Below, piece by piece: positions 1 to 64,000 of a DNA stretch of 64,000 nt (positions within the stretch are counted from its first letter, which is position 1; each line of letters opens with the position of its first letter). This DNA is from Cupriavidus sp. D39 (GTDB lineage Bacteria; Pseudomonadota; Gammaproteobacteria; Burkholderiales; Burkholderiaceae). The position numbers were made by a program, and so were the translations under genes. The notes under the pieces were generated by a model, which ran no database searches, was not told the origin of the DNA, and was given only the letters and a program-made list of their open reading frames with translations. Location of the stretch: the NCBI RefSeq assembly GCF_026627925.1, contig NZ_JAPNLE010000001.1:248001-312000 (forward strand), written 5' to 3'.

Positions 1-197
1 TCACCTTGGATACCTGACCTTGCAGGGAAGTTTTGTGAACAATGCGAAACGTACTTTGTCCTCCACCTAAGAATGACGCACAGTCCACATTGACAAGGTC
101 AGCGACTACACCTTCGCGCCAATTCAACTCGGGGGCCCTTACCCCATGCCGGCTCACGGCCGGTTTCGCACAAACACTCGCCTTGAGGGGCGTCGGA

Positions 198-725
198 TGG
201 TGAGATGGTGAGGTTTCTTGTGCAAAACTAAGACCGTTAATCGCGGTTCCGCACAAGAAACCTCACCATACAAAAACAGCCTTCTCTCGTGAACAAAGAA
301 CCTCACCTATGGACTGCAGGTGGCTTTTAGTTAGTTTGTCTTTTTTTAAGTAAACAACCCAACCAACCAACAGCAGATTGCAAATTCTTTTAAAATCAAT
401 GTCTTAACATCAAAAAGGTGTGGTTCCATGTGCAAAAGGTGAGACCCCTTGTGCAGCAAGGTGCGGTTCCTTGTGCCGCCTAGGTGAGATATAGGAGACA
501 CAAACGTGAGGTTCATTGTGCACGCGGATCGATGGTGAGGGTTGATGTGCGAACACTAGGGCGTTCCTATGAAACCTCGACAAGTTAAGGCTTGGGCGGC
601 AAAAGCGTTCTCAAAATGGTGAGGTTCGTTGTGCGGTAGGTGAGAGTGGTTGTGCACGCCGCGAAGAAACAGCGATTCGTAGCTGCTCAAGGTGAGGTCC
701 ATTGTGTTGACACCTCACCTAAGCA
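198..725. other. oriV: Putative replication origin (oriV)
   Basis: The iterons flank an A+T-rich stretch at about 326-416, much poorer in G+C than its surroundings, which is the likely DNA-unwinding element. The Rep initiator gene begins at 766. I see no clear consensus DnaA box. Positions 1-197 show no gene or recognisable site. The arrangement fits an iteron-controlled theta-replicating plasmid; the exact minimal origin cannot be read from sequence alone. Confidence 0.75.
207..708. repeat. Iteron array of the plasmid origin
   Basis: At least nine direct copies of an 18-bp element close to GGTGAGGTTCNTTGTGCA start near 207, 417, 438, 460, 505, 534, 618, 639 and 691. Two inverted copies lie at about 251-267 and 291-308. 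The 417/438/460 and 618/639 copies are spaced 21-22 bp apart, which puts them on one face of the helix. Such repeats upstream of a Rep gene are the binding sites of the initiator. The array is irregular rather than strictly tandem. Confidence 0.85.
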
Positions 726-734
726 TGCTAAAGT
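691..734 (+). promoter_or_regulatory. rep promoter inside an iteron-derived inverted repeat
   Basis: GGTGAGGT at 691-698 and ACCTCACC at 712-719 form a perfect 8-bp inverted repeat made of iteron halves. A consensus -35 hexamer TTGACA (707-712) lies in it, with a weak -10 (TAAAGT, 729-734) 16 bp downstream. Rep dimers binding this operator would cover the -35, the classic autorepression layout of iteron plasmids. The -10 assignment is uncertain. Confidence 0.6.
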
Positions 735-765
735 GCGCTGAGCCCAGAACAACGAGCAGAAAACT

Positions 766-2163
766 ATGGCGTCGGACAATATCGAGGAGGTCAAATCAAG
801 CGCAACGCCTCGACAGATGGCACTCGCATTGTTCGAGGACATGTTTGACTTGGGCTTGCCCATAACCGAGGCCAATCGGGAGATCGGCTTTCAACGCAAT
901 AACGTCTTTACTGAAATCGTCAACATGGGGCTTGCAGCGCGGCGCTTCCTTGACGCCGCGTATTTTATTGTCGGTCAAGAACCCGAGGCCCGAGCTCAGT
1001 ATGACGTTGATCTCAACTACTTCAAGTGGTTGATGCGCTATGACAGCCGCAATATCAAGCACCTGCGGTCCATTGCCGACGAAGCGCAGAACGCGAAAAT
1101 TCGTGTCACCAATACGCCATTGGACCGGGACCCCCATGAAGATGACTTGTGGGTACAAGTCCAACTAATAGGTCTCGTGGGTTTTCTCCGGGGGCGTGTC
1201 AGCTTCGACGTACATCCTCGCTTACTCCCACTTATCCGTGACCCGCGCAAGTCCCACTGGCTGAGCTTAAGGATTTCCACCGCCTTCACACGCAGCTTGG
1301 CGCGGGCGATCTACGATAAGGTTCTGCCATGCGTGCAGGTCGGCCGAACGGACTGGATCCAGCTAAATGAAATGCGTACGTGGCCCGGAAAAATGGGGGC
1401 CAACGCGGCAATATTCAAATACTTCAAGCGCGACTGGTTAGAACCGGCGGTCCAGGAGATCAACAAAGTCTCGGACATCGAACTCTCGTACGAGACTCGG
1501 GCCGAGTCTACCTCTTCGAAGAAGGTGGACCGAATCAGGTTCCTACTCAAGCGAAAGGATACCGCCGACGCTGTCATGGCTAGCCTGGCAGATGCAAGCC
1601 ACCTCTATAAGATTCTCAAGGACGAGTTCAATCTGTCTTCCCGGCAGTTCAGCGAGATATCGGAAAACCGTGAGGTATGGACCGACGAACGGATCATGCA
1701 GGCCGTTGAATACACCCGCTTCAAGCTTCATCGAGGGCAGGTGAAGAAGAGTCCAGCAGGCTATCTGATGAGCGCCCTGCGGGACAACTGGAAGATATCG
1801 GAAGCTGAACGAACGATGGTCCAGGTACAAACGAAGCTTCTTGCAGTTGATGCGCAACAAGAGGTCGCAAAGGCTGAGACCACGAATGCCGTTGCACGTA
1901 GTGTCGCATCGCACGACGATCAGGTCCGTGTGCGCATGAACGAAGACTCGCGCAAAGGTCTGGAACACTTCAAAGCGGCAGAAGCAAGAACGAGACAAGA
2001 GCTGATCCGCGCTTGGTTCGCATCGAGAGAGGGCAAGCTCTTGCTGCGACGTATGAAGCTCGAGCCGTCCTCAGTTACAGAGCAGGACATCCTCGCGCAG
2101 TCAGAGTTGGGCTGGTACCTCGGTCAATATGTGTTTGGCCGCATCAAATCTGCGCTCGGGTAA
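766..2163 (+). CDS. rep: Plasmid replication initiator protein (Rep_3-like)
   Basis: This 465-residue protein is the likely theta-replication initiator that binds the iterons just upstream and recruits the host replisome. The N-terminal half (about residues 15-150) and the middle (about 165-290) look like the two winged-helix domains of the Rep_3 family, the second carrying basic patches such as RIRFLLKRK. The C-terminal ~150 residues are charged and helical, longer than in small Rep proteins. The start at 766 follows the autoregulatory promoter; no strong ribosome site is seen. It stands alone, with 424 bp of non-coding DNA after it. The call rests on iteron context plus domain resemblance; the exact family is inferred. 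Confidence 0.8.
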   Translation: MASDNIEEVKSSATPRQMALALFEDMFDLGLPITEANREIGFQRNNVFTEIVNMGLAARRFLDAAYFIVGQEPEARAQYDVDLNYFKWLMRYDSRNIKHLRSIADEAQNAKIRVTNTPLDRDPHEDDLWVQVQLIGLVGFLRGRVSFDVHPRLLPLIRDPRKSHWLSLRISTAFTRSLARAIYDKVLPCVQVGRTDWIQLNEMRTWPGKMGANAAIFKYFKRDWLEPAVQEINKVSDIELSYETRAESTSSKKVDRIRFLLKRKDTADAVMASLADASHLYKILKDEFNLSSRQFSEISENREVWTDERIMQAVEYTRFKLHRGQVKKSPAGYLMSALRDNWKISEAERTMVQVQTKLLAVDAQQEVAKAETTNAVARSVASHDDQVRVRMNEDSRKGLEHFKAAEARTRQELIRAWFASREGKLLLRRMKLEPSSVTEQDILAQSELGWYLGQYVFGRIKSALG

Positions 2164-2587
2164 TGAGCCGCGGATAGATGGCTTGCCACGGGGGTATGTC
2201 AGCAACAGGGTCGCTCGCTCCCATCAATGGTCTTTGACCGCTACATCAAGCGAGATTGGCCTGCGTGTTCCGCAGGCTTGCCCCTGCTGGGCCCTTCCTT
2301 GTCAGCCGGAGGCGCGACCAAGACATTGGACCCGAGCCTTACCCTGCGATCTGGTGGTTCGGAGCTCAATGGCGCAGGCTGTTTCCGAAGGTGCCGTCCA
2401 CACGGGGTAAAGCGCATCAAAGTGCGTTGGAGCGCCTGGGAACGCGCTGGAGCGCTTCCACGCCTGGAAGCGCGTAAACGCAGATGGGTTTTCAACGAGT
2501 TCCTTGGTTGGCCGGATTGCTTGACAGGGGCTGCAGCTGCCACCGCCATTAGCCCGCCGAGCTCGTAAGCCTAGGACTTTTTCGTCG
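2164..2587. other. Non-coding stretch with short GC-rich repeats
   Basis: No convincing gene is present between rep and the toxin-antitoxin pair. Near 2424-2473 a 12-bp element close to GCGYTGGAGCGC recurs with a spacing of about 18-20 bp (2424-2435, 2444-2455, and a degenerate copy at 2462-2473). It could be a partition or regulatory site, or a simple low-complexity patch. No partition genes are adjacent. Confidence 0.4.
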
Positions 2588-2935
2588 TCAGGCAACCACT
2601 ACGTGAGTGTGCCCCAGCGTTCGGCGACCGGCCTTCCTCACCACGATGTCCACGTCGCGCCCCAATCGGTTCAGGCACTCGATCATCTTGGCCTGGCTAA
2701 TGCCGCGGAATTTGCCGCGCAATAGCTCGGAGAGCTTGGGTTGCGGCATGCCCAGCAGTTCGGCCGCCCGTTGCTGGGTCAAGTGCCGGCTCTTGATGAT
2801 CTGCGCGATCTCATGTGCCAGTCCGGCCTTGACCAGCATTTCGTCGGCGTCCGGATAGCCCAGGTCCGCATAGGGATTGTCGCTGCCTTGCTCAATGGTA
2901 AGGTCGTCGATGGTTGCTATCGTGTTCATGTTCAT
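2588..2935 (-). CDS. higA: HigA-like antitoxin (XRE helix-turn-helix)
   Basis: This 115-residue protein is the likely antitoxin and autorepressor of the adjacent toxin. The C-terminal half is a Cro/C1-type helix-turn-helix (around LTQQRAAELLGMPQPKLSEL) of the kind found in HigA antitoxins of the HigB/Gp49 group. The start at 2935 was chosen because its ATG overlaps the toxin stop by 4 bp (ATGA), which implies translational coupling; a second ATG sits two codons further in. The toxin-first order is typical of higBA. Function is inferred from family and context. Confidence 0.85.
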   Translation of the reverse strand: MNMNTIATIDDLTIEQGSDNPYADLGYPDADEMLVKAGLAHEIAQIIKSRHLTQQRAAELLGMPQPKLSELLRGKFRGISQAKMIECLNRLGRDVDIVVRKAGRRTLGHTHVVVA

Positions 2936-3288
2936 TGCTCCTTCTCCAAGGCCGTCACAGCTTTCAGGCGAGCCTCTATCAAGTCCATGTCCGGTTTGGG
3001 TGTGGCAATGCCGCTGGTCGATTTCTTCTGGAAGCAATGCAGCACGTACACCGCTCCCGCGTAGCGCACCGTGTACACGGCGCGGTAGGTGCCGCCCTGG
3101 TGGTCTTCCACCACTTCCAGCACACCCGCCCCGCCGAAGCCCTTCAGCGGTTTGGCCTGGCTGTGCTTACTACCCACCTGGGCCAAGTGCAGCGCATAGC
3201 CAAAGGTGTCTTGCACGTCTTTCGGCATCGCGCCCAGGTCTTTTTTCGCTGACCCCACCCAGCGCAGCATTTTTATCATCGTCGGCAT
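2932..3288 (-). CDS. higB: HigB-like toxin (phage-derived Gp49 family, RelE fold)
   Basis: This ~118-residue protein resembles Gp49/HigB mRNA interferases, ribosome-dependent RNases that cut mRNA during translation and stabilise plasmids. Recognisable blocks are the N-terminal LRWVGSAKKDL, the central GTYRAVYTVRYAGAVYVLHCF strand region and a basic KKST turn. The start is ambiguous: GTG at 3291, ATG at 3288, or later ATGs at 3279 and 3270, none with a Shine-Dalgarno sequence. A perfect TATAAT on the same strand lies only 6 bp upstream of 3288, so a leaderless message is possible. The toxin is first in the operon and overlaps higA. Confidence 0.85.
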   Translation of the reverse strand: MPTMIKMLRWVGSAKKDLGAMPKDVQDTFGYALHLAQVGSKHSQAKPLKGFGGAGVLEVVEDHQGGTYRAVYTVRYAGAVYVLHCFQKKSTSGIATPKPDMDLIEARLKAVTALEKEQ

Positions 3289-3294
3289 CACAGG

Positions 3295-3300
3295 ATTATA
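3295..3300 (-). promoter_or_regulatory. -10 element of the higBA promoter
   Basis: The minus strand reads TATAAT at 3300-3295. No good -35 is visible 16-18 bp upstream. Transcription from it would start near 3288, at the first codons of higB. Confidence 0.5.
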
Positions 3301-3668
3301 CCTAAATGTAGATAAATGCGCATCGCACCGTGCTGCCGGACCCTGTCGGTCAACGGTTCTGCAATGGATGACCGTTACGAATTATCCTCCCACGCCACCT
3401 CGCGCCCGCCAGAAATGTGACGCATCGTACGCCAACCAGTGCGCCTCGGCTCATTACACACGATTGGTGCGATGCGCTCGTATGCATGGAGTGCGGCCCG
3501 CTCGATCCAGATGGACAAGACGAGGATTCCTAACAGCGCGAGAAGCACGTCTGCGCGTCCGACACGCCATGCGCCGGCTCACGGAGATAGGCCAGGCTGC
3601 CTCAGGGTGCAAATCCGGACAACCGAAATGCGGCCCTCAGCGAAGGTTACGCCGGTACCGAGGCCGCG
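3301..3668. other. Non-coding stretch, nothing recognised
   Basis: Between higBA and the next minus-strand gene I see no gene with recognisable similarity, no repeat array and no strong terminator. Short overlapping reading frames here have no family resemblance. Confidence 0.4.
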
Positions 3669-4922
3669 CTATCCCTCGCCGTTCTGAAGGGCGGGGCGTG
3701 CCGCGCACCTGGTCAAGTGCGCCGGCGACGAGCGCCCACGAAGTATTCCCCGGGCGGCGGCTAACTGCGCCTCCATCACCGCCAAGGACTGGCCGCGTTC
3801 GAACGGGTCCACGCAGGGTCGAGCAAAAGCCGACTTTCCGTCGTTCGCCTGGCAGGCCGCCATCTCCCGCAGGAGATCGAACGCGAGCGCATGGGGTGCC
3901 GCGGCCCTACGGCCAGCCTTCTCGATCACCACCGATGCCTCATCAACGCTGAGCACGGCACCGTCGGCGCGCGTTACCTGGACCCCACGGAGCCTTGAGA
4001 CCAGGTCTGAAATTTCCGCGGTTACAGCAGCTGCGGCTTCCGCCTTTGCCCGCTCGGCCTGCGCTTGCGTTGCCTGCTGTTCTGCGACAAATGCGTAGTC
4101 GACTGTCTTGGACAGCAGGGCCTGGATGTAGGCGAAGAGTTCCCTGCCCTTGAGCGGTATCAGGGCATCGCGGACCACTGCAATTACGTTCGAAAGCCGG
4201 TGGCCGACGGCCTTAGCGCGTTTCATGAGGGCGAACAGGCCGGTCAGCGCCAGTCCGTTTTGCGTGACCAGCCAGGCCAGCTCCGAAGGCACGGCTTTGC
4301 CCAGCACGCGAATGAATGGGCTCGTCCCCGGCGACTGTTTCTTCGAAGAAGATTGTTGAGGGTGTACGTTAACGTCTCTCACCGGTGCGAGGTCGGGCAT
4401 CCGGCGGGTGGCTCCCTGGTTCTGTATGTCGGGGGTCCTCGCCGTGGCACCCATCTCAGGCGACGGTTGAGTCGACGCTAGGCCAAGATTCCGAATGGCT
4501 TGCACCGAAAGCCGAATCCGACCAAGGGCCTTCAGATTGTATGTGGACTGTCTTTGCTCCTCCCGCTCGATCAGGCCGGCACCCTCCAGGGCGGCGAGGC
4601 AACGATAGACGGTCGCCTCGCTAAGACCAAGCCGTCGTGCGATCGTGACCTTCTTCATGAAGATCCAGTCCACTGGATCTTGCTGTTTCACGCCGTTACG
4701 AACCAGGCAGGCGAGAACCTGACGCTGTGTCTGCGTCAACGCAAACTCATGCAACGCCTCATAGACGCGCACGAGCGCGTTGGCAATCTTGCTTGGTAGG
4801 TAGTGTGGCCCAGACTCGCTTGCGCCGTGGGCGATAGGATGTGCGCTGCCCACGGCGCAAGGACGCGTCGTCGCGCTGCCGATGGGCGAGCGCCGCCCAC
4901 CGGCTTCCATGGTTCGAATCAT
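3669..4922 (-). CDS. Plasmid winged-helix (MarR/HTH_36-like) protein
   Basis: This 417-residue protein has an N-terminal winged-helix domain at about residues 60-145 of the chosen product: a block like TQTQRQVLACLVRNGVKQQD is followed by the recognition helix region LGLSEATVYRCLAALEGAGL and a wing. Such proteins are common on beta-proteobacterial plasmids, annotated as replication or helix-turn-helix proteins; the role here is unknown. An alanine/glutamine-rich helical stretch follows. The start at 4922 has GGCGG four bases upstream and a TATAGA -10-like element at 4938-4933; an in-frame start at 5063 would overlap the predicted small RNA region. A regulatory link with the neighbouring small RNA is possible but unproven. 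Confidence 0.6.
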   Translation of the reverse strand: MIRTMEAGGRRSPIGSATTRPCAVGSAHPIAHGASESGPHYLPSKIANALVRVYEALHEFALTQTQRQVLACLVRNGVKQQDPVDWIFMKKVTIARRLGLSEATVYRCLAALEGAGLIEREEQRQSTYNLKALGRIRLSVQAIRNLGLASTQPSPEMGATARTPDIQNQGATRRMPDLAPVRDVNVHPQQSSSKKQSPGTSPFIRVLGKAVPSELAWLVTQNGLALTGLFALMKRAKAVGHRLSNVIAVVRDALIPLKGRELFAYIQALLSKTVDYAFVAEQQATQAQAERAKAEAAAAVTAEISDLVSRLRGVQVTRADGAVLSVDEASVVIEKAGRRAAAPHALAFDLLREMAACQANDGKSAFARPCVDPFERGQSLAVMEAQLAAARGILRGRSSPAHLTRCAARPALQNGEG

Positions 4923-4958
4923 GTTCCGCCGTTCTATACAAAAAAACTTGTGAAGGCG

Positions 4959-4987
4959 TTGACAGGACCCGAAGGCTTTTCTAGACT
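4959..4987 (+). promoter_or_regulatory. Strong sigma-70-type promoter of a small RNA
   Basis: TTGACA (4959-4964) and TAGACT (4982-4987) are separated by exactly 17 bp. The predicted transcription start is about 4994. The promoter points away from the winged-helix gene and toward a terminator 55 bp further on, with no gene between. Confidence 0.6.
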
Positions 4988-4993
4988 TTGCAC

Positions 4994-5080
4994 TCAGTGG
5001 GAGGAGCAGTCTGGTACGCCTTTTTCGGGACCCGGCAACTTCCGCAGAAGCCAGGACTGCCATCCTGGCTTTTGTTTTTT
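4994..5080 (+). ncRNA. Predicted ~85-nt small RNA
   Basis: A near-consensus promoter and a textbook terminator bracket about 85 bp that carry no plausible open reading frame. This is the architecture of a plasmid-encoded small RNA. It lies divergent to the winged-helix gene and just upstream of its N-terminal coding region, so it could partly cover a longer leader of that gene, or act in trans. Family unknown. Evidence is purely the promoter/terminator geometry. Confidence 0.5.
5049..5080 (+). terminator. Rho-independent terminator of the small RNA
   Basis: AGCCAGGA (5049-5056) and TCCTGGCT (5063-5070) form a perfect 8-bp stem with a 6-nt loop, followed directly by TTTGTTTTTT (5071-5080). 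Confidence 0.85.
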
Positions 5081-5091
5081 AGGGGGCTTTG

Positions 5092-5331
5092 TCATGCCAG
5101 TCCTGCCTCGATCACGAATCGTGACGTAGGGTTCTTCTTCGCAGTGCTTACAAAGAGCCAGTCTACAAGTGTCAGCCCAGTAAGCGCCTTTCCCGTCCCG
5201 CATGCCATCACAAGCTGGCCACGGTCCGAGTGCTGAAGCCCGAGATGACGTCCGCGAAAGCGCGGGTCTGATGGGGAGGGCGAGATTTCATTGAAAGTAA
5301 AATAGAGGCAGAGGAGTGGATAACGGTACAA
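5092..5331 (-). pseudogene. Mosaic helicase fragments
   Basis: The upper part encodes GQLVMACGTGKALTGL, a Walker A motif of the form seen near the N-terminus of restriction-type DEAD/DEAH helicases, but nothing else of such an enzyme follows. The frame ends in AKKNPTSRFVIEAGLA, nearly the same tail as the UvrD-like gene next door (SRKYPTSRFVLEAGFG). It looks like a scar holding pieces of two helicase genes. No start site is evident. Confidence 0.35.
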
Positions 5332-5367
5332 CGACGCCGTAGTTAAGCAAGGCCGCTTCCGGCTCGC

Positions 5368-7085
5368 TCAACCAAATCCGGCTTCCAGCACGAACCGGGA
5401 TGTCGGGTACTTGCGCGAGACACTCATAGTCAAATGGTCCCGGGCTCGCGTCATCGCGACGTAGAACAGCCTCCGCTCCTCCACCTCTGTGGACTTCTCG
5501 TTTGGAAACACTGTCTCGCCGGCCCCCGCTATCCAAACCGAATCCCACTCCAACCCTTTGGACGAGTGGGCGGTCGTCAAGATCAAGGCATCCGGCGCCG
5601 GCTCATTGTTCTTGCGCCTAAGAAACTCAAGGCGTTCCGAGAACGGGCCGTTGAGGCGCGAAAGAACGCCGTAGGTTGTTGTGATCGCTCTTTTGGCCGA
5701 GTCCGTCTTTGCGTGCTCCTGCATCCATTCATGCACGCCATCCAGCACGAGGACGAAGAATTGGCGGCCATACAGAGCCCTCCATTCTCCAAGTCTCTTC
5801 AACAGGGTCCGATACAGGTCCGTGGTGCGCTCAGACAGACCGAGGTCAAGTAGGCTCTTCTTCTGAGGTCGATCCATAGAGGAGCCGTGGGTGGCATGCA
5901 ACGCCCGTAGTTCTTCGCCCCTGCGCCGGCAAACGCGAGCGCAGCGTCAAGGCCGCCAGTCCTGCTTTGTTGAACCAACTCCAAGAGCGTTCCCATCAAT
6001 GCGCCTTCCGGCCGATCAAGGATCGACTTCCCCGCCGCTCTATAATATTTCAGGCCATGAGATCGGCAGATGGCTTCAACGGCATCAAGTTGCCGATTTG
6101 AACGCGTCAGCACAGCAGCCGATCCTCCGTTGCGTAGCACAGGTCCGAGCGCTTCAATTGCAGCTGTACCCTCTGCGTATTCATCATCGAAGCGGAGGAA
6201 CGACACCGAGCCACCAGGACCTCTGCTAGCGACCAGGGTCTTTGGGATCCGGTCACGGTTCTTCTGGATCAACCGGTCGGCAGCCTCCAGAACTTCAGCA
6301 CGACTGCGATAGTTGCTTCCGAGCACAACAGGCGTCGCGTCAAACTCCCGGATGAACGATTCCATTCCGCGAAAGCCGAGCGCAGATCTGAAACCGTAGA
6401 TGCTTTGATCGTCATCTCCAACTGCGGTGACGAGCGAGCCCGTGGATTTTGCGATCAGTGTAAGCAGCGAAAGCTGGATAGGGTCGCTATCCTGGTACTC
6501 GTCCACCAATAGGTGGGTGAAGGGGAAGGCGCGAATCGATCCACGCTGGAGTCCTGATACCGCCTGGAGCATCATGTCCTGGAAGTCGAGCATTCCGTTG
6601 CGCTCAAGGGCGTGCTGGTAAGCGTGGTAGACCCGGGCCTCTGGCGTCTCCTCTACCACTTCACCAACACGCGACTTGAACGTGTCAATGGACTTGATGG
6701 CATCTTCCGGCTTCAGGTCGGAGCCGGTTTCGTTGATTGCGATGCGAACCATGGCAAGGCGGTCACCCTCGCTTGCGACCGCAGGGCGTTTAGAGCCCTT
6801 GCTGCCAAGTAGCTTGAACGCGAGCGAGTGGAAAGTTGTTGCCAGAAGGCGGTCCTTGGCACCTTCGGTTGCGAGCGCCAAGATCCGCTCCCTCAGCTCG
6901 ACCGCGGCGTCCTTGCTGAACGTGACAGCACCAACCAGATTGGCCGGGTCGGCCAACAGCAGCGCTGCGCGTGTCGCTATCGTCTTGGTCTTTCCGCTGC
7001 CGGGGACGGCGACGGCGAGACAATGCCGCCGGATCTCGGCGACCTCGCGCTGGGCAGGATTGAGTTGGTCGAGTAAGGAAGCCAT
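5368..7085 (-). CDS. UvrD/Rep-family superfamily 1 DNA helicase (frameshifted)
   Basis: An ATP-dependent 3'-5' DNA helicase of ~570 residues. Visible motifs in order: Walker A AVPGSGKTKT (about residues 26-35), motif Ia VTFSKDAA, motif II VDEYQD, motif III GDDDQSIYGFRSA, motif IV SNYRSR, then after a frameshift HSSKGLEWDSV and FYVAMTRARD. The shift is near 5925 in a run of four G's: the downstream frame resumes with EELRALHATHG. All catalytic motifs are intact, so the shift may be a sequence error. It is the last gene of a long minus-strand run of conjugation genes, 14 bp after its neighbour; a plasmid DNA-processing role is inferred. Confidence 0.85.
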
Positions 7086-7099
7086 AGCGCAAGCAGCCT

Positions 7100-7963
7100 T
7101 CAGATGCCGCGAATCGTTGTCATCAACTTCAAGTGGGTGGTATAGCTTCGCAATGCTAGCGGCTGGAACTTGCGCAGGAAGCTGTTCACCTGGTCATTGA
7201 CGTCGGACTGGTCACGGATGCCATTCCAGACCATGAAATCGAACTCGTCCATCGTCTTGTCGAAGTTGACAAGGACCTGCAGCGCGCGCAGCGAGAAGCG
7301 TGAGAACGCTTGGATCTCCATCTCCAGCGACGGCCTGGTGACAGTGGGCCGGAAGATGATGTCGTTCTTGGCCTTCATTTCCGTCTCGCGCATCTCGCAG
7401 TAGGCCTTCGCCACCCGCAATTGCTCATCGACGTAGTCCTCAAGTTTGGCCAGCTCACGTTCGAGGAAGTCGTTGACGGTGGCCAGCTCGCTTCGGCTGA
7501 ACGTCTCAGCGCCGAAGCGCTGCAGGTTCAAGCTCATCCGGTTCAGGTAGGGCCACGACTGGAGAAACAGCGGGCGGAGCCGGGTATGGTTCAGCTTCAG
7601 GTCGACTGCCACCACCGCGGCGCCGGCGAGCTCACGGTTCAGGATCTGCAGACCCAGGTCGCGTCGGCGCTTGACGATGGCCGCGCGTTGCTCCGGCGGC
7701 AGCTCCCGGAACAGCTTGCGTGTCTTCTCGACTTCAGCCTTCTTCTTCTCGGCGTCGGCAGCGGTGATCACCCCGTCCTTGCGCAGCGAATCCGCCGCCT
7801 CGACCATCTCCTGGAGCTCATGCTCGACCGAACCCGGCTCAAGCGCGCTCCCTCCGGGGAACTCGGTGATTCCAGCGGTGCTGGCATGGTCCCCGGAGAG
7901 GGCGGCCTCGGCCGGCAGGGACGTTGCATCGTCGATCACGTCGAATTGTTCTGCGGTGCTCAT
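7100..7963 (-). CDS. Conjugation-region protein of unknown function
   Basis: A 287-residue, mostly alpha-helical protein without signal peptide or membrane segments. An acidic N-terminus is followed by a charged coiled-coil-like region (about residues 60-115, rich in K, E and R) and a helical C-terminal half. The start at 7963 was chosen for a clear GGAGAA nine bases upstream; the frame stays open far upstream but that part reads as non-coding. It may belong to a DUF1845-like group found in conjugative elements, but I cannot confirm that. Position between a DUF4400-like membrane protein and the helicase suggests an accessory transfer role. Confidence 0.6.
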   Translation of the reverse strand: MSTAEQFDVIDDATSLPAEAALSGDHASTAGITEFPGGSALEPGSVEHELQEMVEAADSLRKDGVITAADAEKKKAEVEKTRKLFRELPPEQRAAIVKRRRDLGLQILNRELAGAAVVAVDLKLNHTRLRPLFLQSWPYLNRMSLNLQRFGAETFSRSELATVNDFLERELAKLEDYVDEQLRVAKAYCEMRETEMKAKNDIIFRPTVTRPSLEMEIQAFSRFSLRALQVLVNFDKTMDEFDFMVWNGIRDQSDVNDQVNSFLRKFQPLALRSYTTHLKLMTTIRGI

Positions 7964-8025
7964 GTAGGGTTCTCCGTTGGTGCGGTATCGGTTCCGCGGA
8001 ATGAATGCAAAAAGGGCGAAGCTGA

Positions 8026-8643
8026 CTAGCGATTGACGTGGAATGAGGCTGCAAGACGCCAGCCAAGCACCCCGACGAGAAGTGCCGCAGCCGACCAGCA
8101 GTAAGCCAGCAGCGGCACGGGGACCAGAAGCGCCGACGCGCCGATGCCGAACGTAACCAGCAAGCCGTGCGCGGCGAGGTGGAACGAGAGTGGACTGGCA
8201 AAGCCGGCGGCAGAGGCCTTGATGCGCCTGGCAACGGCGCCATCGTTGAGCATCGCGATCAGGAAGACGATGGCGCCGAATACCCAGGTGTGTGCGACGG
8301 CGGCACGATACAGCGCGCGATAGATGGTCATCCAGAGATGCCGCACCCACCGCCTGCCGATGTCTGACGCCCCAGCGTCCGAGAGGGCGGAGTCGGTTGC
8401 AGAGCCAGACAGCGACGAGCGTAACAACCCAGAGTCGACGAACCAAGCGCGAAATCGGCTGTTTGCGGTACCTGTGGCCTCAAAGGCGCGCGCTTCTCCC
8501 AGGACCGCCTCGACCGAATCCTGCTCATCGGCGCTGATCTCGAACCGCTCGCTCTCCGGCAGCATGGGGGCGATCACGCAGAGCATCAGCGGTGCGGCGA
8601 GCAACCAGACGCGGATGTGACCGGCAAATCGGCTTCCTGCCAT
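8026..8643 (-). CDS. DUF4400-like conjugative element membrane protein
   Basis: A ~205-residue inner-membrane protein. Hydrophobic segments are seen near residues 8-26, 120-135, 155-170 and 175-195. A leading segment, a soluble acidic domain, then three helices match DUF4400 proteins of integrating conjugative elements and related plasmids, whose exact role is unknown. The start ATG at 8643 shares a base with the preceding gene's TGA (TGATG), implying coupled translation; an upstream in-frame ATG at 8655 is the alternative. Confidence 0.65.
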   Translation of the reverse strand: MAGSRFAGHIRVWLLAAPLMLCVIAPMLPESERFEISADEQDSVEAVLGEARAFEATGTANSRFRAWFVDSGLLRSSLSGSATDSALSDAGASDIGRRWVRHLWMTIYRALYRAAVAHTWVFGAIVFLIAMLNDGAVARRIKASAAGFASPLSFHLAAHGLLVTFGIGASALLVPVPLLAYCWSAAALLVGVLGWRLAASFHVNR

Positions 8644-8961
8644 CACAGCACCCACTGGCGAAGAAGGAGAAAGGGCAGTGCGGCCAGCGAGCCAACGGCA
8701 CCCCAGAAATGCCTGGGCTTCACGAGCGATAGGCGTATGAGCGAAAAGCAGAACGCCGCACGACCGTATCGGAACTCATCCGGAATGGCGGCACGCTCCT
8801 CCGCCTCGATATCTTGGCGAATCCACGCTTGCATGCCGGCCGCCTGGTCCCAGTCCAGACCGGACAGGCGTGTGCGCAAGCCGGACGGGGAACAAGCGGA
8901 CGCTCTCAACGCCGTAGCGGATCGACATGCCGATACTACCGAGCATAGAACTTTGCGACAT
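8643..8961 (-). CDS. Small membrane-associated conjugation protein (frameshifted)
   Basis: Two frames join into one ~106-residue product: the first begins with MSQSSMLGSIGMSIRYG and the second carries LSGLDWDQAAGMQAWIRQDI and a C-terminal hydrophobic stretch ending LLLRQWVL. The shift is near 8880-8890. The start may be 8961 (overlapping the upstream gene), 8946 or 8928. No family recognised. Its translation is tightly linked to the DUF4400-like gene downstream. Confidence 0.5.
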
Positions 8962-9442
8962 CGTATTCCTCGAAGTAGCGACGAAAGGTGTGACCGGTGA
9001 GCACCCGGGCAGCCAGTTGGAAGGCGGCGCTGCGCTGCGTGACGACGCCGGGGCACGGCTCGTCGACTACACGGCATACATAACCTGCCTCTTGTCTCGC
9101 CTCGAACACCGGTATCGGCTCGTTGTATGGATACCAGACGTTGTACTTCTCGCCCTTGAAGGCGGCATAACGCTTGTCGTACAGCTCGTGCGCGCGCGAG
9201 AAAAGGCCCCGCATAAAGGCGATGTTCGCATCGCCCGCCTTGCGTGCGGCGCGGTAGGACTGGATGGCATCGACCAGCATTTCCTTGACCAACGGCTCTT
9301 CCCGAATGCAAAAATTGACGCCGATGTAGTCGACAACACGGCTGCACGCATCGATCAGCTCGGGGGACACCGTGAACGCCGGCGAGAGCTTTGGCGACAG
9401 CTTGTACTGCTTGACCACTGCGCGGAACAGACTTGATTGCAT
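8936..9442 (-). CDS. Hypothetical conjugation-region protein
   Basis: A 168-residue soluble protein without signal peptide, helix-rich, with a basic central region (around YRAARKAGDANIAFMRGLFS). It starts 10 bp after the coupling-protein stop and overlaps the next gene, so it belongs to the same minus-strand operon. Genes in this slot next to traD in MobH-type elements are often uncharacterised accessory proteins. No function can be assigned. Confidence 0.55.
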   Translation of the reverse strand: MQSSLFRAVVKQYKLSPKLSPAFTVSPELIDACSRVVDYIGVNFCIREEPLVKEMLVDAIQSYRAARKAGDANIAFMRGLFSRAHELYDKRYAAFKGEKYNVWYPYNEPIPVFEARQEAGYVCRVVDEPCPGVVTQRSAAFQLAARVLTGHTFRRYFEEYDVAKFYAR

Positions 9443-9451
9443 GTCGGCGTA

Positions 9452-11309
9452 CTATCCTTCGATGATGGGAATCCGGCCTTGGTAGATGGAGCCACCAGAG
9501 ATGCGCAGAAAGTATTGCAGGTTGGGCAGCATAGTGATCAGCTCAGTCGGGATAAGCGGGGCCTTTTCCAGTTGCGTTGACCGCGAGACCGACCCGTTGA
9601 ACTCGCCGATATGGGCCTCGGATCCAGTGCTCGTGCTACTGGTGGTGGTGATGTTCTGAATCGCCGTTTCCCCGACCTTGTCCGAGAACCACTGGGCGGT
9701 GTCCGTGTCTTCCAATCGTAAGATGATCTGGTTGTTGAGATTCCCCAAGACCTGCATCATTTTTGCTGCGTTTCCGAGTTTAGCCTCCAAATCGGAGCGG
9801 CTTTGGAAGGCGACCAGGGCATTGAAGCCGGCGCCGCGGCCTTTATTGAGGATCTGGATCACCTGCTCGTTGATCGCCTCCGCCACCTCGTCGATGACCA
9901 GGACGACCTTGGGCGGCTTGGCGTAGAAGTTGTAGATGGCCCCGGCCACCGACGCGACGTCGGACAGGATCATCGATGCGATGGCCTTCGCGACGATGCT
10001 GCTGGAGAGCGAGTCCAGGCCGACGAACAGAACTGCCTTTTGCTTGATTACCTTGTCGATATCCCAAATTTCGCGATCATCGGTGAAGTCGTCCGCCTTG
10101 GGAGCGAGCATGAGCCCCGTCTCGCCAGTGGCAAGCATCTGCAGGAGCGGAAGGACCGAGGCGATGATCCGCATGTAATGGTCACGGTCATGGACGAAGG
10201 TGCCGACCAAGCCGTCGATGGATTCGTGGCCGCGGCCGACGTTGAAGTACCGCTCGGTGTACAGACGGACCATTGCCTCGATGAGCGTCCCGCCGGGGCG
10301 CTGCCCGACCTGCTGCATGTAGGATCCCGCCTCGTCCTCCCAGGCGGTGAATCCCATTTCCGCGTAGAAGCGGCGCAGAGCACGGTCCAGCAGATTGTTG
10401 ATCCCGCTCTGCGCATAGTTTAGGATCGAACGCAGGTTCGGCTTGTCACCGACGTAAAGCTCGCCCTTGACGGCACGATCAATGAAGAGGAATGCGAAGT
10501 CCCGGAAAGGACCTTCCTCTAGCAGTTGGGCAATCCGGCTCGCGATCTCCGACGGTTGCGACCAGTTCTCCAGCGGATTGAGGCGGATCGACTCGGATGG
10601 CGCCGCCTGCTTCCAGTACAGGAATTTCCGGCCGGCGCGCGCGCATTCGCGTTCCACGCGCTCCTTCCACTCGCGATCATTTTTGGGGTCGACAATAATC
10701 AAAATGTCGTCTGGATTGTGAATAACCTGGGTGCAAATTACCTCATAGGTGCGGGTCTTGCCGCTGCCGGTCGTTCCTGCCACAGCCGTGTGGCCGGGCA
10801 TCGCCTTGTAATGGAGAGGGACGTGCACCTGCTTCGGCTCCATCCCGTGGATCCACGACTTGCCCTGCGGAGACCTGTCCCGTAATGCGTGCCCCGGGGC
10901 GAATTGCTTTTCCACGAAGCCGGTCGACCTCTTTGGGTAGCCACTTCGGCAAGCCGGGAATATCGTTGGTTGGCATCCGCAGGATGTCGTGAGCGATCTG
11001 GCAATGTCTCTGCGTCCATTCGAACCCGGTGCCAAGGTACATGGCGTCTTCATCGCGCCGCATCTGTGCCGTGGTGTGTAGAAGGTTATCGATGCGGATC
11101 TTCGTCAGCCACTTCGTGGAAATGGCCATGCGGAACTTCAGGGCCTTCCAGATTTGCGCCGCCCGCAGTGAGAATGCAGCCAGGCAGAGTAGGGCGAAGT
11201 ATCCCCAGTGCGGCATGCCAGACCATGGCAGCAGGATGAGTGCACCGAGCCAGCCGGTCGCGGCTCGCATCTCGAAGATCGGCCGAAAGTGATTCACGTA
11301 GTGGCGCAT
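9452..11309 (-). CDS. traD: Type IV coupling protein TraD (frameshifted)
   Basis: The coupling ATPase links the relaxosome to the secretion channel and pumps DNA during conjugation. The N-terminus has two membrane segments (around LGALILLPWSGMPHWGY and YFALLCLAAFSLRAAQ); after a frameshift near 10920 come WIHGMEPKQVHVPLHY, Walker A AVAGTTGSGKTRTYE and Walker B KVVLVIDEVAEAI, then the QSRSDLEAKLG region typical of TraD/TraG proteins. The start at 11309 has AGGAG eight bases upstream and is 2 bp beyond the relaxase stop. The total of ~618 residues is normal. Everything expected is present once the frames are joined. Confidence 0.85.
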
Positions 11310-11311
11310 GT

Positions 11312-12593
11312 TCAAGACTCCTGACCAGCCGGGCGCGGTGCCAGAACGACGCTGATCTTTTCGGTCAGCACGATGTCGGTGCCCTGGGCTTGCGCCAGAA
11401 AGGACAACTTCTTCAGATTTTCGATCAGTGTGTCGCCGGTGAGCCCATAGTTGCCCAGCGCCCGCTTTTGCAGGACAAGCCGGTTGTCCTGCCCAGGTCA
11501 CCGGAACCTTCCCCGCTGTCATGTCCTGCGCCAACGCGAGGAAGAACTCGCGCATCAGGTTGGAGGCATTCCCGAGGACCTCTGCGAGACCTTCGGGCGC
11601 GGCGGATTCATGCTGAGCCGCGACGGAGGCTGCGCCCTCTATCCAGCTGCATTGGCTGAGCACTACGTGGTACTTCTTGCGGGCCAGGGCGATCTTGCTG
11701 AGGTGTCGCGCCCCGGGCTTCAGATGCCGGAGTCCCCTTTGTGCTCGCCGCGGCAAAGAGGCTTACGACGGAGGCTGCGGCGCTCTCGGTCGGAAGCACC
11801 ACGGCATGGGGCTGGGTATCTGCTGTCCCTGATTTCACCGGTTCTTGGGGCAAGGAGCCCACGGCGAGCAAGTCCGGCGGCGGTGCTGGCGTTCCCACCG
11901 GGGAAAAGTCCGCCCGACGCGCCTTCATCTCGAAGCTCGTGGTGGCGTCTACGGCAAGTCGCACGACCTTGTGAAGCAACGATTCGAGCGTGACTGAGCG
12001 GGGTTCCGGATTGATGGCAGCGAACAGTTCCGATAGCACCTCGCTGTCCAGGCTGGCCAGGATATCTTGGCCGAGAATCTCGCGGGCGAGAAGCGCTGTC
12101 CGCATGCGTTCGATTGGCAGCGCCGCCGCGCGGCGTGTCACACGGTAACCGCCGTCGCCCAGCCATGGGCCAAAGGCGCCGTGCAGTGCCGGCAGCCATT
12201 CGGCGTCGTCCACCGTCGCGGTGAAATTGGAAATGCCTGCATGGCTCGTCCAATCTGGAGCAGCAGGCGGCGAGGAAGAGGGCGTACAGGTACTGCGGCT
12301 CAAGGCGCCGACGTTGCTCCGAGGGCTTGTCCGCAGCGAACTTCTGGCCGCCAGACAAGCGCATGGCGAAGTAGGCGACCTCGACCGTAGCGCGGAATGC
12401 CCCACCCGGTTCCGCGTGCTCATCAGGGCGCAACGGCATCGAGGAGAACCAGGTGGCGCATCGTTCAACCACAGATGTCCACTTTCGCGCGAACACCGCC
12501 GGCTCGGCCTCATTGGCGTACTGGCGGATCAGGTCGGTGCGTGCCTGGTGCGCCGGCCAGAAGCTCGCCAGTGTTTGTCAATGGAGTATGCAT
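11312..12593 (-). CDS. MobH-type conjugative relaxase (TraI_2-like, multiply frameshifted)
   Basis: Pieces of one ~425-residue protein lie in successive frames. The N-terminal part (RTDLIRQYANEAEPAV, then HAEPGGAFRATVEVAYFAMR and RRLEPQYLYALFLAA) matches the TraI_2 domain of MobH relaxases, where the histidine/aspartate region binds metal. The C-terminal part (ALGNYGLTGDTLIENLKKL) matches the DUF1528-like tail. Frame changes lie near 12550, 12240, 11700 and 11490. Such relaxases nick oriT before coupling-protein transport; the position directly before traD fits. The canonical HD-type signature reads as CSRLDEPC here, so activity is uncertain. The start follows VirB6 with the stop 4 bp away. 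Confidence 0.6.
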
Positions 12594-12596
12594 AGC

Positions 12597-13702
12597 TCAC
12601 ATCACCATCTTTGAGCCGAGCTTCCAGGCACCGCGGCCGGCGGCGCGCAGCGCACCGCCGCCCGAGACGCCCCGGCGCCCGTTCCGAACAGCTTGCCGGC
12701 GATAGCAGGAATCTCGAGCGAGATCAGGACTAGCATGACGGAAATGGCCAGCGCGTAGATGGCGGCCGCCGCCGGTGTCAGTCCCGGCCGTTACTGACGC
12801 CACCGAGGGTCGCGTCCAATGTGCCGCTGTGACGAGCCGGGAGATGATGGCCGCGACCACGATGTACAGCGAGCCGCTGAACATGTAGTCGAGCCATGCC
12901 GTGAAGTAGCGCCGCGTAAAGGACGAGAAGGCGAGCGCGACTGCGATCGGGCCGACCACGACGCCTACAGCGACCTGCAACTCGCCGAGCATCGACGAAG
13001 AAGCTGAAGATGATTGCGGCGAACGCGCACGCAATAGAAGGCCAAGGAACAGAATGATCGCGGCGACGAATGACTTCAGAACAGGTTCAACAGGCTTGAA
13101 CGCACTCGTGGCGATCTTCAGGAATGAATCCCAGAACTTGCCAGCCGTAATCACAATACTTGCGCGCAGGATGTGACCGCTCCGCCGTTGATCTTCTGGT
13201 GGCCAGGCTGTTGAACCACTCGAAAATGCCGGGTCCGAACTGGTCATAGCCGACGTAGATCGCCGGCAAAGATCCCGATGAGCGTCAGCTCCTCCAACAG
13301 ATCGGTCCAGGCAGCAGTGGCGTCCCCAGTGCCGGCAAAGCGGATGCCGGCGAGCACTAGCGTGATGACACCGAGGCCAAATGCCAGCTTGTCCGCTTCG
13401 GATCGAACCGACTCCGCTGAGACTTAGGGCGCCCGCAGCGAGACCAGTTGCGCAAAGCCTGGATCTTCGCTGCTGCCTTGCCGAGCGCTTCGCCAACTGT
13501 CCCCGGGGCCGAGATGTGTAGATCGGCCCGCCGTTGCCGGATCGTGGTGTTTCCCGGGCGTAGCCTCCGCCCGTCGACGTGCCGACGATCCGGAATATCG
13601 ACGGTCTCGCTCTGCGCATAATACGGCTCCAGCGATACAGAGGATGAAGAGGCACGGTCAGCGACGGCTGGAAGTAGCGATACGCACGAGGCGTTTTAAC
13701 AT
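12597..13702 (-). CDS. virB6: VirB6/TrbL-family channel protein (frameshifted)
   Basis: A polytopic inner-membrane component of the type IV secretion channel. Joined frames give an N-terminal region with a helix around LAFGLGVITLVLAGIRFAG, a conserved AIYVGYDQFGPGIFEWFNSL loop, helices at VEPVLKSFVAAIILFLGLLL, VGVVVGPIAVALAFSSF and YIVVAAIISRLV, and a last one around IYALAISVMLVLISLEI. Length and order match TrbL/VirB6. Shifts occur near 13650, 13430, 13255, 13190, 13010 and 12790. The start at 13702 is inferred (AAGG upstream, 24 bp after the VirB5 stop); the first ~70 residues are the least certain. Confidence 0.65.
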
Positions 13703-13726
13703 GGCCTTAGCCCTGAAGGATAGGCA

Positions 13727-14484
13727 TTAGTTCTTGAACACCGTCTGGCGAAGCTTGTTGAGCTGAGCCTCCTGATCCCGTCTGGATCTGCTGCGCCGCA
13801 TTGGTGGCCTCTGGGTCCGCCGCCACTGTCTTCTGATCCTTGGTGGCATCCGATTGGGCCTTCGCGCTCATCAGCTGCAACACGTCGCTGTTCTGGCTGG
13901 CCAAGCACATCGAGCATGTGATTCGTCTGCCTCCGCAGTCGCCTGTGCGGTGGGGGACAGTTGCATGTCCTCCTGAATCTTTGCCCTGCCGCTTCGCCAG
14001 CGTCTGGTTGCTCTGGGCGATGCTATTGCCGAGATTGAACAGCTGCTTGGCGGCCTTGTCCCCGCTTGTTAGCAGCGTACGTTGATCTTGGAACCATTGG
14101 TCAGGTGACTTTCCAGACTGAACCACAAGGCTTTGGACGCGTCCGAGAAAGTCGGCATTGTCGGAAACACCGCCATAGAGCGACTGCAGCACCTGGCCGT
14201 ACTGCTCATGTTTGGTGATGTCAGTCCTTGATGGCATTGGTCTGTGCCGTCAAGGCGGCGGGATCGAGCCCTGTGGCCTGCAGCAGTTGATTCAGCATCA
14301 TCTTGTACTGGTAGGCAATGTTGGTGTTCTCGTACACCTCGGTCTTCAGGGCCTGAGCAGCCGTCAGTGTGTTCTTCAGGAAGTTGGCTGCGTCGAACAC
14401 GGGCCAGCCACTTGCGAATGCCGGAGTAGAGGCGGACCCGATAGCCAGTGCCAGGAGGCCTGCAGCAGTCATGCGTTTGATCAT
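13727..14484 (-). CDS. virB5: VirB5/TrbJ-family pilus-associated protein (frameshifted)
   Basis: A secreted minor pilus component. A signal peptide (MIKRMTAAGLLALAIGS, cleavage after AFA) is followed by the TrbJ-like region VFDAANFLKNTLTAAQALK and long helices, including NADFLGRVQSLVVQSG. The frames join to ~250 residues ending in a natural tail around LNKLRQTVFKN. Shifts lie near 14225, 13985, 13920 and 13765. It starts 15 bp after the VirB4 stop with AGGAGA upstream. VirB5/TrbJ proteins sit at the pilus tip or help pilin assembly; no enzymatic motif is expected. Confidence 0.75.
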
Positions 14485-14498
14485 GGTGAGAATCTCCT

Positions 14499-16952
14499 TT
14501 ACTTGCCGGCGCGGGCGAGGATCTCGCGCACATAGCGTTGTTGCCAGCCTGGTTCGCCCGAGGCCATGTGCCGGTCCAGAACGGCTTGGGCATATCCGTC
14601 CGAGCGCAGCATGGCGATCATCTCGTCGGAGAAATTGGTTTGCAGCATGCGGGTCTGCGACCGCGTCACCAACAGGTAGTCGCGGTTCGGGACGGCATCA
14701 TTGATCATCTTGACTTGATCGAGGGTCAGGCCAAAGGTGTCGCAATACAGATCGGTGTCCGTCAGGGCCTGGTTGTTTGGCAGGTAGATCAGCGAGCCGA
14801 TGTTGTCCTTGAGAATTTCGAAGTCGGCAACACGGATGATTTGCCGAAGCGATTGAGTCGCCATGCGGATTGCACCATTTAGCTTGCGGATCGTCGTGAC
14901 CCAGTTCTCCAGCCGGCTATAGACATTCTTGTTCTTGAAGAAGAAGCCGGCTTCCTCGACTTCGATGACCACGTGCGCGATGCCGTCCATCGTCTGCTTG
15001 ATGCGATAGAAGGCATAGTCGACAAACAGCACGGCTGCGGCAGGGAACTTCTCCATGAGCGAACCCATCTCGATGGCGAGATCGTCGCTCACATCGAACG
15101 CATCCTCGACGTTGTCGAAGAAGTGCCCATACTGGCCGCCGGTGGTCCACATCTGCAGGCGCTCGCGCAGGTCTGAATGCAGCAGGGTGCACAGATGGGT
15201 CAGAGTCCATTTCTCGCGCGGATAGCGAGACAGGATCTGAACGGCCTCGAATATGTCGGTGCGCTGTTGGGGGAGAGCCGAAACCCGTCGTCCTCCATCG
15301 CTAGACCGAGCCACTCGACCAGGTACGAGAAATTGGCTGGATCAGACACCAGCACAAGCGGATTGACCTTCGTCGCGGCTTGGGTCTCGCCGGTGATATC
15401 AATGAACTTGCCGCCGCCGAGCAAGGTTGTGATGCGGGTGGATCGGTCCTTGTCGAAGCGGATGCGACGCGCCTTTTGCCGGCCGGCCTGAGACATCAGG
15501 AAGTTCAGCATCACCGATTTGCCAGCGCCGATGGGGCCGAGCATGAGCAGGTGGCCGTTGCCGCCTGGCTGATGAAGGTCCAGGTTCTGTGCGGTGCGGT
15601 ACCGCGTAGGCAGGCAGGTTAGCGGCGGGATCTCGATGCCGGCCTTGTCGGTGAGCCAACCGTTGATGCTCGGACCATCGTGGACGGCTCGAACTGGGGC
15701 GATGTCGGAGAGAGCGGGCGTCTCGACGAACTGCAAGCCGGCGCTGCTTGTCCCAGCGCCCGGGCAGGGTGCTGTTCCAGGCTGGCATCAGGTTCGCCTT
15801 CTCGCGGATCGAACCGAATCCAGCGTTCGTCAGCGCGCCCACTACTTCGCTGACGGAATCCTCAAGCTCGCTCTCGGTGTCGCCGTACACGATGATGGAG
15901 ATGTTGGCGAAACCATGCTGCTGGCCTTCCGCGGTCAGACGCCTCAGTGCAGCGCCTGCTTCGGTGGCGAGCTGCTCGCGGCCCTCGTCGTTTTCCGGCT
16001 CTTCTTTCGACGCATACTGTTTGATGATCGACCAAACGTTGAAGGCGGCCATCTTGTAGAAGCGACGGACGGCCTCGATGTGCTTCGTCGCCTTGGCGGT
16101 GTCGAGGAACCGAAACATCAAGCAGATATCGAGTTCGGCATCGATCTGTGTGAGCACATCAAGGGCGGCTTCCTGAAAGCCGAGCCATTCCTTGACGGCG
16201 ACGATCGCGCCATAGCGCTTGCCATGCGCGGACTCGAAGATCAGACGCTCTGCACCGGCTGTGATTTCGGACTCGGTCAGGTGCGTGTCGAGCATCGTCA
16301 TCGGATAGCGGATACGACGCGGCGGCACGGTTGGGTTGGCGGTTTGGTGGAGTTCGGCCAGCGCGTCCTGCAGGACCAGGCGCTTCAATCCCAGTCGGAC
16401 GGCGCCGCCCTTGAAGGCGTCCAGCATCGACTCGAAGCGCTTCCCATCCGCGGTCATCCTCTCGACGTCGAAGGCGAACGCATTGCGAGCTAGCAGGATG
16501 TCCTTCGTTGTTTCGACCGCAGCGGGAACAAACTTTCGACCCCCAACGGTCATGTGGTAGCTCATCTTGTCAAACACCTTGTCCATCCCATTCTCCGGTG
16601 TGTAGGCCAGATGCAGGCTGTGGGTGTTCGAGAAGTACTTGCCGGTCGTCATGTGCTGCCGGTTCAGCTCGTCAATACGGGCATCGGACGGAGACGCGAA
16701 ATCACCGCCGACGTATCGCTTTGTGCGACGGTGGCGCAGCCGCCACCAGGCGGTTACCCGGCTGTCGAATGAACGGCAGGCCTGGTCCAGTTGATCTCGT
16801 GCCGAGCTGATATCGCTGGCGTTCGGCGCGTCCGCGTCGATACCCGTGAACTCATAGCTTGCCAGCAGGGAGCCGTCCTTGTTCAAGACCAGCTCCGGCG
16901 TGAAAGGGGTGAGCCAGGGGGCTATCTCCTGGAGGGGGCGGCGCTTCAGCAT
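14499..16952 (-). CDS. virB4: VirB4/TrbE-family secretion ATPase (two frameshifts)
   Basis: The large ATPase of the type IV secretion machine, needed for pilus biogenesis and substrate transfer. The first ~400 residues carry the VirB4 N-terminal domain (MLKRRPLQEIAPWLTPFTPE, YHMTVGGRKFVPAAVETTKD). After a shift near 15740 come Walker A LGPIGAGKSVMLNFL, and after another near 15270 the Walker B region VVIEVEEAGFF and the C-terminal ATPase core (ATQSLRQIIRV). Joined length is ~815 residues, normal for the family. It overlaps virB3 by 7 bp. Confidence 0.88.
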
Positions 16953-17275
16953 GGGAGGTCGCTATCGAAGCCGTAGGGGCGGCGGAACCGGGCGTGCATG
17001 CGACCGTGCCAAGGCATCGATTCGTAAATGTCGCCGTAGTGATTGAAGACGTTCAGGACCTGGTTCCACCACGGATCCCGCGAGGTGATCCAGCGCAGCA
17101 GGCCATGTACCACGATGCCGAAGATCAATGCAGCAACGGGCAACTGCCATCCGGCTCTAAATGTGACGTAGACCAGCAATGCAGTGAGCGTGCCATTGGC
17201 AATAGCAAGGCCTCGGACCGCGCCACCGAGCATGCGCGGAAGCGATAGCGAGCGGCTAACATGGTGGCTGCGCAT
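16946..17275 (-). CDS. virB3: VirB3/TrbD-family inner-membrane protein
   Basis: A 109-residue protein with one or two hydrophobic helices at about residues 25-60 (ANGTLTALLVYVTF and LPVAALIFGIVVHGLL), followed by the conserved TSRDPWWNQVLNVF block typical of VirB3. It works with VirB4 in pilus assembly and is often fused to it; here the genes overlap by 7 bp. It lies 1 bp after virB2. Intact reading frame. Confidence 0.85.
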   Translation of the reverse strand: MRSHHVSRSLSLPRMLGGAVRGLAIANGTLTALLVYVTFRAGWQLPVAALIFGIVVHGLLRWITSRDPWWNQVLNVFNHYGDIYESMPWHGRMHARFRRPYGFDSDLPC

Positions 17276-17276
17276 G

Positions 17277-17621
17277 TCAGAATCCGGGGCAAACGGCGCC
17301 GATGCCGAAGTTCTTCAGGATGGACACGGAGGCAGCGGCGATGCCGATGCCAACGCCTGCGAACGAGACGAACTTCATGATGGTCGATTCGGCGTTGGCG
17401 ATGCCAACGGCGGCCAGCACGATGATGATGACGCCTGCGACGAAAAGGAAGGTAGTGTTGAAGAAGGTTGCAATGCCGCAGATGGTGGCGCTGAGATTGC
17501 CCAAGAAGCTGGCGTCCGCTGCAGCTGCAGGGGTGGCGATCGCCATGAGCAGCAACAAGGCAACACCAGGCGGTGTTGCCAACTGCTTCTGTGCTGCCAT
17601 GAGGGAGTTGCGGAAGGACAT
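17277..17621 (-). CDS. virB2: VirB2/TrbC-family pilin
   Basis: The major subunit of the conjugative pilus. A 114-residue precursor with a long signal region (hydrophobic VALLLLMAIATPAAAADA, cleavage likely near residue 35) followed by two transmembrane helices (FLFVAGVIIIVLAAVGIA and VSFAGVGIGIAAASVSIL) separated by a short polar loop. Size, two-helix hairpin and position between virB11 and virB3 all fit. The frame is intact, consistent with a functional pilus gene. Confidence 0.9.
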   Translation of the reverse strand: MSFRNSLMAAQKQLATPPGVALLLLMAIATPAAAADASFLGNLSATICGIATFFNTTFLFVAGVIIIVLAAVGIANAESTIMKFVSFAGVGIGIAAASVSILKNFGIGAVCPGF

Positions 17622-17638
17622 AGGTCAATAGCTCCTGG

Positions 17639-18691
17639 TTAAAAGACCCGTTTGAGAACGTAGTTGCTGTCGTCGAAGCCCTGGATCTCCAGAACTTCGG
17701 ATAGGTGACGCAGCTCGCCGGTACGGCGCATGTGGACCACGTAGTGGAAGCACTCGGCGATGAGCTTGCGCATATCGTTCAGTTCCCAGCGGGACCCTGG
17801 CGGAATGCCTAGCATTGCCATGCCCTCCAGACGGGAGAGCGCCGAGCGGGCCGTGCTCGCGTGCAGGGAGCCCATGCCACCATCGTGGCCGGTGTTCAGT
17901 GCCTGGATGAAGTCGAACGCCTCGCCGCCTCGAACTTCGCCGACAAGGATGCGGTCTGGCCGGAACCGCAGGCTAAGCGCGACCAGCATTTGAGTCGTGA
18001 CCTGCTTGTCGGTATTGCTGAGAAGACGTACCACGTTGGGAACGCTCGGCTTGAGCTCTTGCGTATCCTCAATGGTGATGACGCGTTCGGTGTCAGGAAT
18101 CTCCCCGACCAGGGCGTTGAGAAGCGTGGTCTTGCCTGAGGACGTGCCGCCGGCGACGAGGATGCTCTTTCGCTGTCGCACCAAGCCTGCCAGTGCATGC
18201 ATGACTTCGTCGTCCACCGCGTTTGGCGGGAAGATCGGGGCTTCGGCTTCGCGGCTCTTTGCGACCGCAGCGGAGAAGGCGCCCATCTTGACGTAGTCGG
18301 CCAGGGTCAGATTTGTGTCGCGGTGCCTACGGATGCTCAGTGCGTGGCCGTCGATCGCCGTCGGTCGCATCACGGCTGCGATGCGCAAGCCTTGATGACC
18401 GGCATTGATGATCCCTTGGTGCGTTCCTCTGACTGCGGACTTTTGCACGGACGACGCAAGCGATCGAACCGCGCCTTCGACCATGGCAGGATCGAGCCTG
18501 ATGTCTAGTTTGAGCAGCTGGCCCTTGCGCTCAATCCATATGCTGTCGTGGCGGTTGATCATCACCTCCGCCACCTCGGATGACTCCATGTAGGGCCGAA
18601 CGGGGGAGAGCGACTCGAAGAACATGCCGACGGCACTGTCTTCCAGTTGGCTGAGTTGTAGCGCGGGGTGGTCGAAGGCATGTGTAGACAT
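17639..18691 (-). CDS. virB11: VirB11-family traffic ATPase
   Basis: A hexameric secretion ATPase at the inner-membrane base of the channel. Motifs in order: Walker [17 protein letters not shown], Asp box ITIEDTQEL, Walker [16 protein letters not shown] and His box [14 protein letters not shown]. The frame is intact at 350 residues from the start at 18691; an in-frame ATG at 18811 would add 40 unconserved residues. It is the first gene of the long minus-strand transfer operon, and diverges from virB8 across a 481-bp gap. Confidence 0.92.
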
Positions 18692-19172
18692 GCCCGCTAT
18701 TGTTGATTCGGTACCGTGTTGGCTGATCGTCGAAAGCTCTACGATTTTCGCGAGTTTTCTCAGAATATCGAACAGGACGGCTGAGCCGCGTCCGGTTGCG
18801 TGAGAGGCCACGGCTCCGGCCGCACGGCTTCACAACGTCTGACGGGACCGCGAACCCCGGCGTCCCGGTTGCGTTTCAGGATTGCCGTTAATCATGATTC
18901 ACAGTATTCCCCAGAAAGCTCACACAAACAGGTCGCCTTTCTGGTCTTTCCTGATTGGTTGTGCCGGGAGTATCCGGATTGGCGAAGGCGAAGGACAGCG
19001 CGACGCAGGCACGGAAATGGAATTACCCCGAAAGCTGTTGAATATCACATAGCTTTTGACGGTCGGAGGGGTGGCAATTGCTGGTTCAATTAGCGGCATC
19101 CAATAGGACGCCTCATGCGACTGCTTTCCCGAAAGATCCGATTCCAAAACCGCACTGTCCCCGGCCCCCGGC
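18692..19172. other. Divergent intergenic region between the two transfer operons
   Basis: This gap separates the minus-strand operon (virB11 onward) from the plus-strand operon (virB8 onward), so both promoters should lie here. It is richer in A+T around 18890-18960 and 19015-19100 than the flanking genes. I could not identify a consensus promoter, operator or terminator with confidence, and it carries no credible gene. Confidence 0.4.
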
Positions 19173-19824
19173 ATGTACGCCGGAGAGAGCGGCGATCAGG
19201 TGATCTTCGACCGTACGACGCGACTTTCTGTCGAGCGCAATCATTGGAAGCTTGCCACGTTGGGACTGGTGGTGGTCGCTTTGGCCGCGATCCTGACCCG
19301 CCAGCCGCCCGATCCGCAGGTGCGCGCATTCGGTGTCTCCGCGGACGCCGGTGGAAAGCCGGTCGTGCGTGAGCTGGAGGCATACCAGCCCAGCAACGTT
19401 GCGATCCAAGCTGCATTCAAGGACTCTGGTGGTGCGGTGGTTCACGATTGAGCCGATTCTGACGGAGAAGATAGAGGACTCGCGGATGTCGAAGAACCTC
19501 CGTTCGGTCAAAGAGCAAATGATCGGTGCAGCGCGGGGCCAATTCGATGACTGGGTCGTCGACGATGAGCCCGCTAAGGCTGTAAGTGCATCCCCTGGCC
19601 TGACGCGTGAGCCAAAGGTGACGAACGTCTCGGTACTGCCAGACAGCACGGTAGTGGTCGACTTTGTTGCGACCACGGTGGAAGAGGGACGCAAGCCCAA
19701 GCCCACCCGTTATGCACTGACCGTGCGTTACCAGATCAAGCCTCCCACGGGCGAAGCCGTTCTCGGCCCGAATCCTTTCGGCGTGCACCCGGTCTTCTTT
19801 ACGCTTCAGAAGTCCGGCGCCTGA
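19173..19824 (+). CDS. virB8: VirB8-family inner-membrane assembly protein (frameshifted)
   Basis: A bitopic protein that nucleates the periplasmic part of the secretion channel. After a short cytoplasmic tail there is one transmembrane helix (LATLGLVVVALAAIL); the periplasmic NTF2-like domain follows, with DSRMSKNLRSVKEQMIG and RYALTVRYQI. The frame changes near 19430. Joined length is ~217 residues, usual for VirB8/TrbF. The start at 19173 has no clear ribosome site and is provisional. Followed closely by virB9. Confidence 0.75.
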
Positions 19825-19841
19825 ACATCATGGACTACTTA

Positions 19842-20720
19842 ATGCGTAACCGTCTCTCGTCGCTGGCCATCGCCGGCAGCATTGCTCTTGTTCTCTCGTC
19901 ACCGTTGGGCTTCGCAGCCGACAAGGTGGCTCGCAAAGGCCCTGGTGGCGTGCCGCCGATCGGCGTTGGCGACATCGGCGATGCGATGAATCCGTTCAAT
20001 CCATTGAACGGCGGTGCCGATCCGGTCGCCCTGCCGGCGGACTCGCGTCTCGTGGTCTTCACCTACAGCCAGGACCAGATCTTCCGCGTACTGTCGGCGC
20101 CGCTCAAGACGACGACAATCGAGTTTCCCTCGGGGGAGACGATCGCCTCTGAGCCGGCCTGGGGTGAGAACGTCCGGTGGAGCTACGACACCGATGGCAT
20201 TAACCATATCTATCTGCGGCCGCACGCGCCGGGCCTGGTCAATACGCTCTCGGTGAACACGAACAAGCGTAGCTACGAGTTCACTCTGGTGTCGTCGCCA
20301 CTGGGCGGCATGTTCTATCAGAAGGTCAGATTCAACGTGCCCGAGCCAATGATGCCGAAGGTGAAGGCGCGGGGCGGAGATGCGGCAGCGATCGGCGGCG
20401 CCGAGCCGGATCAGGCTGCGCAGCCTGCGGTGGGTGTATCGCCCGACAAACTGAATTTCGAGTACTCGGTGGGCGGCAGCGCCGACTTTCGTCCGGACCA
20501 GGTCTTCGACGACGGCAAGGCGATATGGATGCGCATACCTAAGGGCGCTGACTGGCCCGTCGCGCTAGTGAAGGACGGAAGCGACTTTGTTGTGGCGAAC
20601 TTTATCCGCCGTGGTGAGTTCCTGGTGCTGCAGCGTCTCGCCGAGAACGTGGTACTGCGCTCCGGCAATGCTGAGGTCACCGTGCAACGCGGCCGCCGTC
20701 GGCTGCTCGGTCTGTTCTGA
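19842..20720 (+). CDS. virB9: VirB9/TrbG-family channel protein
   Basis: A periplasmic/outer-membrane-associated part of the core complex. A signal peptide (MRNRLSSLAIAGSIALVLSS, cleavage near GFAA) is followed by the N-terminal CagX-type domain (DSRLVVFTYSQDQIFRVL) and a C-terminal beta domain (DKLNFEYSVGGSADFRPDQ, ending RRRLLGLF). Length is 292 residues; an in-frame ATG at 19830 would add four residues before the signal peptide. Lies 11 bp before virB10. Frame intact. Confidence 0.9.
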   Translation: MRNRLSSLAIAGSIALVLSSPLGFAADKVARKGPGGVPPIGVGDIGDAMNPFNPLNGGADPVALPADSRLVVFTYSQDQIFRVLSAPLKTTTIEFPSGETIASEPAWGENVRWSYDTDGINHIYLRPHAPGLVNTLSVNTNKRSYEFTLVSSPLGGMFYQKVRFNVPEPMMPKVKARGGDAAAIGGAEPDQAAQPAVGVSPDKLNFEYSVGGSADFRPDQVFDDGKAIWMRIPKGADWPVALVKDGSDFVVANFIRRGEFLVLQRLAENVVLRSGNAEVTVQRGRRRLLGLF

Positions 20721-20731
20721 AGGGGGCAAAG

Positions 20732-21967
20732 GTGAAGAAGACGCAGGTCGAGGACGTGACTGACGCGCAAGCTCGCGCCACCAAGGGGAAGCTTCCTCGC
20801 AATATCGTCTATTCCCTCGCAACTGTTGCCGCGGTTGATCGTTGGCGCGCTGGGGTACTACTATCAGAGCCGCAGCCATGCGGAAATGAAAGAGAAGGCG
20901 GAAGAGCAGAAAGCCGCTCGGTTGCGAGACCGCACCTCTGCGTCCAAGAACAAGGCAACAGCCTTGACCAGGAAATCCGCAAACAGCAGGAAGAGGCTCG
21001 CGCCGAGGCTGCGCGCCAGAAGGCGCTTGCCGGCAAACAGACACGAATCGGCAGGCAAGGCGCCTGTGCTGACGGCACAGGACTTTCGGTGGCAGTGCCC
21101 AGAGTCAGGGCGGAGAGGATCTTGTCCAGGAAGAACAAGGAAGACACGCTCTTCACCGCGCCGATCTTCAAAAGCGCTGGCCAGCTGAAGACTGCGCGCG
21201 CATCGAGGCAGCATGAATCCATCGGGCTTGCCTGATCCCGCGCAGATGCGCGCAATGCAACAGGCAGCTGCGGCGGGCGCTGGCGGCCTTGGCGTGCCGG
21301 CGGGTCAGGAAGCGCCGCGTCGGTGTCTAGCGATCGTCAGTTCCTGAACGAGACGTCGGCGACCCGAACCCTGCGCACCAGCTTCTCAGGCGTGCTGCCG
21401 AAGTGCACGCTGAGCCGTGGGTTCGTGATCCCGGCTACCTTCGTTGGCGGGAATAACTCGGACAAGCCAGGTGAGTTCCGCGCGACAGTGGATCAGGACG
21501 TGTACGACACGGTGGACGGGACTTGCAAGGTGATCCCGGCTGGCACGACAATGGTCGGTGCGTATAGCCCCGACATTTCCATCGGGCAGGAACGCTTGCT
21601 TGCGGCATTCATCCGGATGCAGATGCCCAGCGGAAAAGTGGTGCCGCTCCTGGGCATGCAGGGGGCCGATACCAACGGCTACGCGGGCATCAGCGGCGAC
21701 GTCGACAACCACTTCTTCAAGATCTTCTCGGGTGCCGTGATCATCGGCTTCCTGGAGCAGCGATTCAACAACACGGCGACAGCGACCACGGCAACGCCGG
21801 GCGGGCTGACCACCTACGGCAACACCGCGGGCCAGGTCGCGGCGCAGACGGCACAGACCATTCTCAACCGCAATCAGAACATCCGGCCGACCATCACCAC
21901 CAAGCCGGGCCAGAAGATGCTGGTGCAGGTCAAGCACGACATGGTTTTGGAGGCCTACCGTGATTGA
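20732..21967 (+). CDS. virB10: VirB10/TrbI-family channel protein (frameshifted)
   Basis: The scaffold that spans both membranes in the type IV secretion core complex. It starts with GTG after AGGGGG, has a membrane helix around residue 30-45 (joined frames read RLIVGALGYYYQSRSH next to it), a charged coiled-coil linker rich in K, E, A and R, and a clear C-terminal TrbI/VirB10 beta-barrel domain (FVIPATFVGGNNSDKPGEF, VYDTVDGTCKVIPAGTTMVG, GFLEQRFNN). Shifts occur near 20833, 21060, 21150 and 21320. The C-terminal domain is intact over 200 residues. Confidence 0.82.
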
Positions 21968-22780
21968 ACGCGCATGCGTCCTCGCGGCGGCGCTTGCGAT
22001 GGCGCCTGCCATCGCCGCACGCGGCGACAATCGAGGCGGTTCTCAGCCCGACCGCAGTGATCGTGCGTGCTGATGGTGCTGCGCGGCTGCTTAGTCTCGG
22101 TGGTAAGCCCGTTCTGTACTGCGGGCTGGAGCGTTTCCAAGGCTGGTCGGCCCAGCTGATCGGTGCGCAGATCGAGGCGGGCGGCGCGCAGGGCCCGGAG
22201 ATTGTCTGGGCAGGGCAGACGACGCCTCTTGCAAGCGTGTTTGCCGGTGAGGGTTGGCTGCGATCGACAGAGCTGACCGATGCCGCGCAAGAGGCGATGG
22301 TCGAGCGTCGTGGCGGCTGGGCTTGCGCACCGAAGGCTGCGCCCTTTGCGGCCATGAGCCGTCGCGTGGACCCGCTGATTCTGGCGGGCATCGCCATGAA
22401 CGAGTCTGCCTATCGCGGCCGGCCCTGGCCCTGGACGCTCAACGTTGCCGGGCGCGGCATGTTCTTCGCCACGCGCGAGGATGCGCACGCTGACGGTCAA
22501 CCGGTTGCTCGCCGCCCGGCGATGCGACTTCGACGTAGGGATTATGCAAATCAACTGGTGCTATCACGGCCAACGCTTCGCGTCGCCCTGGGAGGCGCTG
22601 GCGCCAGCGACCAACATCCGCGTGGCGGAGACGATCCTGATGGAGAACCTGCAACGGAGCGGCTCCGCGATGAAGGCCGTCGCCTGGTACCACAGCGCCG
22701 ATCCGAGCCGCGGTGGCGCCTACTTTGCTCGCTTCATGACTCACTTCAAGCAACTCGATCCGGCGACCCTTACCCAATGA
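21960..22780 (+). CDS. Lytic transglycosylase with an N-terminal nuclease-like domain (frameshifted)
   Basis: A secreted muramidase that would open peptidoglycan for the transfer machine (VirB1 role). GTG start after TGGAGG, overlapping virB10. A signal peptide (ERACVLAAALAMAPAIAA) is followed by ~100 residues that look like a staphylococcal-nuclease-type beta barrel (ATIEAVLSPTAVIVRADG, FAGEGWLRSTELTDAAQEA, VERRGGWACAP) without the catalytic residues of thermonuclease. Then the transglycosylase domain: catalytic Glu in IAMNESAY, WTLNVAGRGMFFATRED, CDFDVGIMQINWCYHG. Shifts near 22015 and 22490. The pairing of domains is unusual. Confidence 0.75.
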
Positions 22781-24009
22781 CCAAGTCCCTTATTTTCGCC
22801 GCCGCGCTGCTGCTTTGCGGAACCGTTGCCGCAGCGCCCACCGATCCGTTCGATTTCGATTATCAGGTAGTGGCGGCTTCGGCCGCCCGGCCGGCCATGA
22901 TCTTCAACGACGGCAGCAGCACCTACATCCAACCGCGCCCTGGGCAACAGGTCGTCGCGGAAGGGGGCCAGTCTTCCGGTCCGTATGTGGTACTCGATGG
23001 GGTGCCCGAGGTGGTGCGCTACACGGTGAACGGGAGCGCGGTGACGGCGCGTTGGACGCGGGCCCACGGATTCACCGGCGAACCGGCGAATCCGACTGGC
23101 GACCTGCCGCGCGCCTTCACCGGATTCAGTGGCCGGCTGGCGATGATCGGCGGCCACAACGGCCTCGCGCTTGGTGCGCCAGAGCGATGCCACCCTGGCG
23201 CTGGCGCCGATGATCAAGACCATTGCGCCGACCGGCTGGACCGGGACCGCGCAGAAGGACATCGCGCTCAGCGAGGAACTTCGCTTTGCGACCCGTGCCG
23301 GCGAGAACTGGATGCAGGCGCTCGAGCGCCTGTTGGCACAGCGCGGCCTGTATGCGGAAGTGGATTTCGACCGCAAGAACATCGCGCTGCGGGCCACGCC
23401 GCCCAAGTCTCTGGAGATCGCCGGTTCCGGTGCAATAGCGGCGGCAGCGCCAGCGGCTAGCGGCCGGCACCGGCGCCCGAGCTCGCCCTAGCGGCCTCCG
23501 ACGCCAGCGAGGCCGATGGCTCTGCGCTTAACGCCGCCTTTAACGCGGAGGCCATTCGCGACAACAGGGCCGGTCGCATTGAGATGCGCTTCCCGGCGAA
23601 GCCGACGAACCTGCTGGTGCAGGGTGAGGGCGGGCGCGAGATCGATACCGATTGGAATGAAGCCGAGAAGGTGTTGTCCTTCCGCACCGCCGACCGGTTC
23701 ACTGTGCGTGGTGGGGGCAAGGCTGTTGAGGTCGCAAGGGTGCCCGGCATTGCCTATCAATTCCCCCGCGATAACGCGGTTGGCTTGGAACGCGTCTTCG
23801 AGAAGGACGGGGCCACCTACCTGAGTTTCCGCCAATCGTTGATCGCGGTGTCGGTGCGGGATGAGGCCAACCAGTCGAATGGTGAGCACAAGGACCGGTA
23901 CTACAAATACAACGGCATCAGCGCTCGTCTGATGGTGACGGCTGACGGCAAGACGGTCAACGTGACCCGCCAGCCAGAAGTCCGTTTCTATGAGCGGGCG
24001 GCGTCATGA
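22777..24009 (+). CDS. Secreted TcpQ/VirB9-like pilus-assembly protein (frameshifted)
   Basis: A ~410-residue periplasmic protein with signal peptide (MTKSLIFAAALLLCGTVAAA). An N-terminal region (FNDGSSTYIQPRPGQQVV) and a C-terminal beta region (IAYQFPRDNAVGLERVFEKD) resemble CagX/VirB9 domains; between them WTGTAQKDIALSEELRFAT plus AGENWMQALERLLAQRGLYA resembles the TcpQ domain of PilL. Shifts near 23175 and 23460. Its ATG overlaps the transglycosylase stop (ATGA), as does its own stop with the next gene. It probably links the conjugation and thin-pilus gene sets; exact role unknown. Confidence 0.5.
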
Positions 24010-24464
24010 CGCGTCTGCTCAAGCGGGTGTCGCCGCTGGTGGCTCTGGTGCTCTCCCTCTGTGGACCGAGCTTCGGCTGGGCGGACTGCCTGGACGATGC
24101 CGCTGCGTTCCACCATGTGAGTCCGGTGTTACTGCGCGGCATCGCGCAGCACGAGTCTGGGATGCGGGCCGATGCCATCAATCGCAACACCAACGGCAGC
24201 GAGGATATCGGTCTGATGCAAATCAACACGGTGCATCTGCCAAGGCTCGCCCGATTCGGCATCACCCGCCAGTCGCTGTTCGAGCCTTGCACGAATGCCT
24301 ATATCGGCGCGTGGATTCTGCGAGAGAACCTGGATCGATACGGGCCAACTTGGGATGCGGTGGGAGCCTACAACGCGGCCTCACCGGATAAGCGTCTCAA
24401 GTACATCAACCGTATCTACAGCACGCTCCAGCGCGCAGCACCGGCCAACCAAGCCACTAGATAA
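24006..24464 (+). CDS. Lytic transglycosylase (PilT/VirB1-like SLT domain)
   Basis: A 152-residue secreted SLT-type muramidase. Signal peptide (LVALVLSLCGPSFGWA), then the catalytic Glu in GIAQHESGMRADA, the motif GLMQINTVHLPRL and the C-terminal AYNAASPDKRLKYINRIY block. Such enzymes (PilT of R64, VirB1) let pili cross the cell wall. It overlaps the upstream gene by 4 bp and stands ahead of the PilL-like gene. This is the second transglycosylase within 2 kb, suggesting one per machine. Confidence 0.88.
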   Translation: MTRLLKRVSPLVALVLSLCGPSFGWADCLDDAAAFHHVSPVLLRGIAQHESGMRADAINRNTNGSEDIGLMQINTVHLPRLARFGITRQSLFEPCTNAYIGAWILRENLDRYGPTWDAVGAYNAASPDKRLKYINRIYSTLQRAAPANQATR

Positions 24465-24480
24465 CCGAAGGTAACAAGTC

Positions 24481-25086
24481 ATGCTTCCTATTGATCAGAT
24501 GCGCCGGTTGAGCCGGACTGTTCTTGCCGTGAGCGCGTTGTACGTGTGTCTCGGTGCCCATGCGGCCGTGCCGTCCGCGACGCCGTTCGGCATTGAACCG
24601 ACAGGCAACTTCGAGCCCGCGGCGCCGCTCAAGGGCGATGGCTGGCAGCGTCTCGCTGCAAACACGAAGGCGAAGTCCTCCAAGGCGGCGGGGCCGGCGG
24701 TGCCCGCCGCTAGCGATATCGCCCCCGCGTCGGGTCCGCCTGTTTTGGCCACGTCGCAAGTCGGTGCGGCGTCGGCAGGGGCTGCAACTGTCGTGGCGAG
24801 CAACGCTGCGGCGCCTGCCGCCTGGACCGTGTCGGCGACGGACGGGAACTACCGGCAGCTGATCGAGGCGTGGGCTACCCGTGCAGGGTGGACGGCCGCA
24901 CCGTGGGAACTCGATAAGGATCTTCCGATTGTGGGGAACGACTCGTTCCAAGGTGACTTTAAGGCAGCGGTGCGTCACGTCTTGGAGGCGACCGAACTCA
25001 CCGACTACAAAGTGAAGCCGTGCTTCCACTCCAACAACATGGTGCGCGTAGTGAAGCTGACCACCAAGTGCGACCTGACTCAGTAA
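24481..25086 (+). CDS. TcpQ-domain pilus protein (PilL-like)
   Basis: A 201-residue periplasmic protein. Signal peptide up to about residue 29 (ALYVCLGAHAAV), an alanine/proline-rich linker, then a TcpQ-type domain from about residue 120 (NYRQLIEAWATRAGWTAAPW, FKAAVRHVLEA). TcpQ domains assist the outer-membrane secretin of type IVb pili; in R64 this is the C-terminal part of PilL. AAGGT is well placed eight bases before the ATG. It precedes the secretin gene by 7 bp. Confidence 0.75.
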   Translation: MLPIDQMRRLSRTVLAVSALYVCLGAHAAVPSATPFGIEPTGNFEPAAPLKGDGWQRLAANTKAKSSKAAGPAVPAASDIAPASGPPVLATSQVGAASAGAATVVASNAAAPAAWTVSATDGNYRQLIEAWATRAGWTAAPWELDKDLPIVGNDSFQGDFKAAVRHVLEATELTDYKVKPCFHSNNMVRVVKLTTKCDLTQ

Positions 25087-25093
25087 GGCCAGA

Positions 25094-26892
25094 ATGCAAA
25101 TGAACCGAATCTTTCGACCCACCGCCGTCGCCTTGCTCGTATGTTCGACACTGGCCGGTTGCGTCTCGCCGCGCCTGCTCGAGGATACCAGGCAGGCTGC
25201 CGAGGACACCCGGGCCCAAGGCGATGCAATGACTAGTCGCGCTCTATGCCCGGATGCGCCGCGACCGCGCCGCCGTTGAGGCTGAACAGGAAGTGTCCAA
25301 GCCTTTCCTCGTGGGCAGGGCGGTTCCCACAGCGCGAAACGTCACCCTCCCGCTCGCGTTGCGCAACAACGTCGACACATGGGTGATCTTTCCCGAGCGC
25401 GTCACGCCGCTGGCGGTAGCCGGGCAGCGCATCACGATGGCGACCGGGATCCCGGTGAAGGTCGAATCGGATGTCTATCTCCCGGCAAGCATGTTGCTGC
25501 CGCGCAGCATGATGTCGCAGGCCGGGCAGCTTGTCGCGCAATCAGCAGGCCGGGGGCGCGATGCCGCAGGCGATGCCCGTGCTGGGCCAGGCACCTGCCC
25601 TTGGTGCTCCGCTTCCGACCGGCCTGTTGGGCGGCACTCCCAGCATGGCTCAAGTGACACCGCTGGTGGAAAGCGCGTTGAACGTTGAATTCAAGAACAG
25701 CGAGAAAATGCCGCTCGCCAACATGCTCGATCTGATTGCGACGCGCCTGGGCATCAATTGGGAATACAGCGCCTCCAAGGGCGTGATCCGCTTCTACCGC
25801 CTTACTACCAAGACCTGGCAGTTGCCGATGAAGTCGGGCACCAGTTCATTTACCACGGAGTTCAAGGAAAGCGCCCGCGGCGCGAGCGGTAGTTCTGGGG
25901 GTAGCGCCGGGCAGACAGCGAAGATTGACGGTGCGGTGAAGTCGGAGAGCAAGGACATTGATGACCTGGACGGTATCAAGAAGAGCATCGTGCCAGCCAT
26001 GTCGATGGTGGGCAGCGCCGAGATCAACCCAGCCACCGGCATTCTGACGCTGCGTGATACGAAAGAAGCCGTCGACGCGGCCGACGAAATCGTGCGTCGC
26101 CAGATCGCTATCTATTCGCGGATGGTCTACCTGAAGTTCCAGACGGTCGATTTCACGATCACCGACAACGGCGAGGCTGGGATGGACTGGAATGCCGTGC
26201 TCACCAAGGCGCTGGACCGTGTGCCGGGCTTCACCTTCAGTGCGCTTTCGCCAGCGTCGCTGGTTTCGTCCAGTGCCGGCAGCTTTGGCCTTGGGATCAC
26301 CTCGGGCGGATGGAATGGCACGCAGGCGATCGTGACTGCGCTGAAGCAGTACGGCACTGTTACGACGTCCGTTGCTGTTCCGCTGGCGATGCGTAACCGC
26401 CACGCAGCGCAGTACAACAACCGTCGCGAGTTTGCCTATGTGTCGGCCACCACGCCGGCGGCATCGACAGTTGGCGGGACCGGCGGTACACCGGGCATCA
26501 CCACGTCCACGGGTACCGTCGGCTTCAAGCTCACGGTGTTTCCGGATGCGACTTCACGCGACGACGTCAACCTGACGTTGGCATTCGACCAGTCGGCCCT
26601 CGACGGCCCGATCCAGACGTTCACCTCGGGCAGCGGCGTGAATCAGCAGTCCGTGCAAGTGCCAAAGACGATTGCCAAGGGCATTCCGGCGCAGGACTTG
26701 ATTGTGCGCAACGGGCAGACGGTGATCGTGACCGCGTTCGATCAGACGGATACGCAGATGACGCACCGCACACTCGCGGACTTGCTCCCGACGATCGCCG
26801 GCGGCTCGCTCACCGCGACGAAGTCCCGCACCCTGACGTTGGTCTTGGCCACCGTGATGATTGAAGATCAGGGCGAGGCCCCAGCGCAATGA
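25094..26892 (+). CDS. pilN: PilN-type secretin lipoprotein of a type IVb pilus (frameshifted)
   Basis: The outer-membrane ring through which the thin pilus passes. An N-terminal lipobox (LVCSTLAGC) is followed, after a shift near 25235 and another near 25545, by the N-domain (PLANMLDLIATRLGINWEY) and the C-terminal secretin core (KFQTVDFTITDNGEAGMDW, AVPLAMRNRHAAQYNNRREF, VGFKLTVFPDATSRDDVNL). Length ~598 residues agrees with R64 PilN and BfpB relatives. It overlaps pilO by 4 bp (ATGA). Confidence 0.85.
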
Positions 26893-28232
26893 TTCTCGAC
26901 ATCCACGGCAAAAAGCTGGTTTTCGGCATGCAGTGGCGCACGCTGACCGGCAGCGGTGCGCCCGCGACGCTGGCGGCCAATATTGCGCGGGAGGTTAAGG
27001 CCACGCGTATCTGGCACGAGGATCAGTCGCTTCACATGGGCTATCTGGACGCCGCTGACGGCCAGGCCAAGATCAAGGACAAGCTGTACTCAGGGGCTGC
27101 CACGCTGGCCCGCATCCCTGACGTCGTGCCCAATGCGTTCTTTGTGTTCCGCCTGGACGCGCCTGGCCAGCCACCGATCTATCTGGTCTGCGGCATCGTC
27201 AAAGGCCGCCCGCGCGTGGGCTTCGATCAGGTGGTGCACGACGAGAAGACGCTCGCCCAGCTTGCGGCCGAGTTCCCGACGAAGTGCGATGGTGACTTCA
27301 AGCTGGTGGGCAACGCGCCGGAACTGATGGCCCTGCTGCCGAACGATCGCCGGATTACCCACATTCCGTTCGCGCTGGAAGCCCTGGCCTCGCAAGCCGG
27401 CCCGGGGGCGCTGCTGAAGAAGCCGGGCGCCACCTCGCAGCGTAAGCGGCTGCTGCTGCTCGCGGTGCTCGCGCTGGTGGGCGCCGCCGGGTGGAAATAT
27501 GGCAAGGGCGGAGTATGACGCTTACCAGCGCCGGTTGCATCCGCCGCCGCCCCAGAAGTCGCCCGCGGAGCGCTATGCCGAGGACCTGGCCCAACGGGCG
27601 GCGATGCCGGTCGCCCCGGCCGGCGCCGCGATGGCCGCATGGTATCGCTGGTTTGCCGATTCGGCGCCGTTGCAGATCGGGGGCTGGACGCTTACGACCA
27701 TCGTTTGCCATGACGTGACCACGCCGGAGACACCGTGCGTGCTGACTTATGAGATTCAGCAGGGCGCCAAGGGCCTGACGAATCGGACGTTCCTGGACGC
27801 GCTGCCGGATCACTTTGGTGCACCGACTTTCCTGGCTGGCGACACCAAGGCCTCGGTGCCGGCGCAATTCCCCTGGGCGCCAGGACACCCCTTGCGACGG
27901 TGCTGGAGACGCTCCCCACGGCCATGGACCTGAGGGTTCACTTCGGGTCCCAGCTGCAGGCGCTATGGCCGGTCTCGGCCAAGGCGGAACTCAAGGAGGT
28001 GGCCATTTTTGGCACGGTGCCCGCGGAAGGGGCCACTTCCCTGGCGCATCCGGTTGTATCCGGTGCCTGGGAAATCACCGGTCCGCTACGCAACCTGAGT
28101 GAGTTCAAGGGGTTCGGCCCGCAGGTCGTGGTGAAGACCATTGAGCTGGCCGTGAACCTGAACGCGGTTCCTGACATTAAGCAATCGAAATTCATGTTGA
28201 CGGTCAAGGGCGATGCCTTTGCGCGCAACTGA
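26889..28232 (+). CDS. pilO: PilO-type pilus accessory protein (frameshifted)
   Basis: A ~447-residue bitopic protein of type IVb pilus systems. The cytoplasmic N-terminal domain (ILDIHGKKLVFGMQWRTLTG) is followed by a membrane helix (KRLLLLAVLALVGAAGWKY, about residue 185-203) and a periplasmic domain (SAPLQIGGWTLTTIVCHDV, AELKEVAIFGTVPAEGATS). Shifts lie near 27510 and 27885. The size and position between pilN and pilP match R64 PilO, which links the inner-membrane platform with the secretin. Confidence 0.75.
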
Positions 28233-28246
28233 GAAGGAAGACTGAA

Positions 28247-28882
28247 ATGCGTGCTTATCCGATGACATACCGCCGCGCGAGCGCGGCGCTGGTCGCTCTC
28301 CTTGCCTGCGGCGCGGCCGTTGCCGATGATGACCGGTCGCTCACCCAGAAGCTGATCGAGGCCGACGGCAAGGTTGCGCTGCAGAAACTCGAGCAGGACC
28401 TTGCCAAGACGGCGCCGCCCCCGGCCCTGTCTGCGGCCCCTGCTGGCGCCGCGACCGGCAAGGTACACGAGCGCTCCCCGCAGACGATCGCCCTTTATGG
28501 CGTCGATGGGCGCGCTGCCGGCGGCGCCGTGACCCTGCGCAGCTACGTGCGTTGGGGCGATCAGGTCTACCCTGCGCGGGTTGGCGCGAATTGGCGGGGC
28601 TTTACCGTTGCCGACATCACCGAGGCCGGCACGACGTTCGCGCGAGGCAAAACCAAGGTGTTTGCCCCGTTGGTGCAGGACGACGCGGCTGTACTGCTGG
28701 ATTCCCGGCGGGACGGGGGTGCCGAGGCGGGGCAAGCCAGGCAAACCGCGCCGCTGCCGGCACCCGTTCCCGCCATGATGCCGGGGTTCCCGCCGCCCCA
28801 GACGCCTCTGCCGGCGCCGCAACTGCAGCCGACGATCTCGACGCCGCCGATGGCAGCGCCTGCGTCCGTGGCCCAACGGTGA
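28247..28882 (+). CDS. pilP: PilP-type pilus assembly protein
   Basis: A 211-residue periplasmic protein with signal peptide (SAALVALLACGAAVADD) and a small beta domain (around VHERSPQTIALYGVDGRA and YVRWGDQVYPARVGANWRG), ending in a proline/alanine-rich tail. It matches type IV pilus biogenesis PilP of R64-like systems, which interacts with PilO and the secretin. AGAAGGAAG precedes the start. The frame is intact and the stop overlaps the ribosome site of pilQ. Confidence 0.75.
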   Translation: MRAYPMTYRRASAALVALLACGAAVADDDRSLTQKLIEADGKVALQKLEQDLAKTAPPPALSAAPAGAATGKVHERSPQTIALYGVDGRAAGGAVTLRSYVRWGDQVYPARVGANWRGFTVADITEAGTTFARGKTKVFAPLVQDDAAVLLDSRRDGGAEAGQARQTAPLPAPVPAMMPGFPPPQTPLPAPQLQPTISTPPMAAPASVAQR

Positions 28883-28893
28883 GGGGCGCCGTG

Positions 28894-30726
28894 ATGGGAC
28901 TGTTCAGCAGGCGCGACCGCGCAGATGCCAACGTGGCCGGCGTAGGCGGTGTGACCGTCCTTACCGGCGCCGCGCCGGGCTTTGCCGCGCAGTCGCCTTC
29001 GAGGGAGCCGAGCTTAGGGGGCGCAGGTGCCCCCGTGGCCGCCACACCCCATGGGGCGGTGGAAGAAATTGGTACGGTGGACGACCTTCCCGTGTTTGTC
29101 AGGACGCTCTACGACGAACTCGACATGGCGCCCTCGCTGCGGCACGCCATTTGTCCAGTGCTGGTCGAGCCCGCCGCCGGGCCCGGCTCGCGTGGACAAT
29201 TCGCGCTGGTGGTGTCCCGCGACATGGCCACGTCGGACGAGGCCGAGGAGATCATGCGGCAGGCGCGCCTGCTGTATGACCAGGCATCGCCCGCCACCCA
29301 CGTCGCGGCCACGCAAGTCATGGTTGCCCTGTCCCGGGGCAGCGTTGATCCCCGAGGTGGCGTCGAGATCGATCACGCGCTCGGCCGCCGGCGCCCGGCA
29401 AGCGCCCTCTGGCACAACTTTGAGGCCGCGGCCCGCTTTGCGCTGCGCGAAAAGGCGTCCGACATCCATTGGGAGGTGGAGGACCAGGGCACGCATTCGC
29501 AGATCCGGTTCGCCATCGACGGCTATCTCGTTGCGCCCGCAGAGTTCCGGATGGAGACGGGGGTGATGCTCGATACCCTGTCCCATATCTGGCAGAAGGG
29601 CAAGGGCGGCTCGCAAGGGGTGTTCAGCCGGAGCCTGCCGCAACAGACCAGTATCCGCACCCGCATTGACGGTGAGGCTCTCGTGTTTCGCTGGGCCTCG
29701 ATGCAGAGCGCAACGGGCCATGTGACCGTGATGCGGATGCACCGGGAAGAAGCGCAATCGCTGGAGGTGGATTTCGTCAAGGACCTGGGGTACTTCGAAC
29801 AGCAGGCCCATCTGCTGGACCGAAACACGATGCACCTCGGTGGCGGCACTGTTCTCGTTGGCGTCGTTGGCTCGGGCAAGACCACCACGGCCCACGCGAT
29901 CATGCAGCGACAGCCGGGGTGGATGAACAAGATGGCCATCGAGGATCCGGTGGAGCTGCTTGCCAAGGGCACGCACCACTTCTCCGTGTCGCGCACGCTC
30001 GACGGTGCGAACCGGGATGAAGATCCCTTTATCGCGGCCAAGCGCCAGATCAAGCGGATGAACCCGCATTTTGTGATGGTGGGGGAACTCCGTGACCACG
30101 AATCGGCGGGCCTGTTTCGGGACGTGGCGGGCGCGGGGCTGCGCGCGCTGACGACAGTCCACGCGCCGAGTGCGCTGACGGCGGCGGACCGGCTGTCGGA
30201 CGGTGAACTGCGCATTCCACGCAGCGTCCTCGCCACGCCCGGTTTCATCAATCTGTACGTCTATCAGGCATTGATGCCGAAGACCTGCAGTTGTGGCCTC
30301 CGGCACACGGCGATGAAGGAGGCGATCGGCGCGAGAAAGCTGCAGCAGATTGAGCGCCTCTTCCGCTTCGATATCGAAGGCATCCGGCTGCGGAACCCGC
30401 AAGGGTGCGAGCTTTGCCAGCGTCCGAATCTGCCGGAGCTGAACGGCGCCCGCGGCAGGACCGTGGTGGCCGAGATGTTCGAGCCCGACGAGCAGGACCT
30501 GGCCTATATCCGCGACGCCAAGAACATCGAGTTGGCGGCTTACCAGCGCAGCAAGCGCCAGGTCGGCTTCGACGTGCCAGACAGCACCGGGAAAACCGTG
30601 TTCGAGGTCGCCATGTACAAGGTCTTTGCCGGCGTGGTGGACCCGCGTGAGGCGGAGCGTCTGTGCTCGCTCGACGCCTACGAAGCCAGACTTGCCCGCC
30701 AGCGTGCGCGCGGCGAAAAGCACTGA
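28894..30726 (+). CDS. pilQ: PilQ-type pilus assembly ATPase
   Basis: The cytoplasmic motor ATPase that powers assembly of the thin pilus (PilB/GspE superfamily). In order: an N-terminal domain, Walker A VGVVGSGKTTTAHAIM (about residue 330), Asp box MAIEDPVELL, Walker B PHFVMVGELRDHES, His-box-like TTVHAPSALTAADR, and a Cys-rich zinc-binding-like segment (CSCG and CELC). Intact 610-residue frame; the start ATG at 28894 is preceded by GAGGGG. An adjoining GTG at 28891 is possible. Confidence 0.88.
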   Translation: MGLFSRRDRADANVAGVGGVTVLTGAAPGFAAQSPSREPSLGGAGAPVAATPHGAVEEIGTVDDLPVFVRTLYDELDMAPSLRHAICPVLVEPAAGPGSRGQFALVVSRDMATSDEAEEIMRQARLLYDQASPATHVAATQVMVALSRGSVDPRGGVEIDHALGRRRPASALWHNFEAAARFALREKASDIHWEVEDQGTHSQIRFAIDGYLVAPAEFRMETGVMLDTLSHIWQKGKGGSQGVFSRSLPQQTSIRTRIDGEALVFRWASMQSATGHVTVMRMHREEAQSLEVDFVKDLGYFEQQAHLLDRNTMHLGGGTVLVGVVGSGKTTTAHAIMQRQPGWMNKMAIEDPVELLAKGTHHFSVSRTLDGANRDEDPFIAAKRQIKRMNPHFVMVGELRDHESAGLFRDVAGAGLRALTTVHAPSALTAADRLSDGELRIPRSVLATPGFINLYVYQALMPKTCSCGLRHTAMKEAIGARKLQQIERLFRFDIEGIRLRNPQGCELCQRPNLPELNGARGRTVVAEMFEPDEQDLAYIRDAKNIELAAYQRSKRQVGFDVPDSTGKTVFEVAMYKVFAGVVDPREAERLCSLDAYEARLARQRARGEKH

Positions 30727-30736
30727 GGGGATCGGC

Positions 30737-33022
30737 ATGTTCAACAAACTTGCACAGTGGCTGGTTGGGGTGGCCCAACGCAAGCTCGGTGGCCCGATGC
30801 TGAAGGCAGGCGATCAGGTCTTCATGGATCGCCTGTTCTGGGCCAAGTATCGCTTCCGCAGCATGCGAGCGACGTACTACGGCGATCTGGCGAAACGGAT
30901 TCTTCATATGCCGGGGGAGCCGGTCTCCAACCATTTCGCCAAGGATGCGGCGCGACGCGTCGGCGAGCCGGTAGGGGTGCTCGCGGCACACTGGCTTGCG
31001 CGGTCCGAAGGGATCGACGGCCAGATGCAGCGCTCGCGTCTGACCGAGATCTTCCGGGGCACCGTGCCTGACGAGGACATTCCCATTCTTGCCGTCGCGG
31101 AAGAGGGTGGCGACATTCGGGAGGGCCTGGAGACGCTCTCGCGCAACCTTAGTGCCTTGGGCGAGGCGCGCGCTGGCATTGCCATGACGCTAGCCGGCGT
31201 GGTCATGACGGTGTTGATCCTGCACGCCTATCTCGGTGCCCTGGCCCTCCTGATCGGCCCGGCCATCGACAAGTCGTTCAGCGCGATGCTGGATGTGAGC
31301 CAGTACGGTCCCATTGCATCCACCTTCCATCACGCCTCGACCTTCTTGCGGCATTGGGGGTGGTTGCTCGTGTTGGCCGAAGTTGCCGCCGGCGTCTGGA
31401 TTGTTCGGGCACTGACCCGCTATGTGGGGCGCTATCGCGGGTGGCTGGATCGACGGATGCTCGCGTTCGATTTCTTCCGCCGCTTTCAGAGCGCGCAGTT
31501 CCTGGCGGGGCTTTCCGCAGTGACCAAGAAGTTCGGTGGGGATGCACGCAACCTGTTGGACGGGCTGGTGCTGATGCGTGCCAATGCCTACCCGTACCTA
31601 GCGTATCACATCGAGCGCATCGAGCTCAACCTGGAGTATGCGCCCAACGAAGGCGGCAAGGTCTTCGACACCGGCCTATTCGACCGGGATACCAGCTACC
31701 GGATTCAGGACATCGCAGAGTACGAGAGCGACCTGTCGAAGATGCTGCATACCGTTTCGGAGGACTTGCTGAAGACCACTCCGCAGTTGATGCAGCAACG
31801 CGCGTCTCGTTTCAATCGGCGCGCAACGATCATCCTGATCGTGATCATCACCGCGCTGGCCTTTATGCCTGCCTTCATGGCGCAGGGGACTTTTAGTCAT
31901 GAGCCGCCGGGCACGCTGGACCTGTTCCGCCTCATCGGGGCACGGTATCCGGTCTATGTCGCGGATCGCATCCACCAGGTGGCGCTGCGTGCGGGCGTCT
32001 TCATCCCGTCGGAGGGACCGCTGTTCAGCCGGCTCGAACTGGACCGGCTGGTGGCCGGCGGACTGCCGGACGTGGTCTTTACCTGCGTCCCGACGGTCAA
32101 CAAGGCCATGCTGGCGTCGGTGGTCGGTGTTGCCGCGGCCGCTACGGCCCTGGGGGACCATTTATCTACGTTCCTGGTTGCCATCGGCGCCGTGAATCAA
32201 CAGCTGCGTGGCTTCGGCATCCGGACGGTCGGTGTGTCCCATGGCACGGTGAATGGCTGTCTCACCGAGCACGGCGTGCCGATGGCAGGCTTCGATCACG
32301 AGTTCACGCTCGGATCCCTGTTCGCGGCGGAATGCGATGCCTTCCTACTGGGCCACATCCACCGCTGCCAGCAATGGGAGCGGGAGGGGCGAGTCGTCGC
32401 GTATCCGGGATCGATCGGACGCTTTCATTACGGAGAGGAAGGTGAGAAGTCCTACCTCCAATGGTCGGTGGCACCAGGCAATGCGGTGGCCACGCCGGTC
32501 GTGACGCCAGCTCGGGAAACGGTCTGCATCGACTTCAATGGTCCGCCTGACATGGACCAGCTTGCCTTGGCGGCCGCAACTGCCGACGACAAGTTCATCC
32601 GCATCCGGTGGACGATCGATGAAGAGCACCGTCAACTGGTGGATCGTGACGCAATCTGCGCGCTGTTCGGCGCAGCCGCCGAGCTGAAGCTGGAAGGCCG
32701 GGTCTTGCCAGCGGTACGAAGCCGTGCCGAGGGCATCAGCCGGGCTGCGACGCTGGCCGAGAAGGTGGAACGCTGGGGCGAGCTCGCCGCGGTTGATACC
32801 TCCCGTCTGTTGGACTATCTGCCCGTGCTGGAGAGCCTGGACGCTCAGGCCATCGTGGATCTGGAGCTTGCCGAACTGGCGGACGCGGTTGTGCCGGTGG
32901 TGAGCGCTGCTCCTGCCCCGGCGGGGCCGGCATTCGCACCGCCAGCGCCAGCACCTACGCTTGCTACCGCGCCAGCGCTCGATTGGCTGTCCGACGATCT
33001 GTTTGCCGGCGAGCCGGCCTAA
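30737..33022 (+). CDS. Chimeric protein: PilR-like platform protein fused to an SbcD-like nuclease C-terminal part
   Basis: A single open frame of 761 residues. Residues 1 to ~380 are PilR/GspF-like, the inner-membrane platform of type IVb pili, with helices around GIAMTLAGVVMTVLILHAYL, WGWLLVLAEVAAGVWIV and ATIILIVIITALAFMPAFM. From about 31885 the protein changes to an SbcD/Mre11-like metallophosphoesterase: GTFSHEPPGTLDLFR, VGVSHGTVNG and the GHIH metal motif. The nuclease N-terminus (motifs DxH and GDxxD) is missing. Starts after GAGGGG. A deletion joining pilR to sbcD would explain it and would have removed the pilin, prepilin peptidase and related genes. An assembly join is the alternative. 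Confidence 0.75.
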   Translation: MFNKLAQWLVGVAQRKLGGPMLKAGDQVFMDRLFWAKYRFRSMRATYYGDLAKRILHMPGEPVSNHFAKDAARRVGEPVGVLAAHWLARSEGIDGQMQRSRLTEIFRGTVPDEDIPILAVAEEGGDIREGLETLSRNLSALGEARAGIAMTLAGVVMTVLILHAYLGALALLIGPAIDKSFSAMLDVSQYGPIASTFHHASTFLRHWGWLLVLAEVAAGVWIVRALTRYVGRYRGWLDRRMLAFDFFRRFQSAQFLAGLSAVTKKFGGDARNLLDGLVLMRANAYPYLAYHIERIELNLEYAPNEGGKVFDTGLFDRDTSYRIQDIAEYESDLSKMLHTVSEDLLKTTPQLMQQRASRFNRRATIILIVIITALAFMPAFMAQGTFSHEPPGTLDLFRLIGARYPVYVADRIHQVALRAGVFIPSEGPLFSRLELDRLVAGGLPDVVFTCVPTVNKAMLASVVGVAAAATALGDHLSTFLVAIGAVNQQLRGFGIRTVGVSHGTVNGCLTEHGVPMAGFDHEFTLGSLFAAECDAFLLGHIHRCQQWEREGRVVAYPGSIGRFHYGEEGEKSYLQWSVAPGNAVATPVVTPARETVCIDFNGPPDMDQLALAAATADDKFIRIRWTIDEEHRQLVDRDAICALFGAAAELKLEGRVLPAVRSRAEGISRAATLAEKVERWGELAAVDTSRLLDYLPVLESLDAQAIVDLELAELADAVVPVVSAAPAPAGPAFAPPAPAPTLATAPALDWLSDDLFAGEPA

Positions 33023-33129
33023 CCTTTGAGCATGCAAGCCATGTTCCGATAGCCCTACGGGGTTATCGAAACCCGGTTTTCCCCGCGTCTTTGACGCATC
33101 GACCCGCTGTATCCATCTTCTTCCCTTGA

Positions 33130-33154
33130 CCCTGACGGGTGCTTCCCGTCAGGG
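33130..33154 (+). promoter_or_regulatory. Leader hairpin before the SbcC-linked gene
   Basis: CCCTGACGGG and CCCGTCAGGG form a perfect 10-bp stem with a 5-nt loop and no U-run. It is followed by AGGGGCGCACTCCGTCC, nearly repeated before the small gene at 36081. It sits in the 160-bp untranslated gap between the chimeric gene and the gene at 33183. Confidence 0.5.
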
Positions 33155-33182
33155 GCGCACTCCGTCCCATTTGGAGTGCATC

Positions 33183-33710
33183 ATGATTCTCTATCCTGCC
33201 GGCCCGGAATGGACCCATACGTTTGACGCTGCCATCGCCGCGTCGGAAATGGCCGCGCGTGTCACAAACGGCCACGGCTTCACACGCAGCACGCTGTTCC
33301 AGCCTTTCGGCGCGGGACGGGGTGCCGTGATTGCGCAGCGGGACCACATCCTGCTTATGGCATTGCATACCGACGGTGGCCACGGCTGGTTCTCTGTGGC
33401 ACCGTCACTGGCGCTGCAGCAGCTGCTCTGGTCCCTGTCCAACGGGCTGACCAGCCAGTGGAGCGAGCGTGAGCTGAAGATCCTGACCGGCTGCCGCACT
33501 TGGCCGGAAGTAGCCAACCTGGTTGGCAAGCAGTACGCCGCCGCGGTAGGTTCGGTTGAGCGTGCGTTGCAGGGACTGCCGGAAGCGGAAACGCCACCGG
33601 TGTCCGCTCTGTTACCGGAAATGCCCGTGGATGAGTCCGGGTTGCTGGAATTGCCTGGCAACTACATGGCCTACATGCAGACCGATGAGGAGCTGTCATG
33701 CGCCCGCTGA
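33183..33710 (+). CDS. Conserved protein of an SbcCD-like operon, function unknown
   Basis: A 175-residue soluble protein without signal peptide or membrane segments. I do not recognise a domain. The N-terminal part contains FDAAIAASEMAARVTNGHGF and the middle GHGWFSVAPSLALQQLLWSL, both with regular helix-like periodicity. The start has GGAG seven bases upstream. Its stop overlaps the start of the SbcC-like gene by 13 bp, so it is translated with it, and may be a partner of that nuclease complex. Confidence 0.6.
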   Translation: MILYPAGPEWTHTFDAAIAASEMAARVTNGHGFTRSTLFQPFGAGRGAVIAQRDHILLMALHTDGGHGWFSVAPSLALQQLLWSLSNGLTSQWSERELKILTGCRTWPEVANLVGKQYAAAVGSVERALQGLPEAETPPVSALLPEMPVDESGLLELPGNYMAYMQTDEELSCAR

Positions 33711-36018
33711 AGCTGACCCTTTCGGGATTCCATGGAGTGCGCGACGGCATGCGCCGCGATAGCGTTACCCTGGACCTGAGCGACCTGCCAACCGGCTTGA
33801 TCGCGTTGGTGGGCCCGAACGGGGCCGGCAAGACGACGCTGATGGACAACCTCCATCCGTACCCGATCATGCCCAGCCATGCCTCTAAGATGTCTGCGGA
33901 CGCGTTTTCTTACTGGGACCATCTCTGCGCCCCGCGCGCTGAGAAGGAACTGGTCTGGGAGCACGGCGGCAAGACTTACCGGTCGGCATTCTCTTTCCGT
34001 AACTCTGGCAAGACGCGCAAGGCAGAGTACTACCTGTTCGAGCGCGACGCTGCTGGCAATGATGTGCCGCTCCGCTTGCCGGACGGGACTGTCTCCGATG
34101 GGAAGGCCGATACCTACAACCGTTGTCTGGAAGGGGTCATGGGTTCGCCCGAAGCGTTCTTCACGAGCGTGTTTTCTGCGCAGAACCGGCGTCCGCTGGC
34201 CAGCTACCAGACCGGCGAGATCAAGAAGCTGCTGGCCGAGCTGCTGGGCATCGAGCACCTTCGGGAGCTGTCGGCGAAGGCCGGCGAAGTGGCCAAGCTG
34301 CTTGGCCGCCATCTGGATGCCCTCCAAGGCGATGTGGTTGCCCTCATGGGCAAGCGCGATCGCGGTTCCGTGCTGGCCGGGGAGATTAGGCAGATCGGCG
34401 AACGCCTGGGTGCTGAGCGGGAAGCGCGGGAGCGCGAGACTGCCAACGGCGCCAGTTGCTGCAGGAACGGGCCACGCTGGCGGCCAAGCAGTCCGCCGGC
34501 GCCGCTGTCGAAGCCCGCTTGCGGGAGCTTGACGCAGCGCCAAAGCGAATTGACGTCGCGCGACCGCCAGCTGGTGGCCGATGACAAGGCTGCCGGCAGT
34601 CGCGCAGCCTCGCGCCGGCGCGAGCTGGATAGCCAGGTCATCGCCCGCACGGCGACGCTTGCCGATGGTGATGCGATCACTGCCGCGGTGGGTCGGCGCG
34701 ATGCCGTGCAGATGGAGATCGGCCGCAGTCAGGCCGAGCTCACAAAGCTGCAGAAGTCGGTCACGGAGCTGGAAGCCGTACGACTGGCGCATGCATCCCT
34801 TTCCACTGAGCTGGCAGGCCTGGAAGCCCGCGGCGCCACCGAGGCGCAGCTGGCGAAGGGTCTCAAGGGGCAAGCGGTTGTCATTGGGACCGTGCCGTGT
34901 GCGGACCATCCCATGCATGCTGCGTGCCCGTTGCTGGGCCAGGCCCGCGACGCGAAAGCGAAGCTGGACCGCCAGGTGGTGCTGGTGACAGACCTTCGGA
35001 GCAGCTACCGCGCCAAGCTGGAGGCCAAGAAGCCAATGGATCTTGCCTTGGCCACCCTGGCTAGCGCCCGTGCCGCCCACACCACGCTGCAGGCCGGCAT
35101 GGTGCAACAGGAGCGAGAGCTGCAGCGCCTGACGGCGCTGGCCGTCAAGCTGCCATTGCTGGAGGCCGCCCGGGAGGGCTTGGCCCAGGCAACACGTGAT
35201 ATTGCGACGCTGGCTGAAGAGGAAGCGGCGCGTCAGACCCGGCATGCCCGGGATCTGGCCGACGTGGAATCGCAGTCCGCTGCGGTGCAGCGGGAGTTGG
35301 CGACGCTGGCCACGGAAGACGTGACCGGCAAGCTGGCCCAGCTGGATCGCCAAGTGACTGCCAGCCGGGAGGCTGTTGCGGCCCTGGATGCCCGTGTCGA
35401 GGCGCTCATCCGCCAGCAAAGCACGCTGGCGGCGGAAGTGGAGCGGCTTGAGGCGGAGTTGGCAGGTCTGCCGGCGGCGCAGGGCAGGGCGCAAGCGCTG
35501 TCCGATCGCATTGCCGTATGGAAGCTGTTGGCGAAAGCCCTCGGCAATGATGGCGTCATCGCGCTATCCATCGATGACGCGGGTCCCGAGCTGACGCGGA
35601 CCGTGAATGACCTGTTGCTGGCTTGTTACGGACCGCGATTCACTATCGCGATCCAGACGCAGACTGCGCTGGCCAATGGCGAGAAGCGCGAGGGGTTCGA
35701 AATCGCTGTGCAGGATGGCGATAGCGGCGAATCGAAAAGCTTCACTGTCATGTCTGGCGGCCAAAAGATCTGGATCAACGAGTGCCTGACCCGCGGCATT
35801 GCGCTCTACCGAGCGCGGGACACGGGGCAGGTCTTCCAGACCCTTTTACCGACGAGGCAGACGGGCCGTTGGACCCGGGTCGCAAACGCGCCTTCATGCA
35901 GATGAAGCGCGAAGTGCTTCGCCAGGGCGGGTATCAGCGTGAGTTCTTCATCTCGCACACCCCCGACTCAGTCGACGAGGCCGATGCAGTGATCGACGTG
36001 GCGGCCCTCGCGGCCTAA
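33698..36018 (+). CDS. SbcC/Rad50-like ATPase (frameshifted)
   Basis: An SMC-type ATPase expected to pair with an SbcD-like nuclease in processing DNA ends and hairpins. Walker A VGPNGAGKTTLMDNL (about residue 39), then long alanine/glutamate-rich coiled-coil arms with a possible zinc-hook variant (VPCADHPMHAACPLL) midway, ABC signature region FTVMSGGQKIWINE, and after a frameshift near 35838 the D-loop region DEADGPLDPGRKRAF and FISHTPDSVDEADAVID. Two compensating shifts near 34445 and 34555 hide a natural coiled-coil segment. Joined length ~770 residues. Confidence 0.8.
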
Positions 36019-36034
36019 GCGCTTGTTTAACCCG

Positions 36035-36050
36035 ATGGGGCATGCCCCAT
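36035..36050. promoter_or_regulatory. Perfect 16-bp palindrome in a leader
   Basis: ATGGGGCATGCCCCAT is a perfect palindrome, followed by AGGGGCTGCTCCGTCC and then the small gene at 36081. It parallels the hairpin-plus-CTCCGTCC leader at 33130-33172. Confidence 0.5.
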
Positions 36051-36080
36051 AGGGGCTGCTCCGTCCTCCCCATTGATCCC

Positions 36081-36245
36081 ATGAAATTCCCGGTCCTTCT
36101 TCTTGTGCTTTTGATTGCCTTGCGAGCAGCAGCTGCAGTGTTTCCGCAGGCGCAGGCGAGACCGGCCAAGCCACCCAAGGCCTCGCCCGCACGCCTGGTT
36201 GTTGAGTACCACACGAAACAGCCAGCAGCACCCAGCCCGCTCTAG
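36081..36245 (+). CDS. Small secreted peptide, 54 residues
   Basis: The product begins with a clear signal peptide (MKFPVLLLVLLIALRAAAAV) and leaves a short mature peptide rich in proline, alanine and lysine. It is bracketed by the palindrome leader and an immediate rho-independent terminator, so it looks like a complete cistron at the end of the SbcC-like operon. No family recognised; the ribosome site is weak. Confidence 0.45.
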   Translation: MKFPVLLLVLLIALRAAAAVFPQAQARPAKPPKASPARLVVEYHTKQPAAPSPL

Positions 36246-36265
36246 GCCCTATTTTGTTCCACCGC

Positions 36266-36295
36266 ATGGCGCTCCTTCCGGGGCGCCATTTTTTT
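36266..36295 (+). terminator. Rho-independent terminator of the SbcC-like operon
   Basis: ATGGCGC (36266-36272) pairs with GCGCCAT (36283-36289); the stem is followed by seven T's (36289-36295). Twenty base pairs after the small gene's stop. Confidence 0.85.
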
Positions 36296-36314
36296 CGCCG
36301 AATTTCCGATATGA

Positions 36315-36516
36315 ATGACTGATCTGGACGCCGCCCTGCGGCCGCAGATGGCTGCGGCCGGCGTCCCCGATGGCGACGTTGCGGGACGGTTCATCGACGG
36401 CGAAGCCGGTGATCAATGGCCTGTCGCGTGCTCCACCAAGAGGATCGGGTGCCCAGTTGGCGTGGAAGCACGCTGCCGCCTACGCCTACCAAGAGGATCT
36501 GCTGTTCGCCGCCTGA
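36315..36516 (+). CDS. Small hypothetical protein (frameshifted)
   Basis: Joined frames give ~66 residues: MTDLDAALRPQMAAAGVPDG at the start and AWKHAAAYAYQEDLLFAA at the end, with a shift near 36448. The composition of both halves looks protein-like and the end coincides with a stop, but no family is recognised. It may be a plasmid gene remnant between two terminators. Confidence 0.35.
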
Positions 36517-36614
36517 GGCGCATCGAGCCTTAAGAAGTGGTGCTCTGCCACCAGGCTTTGGGCCGTCGGCGCCAATTTCCAACCCTGAGAGGCTAAATTC
36601 GCATCTCCGCGTCG

Positions 36615-36644
36615 AATACAAAAGGGAGCCGCGCGGGCTCCCTT
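36615..36644 (-). terminator. Rho-independent terminator of the HU gene
   Basis: On the minus strand AAGGGAGCC pairs with GGCTCCCTT around a 5-nt loop (36644-36622), followed by TTTTGTAT. It lies 23 bp beyond the HU-like stop. Confidence 0.8.
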
Positions 36645-36666
36645 CGTGCTACATGCCGGTTCCGGC

Positions 36667-37104
36667 TTACAGCGCGGCGGCGTCCTTCAGCTTCTTCAGC
36701 GGGCGCACCTTCACCTTAACGGTGGCCGGCTTGGCCGCGAACCACTGGTCCTCACCGGTGAACGGGTTCTTGCCGAAGCGCTTCTTGGTCGCCGCCACTT
36801 GCAGGGCAGTGACCTTGAGCAGGCCAGGGAGCGTGAACTCGCCCGCACCCTTCTTGTGCACCGCGCTCAGGACCGTGTTTTCCAGATGTGCCAGCACGGT
36901 CTTGACGGTCTTGGCGTCCAGCTCGGTCTGGGCGACCAGGTGGGCCAGCAAGCTCGCCTTGGTGAAGGTTTCCTTCAGCGGCTTCGCCACCGGTGCAGCC
37001 GCAGCGGCCTTCTTTGCCGGTGCTACTGCCTTCTTGGCCGGCGCTGCCTTCTTGGCGGCAGGCTTGGCCGGGGTCTTTACGACAGCTTTCGCTTTGGTTG
37101 CCAT
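36667..37104 (-). CDS. HU-family nucleoid protein with a lysine/alanine-rich tail
   Basis: A 145-residue DNA-binding protein. The last ~95 residues are an HU/IHF domain: FTKASLLAHLVAQTELDAKT at the N-terminal helices, FTLPGLLKVTALQVAATKKR and the beta-arm region FGKNPFTGEDQWF. The first ~45 residues are a histone-H1-like tail of repeated AKKAAPAKKA and PA blocks, a known variant in beta-proteobacteria. It is a single-gene unit with its own terminator. It likely compacts or silences DNA; a role in plasmid maintenance is possible. Confidence 0.88.
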   Translation of the reverse strand: MATKAKAVVKTPAKPAAKKAAPAKKAVAPAKKAAAAAPVAKPLKETFTKASLLAHLVAQTELDAKTVKTVLAHLENTVLSAVHKKGAGEFTLPGLLKVTALQVAATKKRFGKNPFTGEDQWFAAKPATVKVKVRPLKKLKDAAAL

Positions 37105-37202
37105 GGATTTCTTTGTCTGGTTACTCGTTGATATGTCGCCGTAGAGGCGTTCGCGAGAATAGCAAACTCTATGCGGTATGTGGGACTTGGGGATACCAAC
37201 AC

Positions 37203-38119
37203 TTACAACTGAGCATCAATGGTGGCCCTGATCCGGTCGCAGGTTCGCGTGCTGGCCAGCCCAAGCAGCTTGCCGACTTCATCGCGGTTGCGCCCGGCAA
37301 GTAGCAGCCGCCGGCAGTAGGTGTTGCGCAGCACCCGCGGGCTCATGTCCTGAGCTTCGAAGTCGATCGCGAGGAGCGCCGCTCGCACGATCTTGCCAAG
37401 GCTCATATCAGTGATCGCCTCGCCGCTGGCCTGGAGTGAGAACACGAGGTCGCCAACGACCGGAAGGGTCTTCCGGCGAACGCACCACTCGGTCAGGATC
37501 GGCACCGCGAACGCGGTGAGGGGATCGTGCGGGTATCACGCGCGCCGTGGGCTGGCACGCGCAGGTAGGGCGGGCCAGCATCGGGCTGCAGGTCCTCCCG
37601 GCGAGCCGTGCGGCCTTCCAATGCCGTGACGCCGGTACCGAGGAAGAGCGCCACGATGGCGCGGTTGCGCAAGGCCGCCGGATCATCCCCTGCGTGCGGC
37701 TGCACCCAAGCCTGCAGGCGGGCATCCGCATCCTCTGGCAGGTAGATGGGGTCCGGCTCGGCCTTCGGCCAATGACCGTCGCGGACCAATTGACCGGCTG
37801 GATTGCTCTTGCGCACGCCGATGGCAACCAAGTGGCGACACAACCGGTCCAGCAGTTTCAGATAGCGCATGCGCGTGGCGGTACTGTAGCCGCGCGCGTC
37901 GGGCGCCTGCCAGAAGGTATCGATATGGTCTGGGCCGAACGTGGCCACGGTGGTGTCGGCGTCGAGCAGATGACGCCGGAAATGCTCGAACATGGCCTGA
38001 TGCTGGATGATCGAGCGGGCCGCGAAAGGGCGCTGGTCCGCGCCGGCTGCCTCGCGGCGCTGCCAATCGGCGTAGGCGAGAGTGGGATTGGTGAACCAGA
38101 GGCTGTCGACGGGTGTCAT
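37203..38119 (-). CDS. Tyrosine-recombinase-like protein lacking catalytic residues (frameshifted)
   Basis: About 305 residues with the two-domain layout of phage-type integrases: an N-terminal SAM-like domain (FAARSIIQHQAMFEHFRRHL) and a C-terminal domain. The catalytic signatures are altered: the first-arginine motif reads LGTGVTALEG, the HxxRH motif reads SPRVLRNTYCRRLLLAG (only the arginine kept) and the tyrosine region reads GLASTRTCDRIRATID. A one-base loss in a C run near 37523 splits the frame; adding one C restores TIPLTAFAVPILTEW. It may be a DNA-binding derivative rather than an active enzyme. A group II intron lies 20 bp upstream. Confidence 0.65.
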
Positions 38120-38138
38120 GACCGCATTTATATACTGA

Positions 38139-40042
38139 GTGCGCCGGGAGACCGGCAAGGAGTTGGTGGTGCAAGTCCACTACGATGAAGGAATAGCGAG
38201 CCACATCGGCCCCGAGCCGTGCGCAGGCGACCGTGAGGTCGTCGGCGAAGCGTCGGTAGGGGAGCGTATGGGCCAGCCATCGAGCCGCGATAGATATATC
38301 CCGGGTGCCAACGCGGTTCAGTACGCGGAAGGCAACACGGCGGGGCGCGCTTTCGCGAGCGCTCCGACGACCCGGCGTGGTCTGAGACCCTGGCACGTGC
38401 GGACGCTCCTTGTGCGGGAACCGGGAGATCTCCCGTCTGGCCAGTCGCAGTACGGACGGGTCCGCATCGGGAAGGCGAGGAGCCAAAGCCGATGATGCAC
38501 GGACGGGAGAAGTCAGACTCCGCCATAGTAGCGACGAAGCCCGCGAACAAGGCCTGGAAACGGGCTGCGGAGTGGGTGGAGCCAAGGGCGGGGACCAAGG
38601 GGAACACGGGTCAGCCACACACGCGCCGGGCACAGAACCGGGCAAGCGTGTCACAGGGGTTGGAACGTGTACGGCAAGCGGCAAAGCAGCGGAAGAAGGA
38701 ACGGTTTACCGCGCTTATGCACCATATCACGATCGACAGGCTTCGGGATTCGTTCTTTGCGCTTAAACGCAATGCGGCCCCCGGAGTGGACGGCGTGACG
38801 TGGCGGTACTACGAGGCGGGACTGGAAGAACATCTCCAGCGCTTGCACGCGCAAGTACAGAGCGGAGCGTATCGGGCGCTGCCCGTTCGGCGGCAGTACA
38901 TACCGAAGCCGGATGGCAAGCAGCGTCCGTTGGGGATTGCGGCGCTGGAGGATAAGATTGTCCAGCGCGCGGTGGTTGACGTGCTCAACGGGATATACGA
39001 GACAGATTTCCTCGGTTTCTCGTACGGGTTCCGGCCCGGGCGTAGCCAGCACGATGCGCTGGACGCGCTGGCAACGGCGATCACCAGCACCCCGGTGAAC
39101 TGGATTTTAGACGCCGACATTCGGAGCTTCTTCGACTCGGTCAGCCAGGATTGGCTGATCCGATTCATGGAGCACCGGATTGGCGATCCACGCATCATCC
39201 GCCTTGTGCGCAAGTGGCTCAAGGCGGGCGTCCTGGAGGACGGAGAATGGAGCGTCAGTGAAGAAGGCACGCCACAGGGGGCTGTGATTTCGCCCCTGCT
39301 CGCGAACGTCTATCTGCACTACGTCTTCGATCTCTGGGCTAACCGGTGGCGACGGCGCGAAGCCAAGGGCAACGTCATCATCTCGCGGTACGCGGATGAT
39401 GTGGTGGTCGGCTTTGAGCACGAAGCTGACGCGCGGCACTTCTGGGATGCGATGCGACTGAGGTTGGAGGAGTTCTCGCTGGTGCTTCACCCGGACAAGA
39501 CGCGGCTGCTTGAGTTTGGCCGCAATGCAGCGGGCAGGCGCAAGCGGCATGGTCTTGGCCGACCGGAGACCTTCTCGTTCCTGGGCCTCGTCTATATCTG
39601 TGGCAAATCCCGTCGCGGTGCCTTCCAGCTTCAGCGGAAGACCCGTGGCGACCGCATGCAGGCGAAACTCAGGCAAATTAAGGAGGAGTTACGGCGGCGC
39701 ATGCATGAACCAATACCCATCCAAGGGCACTGGCTCAGGCAAGTGGTACGCGGCTATTTTGCGTACCACGCGGTTCCTACGAACTCGCGGGCGCTCGTGG
39801 CATTTCGTTATCACGTTACCAATCTCTGGCGGCGCTCGCTGCGGCGGCGCAGCCAGAAAGATGCCATGACGTGGGCGCGGATGACCCGGCTCGCCGATGA
39901 CTGGCTCCCGAGACCTCGAATTCTTCATCCGTGGCCCAGCGACAGATTCGCCGTCAAACACCCAAGGTGGGAGCCCGGTGCCTGAATTGGGCACGCCGGG
40001 ATCTGTGCGGGGGTGCCCAGCAATGAGCATTCCTACCGCGAT
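38139..40042 (+). mobile_element. Group II intron (retrotransposon)
   Basis: The 5' end starts GTGCGCCGGGAG, matching the GUGYG splice-site consensus. The interior encodes a reverse transcriptase/maturase. Domain V is at 39971-40004: GAGCCCGGTG and CACGCCGGGATC flank the helix with the catalytic AGC triad and an AATT loop. Domain VI follows with a bulged A in CCTACCGC, giving a 3' end at about 40042 (GAT). It sits just upstream of, and antisense to, the recombinase-like gene. Boundaries are good to a few bases. Confidence 0.85.
38492..39985 (+). CDS. ltrA: Group II intron reverse transcriptase/maturase
   Basis: A 497-residue intron-encoded protein that helps splicing and copies the intron into new DNA sites. 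Reverse-transcriptase blocks are in order: PGVDGVTWRYYEAGLEEHL, YIPKPDGKQRPLGIAALEDK, FSYGFRPGRSQHDALDAL, LDADIRSFFDSV, GTPQGAVISPLLANVYLHYV and the active site SRYADDVVVGF. The maturase (X) domain follows (GHWLRQVVRGYFAYHAVPTN). No H-N-H endonuclease domain is present, so it belongs to an endonuclease-lacking group. Intact frame; the stop overlaps domain V. Confidence 0.92.
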   Translation: MMHGREKSDSAIVATKPANKAWKRAAEWVEPRAGTKGNTGQPHTRRAQNRASVSQGLERVRQAAKQRKKERFTALMHHITIDRLRDSFFALKRNAAPGVDGVTWRYYEAGLEEHLQRLHAQVQSGAYRALPVRRQYIPKPDGKQRPLGIAALEDKIVQRAVVDVLNGIYETDFLGFSYGFRPGRSQHDALDALATAITSTPVNWILDADIRSFFDSVSQDWLIRFMEHRIGDPRIIRLVRKWLKAGVLEDGEWSVSEEGTPQGAVISPLLANVYLHYVFDLWANRWRRREAKGNVIISRYADDVVVGFEHEADARHFWDAMRLRLEEFSLVLHPDKTRLLEFGRNAAGRRKRHGLGRPETFSFLGLVYICGKSRRGAFQLQRKTRGDRMQAKLRQIKEELRRRMHEPIPIQGHWLRQVVRGYFAYHAVPTNSRALVAFRYHVTNLWRRSLRRRSQKDAMTWARMTRLADDWLPRPRILHPWPSDRFAVKHPRWEPGA

Positions 40043-40384
40043 ATTCCGCTTTCCCCGCACCCCTACCGCCTCTTCGAGGCGGACATAGCCTTCAGGTTAG
40101 CGGGGTGAAACCAGGTGGACAGATGCTCGCCGCCGCCGTGTGGCTCTGGAAAGAAGGTCGCCACCATGCTCATGCTCGATGCGGCTTGCGCTTGAGGCGG
40201 GCATAGCGCGGATAGCGGGCGTCGAGCATCTCTTCTATCACCTGCTGGCGGTCTCCGTCCTCAGGGTCGGGGGGCACTCCAGTAGGTTTGTGTCTGCACA
40301 GAAGCGCATGATCTCCAGCAGCAACTCTTCGCGCCGCAGCGGTGGGAAATGCAGGCGCCTGGCTTTGGTCCAGTAGCGGTAGCC
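40043..40384. other. Junction region after the intron
   Basis: Just after the intron end, CCGCCTC-TTC-GAGGCGG (about 40066-40082) forms a hairpin; some group II introns insert next to such structures. Otherwise only the minus-strand fragment described separately and the join to the aminotransferase remnant are seen. Confidence 0.35.
40170..40372 (-). pseudogene. C-terminal fragment of an unknown protein
   Basis: After allowing a one-base shift in a C run near 40262, the minus strand reads a plausible protein end of ~66 residues: LRREELLLEIMRFCADTN and then QQVIEEMLDARYPRYARLKR to a stop at 40170. The helical, charged composition looks coding, but there is no start and no recognised family. 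Confidence 0.35.
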
Positions 40385-40714
40385 GCAATGGGTTCGACGG
40401 TGCTATCTTCACCGACCCTTCGCGCCAGGTGGGTGGAAGAGCTCGGCGCCATGCGCGTTCGCATCAGGACGATGCGGAATGCGCTGGTTGACAAACTCAA
40501 GGAAGCCGGGTTCACGCGAGATATTGAATTCGTTTTGCGGCAGAACGGCATGTTCAGCTATACCGGCCTGACGCCTGTGCAGATGCAACGGCTGCGCAAC
40601 GAGTTCAGCATCTACGGCGTCGATACGGGCCGGATTTGCGTTGCGGCATTGAACACCGGCAATCTCGATCGCGTCGTCGACGCCATGGTGAAGGTGTGCC
40701 AGTCGGGCGCGTAG
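40385..40714 (+). pseudogene. Remnant of an aromatic/aspartate aminotransferase gene
   Basis: About 108 codons match the C-terminal end of TyrB/AspC-type class I aminotransferases: SPTLRARWVEELGAMRVRIR, QNGMFSYTGLTPVQMQRLR, and YGVDTGRICVAALNTGNL near the stop. The catalytic lysine region and everything upstream are missing, so the product cannot be active. It is probably the truncated edge of chromosomal-type sequence joined to the plasmid region by recombination. Confidence 0.75.
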
Positions 40715-40908
40715 TCGCGGTCGATATTGCTATGAGTAACGGAGGCCGAACCGCTCCGTCTTCAGGCGACTTGCCGCATGGTCATGGTATTGGCTCCTGC
40801 TGGCATAACCGGCTCCGTGGCGCTGGAAGCCGTCAAGCTTAATCTGAGGTTAGCCAAAAGGAGACATTTCCGCTTAGCCGCTACATCTAAAATGCCCACA
40901 ATCTTATG

Positions 40909-41520
40909 TCAAATTATTGGAAATGGACTCATCCATTCCCATCGACACCTGCCCGGCATTCCGCCGAAGTGGGCCACTATCAAGTAGCCCAGCCCCCAAG
41001 TGTAAACGTTCACCGACAACCGGCCGGCGCGGCGAAAGCAGGGCCGGCCGTTGGGATGTCGCCCGACTTTCTCCGACAACTGGACGGCTAGGCCATCCAC
41101 ATACTGGCCCAGCTGCGAGCGCTGCATGCCGATGCCGCCGCTGGTTTCCATGATCGTCGGCGAACGGTGGCTACCCGACGAGCATGCCGAGCGCTCGACC
41201 GCCGCGCGCATCAGCCGACGGTAGTGCATCCCGTCCACGAGGAAGAGGCGGCCTGTTCAGGCCAAGTGGCGCCGGTCGACAGATCGCAGAGCATGGCTGC
41301 CGAGCCCTCCGCGGTCATGCGGACATCGTAAGGGGCGAGCTCCGCATCGGGCCGAATGAAGCCGTGTTGCGTTGAGAGAATGATCACCAGGGCTGCGCAT
41401 CGGTCTGCACGTGAGCCCGGAAGGTCTCGCACATGACACCGCGATATAGTCCATGGCCGGAGCAGGGCGATCGAATTTCGTGGCAGAGCACGCGATGAGA
41501 ACTAGCGGGCGAGCCGGCAA
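40909..41520 (-). pseudogene. Degraded DUF6884-like gene
   Basis: Fragments of one protein in several frames: RPLVLIACSATKFDRPAPAM at the start, VIILSTQHGFIRPDAELAPY and YDVRMTAEGSAAMLCDL in the middle, and DGMHYRRLMRAAV plus GGIGMQRSQLGQYVDGLA near the end. These match the DUF6884 family of small plasmid/phage proteins of unknown function. Frame changes lie near 41450, 41390 and 41250. Region 40715-40908 before it shows nothing recognisable. Confidence 0.55.
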
Positions 41521-41785
41521 CCGAGCGACGGCTGGATGGGCAATTTCGTCAACGAAGTTGAGTTGGGAGGGGTGCGTTGAGATCGATGTGACCTGCGCGG
41601 TGAACGTAGACCCCGATCTGTAGAGGCCTGCCGGAAGTCAACGCAGCGCTGCTGCACTTCCACATCGCACCGGATGCCTCGTCGGAGCCTGCTACAAGCC
41701 AACGCCCGAGTGGGTCGAGGCCTATTTCTCCCTGCTTACACACCTTGGAAGGAAATAGCGCTTGAAAAGCGCTTCAAGGCCGCCA

Positions 41786-42787
41786 TCAGCGTAGCGCCGT
41801 ACTGTGGTCTGCATATTCTGCCACCGCCCGCGCCGTGCTCATTCGCGCGCGCGCGGTTTGGTGAATCATCTCGCGAAAGCCGCTGAGCAAAGGATCCTCG
41901 ATGGCCATGCGGTTAAAGGCGAGCATCACCGGGTTCGCCGGAAGTGGCCGCCGCAGCTTGACGATGCGCAGCAGTCCGAACGCCACATGGCTGCGGGCGA
42001 CGGATTCCGGCGCGATCGAGACCAGGCTGGTGCCTGCGACCAGGGCCAGGTTGGACTCGAAGGAGCGTGTCTCGATCACCGGCCGGATCCTGGGCAGGCC
42101 ATGCTCGTTCCAGAACGTTTCGAAGGTCACGCGCGAGCTGGTCTCGGCGTCGGGTAGCGCCCAACCCTGGCCGACCAAGCGGGACAGGTGAATGGGGCCT
42201 GCCGGGATGGTAGGGTGACCGGCCGCGCAGACGATCACCGTGCGCTCCTCGTACAGGCGCTCCACTACCAGGTCGTCGCCGTCGTCGCGCGTGGTGCTGC
42301 GCAGGATGGCGAAATCCAGGCTCCCGGCGGCGATCTGGTCGAACAGCATCTTTGAACTGCCTTCGACCACGCGGAACTGGTAGGGCGTGTCGGCGGCCTG
42401 CGCCGACGTCGTATCCATCGGCACCGCCGGATAGAGCCGGGCGAGCAGGCCGGGCATCAAGGTGTGCATGGCGCGCGGAATGCAACCGAGTTGGATCGGC
42501 CGGCGCTGCGGATCGGCGATGGCGTCGTTCAGCCGCTCGATCGCGCGCAGTACGAATCGCGCCTGGGAAAGCACCGCCTTGCCTTGGGCGGTTGGCATGC
42601 TGCCGTGACTGGAGCGTTCGAACAGGCGGGCGCCCAGCAGGTTCTCCGCCTCGGCAAGCAGACGTGACAGAACGGGCTGCGGCACGCCGAGCTCGCGTGC
42701 TGCGCGATGCACGGAGTGGCTATCGCCCACGGCGACGAGGGCTTCGATATGGCGCCGCTGCAGCGGCCTGTTCGGCAGAGATGGCAT
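41786..42787 (-). CDS. LysR-family transcriptional regulator
   Basis: A 333-residue regulator. N-terminal winged helix-turn-helix at residues ~8-68 (LQRRHIEALVAVGDSHSVHR, ELGVPQPVLSRLLAEAENLL) and a C-terminal effector-binding domain resembling the pca/GbpR-type regulators (AILRSTTRDDGDDLVVERLY). It is divergent from the dioxygenase gene with a 117-bp spacer holding a LysR-type operator, so it probably controls that operon in response to a substrate. The start at 42787 was chosen by alignment with the family; the frame stays open upstream in non-coding sequence. Confidence 0.9.
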   Translation of the reverse strand: MPSLPNRPLQRRHIEALVAVGDSHSVHRAARELGVPQPVLSRLLAEAENLLGARLFERSSHGSMPTAQGKAVLSQARFVLRAIERLNDAIADPQRRPIQLGCIPRAMHTLMPGLLARLYPAVPMDTTSAQAADTPYQFRVVEGSSKMLFDQIAAGSLDFAILRSTTRDDGDDLVVERLYEERTVIVCAAGHPTIPAGPIHLSRLVGQGWALPDAETSSRVTFETFWNEHGLPRIRPVIETRSFESNLALVAGTSLVSIAPESVARSHVAFGLLRIVKLRRPLPANPVMLAFNRMAIEDPLLSGFREMIHQTARARMSTARAVAEYADHSTALR

Positions 42788-42824
42788 AGCACGGGGAGGG
42801 GATACGAAATCAGCATTGCTGGAT

Positions 42825-42846
42825 GCGTAATCTATATCATTTACGC
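42825..42846. promoter_or_regulatory. LysR-type operator between divergent genes
   Basis: GCGTAA (42825-42830) and TTACGC (42841-42846) form a perfect inverted repeat around a 10-bp A+T-rich spacer, and contain a T-N11-A motif (42831-42843). This is the usual LysR recognition pattern and lies mid-way between the regulator and the dioxygenase gene. Confidence 0.65.
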
Positions 42847-42904
42847 TATCGGGGGCGAGGTCTATATTGGGACCATTCCAACTCACCATGGATAGACAGC
42901 CACC

Positions 42905-43798
42905 ATGACACGCATCTCCGTGACGCCGCTCCAATCCAGTCTCGGCGCTGAAGTTAGCGGTATCGACCTGCGCCAGCCGGTCGAAGACGCAGTCCTGGCT
43001 GCGCTTCGCGACGCCTGGGCCAGGCACCTCGTGCTGCGCTTTCGTGGTCAGGCGCTGTCGGATCCGGAGCTGCTGGCCTTCAGCCGGCTGTTCGGCGAAC
43101 TCGATCCGCCAGGGCCGAACCCCTACGGCAAGCCCTTCCTGAGCGAATTTCCCGAGATCAATGTGATTTCCAATGTCAAAGTCGATGGCGTGCCGATCGG
43201 AAATCTGGGCGACGGCGAGGCGGTGTGGCATTGCGACATGACCTATGTCGAGCGGCCGCCCCGCGCCGCGTTGCTGCACGCGCTTGAAATTCCGCCCGGC
43301 GGTGGCGATACCTTCTGGTCGAATATGTACCTCGCCTATGAAACCCTGCCAGACCATACCAAGGCGTTGATTTTGGGACGCCGCGCCATTCACGACGCCA
43401 CCTACAACAGCGCCGGCATGATGCGCAAGGGCATGAAGGAAGTGACCGACCCGCGCGAAGCGCCGGGCGCGCATCATCCGCTGGTCATCGCGCATCCCGA
43501 TATCCGCCGCCCCGCGCTGTTCCTCGGCCGCCGCCGCAACAGCTATGTGCTGGGCATGGACCTTGCCGAAAGCAATGCGTTGCTGGACACGCTATGGGAG
43601 CATGCCACCCGGCCCGAGTTCACCTTCCGCCAGGAGTGGCAATTGCACGATCTGATCCTCTGGGACAACCGATGCACGCTGCACCGCCGCGACGCATTTG
43701 ATCCGAATGCCTCCCGCATCATGCATCGCACCCAGATCAAGGGTCCCGCCATCGAAGCCTTCGACCCGGCCTCGGCCGGCATGGCGCTGGAGTCGTGA
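42905..43798 (+). CDS. TauD/TfdA-family 2-oxoglutarate-dependent dioxygenase
   Basis: A 297-residue Fe(II)/2-oxoglutarate oxygenase that hydroxylates an unknown organic substrate. Iron ligands are His109 and Asp111 (VWHCDMTY) and His260 (RCTLHRRDAF); the 2-oxoglutarate-binding arginine is Arg271 or Arg275 (SRIMHRTQI). Family members attack taurine, sulfonates, phenoxyacetates and similar acids; the neighbours do not fix the substrate. First gene of the LysR-controlled operon; its stop is 2 bp before the next ATG. Confidence 0.9.
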   Translation: MTRISVTPLQSSLGAEVSGIDLRQPVEDAVLAALRDAWARHLVLRFRGQALSDPELLAFSRLFGELDPPGPNPYGKPFLSEFPEINVISNVKVDGVPIGNLGDGEAVWHCDMTYVERPPRAALLHALEIPPGGGDTFWSNMYLAYETLPDHTKALILGRRAIHDATYNSAGMMRKGMKEVTDPREAPGAHHPLVIAHPDIRRPALFLGRRRNSYVLGMDLAESNALLDTLWEHATRPEFTFRQEWQLHDLILWDNRCTLHRRDAFDPNASRIMHRTQIKGPAIEAFDPASAGMALES

Positions 43799-43800
43799 AC

Positions 43801-44922
43801 ATGGATGGCTTGCACCTTCCCATTCGCCGCGTCGAGGTATTCGGCGTGGCCGTGCCCCTGGTCGGCCCCGGCTTTCGCAATGCTTATGTCACCAAGACCG
43901 TGCAGAAGAGCGCGCTAGTACGCCTTACTGCGGAAGACGGTTCGATCGGGCTGGGCAATATCGATCCCTCTCCCGGCTATTCAGTGGAAACCATCGAGCA
44001 GTCGCTGCTGGCCATCCGCGACGAACTCGCGCCGCTGGTGCAGAACTGCGACGCCGGCAATCCGCATCAGGTGATGCAGCGCATGAACCAGGGTCGCTCG
44101 GGTTTCCTGGACGCCAAGGCGGCGATTGAGATGGCCTGCGTCGACATGTTGGCGCGCCGGCTCAATATCCCCGTGCACCAGTATCTGGGCGGCGCTGTGG
44201 TCGATACAGTGCGCTTCAATGCATGGATTGGCATTGTTCCGCCCGACGAGGCGGCCGCGGAGGCCCGCAAATGGTTTGACCGCGGCTTCCGCTCGGCCAA
44301 GATCAAAGTCGGCGGGGGCATCGAGGCCGACCGCGATCGCCTTGCGGCGGTGCGCGACGCGGTCGGGCCGACCATGACCCTGCGCGCCGATGCGAATGCC
44401 GGGTACAGCGTCGAGGAGGCGATCGCGCTGGGCCGCTTGCTGGAACCGATCGGCCTGCAACTGCTGGAACAGCCGGTGGCTGAGGACGACCTTGCCGGCA
44501 TGGCAAAGGTGCGGCAGGCCATCGGCATCCCGGTGATGGCCGACGAATCGATCACCGATCATGCCAGCCTGATCGCGGTGATCCGCGCCAACTGCGCCGA
44601 TATCGTCAAGCTCAAGGTGATGAAGCAGGGCGGCTTCCTGACCTGCAGGCGCATGCTGGAAACCGCCAGTGCGGCTGGCATGAAGGTTGTTATCGGACAC
44701 GGGTTCGGGCTGGGCGTGAACACGGCGGCGGAAATCATGCTGGCATGCACCAGCACCGATGTGCTGGAAGGGCTGGAATGCGTTGGGCCGCTGAAGACTG
44801 CGGACGACATCGTGACCCACAAGCTCGATATGAGCAGCGGCGCGGCCGCCGTTCCCACCGGCTGCGGGCTTGGGGTTGAACTTGACGAGGAGAAGGTGGA
44901 GCGCTACCGGTTTGCGTTCTAG
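43801..44922 (+). CDS. Mandelate racemase/muconate-lactonizing enzyme family protein
   Basis: A 373-residue enolase-superfamily enzyme. Catalytic residues are in place: KIK at 167-169, metal ligands Asp197 (RADANAGY), Glu223 (LEQPV) and Asp248 (MADES), and a lysine at 272 (KLKVMK). The two-lysine arrangement places it with muconate-cycloisomerase-like members, which do racemisation, epimerisation or cycloisomerisation. The substrate is unknown. GTG at 43795 is an alternative start overlapping the dioxygenase stop. Confidence 0.9.
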   Translation: MDGLHLPIRRVEVFGVAVPLVGPGFRNAYVTKTVQKSALVRLTAEDGSIGLGNIDPSPGYSVETIEQSLLAIRDELAPLVQNCDAGNPHQVMQRMNQGRSGFLDAKAAIEMACVDMLARRLNIPVHQYLGGAVVDTVRFNAWIGIVPPDEAAAEARKWFDRGFRSAKIKVGGGIEADRDRLAAVRDAVGPTMTLRADANAGYSVEEAIALGRLLEPIGLQLLEQPVAEDDLAGMAKVRQAIGIPVMADESITDHASLIAVIRANCADIVKLKVMKQGGFLTCRRMLETASAAGMKVVIGHGFGLGVNTAAEIMLACTSTDVLEGLECVGPLKTADDIVTHKLDMSSGAAAVPTGCGLGVELDEEKVERYRFAF

Positions 44923-44994
44923 CGCTTCTAGCGCATGTGCCATTGCAGCACGGCAGAAATATAACCACGGCAAAAGTGGTACCAGGAGACAAGC

Positions 44995-45972
44995 ATGTCC
45001 TTACGGAAGCTCTCTGTTTTTTGCACGGGCTTGTCGCTGCTCGCCGCAATCGCCACGCCGCCGGCCCGCGCGGCCGACTGGCCTGCCAAGCCGGTCACTA
45101 TCCTGGCGCCATTCGCCGCGGGCGGCACCGTCGACCTGGTGGCGCGCGTGATGGCGGTGAAACTGGGCCACGAGCTTGGCCAGCCCTTTGTCGTTGATAA
45201 CCGTGGCGGCGCTGGTGGCACCATCGCCACGGCCATGCTGGCGCGTGCCGCCCCCGATGGCTACACGCTGATGATCCACCACATGGGCCTGGTCTTCAGC
45301 GATTCACTCTATAGCCATCTTCCCTACGACACCAAGCGCGACATCTTGCCGGTCGCCTATATTGGCGCCACGCCAAACGTCCTGGTGGTGACTAAGACCT
45401 TGCCGGTCAAGACCATGGACGATTTCCTGGCGCTGGCCAAGGCCAAGCCGGGCTCGATCAACTATGGCTCCGGCGGCATCGGCAGCGCCGGCCACTTGCC
45501 CATGGCAGTGCTCGGCATGATGACCGGGACCCAGCTCCAGCACGTGCCGTACAAGGGTTCCGGCCCGGCGCTGACCGAGCTCGTGTCCGGCCAGATCCAG
45601 TCCATGCTGTTGACGATTCCCGCTGTGATGCCCTTTATCAATTCCGACATGGTCCGTCCGATCGCCACTTCGGGCAAGAAGCGTTCGCCGGCATTGCCCA
45701 ACCTGCCGACCATGGAGGAAGCGGGCATCAAGGGTTTCGCATACGCGCCCTGGTATGGCTTTTTCGCGCCCGCCGGCACGCCGCCGGCAGTGGTGCAGAA
45801 GCTGCATGATGCTGTCGACAAGATCCTGCACGATCCTGAAGTCGTGGCGAGACTCAGCGGCGAGGGGATTGAAGTGGAAGCGATGCCGCGCGAGCGGTTT
45901 GCCAGCATCGTCGAGGCCGACATGGCGCGCTGGGGCAAGACCATCAAGCAACTTGGCATCAAGACGCAGTAG
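44995..45972 (+). CDS. Tripartite tricarboxylate transporter substrate-binding protein (Bug family)
   Basis: A 325-residue periplasmic binding protein. Signal peptide to about residue 26 (SLLAAIATPPARAA), then the Bug signatures PVTILAPFAAGGTVDLVARV, FVVDNRGGAGGTIAT and PDGYTL, and YKGSGPALTELVSGQIQSM. Bug proteins capture carboxylic acids for a TctAB transporter or for sensing; no TctAB genes are here. GGAGA upstream. Third gene of the dioxygenase operon, presumably for its substrate. Confidence 0.93.
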   Translation: MSLRKLSVFCTGLSLLAAIATPPARAADWPAKPVTILAPFAAGGTVDLVARVMAVKLGHELGQPFVVDNRGGAGGTIATAMLARAAPDGYTLMIHHMGLVFSDSLYSHLPYDTKRDILPVAYIGATPNVLVVTKTLPVKTMDDFLALAKAKPGSINYGSGGIGSAGHLPMAVLGMMTGTQLQHVPYKGSGPALTELVSGQIQSMLLTIPAVMPFINSDMVRPIATSGKKRSPALPNLPTMEEAGIKGFAYAPWYGFFAPAGTPPAVVQKLHDAVDKILHDPEVVARLSGEGIEVEAMPRERFASIVEADMARWGKTIKQLGIKTQ

Positions 45973-45986
45973 GGCGTATCCGCGAT

Positions 45987-46568
45987 GTGTGCAAATCAGC
46001 CGGAAGGCGGCGCCGGCCGCCGCGAGCCCCGCTCCCCGCCGACCTGTTCGTGACCTTCACCCTGCTGGGTCTGCAAGGATTCGGCGGCGTCCTGGCTGTG
46101 GTGCAACAGGAACTGGTGGAGCGCAAGCGCTGGCTGACGCGCGAGGAGTTCGTTGAGGACTGGGCGGTGGCGCAGATCATGCCGGGTCCCAACGTGGTCA
46201 ACATGGCGCTGATGATCGGCGGCCGTTCGTTCGGCCTGGCCGGTGCGATGGCTGCGCTGGCGGGCATCCTTGCACTGCCGCTGGTGGTGGTGGTTTTGCT
46301 AGAGCTGCTGCACGCGCGCTTTGCCGATCATCCCGGCGTGGCGGGCGCGCTGCGCGGCACTGGGGCAGTGGCCGCAGGGCTGTTCGCGGCCACCGGGCTC
46401 AAACTGCTGAGCGCGCTGCGTGCCAATCCGCTGGGCCGCCCGCTTGCCATCGCACTGGGCGCCGGTTGCTTCGGCGCGGTTGCGCTGCTGCGCTGGCCGC
46501 TCGTCTACGTGCTGCTGGGCCTGGGCACCATCGCCTGCCTGCTCAGCTACCGGAAGCTCAAACCGTGA
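45987..46568 (+). CDS. Chromate transporter family protein, half 1
   Basis: A ~190-residue membrane protein of the CHR family, one half of a heterodimeric transporter. Conserved blocks: FTLLGLQGFGGVLAVVQQEL, WLTREEFVEDWAVAQIMPGP and NVVNMALMIGGRSFG, with about five membrane helices. CHR proteins export chromate or transport related anions; function in this operon is unknown. The first ~18 codons are uncertain: ATG at 45985 in another frame with a one-base shift is an equally good start. Confidence 0.85.
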   Translation: MCKSAGRRRRPPRAPLPADLFVTFTLLGLQGFGGVLAVVQQELVERKRWLTREEFVEDWAVAQIMPGPNVVNMALMIGGRSFGLAGAMAALAGILALPLVVVVLLELLHARFADHPGVAGALRGTGAVAAGLFAATGLKLLSALRANPLGRPLAIALGAGCFGAVALLRWPLVYVLLGLGTIACLLSYRKLKP

Positions 46569-47149
46569 GCGGGGCACCGATGCTGACGCTGGGGTGGGGC
46601 GACTGGCTGAGCCTGTTCTCCCATTACCTGTCGCTGTCCTTGCTGTCGATCGGCGGCGCCATCACTACCGCGCCCGATATGCACCGCTACCTGGTGGATC
46701 AGCAGCACTGGCTCAACGACGGTCAATTCAATGCATCGGTGACGATCGCCCAGGCAGCGCCGGGTCCCAATGTGCTGTTTATCGCGCTGCTTGGATGGAA
46801 CATCGGCATGAACGCGGGCGGCATCCCCACGGCGCTGCTAGGCGTGGTGCTAACCATGTCCGGCATCCTGCTGCCCAGTTCCACGCTGGCCTACGTCGCT
46901 GCCCGGTGGGGCCACCGCAACCGCGGCTTGCGCGGCGTGCAGGCGTTCCGGCAGGGTATGGCACCGATCGTGATCGCGCTGCTGATCGCGACGGCCTGGA
47001 CGCTGTCCAGCGTTCACGACAACGCGGCGCGGGACTGGCGGCTATGGCTGTTGACGGTGTTCACCGCCCTGATCATCTGGCGTTTCCGGGTGCACCTGCT
47101 GTGGCTGCTTGCCGCGGGTGCCGTGCTGGGGTGGTTCGGACTGGTTTGA
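46565..47149 (+). CDS. Chromate transporter family protein, half 2
   Basis: The partner half of the CHR transporter, ~194 residues with five or six helices. Conserved blocks LSLLSIGGAITTAPDMHRYL, FNASVTIAQAAPGPNVLFIA and LLPSSTLAYVAARWG. It overlaps the first half by 4 bp (GTGA), so the two are coupled; ATG at 46580 is the alternative start. Short split CHR pairs are common in beta-proteobacteria. Why it is in an oxygenase operon is unclear. Confidence 0.88.
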   Translation: MSGAPMLTLGWGDWLSLFSHYLSLSLLSIGGAITTAPDMHRYLVDQQHWLNDGQFNASVTIAQAAPGPNVLFIALLGWNIGMNAGGIPTALLGVVLTMSGILLPSSTLAYVAARWGHRNRGLRGVQAFRQGMAPIVIALLIATAWTLSSVHDNAARDWRLWLLTVFTALIIWRFRVHLLWLLAAGAVLGWFGLV

Positions 47150-47528
47150 ACGCCGGCACCATGACGTGCGGAATGCCCATCGCATCGGGCTTCGGGCCAT
47201 CTGTCCATCTGCCCATACGTTGATAGCGCCACCGCGAGTCAGCGCCGAGCGCTGCGGTCGTTTCCGGCGTTGTTCTTCCGCATCCAGGTGACCAGCGCTG
47301 TCCCTGCTGAACGGCAGGGGAGCAGCTGCATCTGTTGGAGTCTGGGTACCTTGGTGAGCCCGAGTCGCACCTCGAACAAGAAGAAATATCTTTGTATATC
47401 AGTTACTTATAGAGTGTTCGCGCGAACGCATCTTGCGACCCATCTAGTCATCAAAACAGAATACAAAATTGTTTACTATTTTGCTAACAGCTCCTATATT
47501 GGGTTCATACAACACGAGGTACGCGAAC
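47150..47528. other. Intergenic region with the GntR gene promoter
   Basis: A 379-bp non-coding stretch, notably A+T-rich from 47380 to 47510. It ends the chromate-transporter operon and carries the promoter of the GntR gene. No terminator with a U-run is obvious. Confidence 0.45.
47472..47500 (+). promoter_or_regulatory. Promoter of the GntR regulator gene
   Basis: TTTACT (47472-47477), a 17-bp spacer and TATATT (47495-47500). Transcription would start near 47507, giving a ~22-nt leader with GAGG nine bases before the ATG at 47529. Confidence 0.5.
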
Positions 47529-48240
47529 ATGGCCGCATCGGTAAGAGCGATCAGGAAGGGGTAGGACCCAAGGGGAAAAGTCAGCCCGAGGGCGTCAAGA
47601 CGGAAGCGGCAACGGATATCGCGGGCGAGCTGCGGGCCAGAATTGCCAGCCACGACTTGCTTCCCGGCACGAAGCTCGTCGAGCTCGAACTTGCCCAGGA
47701 ATTCGGCACGACGCGTCCCAAGGTGAGGGAGGCTCTGGCCGCCCTTGAGCAACGGGGGCTGGTGGAGCGCATACCGAATCGCGGGGCAGTCGTCACGCGG
47801 ATCAGCTTTGAGCAGATCCTGCAGATCTACACGGCGCGCGAAGCGCTGGAAGGCATGAGCGTGCGGCTGGCGGCCGAACATGCCCCCCGGGCGAGTGGGA
47901 CGACCTCATCGAACTGTTCGACGCACCGATGGAGCAGGCCTTGGAGAGAGGCGACTTTGACTTCTTCCTGGAGGGCTACGAGAACTTCCGCCAGCGTGTC
48001 TTCAAGAACGCCAATAACCCGGTGATCCAGGAAATGCTGGACTCCATCCTTGAGCGTACGCAGGCGGTGATCCGCCGGGCCATCGTCTTGCCGGGGAGGG
48101 CGCGCCTGGGCCTTGAACATCACCGCGCCGCGCTGCAGGCATTGCGCCGGCGCGACGGCGAAGCCGCAGAGACCATTCGGCGGCAGAGCCTGAGGGAAGC
48201 GGCAGACTATATCAGCCGCTATCGCAAATACATCGTTTGA
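47529..48240 (+). CDS. GntR-family (FadR/VanR-type) regulator (frameshifted)
   Basis: A ~236-residue regulator. N-terminal winged helix: SHDLLPGTKLVELELAQEFG, TTRPKVREALAALEQRGLVE, NRGAVVTRIS; C-terminal FCD effector domain with YENFRQRVFKNANNPVIQEM and EHHRAALQALRRRDGEAA. Shifts near 47560 (after the first ~10 codons) and near 47885 in a C run; adding one base gives a normal PPGEWDDLIELFDAPME join. It stands first in the carboxylase cluster, probably its local repressor with an organic acid or CoA ester as ligand. Confidence 0.8.
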
Positions 48241-48287
48241 CCGCTGTCGCAGATCAGCAGATAAAAAAATGGAAGGAGACCAGTCAG

Positions 48288-49283
48288 ATGCTGTCGCTTG
48301 TACGTCATGCCGTTCGCGCGGCCGCGTTGCTTGCCGTTGCCGGCCTTGCTTCCGTTTCATCCCCGCTTCACGCACAAGAGAAATACCCTAACCGCCCCAT
48401 CCGCATGTACGTCGGTTTCTCGGCTGGCAGCGCTACCGACATTGTGGCGCGCGTGGTCGCCCAGCACTTGTCGGAGCGGCTGGGGCAGTCCATCATTGTC
48501 GAGAACAAGACTGGCGTCGGCGGCAGCCTGGCGGCCGAGGCAACCGCGAAGTCGCCCCCGGACGGCTATACGCTGTTGATGGTCTCCAGCGCGATTGCCG
48601 TAAATCCCGCGGTCTACCCAAAGCTCAACTTTGACGTAGAGAAGGACCTGACGCCAATTGCACTGGTTGGTCGGCTGCCGACCGTGCTGCTGGTCAACAA
48701 CAAGTTTCCGGCAAAGTCCTTGTCCGAGTTGCTCAGCTATGCCCGTAGCTATCCCAGGAAGATCAACTACGGCTCTTCGGGCGTTGGCGGCTCGACCCAT
48801 CTGTCGACCGAATACCTGGCCACGTTGTCCGGGACCAGCTTTACCCACGTTCCCTATCGCGGCAATGCCCAGGCGATTGCCGCCCTGCTCGGCGGTGAGG
48901 TGGACATGGTCACCGACACCATTTTGCTTGCAGCGCCGAATATCCAGACCAAGCGCGTCAGGGCCCTGGCCATATCCAGCCAGACTCGATCCGCGCTCGC
49001 ACCGGATGTTCCCACCTTCGCGGAAGCAGGTTTGCGCAACTACGACGGCAGCCTCTTCTTCGGCCTAATGGGCCCTGCCGGCATGCCGGCCGAGATCGTC
49101 ACGCGTCTGAATCGGCAAGTCAACGAACTGTTCCAGTCCGCTGACTTGCGGCAGCGTTTGCAGACCGCCGGTGGCCTGGATCTCGTGGGCGGCAGCCCGG
49201 AGGTGTTTCGCGACACGCTGCATAAGGAGATCGGCCAGTGGAAACAGGTGGTGAAGAACGCCAACGTCAAGGTCGACGATTAA
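48288..49283 (+). CDS. Tripartite tricarboxylate transporter substrate-binding protein (Bug family)
   Basis: A 331-residue periplasmic binding protein. Signal peptide (LLAVAGLASVSSPLHA), then PIRMYVGFSAGSATDIVARV, IVENKTGVGGSLAAE and PPDGYTLLMVSSA, THVPYRGNAQAIAALLGGEV. The ribosome site AAGGAG is strong. Second gene after the GntR regulator, so it probably binds the compound later activated by the CoA-transferase. Intact frame. Confidence 0.93.
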   Translation: MLSLVRHAVRAAALLAVAGLASVSSPLHAQEKYPNRPIRMYVGFSAGSATDIVARVVAQHLSERLGQSIIVENKTGVGGSLAAEATAKSPPDGYTLLMVSSAIAVNPAVYPKLNFDVEKDLTPIALVGRLPTVLLVNNKFPAKSLSELLSYARSYPRKINYGSSGVGGSTHLSTEYLATLSGTSFTHVPYRGNAQAIAALLGGEVDMVTDTILLAAPNIQTKRVRALAISSQTRSALAPDVPTFAEAGLRNYDGSLFFGLMGPAGMPAEIVTRLNRQVNELFQSADLRQRLQTAGGLDLVGGSPEVFRDTLHKEIGQWKQVVKNANVKVDD

Positions 49284-49306
49284 CGCACGGGACAGGAGAC
49301 AGGACT

Positions 49307-50532
49307 ATGGAATCGAGCAATCGCGCCGGGCCCCTTGCCGGCTACACGGTCATCGAACTGGGCTCAACCGTGGCGGGCCCGTTTTGCGGCAGGCTGCTGG
49401 CCGACTTTGGCGCGAGCGTGATCAAGGTAGAGGTTGCCGAAGGGGATGCCCTGCGTTCCATGGGCAGTCACAAGGAGGGCATCTCGCTCTACGCGCTGTC
49501 CATATTTCGCAACAAGGAAGTGATTGCGGTAGACCTGCGCGAGCCGGAGGGCCAGGGCCTGCTGCGACGGCTGATCGACCAGGCCGATTTCCTGGTGGAG
49601 AACTTCAGGCCGGGTACGCTGGAACGCTGGGGCCTGGGCTACGAAACACTCTCGGCAAGCAATCCCGGCCTGATCATGGTGAGGATCAGCGGCTACGGCC
49701 AGAGCGGGCCATATAGCAAGCAGCCCGGCTATGGCGTGATCGGGGAGGCCATGAGCGGACTTCGCTCGATCACCGGCGATCCCGATCGTCCGCCGGCTCG
49801 GGTGGCGACTTCGCTGTCGGACTACGTGACGGGCCTCTATGGGGCGTTTGGCGCCATGCTGGCGCTGGAGGCCCGCCACAAGACAGGCAAAGGGCAAATT
49901 GTCGATACGGCGCTTGCCGAGTGCGCCTTCAGCTTCATGGAGCCGCATGTCATGGCCTACGACCAGCTCGGCCTGATCGCCGAACGCGCCGGGTCAAAGC
50001 TGCCAGGTTCGAGTCCCAACAACCTGTACCTGTCCGCGGATGGCTGCTACATCCATGTTGCGGCGCTGGCCGACCCCATCTTTCGCCGCCTGTGCGCGGC
50101 CATGGACAGGCCGGCGCTGGCGGACGAGGCGCGCTTTGCCACTAATCGCCAACGCAGCCTGCATGGCGAGGCTGTCGATGCCTTGATGCAGGACTGGATC
50201 GCCTCGCTGCCTTTCGAGACGGTGCATCAGCGTCTTACCGAATTCGATATTCCGCACGCGAAGATCTACAACATCGACGACGTCTTCCGCGACCCGCATT
50301 TCAGCGAGCGAGAGGTCATCGCAAGGCTGCCGCATCCCAAGCTGGGTATGGTCGCAGTTCCCAACGTCACCCCGCGGCTGTCCGCCACGCCTGGCCATGT
50401 CAATGAACTGGGGAGGAAACCGGCGCGGACACGGTCGAGGTCCTGGAACGCCTGCTCGGCCTGGATGCCGACACCATCGCAACACTCCAGGCGCGCGGCG
50501 TGATCAGTGGTTGCGCCACCGCCGCGGCCTGA
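49307..50532 (+). CDS. CaiB/BaiF-family (class III) CoA-transferase (frameshifted at the end)
   Basis: A ~408-residue enzyme that moves CoA from a donor CoA ester to a carboxylic acid. Family blocks: VIELGSTVAGPFCGRLLADF, NKEVIAVDLREPEGQGLLRR, VENFRPGTLERWGLGYETL, and the catalytic aspartate in ATSLSDYVTGLYGAFGAML. A shift near 50412 scrambles the last ~40 residues; the other frame reads TVEVLERLLGLDADTIATLQ to a stop at 50532. It probably activates the imported acid before carboxylation or cleavage. Confidence 0.88.
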
Positions 50533-50605
50533 GCCATCGGCCGCTTTTCAGGTTCCTGCAGTTTCTTGCAGTCTCTCTGCATCAGTCACGGGAAAGGATG
50601 ATTCC

Positions 50606-50827
50606 ATGAGCGTCAAGGTGATTTCGGAAGTAGTGGGTTCCATGTGGAAATGCGAATGCGTGCCGGGACAGGCCGTGGACGAGGGCGATGTGCTGTTCAT
50701 CATCGAGTCGATGAAAATGGAGATCCCGGTCGAATCGACGCACGCCGGTAAGGTGTCGGAAGTGCTGATCAACGAAGGCGAGCCGGTGTCCGAGGGACAG
50801 GTGCTCGCCATCGTCAACCCCGCTTGA
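50606..50827 (+). CDS. Biotin carboxyl carrier protein (biotinyl domain)
   Basis: A stand-alone 73-residue biotinyl domain. The biotin-accepting lysine is Lys37 in ESMKMEIPV. The rest of the fold is conserved (AGKVSEVLINEGEPVSEGQV). Small separate carriers of this kind serve multi-subunit acyl-CoA carboxylases; most others are fused to the biotin carboxylase. Preceded by AAAGGA, and followed at once by a carboxyltransferase gene. Confidence 0.93.
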   Translation: MSVKVISEVVGSMWKCECVPGQAVDEGDVLFIIESMKMEIPVESTHAGKVSEVLINEGEPVSEGQVLAIVNPA

Positions 50828-50828
50828 A

Positions 50829-52418
50829 ATGAGAGAACCCATGGACATGAGCCAAGAGATTCTCTCTGAAGGGCTGCTGGAACTGGAGCAGCGCAGGGCG
50901 TTCAGCCGCGCGCTGGGCGGGCCGGAGGCAGTCGAGCGCCACCATGCCGCCGGCAAGCTGACCATCCGCGAGCGCATCGACGGCTTGTGCGATGCGCAGT
51001 CTTTTCATGAGGTCGGCCGCTTGACCGGGCAGGGCCAGTATGACGAGCACGGCGTCCTGGTCAAGGTGACGCCCGCACCGTATGTCATGGGCCTGGCCAC
51101 CATTGGCGGCCGCCCGGTGGCAATCGGAGGCGAAGACTATACGGTAAGGGGGGCGCCAGTTGGAGCGGAGATCGCAAGAAGGGCGGGCAGGGCGGCTTCG
51201 TGGAGGAACTGGCCATCAACTACAAGATCCCGCTGATTAACCTGATCGATGGCGTGGGCGGTAGCGTGACATCGGCGCAGAAGCGCGGTCACACCGTATT
51301 CCCGGGAGTGCACGGTTTCGAGACCTCCACTGCCTTGCTTGGCCAGGTGCCGGTAGTCTGCGCCGTCACGGGGACGGCGGCGGGGGGCCGGCGGGACGGG
51401 CAATCCTGTCCCACTGGTCGGTCATGGTCAACGACACCAGCCAGATTTTCGCGGCCGGCCCACCCGTGGTGAAGCGCTCGCTTGGGCAGGATATCTCCAA
51501 GGAGGATCTGGGCGGCGCCAGGATCGCCGTGGATATCGCGGGCTCGGTTGACAATGCGGCGAGCGACGAGAAGCAGTGCTTCGAGATGATCCAGCGCTTC
51601 CTGTCCTATATGCCGCAAAACGTCTGGGAGTTGCCGCCCGTGGTTGCTACCGATGATCCGGTGGACCGGCGTGAGGACGCCCTGGCAACCATCGTGCCGA
51701 CCGAGCGCCGCAAAGCCTATGACATGCGGAAGATCATCCGCTGGGTGTTTGATCGCGACTCCACTTTCGAGATCCAGCCGACTTTTGGCAAGGCGGTCAT
51801 CACCACCATGGCCAGGCTCAATGGCAAGGTGGTGGGGGTGGTGGCGAGCAACCCGATGGCGTACGGGGGGCGATCGACGCCAAGGCCGCGCGCAAGCAGA
51901 CCCATTTCGTCGAACTGTGCGACACCTTTCACATCCCGCTGGTGTTCCTGGTGGACGTGCCGGGCTTTATGGTGGGCAGGGATGCCGAAGCACAGGGCAC
52001 CCTACGGGAGGGCATGCGCAGCGTCTTCGTGAGCTTGCAGGCCACCGTGCCGATCGCCACGGTGGTGATTCGCAAATGCTATGGCATGGCCGGCATGGCG
52101 GCCACCGACAAGAACGGGTTGGGCCTGAAGCTAGCCTGGCCGACGGCCGAGTGGGGTTCGCTGCCGATCGAAGGCGGAGTGGCGGCGGCGTTCCGGCGTG
52201 AAATCGCCGCGGCCGGCGATCCCGCCGCCAAGGAGCGCGAGATCGAGGCGCGTCTGCGGCAGGTTGCCTCTCCCTTCCGCACCGCGGAAGCCTTCGGCGT
52301 GGAGGACATCATCGATCCGCGCGAAACGCGCTATTACCTGAGCCGCTTTATCGACACCGCCCAGATCTCGCTGAAGACCAGCCTCGGGCCCAAGTTGAAG
52401 ATGGGGGTGCGGCCTTGA
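50829..52418 (+). CDS. Acyl-CoA carboxylase carboxyltransferase subunit 1 (frameshifted)
   Basis: A ~530-residue carboxyltransferase. N-terminal crotonase-like half: HHAAGKLTIRERIDGLCDAQ, GLATIGGRPVAIGGEDYTVR, LINLIDGVGGSVTSAQKRGH and GPPVVKRSLGQDISKEDLGG. C-terminal half: DRDSTFEIQPTFGKAVITTM, HIPLVFLVDVPGFMVGRDAE, RKCYGMAGMAAT. Shifts near 51175, 51390 and 51870, the last in six G's where one extra base restores AIDAKAARKQTHFVELCDTF. It transfers CO2 from carboxybiotin to an acyl-CoA. ATG at 50841 (with GAGAG upstream) is an alternative start. Confidence 0.85.
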
Positions 52419-52523
52419 CCCGTTGCTTGTCGCGAAACAGGACGAGCCGTCAATCGGCTTGCGGGGTGCACGCTATTTACGCCTTCCTGGACCAAAGAAG
52501 CCGTAAGCCTGGGAGGAGACAAC

Positions 52524-53488
52524 ATGTTGATGAGGATGTGGTTCCGGTGCTCTGCAGGGGTCCTGCTATCTTGCCTGGCGGCAATTTCCGCGCAAGCGCA
52601 AACCTGGCCGGCCAAGCCGATCAAATTGATAGTGCCGTATGCTCCCGGCGGCACCACGGACCGCCTCGCGCGGGAATACGCCGAATACCTGCGCAAAAAG
52701 CTGAACCAGTCCATCGTGGTCGACAATCGTCCGGGTGCTTCGACCAACATCGGCAGCGAACTGGTCGCCAAGGCTGAGCCGGACGGCTATACCTTCCTGC
52801 TTGGGATAGATGGGCTGGCGACCAACCAGGCTACGGGTCCGGTGCCATCCTTCGATCCACACAAGGACCTGGCCCCCGTGAGCCTCTTGACACGGGTTCC
52901 CTGCCTGATTGCCGCTAATGTCAATTTCCCGGCCCAGTCGGCTGCCGAAATGATCCAGATCGCCAGGAAGAACCCAGACAAATATTCGATCTCCAGCGCC
53001 TCGCTCACCCTCCAGGTGGGCCTGCTGAACTCAGGTTCGGCGATTCGCCTCAACCACGTTCCCTACAAGGGTGGCTCCCAGGCAGCCACGGATGCCATGG
53101 GCGGCCAGGTCGACATGGTGATCGCCAACGTGCCCGTGCTCGCGCCGCTGGTGAAGGGGGAAAGCTGCGGGCGATCGCGGTGAGTTCGGAAATGCGCAGC
53201 GAAGCATTTCCGGAGGTCCCCACATTGCGCGAGAGCGGCCTGTCGAGTGCGGTTTTCTCGAACTGGTATGGCCTGTTTGCCCCGGCCAAGGTGCCCGAAC
53301 CGATCATCGCCAGAATGGCAGCGCTGTCGAAGCAGTTCGTAGACGACCCGCAGATAAACCACCGTCTTGCCCTCGAAGGCTATCAGTTGGAGGCCTCCAC
53401 ACCAGCCGAACTGTCTGCGTTGCTGGTCAAGGACGCGCTTTCAGCCACGAAGTTCGTCGAGGCGAACGCCGGTATCTTCAAACGATAG
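52524..53488 (+). CDS. Tripartite tricarboxylate transporter substrate-binding protein (Bug family, frameshifted)
   Basis: The third Bug protein of the window, ~321 residues. Signal peptide (GVLLSCLAAISAQAQ), PIKLIVPYAPGGTTDRLARE, VVDNRPGASTNIGSELVAKA, HVPYKGGSQAATDAMGGQVD; after a shift in a G run near 53157 the C-terminal half continues (FPEVPTLRESGLSSAVFSNW). GGAGGAGA lies just upstream. It sits between the two carboxyltransferase genes; a second binding protein in one cluster suggests two related substrates or a divergent duplicate. Confidence 0.88.
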
Positions 53489-53504
53489 AGCGGAGACACT
53501 CCAC

Positions 53505-55035
53505 ATGGCTTTTGAGACATTGATCGCGGAACTAGCTGAGCGGGAACATCGCGCCCGCCAGATGGGGGCTGGAGAAGCTGGCCGGGCGCAGGGCGGAAGG
53601 CGTGCTGAATGCGCGCGAGCGCATCGACTACCTGGTCGATGCCGGCAGCTTCCTGGAATCCGGCCTGCTGGCAACGTCATATCGCCCGGAGGATCGCGAG
53701 CGGTCGCCGGCGGACGGCAAAATCGTCGGTTATGCGAAAGTGGACGGCCGCGAAGTCGCGGTGGTCTCCAACGACTTCACGGTGATGGGGGCGTCGAGCA
53801 GCAATGTGAACGCCAGCAAGGTTGGGCATATGAAGACGGTCGCTACCAAGCGCGGCTTGCCGATGGTATTCCTGGGCGAATCCACCGGCGCACGTATGCC
53901 GGACACCATGGGAGCGCGCGGCATCGGCAGCGGCGACAAGCCTACCCAGTATATGCGTACCCGCGAGACGCCCTGGGTGTCGGCGGTGCTAGGCCATTGC
54001 TACGGTTCCTCGAGTTGGTACGCGGCGCTGGCGGATTTCTCCGTAATGCGCAAGAGCGCGATCATGGCGGTCTCCAGTGTGAAGCTCACCTCGATGGCGA
54101 TCGGGGAAGCCGTGGATCCGGAGGCGCTGGGCGGCTGGGAAGTGCTCACCGGCGTGTCCGGGCTGGTCGATATGGCTGTCGATTCGGACGAAGAGGCGCT
54201 GGATGCGATCAAGCGCTTCCTCTCCTATCTGCCCAGCCATCACAACGAGGCGCCGCCGGTCCATCCGGTGCCGGCCGGATCGGGCCAGCAGGCCCATCGC
54301 ATCCTGGAGATCGTTCCGGAGTCACGCACCAAGGTCTATGACGTGCGCAAGGTGATCCCATTGATCGTGGACGCGGACAGCATGTTCGAGTTGAAGGCTC
54401 GCTTCGGCAAATCCATCGTCACCGCGCTGGCCCGAATCGATGGCCACACGGTCGGCATCATTGCTAACAACCCGATGTCCAAAGGCGGTGCGATCGATGT
54501 CGACGCGTGCAATAAGGCCACCAGCTTCATGGTGCTGTGCGATTCCTTCAATATCCCGCTCGTCCTCATGACCGACCAGCCCGGCTTCCTGATCGGCGTC
54601 GAAGGCGAGCGTCGGGGTGCGGTAGGAAGAGTCATGAATTGGATGAACGCACTCTCGCTGGTCACGGTGCCCAAGATCTCCATCATCATGCGCAAGACTT
54701 ATGGCCAGGCGGTGCTGAATATGGGCGGCGCAGGCAATGCCGATGAGGTCATCGCCTGGGTATCGGCCGAAGTCAACTTCATGGATCCGCGTTCCGGCGT
54801 TACCATCGTCCATGGCGTCAAGCAACAGGACGATCCCGGACGCTATGCCGAACTGCTCAGGGGCATGGAGCGCGACACCTCGGCATGGGACATGGCCGGC
54901 GCCTACTCGGCCCACCTGGTGATCAACCCCTTGGACACGCGGCAGACGCTTAGGCGTCTGCTGGAGGTGCACCGACTTCGGCTCAGCAACGGTGTTAGCC
55001 AGCATCTGATGCGCACCTGGCCTACCAGCTACTGA
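53505..55035 (+). CDS. Acyl-CoA carboxylase carboxyltransferase subunit 2 (frameshifted)
   Basis: A ~510-residue carboxyltransferase distinct from subunit 1. Blocks: VLNARERIDYLVDAGSFLES, KVDGREVAVVSNDFTVMGAS, LPMVFLGESTGARMPDTMGA, and in the C-terminal half IIANNPMSKGGAIDVDACNK, IPLVLMTDQPGFLIGVEGE and MRKTYGQAVLNMGG. A shift near 53564 in a G run breaks the first ~20 codons from the rest. Two different carboxyltransferase genes with one carrier and one biotin carboxylase is uncommon; they could form a hetero-oligomer or serve two substrates. 12 bp before the biotin carboxylase gene. Confidence 0.88.
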
Positions 55036-55047
55036 GGGCACGGGATC

Positions 55048-56394
55048 ATGCGAAAAGTTCTCATAGCAAATCGAGGCGCCATCTCAGCACGAATCATCCG
55101 TACGCTGCGAAAGATGGGGCTGCGCGCCGTGGCGGTCTATTCCGAGGCCGACCGCGAGTTGCCGTATGTGGCCGAGGCAGACGAGGCCTATTGCATCGGT
55201 CCGGCTCCGGCCGTGCAAAGCTACCTGAATCAGGCTGCGCTGTTCGAGGCCATCGACCGCAGCGGTGCGGATGCGGTTCACCCCGGCTACGGCTTTCTTT
55301 CGGAAAATGCGCAGTTCGCCGCCAGCGTGCAGGCAAGGGGACTCACCTTCATCGGCCCGAGCCCGCGCTGGATCGACGCGATGGGGCACAAGACGCGGGC
55401 GCGCGAGTTGATGGCCGCGCAGGGCATGCCAATGTGCCGCTCGTCCGGGATCCTGCCAGACTCGGAAGCGGCCATCCGCGCGGCGGCCCAGGCCGTGGGC
55501 TTTCCCGTGCTGGTCAAGCCCGCCGGCGGCGGGGGCGGCATCGGGATGGTGGCGGCCACCGATATGGATTCGGTCGTGAAAGCCGTGGAGCGCGCACGTT
55601 CGCTTTCGGCGCGCAGCTTCGGTAGTAGCGAGGTGTATCTGGAGCAGCTGTTCGAGCGGCCCCGGCATATCGAATTCCAGATCCTGGCGGACCGCCACGG
55701 CAAGGTGCGTCACCTGTTCGAGCGCGATTGCTCGGTACAGCGCCGTCACCAGAAGGTCATCGAAGAGGCCTGCGCGCCCCGCCTGTATCCAGGCGAGGCT
55801 GACGAAATGGGCGAGCGGATCGCGCGGCTGCTGGCAAAGCTGGGCTACGACGTGATTGGCACTGTGGAGATGCTGCGCGGCGAAGATGGCAGCTACAACT
55901 TCCTGGAGATGAACACGCGTTTGCAGGTGGAGCACGCGGTGACCGAGGCCATTACCGGCCTTGACCTGGTGGAGGCACAGGTCAGGCTCGCCGCTGGTGA
56001 GAGCCTGGACGCCGTTGTACCGCGCGATGTCTCAGCCTGTGGCCACGCGATCGAGTTGCGCGTCTACGCGGAGGACCCGGTGCGTTTCATGCCATCGCCG
56101 GGCAGGCTCGAGGTATTCCAGCTACCGGCCGGACCCGGCATCCGGGTCGAGACGGGCTATTGCCAAGCCAATACGGTCAGCCCGTATTACGATCCGATGA
56201 TCGCCAAGATCATCGTCCATGCTGCAGATCGCCCCGGCGCGATCGCACTGGCGCAAGAGGCCGTGCAAGCCACACAGATTGCCGGTGTGAAAACCAATCT
56301 TCCCTTCCTGGCAAAGACGTTGGCTCACCAGCCATGGCGCGACGGGCGTCTGCACACCGGGCTGGTTGCGGACATCCTGGCGGCAGGCACTTGA
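55048..56394 (+). CDS. Biotin carboxylase subunit of an acyl-CoA carboxylase
   Basis: A 448-residue ATP-grasp enzyme that carboxylates biotin. Features: N-terminal KVLIANRGAISARIIRTLRK, DAVHPGYGFLSENAQFA, the glycine-rich ATP loop LVKPAGGGGGIGMV, FERDCSVQRRHQKVIEEACA, the catalytic region FLEMNTRLQVEHAVTE, and the C-terminal TNLPFLAKTLAH. No biotinyl domain at the end, consistent with the separate carrier gene. Frame intact. Last gene of the cluster. Confidence 0.95.
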   Translation: MRKVLIANRGAISARIIRTLRKMGLRAVAVYSEADRELPYVAEADEAYCIGPAPAVQSYLNQAALFEAIDRSGADAVHPGYGFLSENAQFAASVQARGLTFIGPSPRWIDAMGHKTRARELMAAQGMPMCRSSGILPDSEAAIRAAAQAVGFPVLVKPAGGGGGIGMVAATDMDSVVKAVERARSLSARSFGSSEVYLEQLFERPRHIEFQILADRHGKVRHLFERDCSVQRRHQKVIEEACAPRLYPGEADEMGERIARLLAKLGYDVIGTVEMLRGEDGSYNFLEMNTRLQVEHAVTEAITGLDLVEAQVRLAAGESLDAVVPRDVSACGHAIELRVYAEDPVRFMPSPGRLEVFQLPAGPGIRVETGYCQANTVSPYYDPMIAKIIVHAADRPGAIALAQEAVQATQIAGVKTNLPFLAKTLAHQPWRDGRLHTGLVADILAAGT

Positions 56395-56852
56395 GCAATG
56401 GCCCCTATCCCTATGTCTTGGTGCTGCTGCTGCCTGTCTCTCGCCGATTGTCCAGGACGTTCTGAAATGTCGCACGGCCAGCCAAATTCAAATGTCGGCA
56501 CGGGCGTTCGCTTTGTCTCGCGGGGTGCACCTGGGGCGTTGGCACTGGCCTGACGCGACAGAGATCCGCTCAGGGCGGGGCGCCTGCACCTAGGACTGGC
56601 TACGGTGTCGCTCGCCGTCAAGCAGCAGCGGCTGAATAACCGGCTCGATCTGGAGCGGGAGATGGCTTCCTCAGAAAACTGGAGCGTCTGCCCGCCGGGC
56701 GTAAGAGAGCCCCTTCTGCGACCAGCGACAATGTCGCTACCAGCTGATGCGGTGGTATGGCACGAGGCAAGCTGGCGTCCTATATACCTTCATCTTCGTG
56801 AAATAACGATGGGGCCGCTCTGCTCATGGCTCTCATTTTCTTTGTATTGCAC
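56395..56852. other. Intergenic stretch, nothing recognised
   Basis: After the carboxylase operon there is about 458 bp with several short open frames lacking family resemblance. I saw no strong terminator hairpin with a T run and no repeats. Confidence 0.35.
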
Positions 56853-57116
56853 ATGCCACGACTTTTGCCGAATTCGACGTTGCCATCCCGCGCCACGATC
56901 AAGATATGCTCACATCTCGGGGATAGAGTACGCGCGACTCGCGCCGCGCAAGGGCTACCAATCGATCAGGGCGCCCGAAAGTGCCGGGTGTCTGTGGGAA
57001 TGTTGTCGAAATTGGAAAACCGGAAGGGCGTTCACCTTGACTATGCTCTCCGCGCTCTGGACGGCTTGGGTTTGACAATGCTGGTCGTCCCAAAGGAACA
57101 CGTGCCTCTCCTCTAG
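56853..57116 (+). CDS. Small XRE-family (HipB-like) helix-turn-helix protein
   Basis: About 87 residues. The last ~65 form a Cro/C1-type helix-turn-helix: HLGDRVRATRAAQGLPIDQG, then RVSVGMLSKLENRKGVHLDY and LDGLGLTMLVVPKEH, the pattern of HipB antitoxins. In a typical hipBA pair the HipA kinase follows, but no kinase-like frame lies downstream, so it may be an orphan or remnant. The start at 56853 is a guess; an in-frame ATG exists at 56826 and the first ~20 residues look unconserved. Confidence 0.6.
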   Translation: MPRLLPNSTLPSRATIKICSHLGDRVRATRAAQGLPIDQGARKCRVSVGMLSKLENRKGVHLDYALRALDGLGLTMLVVPKEHVPLL

Positions 57117-57595
57117 AAGGCCGCAGGGCGGGGCAGGGATCGGGAATGGGATTAGTTGCCGTCCAGGCATGCTGGACTGCCCTGACGAGAAACGCGAATT
57201 AGCTGGACTGCTCCTCATCGGGTGCAAACTGGCTCTTCCCGACCCCTTGCGGTCGCTCGGCGATGCAAATCGTGAATGGCGCCTTCCCTGCGTACTTCGG
57301 TCGTCCGAGTCGTTGGCCCACAGGACTAGTGGCTGCTGTTGCCGACATTGCGAAGAGGGAAGAACGTTTGTTCGCTGGCCCAGTATTCGCTGTTCGTCCA
57401 CGGGCTTTAGAGATCTCAATGCATCTAAGTGAGCGCCCCAGCTTTTCGGACTCTATGCGGGGCAGAACTGTACGCACTGAACCAAGGTGGGTACGACGGC
57501 AATGTCCGACGCACAAGCATTCGTGCTTCACGATCGGATCGCAGGCCTAACCGGCGACGACGGGGGCGCGTGCAGGTCCGATCGCCGCCCCGCCG
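57117..57595. other. Intergenic stretch, nothing recognised
   Basis: Between the HipB-like gene and the HNH nuclease gene there is about 479 bp with overlapping short frames on both strands and no recognisable protein. A decayed hipA would be expected here but I see no kinase motif. Confidence 0.35.
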
Positions 57596-58518
57596 CTATC
57601 GAGCTGACTTCATCACGTAATTTTCACGTTCCTGCTCGCGCCGCTCGAACTCCGCATTGTGTTGTCTTAAGTAAGCTGCCCGCCGGTCGCATGGCTTGCT
57701 TTGAAGATCCTGGATGGGGCCGAGCCTTTCCAGATCACGTTGCATCACCGACTTGGACACTTCAAGCTTGCCGTTCGGCCGGAAGGTGATCATATAACGG
57801 TCGAATAGCGCGTCCAGGTTGGCCGACAGTAGCAACCCGTTTTTTGGGTCGAGCTTTTGCGCGCTATCTGACTCCTTCCACGGCACGATATGCGAAGCTC
57901 GCAGCGCCGGCAGCACGGCCAGCCGCGTGGCCGCACACGCGTTTCCGAATTCCTGCTGCAAATCGGCTCGAAACTTCCCCTGTCCCAGGCGAATTGCCAC
58001 CTCGGCTAAGCGCTCTGTCTCAGGTTTGGACGTGTCTTCCAGAATGTCGCGCACGTCATTCAGGATCTGATCTGGTTCCTCGCTGCCCGTTGCCCCGAAG
58101 AGGACTTCGTCGATCCTCCTTGCCCAGCCTTGCATCAAAAGCAGAGTCGTCGCCACGTCTTTGACATAGAGATACGACTCGCCGGAGTCACTATGGACAT
58201 GCAGCAGGTCGGGGTTACAACCATGTTCCCTGGCGAACGCGTCCTTGTCGAAGCCGTCGGGAGCCTTGGAGATCGAGTAAGGCGGCCTGTCCTTTGGGAA
58301 TCGGTACAAACAGGCATATGGGACCTTCGCCCCCAGATGGCCTTGCTTGTCAGGCCAATGTAGATGCCGCGCCACGTGATGCGCAACGTTTTTCGTTGAT
58401 CCGGCTGAGGGCCCTGCGACGTGGTAGCGACGGCAAAGCCTTCGGCTTCCAGCGCACCGATGACGCTCGCAGCAAAATCATTGGGCGGTTTGCCCGTATA
58501 GGCTGAAAGATCAGGCAT
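57596..58518 (-). CDS. HNH endonuclease with an N-terminal recognition-like domain (frameshifted)
   Basis: A ~307-residue nuclease. The C-terminal HNH domain is clear: FGNACAATRLAVLPALRASH, ASHIVPWKESD, KLDPKNGLLLSANLDALFDR, with the HNH histidine in RASHIVPW. The N-terminal ~200 residues (SAYTGKPPNDFAASVIGALE, VPYACLYRFPKDRPPYSISK, ESYLYVKDVATTLLLMQGWA) have no family I recognise. A shift near 58345 splits the gene. The start at 58518 begins MPDLSAYTG. Similar single-gene nucleases act in restriction or phage defence; that role is inference. Confidence 0.75.
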
Positions 58519-58740
58519 TGAACAAATAAATCTGAGTGGATTGCCCACATTATAAGCACTCTGGTACAGCGGTCCTTCATCAACCACCACCGTGCAAGCC
58601 GAAGAACGGCGGCAATATAGACGTTATGCTAGGCATGAGGGCGTTGCTGGAACATCGAACTTTCGCTATGAAAAAATCAGGCGACGGCGAAGACCGCTGG
58701 ACGAATTCAAGACCAACCCAGAACAGAGTGAATCAATCCC

Positions 58741-58911
58741 ATGAGCTTGATCGAACGGAAGATTCTTGACCACGACGAATCCGGGTACCTCCGCTGGATT
58801 GACGGGCACCGACACGGCCTTGTTTTGACGACTACTCTCGTTTCACGCCTGCAATGCAGCGGCCCGGTGCGAGCAGGACGCGATGCCCGAATGTCACTTT
58901 TTCGGTCTTGA
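58741..58911 (+). CDS. Short hypothetical frame
   Basis: Fifty-six codons starting MSLIERKILDHDESGYLRW; the GYLRWIDGHRHGLVL block resembles the start of some uncharacterised defence-island proteins that carry a YLxW..H..G.VLN motif, but the rest is not protein-like, so it may be a truncated or frameshifted remnant. Positions 58912-59190 show nothing recognisable. Confidence 0.25.
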   Translation: MSLIERKILDHDESGYLRWIDGHRHGLVLTTTLVSRLQCSGPVRAGRDARMSLFRS

Positions 58912-59190
58912 CGAACGATGGCCTTTGGTCGAGCTCTGCCTGACTCGGTGGGCTAGGTTCGACCCTCTGCTGCCGGTCGCCATCGTGCGACCCTTGTGTC
59001 GCGTTTCGGGTGCCGGCGCGTACGAGGCCAATCCCGACATCCATTGCTTTGCCCCCGCAAGACTACTACGGGTGAGTTCGCTGACATCCTAGTCGCGACC
59101 CCGATCATTCGCAGCGTCCGATTGATGTACGCGGCGACCGATGACGTGTCCCCCTAGTCCAGCGTGCAGAACGGGTTCTGTAAGCAACTT

Positions 59191-59655
59191 CTAGGGCTGT
59201 TGGGCCGAGGGCAGGATTTGGCTGTCCTTAAGAAGCTGAACGATGGCAGAGGCATCAAGGTCCTTGCGCCGAAAGTCGTTCACCTTTGCGAAGGCGCCAA
59301 GCGATAGCTGCTCAAGCCGGGCTGCAACCTCATAGTTCTCTTTGGCAAGATCCAATTGCGGTGGTGCCGCCATGTAAGTGATGAAATCCGATGCTGTGGG
59401 CTTTGTACCCGACCAAAGTTTTCGTAGTTCTGTCCGGAACTGTGGCCCCGCTCCATCGACTAAGGCGCGACTCGCGCCGCCAATGGCGTCCGCCGCAGCG
59501 TGGCGAGCGATTAGATTAGAACGTAGGGCCTTCCCTCGTGCCAGTCGCCGCAGCGGCGATGCGTTCCTGTTCACGCGCGATCTCGAGAGTGTCGCGCAGG
59601 TTGAGGCGTAGCATCTCGATTCCGCCAACGTAACCCCCAAGGGCGCTTGTCGCAC
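59191..59655 (-). CDS. Hypothetical protein downstream of a nucleotidyltransferase
   Basis: The C-terminal ~110 residues look like a real helical protein (RALVDGAGPQFRTELRKLWS, YEVAARLEQLSLGAFAKVND). The true start is unclear: the frame is open to 59655 but overlaps the previous gene, so either a non-ATG start or a frameshift near 59520 that fuses it to the nucleotidyltransferase is likely. No family recognised. Same orientation as its neighbours and probably the same operon. Confidence 0.4.
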   Translation of the reverse strand: MRQAPLGVTLAESRCYASTCATLSRSRVNRNASPLRRLARGKALRSNLIARHAAADAIGGASRALVDGAGPQFRTELRKLWSGTKPTASDFITYMAAPPQLDLAKENYEVAARLEQLSLGAFAKVNDFRRKDLDASAIVQLLKDSQILPSAQQP

Positions 59656-60125
59656 GTTCCTCGATCTCGTCTGCCGACGTCAGTCCAGCTGCAACGAGCG
59701 CGCAAATGTCTTCGCGATCGTTATCGGCGAGCCGCGCGATTTTGCTGACAGCGAGATCCACGGGGAGAGCACGCGCACCTGTATCTGATCCAGGCCCAGG
59801 TCCACCGGTATAGAGTCTTCCTGGTAGTCCTCGTGCATCAGCGCGAACGTTGGATTGTAGTTGGTGTCCAGGTAGATGACCTGAGGCGTCCCGTCCTCCA
59901 AAACCACGTCCACAAGCACATCCTGAGGCAGCAGTACCCGCCCAGCGAACTCGGCATCAACGTCCGTCGTGACTCGGCTTGCCGTATAGAGGTGCACGGC
60001 CATCCCGCCAGCCAGGTAGACCGTCAGTGGCTGCCGAAGGAAAGGCGCTGCTCAAGCTGTTTGAACAGCTCGCGAAGGCCCTCGGCAAGTGCCGTGCGGG
60101 TGTGAAAGGAAATGTTGCGGACCAT
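59516..60125 (-). CDS. Nucleotidyltransferase-like protein (DUF6036-type, frameshifted)
   Basis: Joined frames give ~203 residues. N-terminus HTRTALAEGLRELFKQLEQR; then VYLAGGMAVHLYTASRVTTD with DVDAEF, the GG and DxD pattern of nucleotidyltransferases related to AbiEii/DUF6036; then DLAVSKIARLADNDREDICA, typical of the following helical region. Shifts near 60045 and 59760. ATG at 60125 overlaps the stop of the preceding small gene. Such proteins occur as toxins or defence factors, often paired with a small partner. Confidence 0.65.
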
Positions 60126-60126
60126 T

Positions 60127-60417
60127 TTAGTGAGGCCGCAGCTGCATCGTCAGCATATCGCGCAGCCGAGGCAAGCCCAATACCCAGCCTTTCCGAACTA
60201 CCTCAGCGCTGGACACCTTGTCGGTCGGATGCAGACGGAAGTATTGGTCGCTTGCATGCATCAAGCGCCCTGATTCCACTGGCAAACGCGACTGCAGCAC
60301 CATCGCGGCAAGACGAAAGACGTTGGCTTCTCGCTGATCGAATGCTGCCGTGACGTCACCGCGCGCCGCGGCCGCGCACCGGCCCAAGACGTTGCGCTCG
60401 TCGTCCCTCGATGTCAT
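60127..60417 (-). CDS. Small partner gene of the nucleotidyltransferase
   Basis: A 96-residue protein, no domain recognised. Helical, with RCAAAARGDVTAAFDQREAN and VSSAEVVRKGWVLGLPRLRD. The ATG at 60417 is preceded by GGAGC; the frame is open further upstream. Its stop overlaps the next start. By position it could be the antitoxin or regulator of the nucleotidyltransferase; that is an inference from operon layout only. Confidence 0.5.
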   Translation of the reverse strand: MTSRDDERNVLGRCAAAARGDVTAAFDQREANVFRLAAMVLQSRLPVESGRLMHASDQYFRLHPTDKVSSAEVVRKGWVLGLPRLRDMLTMQLRPH

Positions 60418-60542
60418 GCTTCTGCTCCGAACGTTCTGTTGCTGGCCAATTGCTAGCCAGTAGTCCAACTGTACCGTTCCCAGTGGCCCCAAGGCAATCT
60501 CGACTGGCGGCACTTGGTCGCGCCCCGCTAAATGCGATGCAT

Positions 60543-60570
60543 AAAGCACATAATCGTTAAAAAGTTAAGT
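60543..60570. other. dif-like XerCD recombination site at the prophage edge
   Basis: A 28-bp stretch has two arms around a 6-bp centre: left arm AAAGCACATAAT (9 of 12 positions agree with the dif XerC arm consensus, including CATAAT) and right arm AAAGTTAAGT (7 of 10 agree with the XerD arm TATGTTAAAT). Many inoviruses integrate at dif with the host recombinases. The match is good but not perfect. Confidence 0.5.
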
Positions 60571-60587
60571 CAAGCTTGAAGCTGGTG

Positions 60588-60884
60588 TCACCACGCGGAA
60601 ACCCAATGCCCGCGCGGCTCGACAAGTGACACCAGCCACTTAAAACCCTTGGAAATTTTTTCCAAAAGCCCCTTTCTTTTAGCGTCTTCTTCGACCAGCG
60701 CCAGGAACATGTCGCGCGGGTCGATTCCGGCCTCTTTCGCAAGCAAAAACGCTGTTGCGTAGTCGGGCAGGCTCTGTCCGCGTGCGTACCGATCCATGCT
60801 GGATTGCGATAGGCCCATATCTTGCGCTGCCCTATTTACAGTCCTGCCGTGAAGCGCTTTGGCTATCAACTCTTGGTAGCTCAT
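60588..60884 (-). CDS. Phage repressor (XRE helix-turn-helix)
   Basis: A 98-residue regulator on the opposite strand to all other phage genes. Helix-turn-helix in the first ~55 residues (ALHGRTVNRAAQDMGLSQSS, MDRYARGQSLPDYATAFLLA). It stands divergent to the replication genes across a region with six short repeated half-sites, the usual layout of a prophage immunity region. The start at 60884 has AGGG upstream. Likely keeps the phage quiet; inference from layout. Confidence 0.8.
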   Translation of the reverse strand: MSYQELIAKALHGRTVNRAAQDMGLSQSSMDRYARGQSLPDYATAFLLAKEAGIDPRDMFLALVEEDAKRKGLLEKISKGFKWLVSLVEPRGHWVSAW

Positions 60885-60903
60885 AGAAACCCTCTTGTTG
60901 CCT

Positions 60904-60986
60904 GGTTACCCGCCGATGGGTAAGTTCCGCATTACCCACACGCGGGTAACTCGCTGGTGGGTAAGTCAAGCGAAATATAACGGGTA
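60904..60986. promoter_or_regulatory. Operator array of the prophage immunity region
   Basis: The hexamer GGGTAA or its complement TTACCC occurs six times: near 60906, 60918, 60932, 60944, 60960 and 60981, in both orientations. Pairs such as TTACCC...GGGTAA form inverted repeats. These are likely repressor-binding sites controlling the divergent promoters; an A+T-rich patch (60971-60980) could hold a -10 element. Confidence 0.65.
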
Positions 60987-61006
60987 AACCGGGCAGGGGT
61001 TAACAG

Positions 61007-61213
61007 ATGGGTCAAACCGTGCGTAGGGGCGTTGCAAAACCGAAGGTAGGGGTGGACCCCTTCCAGAGCGCTCAGGCGCCCCAATGGCTCGTAGAGGTTC
61101 GCGCCGAACGCCTTGAAGAGAAGGCCGTCGCCCGCCAGCGAGCTGCAGCTCGTCAGTACGCCGCTGTCTCGCAAGCGGCTTCCCTGCCGTTCCCGAACTG
61201 GGACCTTTTCTGA
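61007..61213 (+). CDS. Small phage protein of the early region
   Basis: A 68-residue protein, positively charged (VAKPKVGVDPFQSAQAPQWL, RLEEKAVARQRAAARQYAAV), without membrane segments. GGGG lies eight bases before the ATG. Its stop shares bases with the next ATG (TGATG). Similar small genes precede rep in Ralstonia filamentous phages; function unknown. Confidence 0.6.
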   Translation: MGQTVRRGVAKPKVGVDPFQSAQAPQWLVEVRAERLEEKAVARQRAAARQYAAVSQAASLPFPNWDLF

Positions 61214-61356
61214 TGGCCACGATGCGTTGTGCTTCCTGCGGCTGGACGCTTTGCCAGCCTGATTCCGGGGTCTGTGGTTGCGGTGGCCGCATGTTCCCGG
61301 TCGAGGTTGAGGGTTCGGGCGTTCTTGAGTCCGATTTTGACGAGGTGGCCTTCTGA
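61213..61356 (+). CDS. Small zinc-ribbon-like phage protein
   Basis: Forty-seven residues beginning MATMRCASCGWTLCQPDSGV. Cysteines fall as CxxC...C...CxC in the first 30 residues, suggesting a small metal-binding ribbon, followed by an acidic tail. It overlaps the neighbours at both ends (TGATG), so it is translated with rep. Function unknown; a replication or regulatory role is inferred. Confidence 0.6.
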   Translation: MATMRCASCGWTLCQPDSGVCGCGGRMFPVEVEGSGVLESDFDEVAF

Positions 61357-62444
61357 TGGCGATGCGCGTGCAACTTGACACCGGTGAGGCCCTCGTGGCG
61401 GGAGGCGCTCGGGCCGGGGACGGAGCGTCAGCGACGGCACCGGCGCGCAGCGCCGCTTCCCCCGTCCGGTAAAACGGGGGAAAGTGGTCAACGCGAGGCA
61501 CAGCAGACGATCTGCGACTGGTTGACCTTTACCTTCCTGCCTTGCGGCAGCGTTGGCGATGCCTTCGAGCAGCTGCGCCGCTACTTCCATCTGTGGTTCT
61601 CCATGCCGGTCACGCTCAATGCCAACGGCTACGGCTTTCGGCGCTATGAGTCCAGCTCGGACGTGATGGCTTACGTGAATGGCGAGACGGTGCGCCTGGG
61701 CATCATCGGCGCCGGTGGCGAGCATGTGGGCGGCACGGTGTGCCTGGACCTGTCGGGCGTGGGTTGCGCTGCCGTGGTGGACTGGGATGCGGTGTACGCG
61801 ACCTTGCAGGACCTGGATGCTCGCATCACGCGGTGCGACTTGGCGCGGGATTTCTGCGATGGCGAAGTATCGGTTGACCAGGTCGAAAGCCTGTATTTCG
61901 CGGGCGACTTCAATGCCGGTGGGCGCATCCCGGTGTATCGCAAGATCGAGAGCGGGGTGGCAGGGGCTGGGGCCTGTGGCGGGCGCACATTGGAGATCGG
62001 GCGTCGCAAGAACGGCAAGATGCTGCGGGCCTATGAGAAGGGGCGGCAGCTTGGCAAGCAGGACAGCGAGTGGTTGCGCATCGAGATCGAGTTTCGCTCG
62101 AAGGACCGCAAGGTCGAGCACGATATTTTGATCAACCGCGATAGCTATTTCGTGGGCGCATACAAGGCCCTGGAAGCCTTTTTGGATGCCGATCCGAAGC
62201 GGCTGGCCACGGACCAGAAAACGGCGCTGGAAGTGCAGGACGAAATCGTCATGGAACGCACGCTTGACCATGTACTGCATCAGTACGGGCCGGCGTTTAA
62301 CTACGCCCAGGTCAATCCCAAGTATCACAACGCTGCTGCGCTTGTGACCCGTGTCACCCGCAAAGGGTGCCGGCGCAAGCGCATAAATCTGCTGTGGCGC
62401 GGCACGTGTATGGCGGGCACGCACCTCCGCCGTCTCAGGAGTAA
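61356..62444 (+). CDS. Phage replication initiator (rolling-circle Rep; frameshifted)
   Basis: A ~362-residue initiator that nicks the phage origin. Conserved blocks: QTICDWLTFTFLPCGSVGDA, YGFRRYESSSDVMAYVNGET, TLQDLDARITRCDLARDFCD and IEIEFRSKDRKVEHDILI. ATG at 61356 overlaps the zinc-ribbon gene stop, with a shift near 61470; a TTG at 61375 in the main frame is an alternative start. A second shift near 62362 would restore a C-terminal tail around VARHVYGGHAPPPSQE and a stop at 62442-62444, directly before the next gene. Confidence 0.8.
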
Positions 62445-62765
62445 ATGATGGAAATGATCGCACGCGTCACGATTCGTGGCGCCAAGTACTGGGTGGGCAC
62501 GATGGAAGGCAAGCAGCTGGACACGGGCACGGTTTTCACCGATGTGGAGTTGCGGGGCGAGGACTCGAAAGGCGTTTGCACGCAGGCGGTGAAGTGCGAG
62601 AACTCGGAAGTGGTCAAGTCCATCATCAACAACCCGTTTCCGTTCCTGGCGGAGATCACCATGATCGAGACCAGCAACGGCAAGGACAAGGGCGATGTGA
62701 AGATCATCACCGGTATCAAGCCGCTGCAGCGTGTGGTTGAGGGTAAGGATAAGGCTGCTGCCTGA
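62445..62765 (+). CDS. Phage single-stranded-DNA-binding protein
   Basis: A 106-residue protein, the expected gpV-like factor that coats nascent single strands before packaging. Beta-rich: IARVTIRGAKYWVGTMEGKQ, VFTDVELRGEDSKGVCTQAV, VKIITGIKPLQRVVEG. Position directly after rep fits. GGAG in the previous gene's end serves as ribosome site; ATG at 62448 is an alternative start. Confidence 0.75.
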   Translation: MMEMIARVTIRGAKYWVGTMEGKQLDTGTVFTDVELRGEDSKGVCTQAVKCENSEVVKSIINNPFPFLAEITMIETSNGKDKGDVKIITGIKPLQRVVEGKDKAAA

Positions 62766-62953
62766 TGGATGCGCAAGACCGGCAGAGCGCGCTGTGGGAT
62801 CTGCGGGGCCTGCGCAACAGCTTGCTTTGTCATCTCGACATTGCGGAGCTGTTGCAGCGCTATCCGGCTTGCGCGCCGACGTTTCCGAAGCTCGTGGCGC
62901 TTAGCCTGGTGCTGTCGCTGGATGAGCTGGGCGGTTTGATGGGGGAGTGGTGA
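62765..62953 (+). CDS. Small phage protein
   Basis: Sixty-two residues with two leucine-rich helices (LRGLRNSLLCHLDIAELLQR and LVALSLVLSLDELGGLMGEW), not clearly membrane-spanning. It overlaps both neighbours by one to three bases. Inoviruses have several such uncharacterised small genes here. Confidence 0.6.
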   Translation: MDAQDRQSALWDLRGLRNSLLCHLDIAELLQRYPACAPTFPKLVALSLVLSLDELGGLMGEW

Positions 62954-63174
62954 TGAATATCTCGCCTATGGCGTGGGATCAGGTGGCGAACTTGGTCACG
63001 GTGTCTGTGTTCTCGGTGATCGCGGGGGCGATGCTCGGGGGCTTTATCTACAGCCTCACCAAGAATGTGTGGGAGCACGTTGGGGAAGTGCTCGCGCAAA
63101 AGATCAACGCTGCAAATCAACGCAAGGTGCGTGAGTTGTCAGCGCGGGTGTGGCGGGAAAAGAGGGGTCTGTAA
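62953..63174 (+). CDS. Small phage membrane protein
   Basis: Seventy-three residues with one hydrophobic helix (VTVSVFSVIAGAMLGGFIYS) followed by a basic tail (RKVRELSARVWREKRGL). Start ATG overlaps the preceding TGA; GTGs just upstream are possible. Likely a minor structural or assembly protein. Confidence 0.6.
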   Translation: MNISPMAWDQVANLVTVSVFSVIAGAMLGGFIYSLTKNVWEHVGEVLAQKINAANQRKVRELSARVWREKRGL

Positions 63175-63404
63175 TGGCTTTGTGCGTTCAGTTCGTCTCC
63201 GGCCAGCTGCAGCAGATCCAGGGCGATGCCTTGGCCTGCGATGGCTATTTGCTGGTCACCAAGGACGAATGGGCGTTGTCGCATTCGCTGCCGCCACTTT
63301 CGATGTCGGACGGCGCGATGATTGGCGCGGCGATCATGTTGGTGTGGGCCGCCGCGTGGATATTCCGGCCGATGGGTCGGCTTTTTGAACCTCAGGGAGA
63401 TTGA
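63174..63404 (+). CDS. Small phage membrane protein
   Basis: Seventy-six residues; a polar N-terminal half (FVSGQLQQIQGDALACDGYL) and one transmembrane helix (AMIGAAIMLVWAAAWIFRPM). The ATG overlaps the previous stop by one base. It precedes the major coat gene by 3 bp, as small membrane proteins do in Ralstonia inoviruses. Confidence 0.6.
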   Translation: MALCVQFVSGQLQQIQGDALACDGYLLVTKDEWALSHSLPPLSMSDGAMIGAAIMLVWAAAWIFRPMGRLFEPQGD

Positions 63405-63407
63405 AAA

Positions 63408-63653
63408 ATGAAGAAGAACTTCAGCGCAGTAAAGGCTCTGGCCGCTCGTGCAGCTCAAAAAGCGGCGGTCGCTGGTGTGGCGGCGGGTGGTGCGGTGGCC
63501 GCTCATGCCGATGGCATCACGCCCCCGGACACGTCCTCGATCGTGACGTTTATCGTCGGCTGCGTGGCGGCGGTTGCTGCGATCGGCGTGGCGACCCTGG
63601 GTGTCAAAGCCACGGTGGCCTGTTACACCTGGGTGCGTTCCGCGATCAAGTAA
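63408..63653 (+). CDS. Major coat protein of the filamentous phage
   Basis: An 81-residue precursor. Lysine-rich leader and hydrophobic signal (AAQKAAVAGVAAGGAVAAHA, cleavage after HA), then an acidic mature N-terminus (DGITPPDTSS), one transmembrane helix (IVTFIVGCVAAVAAIGVATL) and a basic C-terminus (WVRSAIK) that contacts DNA. This is the gpVIII pattern. GGGAGA precedes the start and a strong terminator follows. Confidence 0.88.
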   Translation: MKKNFSAVKALAARAAQKAAVAGVAAGGAVAAHADGITPPDTSSIVTFIVGCVAAVAAIGVATLGVKATVACYTWVRSAIK

Positions 63654-63690
63654 GGCGGGGGCTTTTCGGGGGTCAGCCCCTGCTGTTCGA

Positions 63691-63713
63691 CGGGGGCTTC
63701 GGCCTCCGTTTTT
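63691..63713 (+). terminator. Central terminator after the coat gene
   Basis: CGGGGGC-TTCG-GCCTCCG stem with a UUCG tetraloop followed by five T's (63709-63713). Filamentous phages commonly have a terminator right after the coat gene. Confidence 0.85.
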
Positions 63714-63734
63714 CGTTTACGTCAAGGGGTTGTG

Positions 63735-63800
63735 ATGGCGGGTTACTACGTGCTGGTCGCGTTGTTGGGGGCGGGATGGATTCTTTTTTCCGGGGGTTGA
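63735..63800 (+). CDS. Tiny minor coat protein candidate, 21 residues
   Basis: ATG-to-stop frame giving MAGYYVLVALLGAGWILFSG plus one residue: a single hydrophobic helix of the size of gpVII/gpIX end-cap proteins. GGGG is five to eight bases upstream. It lies between the terminator and the adsorption gene, where such a gene is expected. Confidence 0.55.
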   Translation: MAGYYVLVALLGAGWILFSGG

Positions 63801-63803
63801 TCT

Positions 63804-64000
63804 GTGCGGCGCTTCTTCTTTCTCTTTCCGGTTGCGCTGGGCTGCTTCGGCATCCGCGCGATTCGTGCGATGTCTCTTACCTTGGCTCTATGTGCCTTTG
63901 GCCTGAGTACGGCTTCTGATTGCTTTGCAGCGGCGCCGCAGACGATGTATCGGGTCACTAGTTACGATACTTGGCAGACTAGCAAGGATGCGGCTTGCCA
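63804..64000 (+). CDS. Adsorption (pIII-like) protein, 5' part only
   Basis: The frame starts with GTG and runs off the window after 65 complete codons. It opens with basic residues and a long hydrophobic signal region (MSLTLALCAFGLSTASDCFA), then YRVTSYDTWQTSKDAAC. Position after the tiny minor coat gene is that of the receptor-binding protein of inoviruses. An internal ATG in the signal region could be the true start. Confidence 0.6.
   Translation, partial: MRRFFFLFPVALGCFGIRAIRAMSLTLALCAFGLSTASDCFAAAPQTMYRVTSYDTWQTSKDAAC

Follow-up and report, generated by a model that had tools for sequence, protein, structure and literature searches.

An in-frame pilR–sbcD chimera at a probable deletion junction, present in two plasmid lineages of one Cupriavidus genome

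How does a pilus gene come to run, without interruption, into a gene for a nuclease, and is the resulting protein more than an accident? The question is raised by a locus of Cupriavidus sp. D39, located in a stretch of 64,000 nucleotides that we refer to as the window in the following; it lies on contig C1, and further contigs of the same genome are numbered accordingly. An earlier note, made from the sequence alone, had described a 761-residue chimera in which a PilR-type protein continues as an SbcD-like nuclease. This chimera is real, as judged both by its open frame and by sequence comparison. In the translation of the open reading frames of the window, the forward-strand frame at 30737-33022 comprises 761 codons and no stop, or 859 codons when the upstream open stretch is included. 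As a gene, the chimera is ordinary; what is notable is its join, which a second plasmid lineage of the genome shares. The features of the locus are collected in Table 1.

Table 1. Coordinates of features around the join, in positions of the window.
Feature	Position	Strand	Remarks
Replication initiation gene (Rep3_C), kept	766..2163	+	Profile match
Conjugation and pilus backbone	5443..31886		Collinear with C8 (from 5554), C6 and pBB2
PilN-like secretin piece	25561..26892	+	Pfam Secretin on overlapping frame from 25531
PilQ-like secretion/pilus ATPase (T2SSE)	28879..30726	+	Directly upstream of the chimera
PilR-like part, T2SSF domain	30737..31881	+	Residues 1-381, to 383 inside the overlap
Putative deletion junction	31882..31886	+	Five bases common to pilR (C8) and sbcD (C1:61 kb)
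SbcD-like part	31887..33022	+	From residue 84 of intact SbcD (motif III) to the stop; without motifs I and II
Small conserved gene between sbcD and sbcC	33183..33710	+	No Pfam match
SbcC-like ATPase	33698..35905	+	Interrupted relative to the C1:62.9 kb copy

The first half of the chimera resembles the PilR/T2SSF platform proteins of conjugative plasmid type IVb pili, of whose about 407 residues it keeps 383 (reference: the 407-residue copy on C2), and differs from them in that the last ~24 residues are exchanged for a 378-residue SbcD tail. It scores above the Pfam cut-off for T2SSF, the domain expected of a PilR pilus platform protein, with 25.5 bits at residues 272-375 against a cut-off of 25.2; the intact PilR of C2 reaches 31.7 bits in the same search.

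The second half is 92% identical to an intact SbcD encoded at C1:61 kb and starts at residue 84 of this 461-residue protein. Its Metallophos_2 match stays below the cut-off, and so does that of the intact protein, with 19 bits. In an alignment of 12 sequences, the intact SbcD shows DLH (residue 15) and GDSTDH (residue 49), which we take to be motifs I (DxH) and II (GDxxD/H) of Mre11/SbcD nucleases; the alignment of the GD segment to the T. maritima enzyme is weak. Both segments are common to the intact SbcD proteins of the alignment, with small variations, and both are absent from the chimera. Since they precede residue 84, they were lost at the join, in keeping with the earlier description of a nuclease half lacking its first metal motifs. 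The later motifs GTFSHE, SHG and GHIH are all present and aligned. Measured against the SbcD/Mre11 metallophosphoesterase nucleases (plasmid SbcD; T. maritima SbcD, 2q8u, and relatives), the chimera thus aligns from motif III onwards, its GHIH region matching the solved enzymes weakly (E 0.003), but it lacks the first two metal motifs and is placed behind a membrane protein. Because these motifs are missing, it should have no nuclease activity; from its residues, the SbcD part is probably a catalytically dead tail.

The window tracks the pilR gene of C8 to base 31886 and the sbcD gene of C1:61 kb back to base 31882, and the crossover lies inside or at the edge of these five shared bases. By the same comparison, the in-frame join had been placed correctly, near 31885, in the earlier note. 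By chance alone, one join in three would be in frame. We rejected a recombination site defined by shared sequence, as only four or five bases match exactly, which is unexceptional within 3 kb. In the window-type lineage, the junction sits in a 16/22 imperfect repeat, and 565 of 35.7 million registers are as good. In the lineage of C6, which carries the second copy of the join, the match at the junction is equalled or bettered by 224,848 of the 35.7 million 22-nt registers within 3 kb. Over 500 nt to either side, 5,278 pairs of 4-mers are shared, 1,675 of them in the same frame register.

What the undeleted arrangement looks like can be seen in pBB2 of C. necator N-1 (NC_015724.1), where pilR (392436-393662) and the SbcD gene (308585-310006) are separate, intact genes on one strand, 82 kb apart. 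The interval holds pilS, the adhesin gene, ssb, a primase gene, an integrase-domain gene, PRTRC genes and catabolic cargo. In two further Cupriavidus plasmids, NZ_CP017759 and NZ_CP073678, the two genes lie about 45 and 51 kb apart, as estimated from match positions. The window shares the gene order and strand of the pil operon and of the sbcD-sbcC region of pBB2 on both sides of the join, with 76.5% identity up to C1:279886 and 70.5% from C1:279882. To follow the interval, we searched (E up to 1e-8) with a chosen subset of 38 of the about 90 proteins annotated in two pBB2 stretches, cargo excluded; 32 of the 38 are encoded between pilR and sbcD.

Within the genome itself, 31 of these 32 interval proteins are found on C8, read downwards, and on C1, read upwards from its start, in pBB2 order and ending in sbcD, a small gene and sbcC. 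C8 and C1 may thus belong to one plasmid; since they are separate contigs whose 3.1-kb overlap is only 95% identical, this intact plasmid is a putative one. The order pilR-pilS-adhesin is intact on C8 and C2 (pilS of C2 is in two pieces), and an intact sbcD with motifs I and II lies at C1:60.8 kb. The intact pilR-pilS-to-sbcD arrangement that the earlier note had suggested seeking among plasmids is therefore found in pBB2 as well as on other contigs of this genome, and the order in pBB2 and on C8/C1 supports its proposal of a deletion that joined pilR to sbcD and truncated the nuclease.

At the window locus (C1:208-352 kb), the flanks are collinear with the undeleted relatives, over about 26 kb on the pilR side of the join and about 4 kb on the sbcD side, and the intervening genes are absent: among the 32 interval proteins, only PRTRC ParB finds a match at E up to 1e-8, at 33%, which is probably the window plasmid's own ParB. 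We consider the locus, with a probability of about 0.8, to be derived by deletion from a pBB2-like conjugative plasmid backbone, judging by gene order and sequence. The deletion would have removed about 80 kb, starting ~24 codons before the end of pilR and ending near codon 83 of sbcD, and with it pilS, the pilus adhesin gene, ssb, the primase gene and the PRTRC module; the comparison shows that the replication gene and the conjugation genes were kept, and the in-frame join leaves one continuous gene. The opposite origin, insertion of a pil region into sbcD, was rejected: a search of the genome located just one N-terminal half of SbcD, at C1:60852, and with full-length SbcD as the query, neither the window locus nor the C6 locus yielded a start of the protein.

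Several genes of the conjugation machinery are recognizable at the window locus, namely TraD, which scores over the cut-off, and VirB9- and VirB10-type genes by Pfam; VirB4- and VirB11-type genes fall below the NCBIfam cut-offs. The pilus ATPase gene still adjoins the chimera, and the pilin gene is gone with the deletion. That genes normally following pilR are missing, as the earlier note had stated, holds for pilS and the adhesin gene, neither of which was found at the window locus; the absence of a prepilin peptidase gene says little, because none is annotated just after pilR in the (incomplete) gene table of pBB2 either. The destruction of thin-pilus production, which the note had offered as a consequence, is unsupported for the cell, since C8 and C2 both have pilS and the adhesin gene and PilR has lost only its last ~24 residues. 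The PilR part is complete through the last long hydrophobic stretch and may still work as the platform of a pilus whose pilins come from sister plasmids. Relatives of PRTRC ParB, at 66-68%, are encoded at C1:22.8 kb and, in part, on C7; with these and pilS on sister contigs, the cell has, by gene content, not lost the functions. The cell may have tolerated the loss of the PRTRC/ssb/primase block because such a block is still present on sister replicons. Just downstream of sbcC, the window encodes a histone-like protein (36667-37104, reverse strand; Bac_DNA_binding) with an alanine/lysine-rich N-terminal tail, followed by a group II intron reverse transcriptase/maturase over the NCBIfam cut-off (38492-39985), in a stretch 97% identical to C1:65.6-69.7 kb.

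The same join, at the same five-base interval, recurs at C6:369.3-371.6 kb in another plasmid lineage, with a frame that is interrupted in the assembly. By BLAST, the collinearity of C6 with the window covers positions 19030-36089 as a single piece (77%) and continues as shorter pieces as far back as 5443; none of the 32 pBB2 interval proteins was found at C6:320-420 kb (E up to 1e-8). The SbcD part of the C6 copy is 71% identical to that of the window. Its own relatives are found in Burkholderiaceae bacterium 16: C6:370479-383336 and C6:383563-397112 match contig 60 of this organism at 93.9% and 91.5%, C6:366065-370480 matches its contig 62 at 95.3%, and the C6 join falls between the matches to the two contigs. 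Trees were built from 14 pilR and 38 sbcD sequences; matches shorter than 800 and 850 nt had been removed beforehand, as had identical sequences and 11 duplicate locus ids. In these, the window SbcD half pairs with C1:61 kb and that of C6 with Burkholderiaceae bacterium 16, in separate clades. The pil genes (window 25001-32000), compared with C8, C6 and contig 60 of Burkholderiaceae bacterium 16, form a mosaic of two lineages, in which C8 turns from window-like to C6-like towards pilR.

Outside this genome, we found no such fusion. Among the matches listed in 59 other genomes of the genus, none spanned the join (E up to 1e-60), and a 121-residue junction query found no fusion in 397 other genomes of the family (E up to 1e-26); the two sets overlap, and the collections searched may leave out this genome's own records. 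The 105 matching proteins found, from 7,995 candidates scored, included no fused one: the best query coverage was 60%, by a 456-residue protein, and the longest had 487 residues. P0002 and P0107 of the protein collection proved to be relatives and not the exact proteins of this genome. No plasmid record covered 80% of the query among the 40 listed of 74 with a match. Among the best 80 of 210 loci, six had matches reaching over the join (with query ranges such as 298-760, 316-757, 347-755 and 348-757). Four of the six were examined (L053, L055, L060 and L062) and proved to be SbcD N-termini weakly aligned to the pilR part; L061, L080 and a similar plasmid match, H21, were left out. One mixed alignment likewise apparently places SbcD rows over the PilR half. 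Two pattern matches in viral contigs (L158, L159) showed no detectable protein similarity to the query and were taken as chance. A literature search found no published sbcD-pilR fusion, and nothing that brings together at least three of the four topics plasmid deletion, gene fusion, microhomology and megaplasmid.

A simple one-off deletion does not explain the second identical junction, which would call for either the spread of a junction between plasmids or a deletion-prone spot. We lean slightly, and with low confidence, towards the spread of one junction over two deletions. Such a history, to which we give somewhat less than an even chance, would begin with one deletion, after which the junction passed between sister plasmids of one cell by recombination, for instance by gap repair on the deleted template; the flanks would stay typical of their lineages because the exchange ends where homology ends, at the junction. 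In its favour, two lineages share one five-base interval, and no genome other than this one is known to have the join. The mosaic beside the junction agrees with it as well: C8 and C6 are 68-79% identical over window positions 7001-25000, but 91-95% identical over 27001-32000. The 16/22 imperfect repeat would make the window lineage a plausible birthplace. The difficulty lies on the sbcD side, where C6 is of the Burkholderiaceae bacterium 16 type from the first distinguishing base past the join, so that the transferred tract could extend there by only a few bases. In addition, the two fusions differ by a dS of 0.60 over pilR but 1.32 over sbcD, which excludes inheritance from one fused ancestor in the absence of recombination.

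The tentative alternative, which we place well below even odds, is that two deletions occurred separately at a site that is prone to deletion or recognized by an enzyme. This would explain why the halves match their own undeleted lineage on both sides, i.e. C8 and C1:61 kb for the window and contigs 60 and 62 of Burkholderiaceae bacterium 16 for C6. However, given the few shared bases and the number of registers within 3 kb that are as good, foremost in the C6-type lineage, it is unlikely that two deletions coincided by pure chance, and the many 4-mer pairs nearby, including those in the same frame register, add to this. Moreover, the genome contains neither a reciprocal product nor a second SbcD N-terminal half, and no known site was recognized. 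A more specific proposal, which we regard as unlikely, is a repeatable excision, by an unrecognized site-specific recombinase or a defined repair pathway, that sheds the PRTRC/ssb/primase block in cells with sister plasmids, always within the same five bases, and leaves the same in-frame chimera in different lineages. If spread is true, a large deletion can pass between co-resident plasmids by recombination; if a fixed excision point is true, this plasmid family sheds its maintenance block. Either reading would bear on the coexistence of several related megaplasmids in one Cupriavidus cell.

Could the junctions instead be absent from the cell and owed to the assembly? The assembly does contain base-level errors. 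Of three chromosomal controls, used because counts of long-homopolymer indels, considered as a cause of the frameshifts, were mixed and hard to read across diverged sequences, two are broken: carB is in two pieces (C9:1808420-1811598) and dnaE in three (C9:4722080-4725181), while rpoB is whole. As carB and dnaE are very unlikely to be broken in a living cell, the single-base breaks would be assembly-wide sequence errors, and the same may apply to the interruptions of the C6 copy. This undoes the contrast drawn in the earlier note between the clean frame of the chimera and its FRAMESHIFTED (frameshifted) neighbours; with such errors throughout the assembly, a clean frame of 2.3 kb is unremarkable. 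The note had also held that relatives without this exact fusion, and with the missing genes assembled at this place, would count against it. The relatives searched do lack it, but the same junction on C6 of this genome argues against an assembly slip. The errors and the restriction to one genome notwithstanding, we therefore judge an artefact distinctly improbable: the same join is seen at two loci with clearly different SbcD parts, the collinearity with undeleted relatives extends, at each join, over about 26 kb on the pilR side and about 4 kb on the sbcD side, and, to our knowledge, assemblers do not usually err by joining sequences over four or five shared bases. C9 is the largest contig seen, with positions up to 4.7 Mb, and besides its dnaE copy, further DnaE-type polymerase genes are found on plasmid-bearing contigs, at C1:90351-93296 and C6:205194-207722.

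The dN/dS ratio is 0.030 for the pilR half (window versus C8) and 0.132 for the SbcD half (window versus C1:61 kb), where the low value could reflect the time before the fusion or continued constraint. Polarized with Burkholderiaceae bacterium 16, the SbcD half shows 13 nonsynonymous and 13 synonymous changes on the window branch and 10 and 20 on the C1 branch; two other outgroup sets give 12/11 versus 8/11 and 11/9 versus 7/12. At most, these raw counts would point to a slight relaxation, and they give no sign of a new function. That the fused protein was itself selected, as a membrane-anchored SbcD fragment working with SbcC or the pilus machinery, is very improbable, for although the two copies agree in frame and codon at the join and each half has a low dN/dS, the chimera lacks motifs I and II, the window branch is if anything relaxed, and the fusion was not found among the 105 matching proteins or the 59 other genomes of the genus. 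The chimeric protein is most probably an ordinary relic.

Lastly, contig C1 carries two related replication initiation genes with 34% identity (C1:248766-250160 and C1:652350-653525) and two copies of the sbcD-sbcC region (61 kb and 280 kb), so that it may be a cointegrate of two plasmids. It also contains a 2.3-kb inverted repeat with 99.9% identity (C1:141768-144036 and C1:236401-238668), which is probably a recent insertion element.
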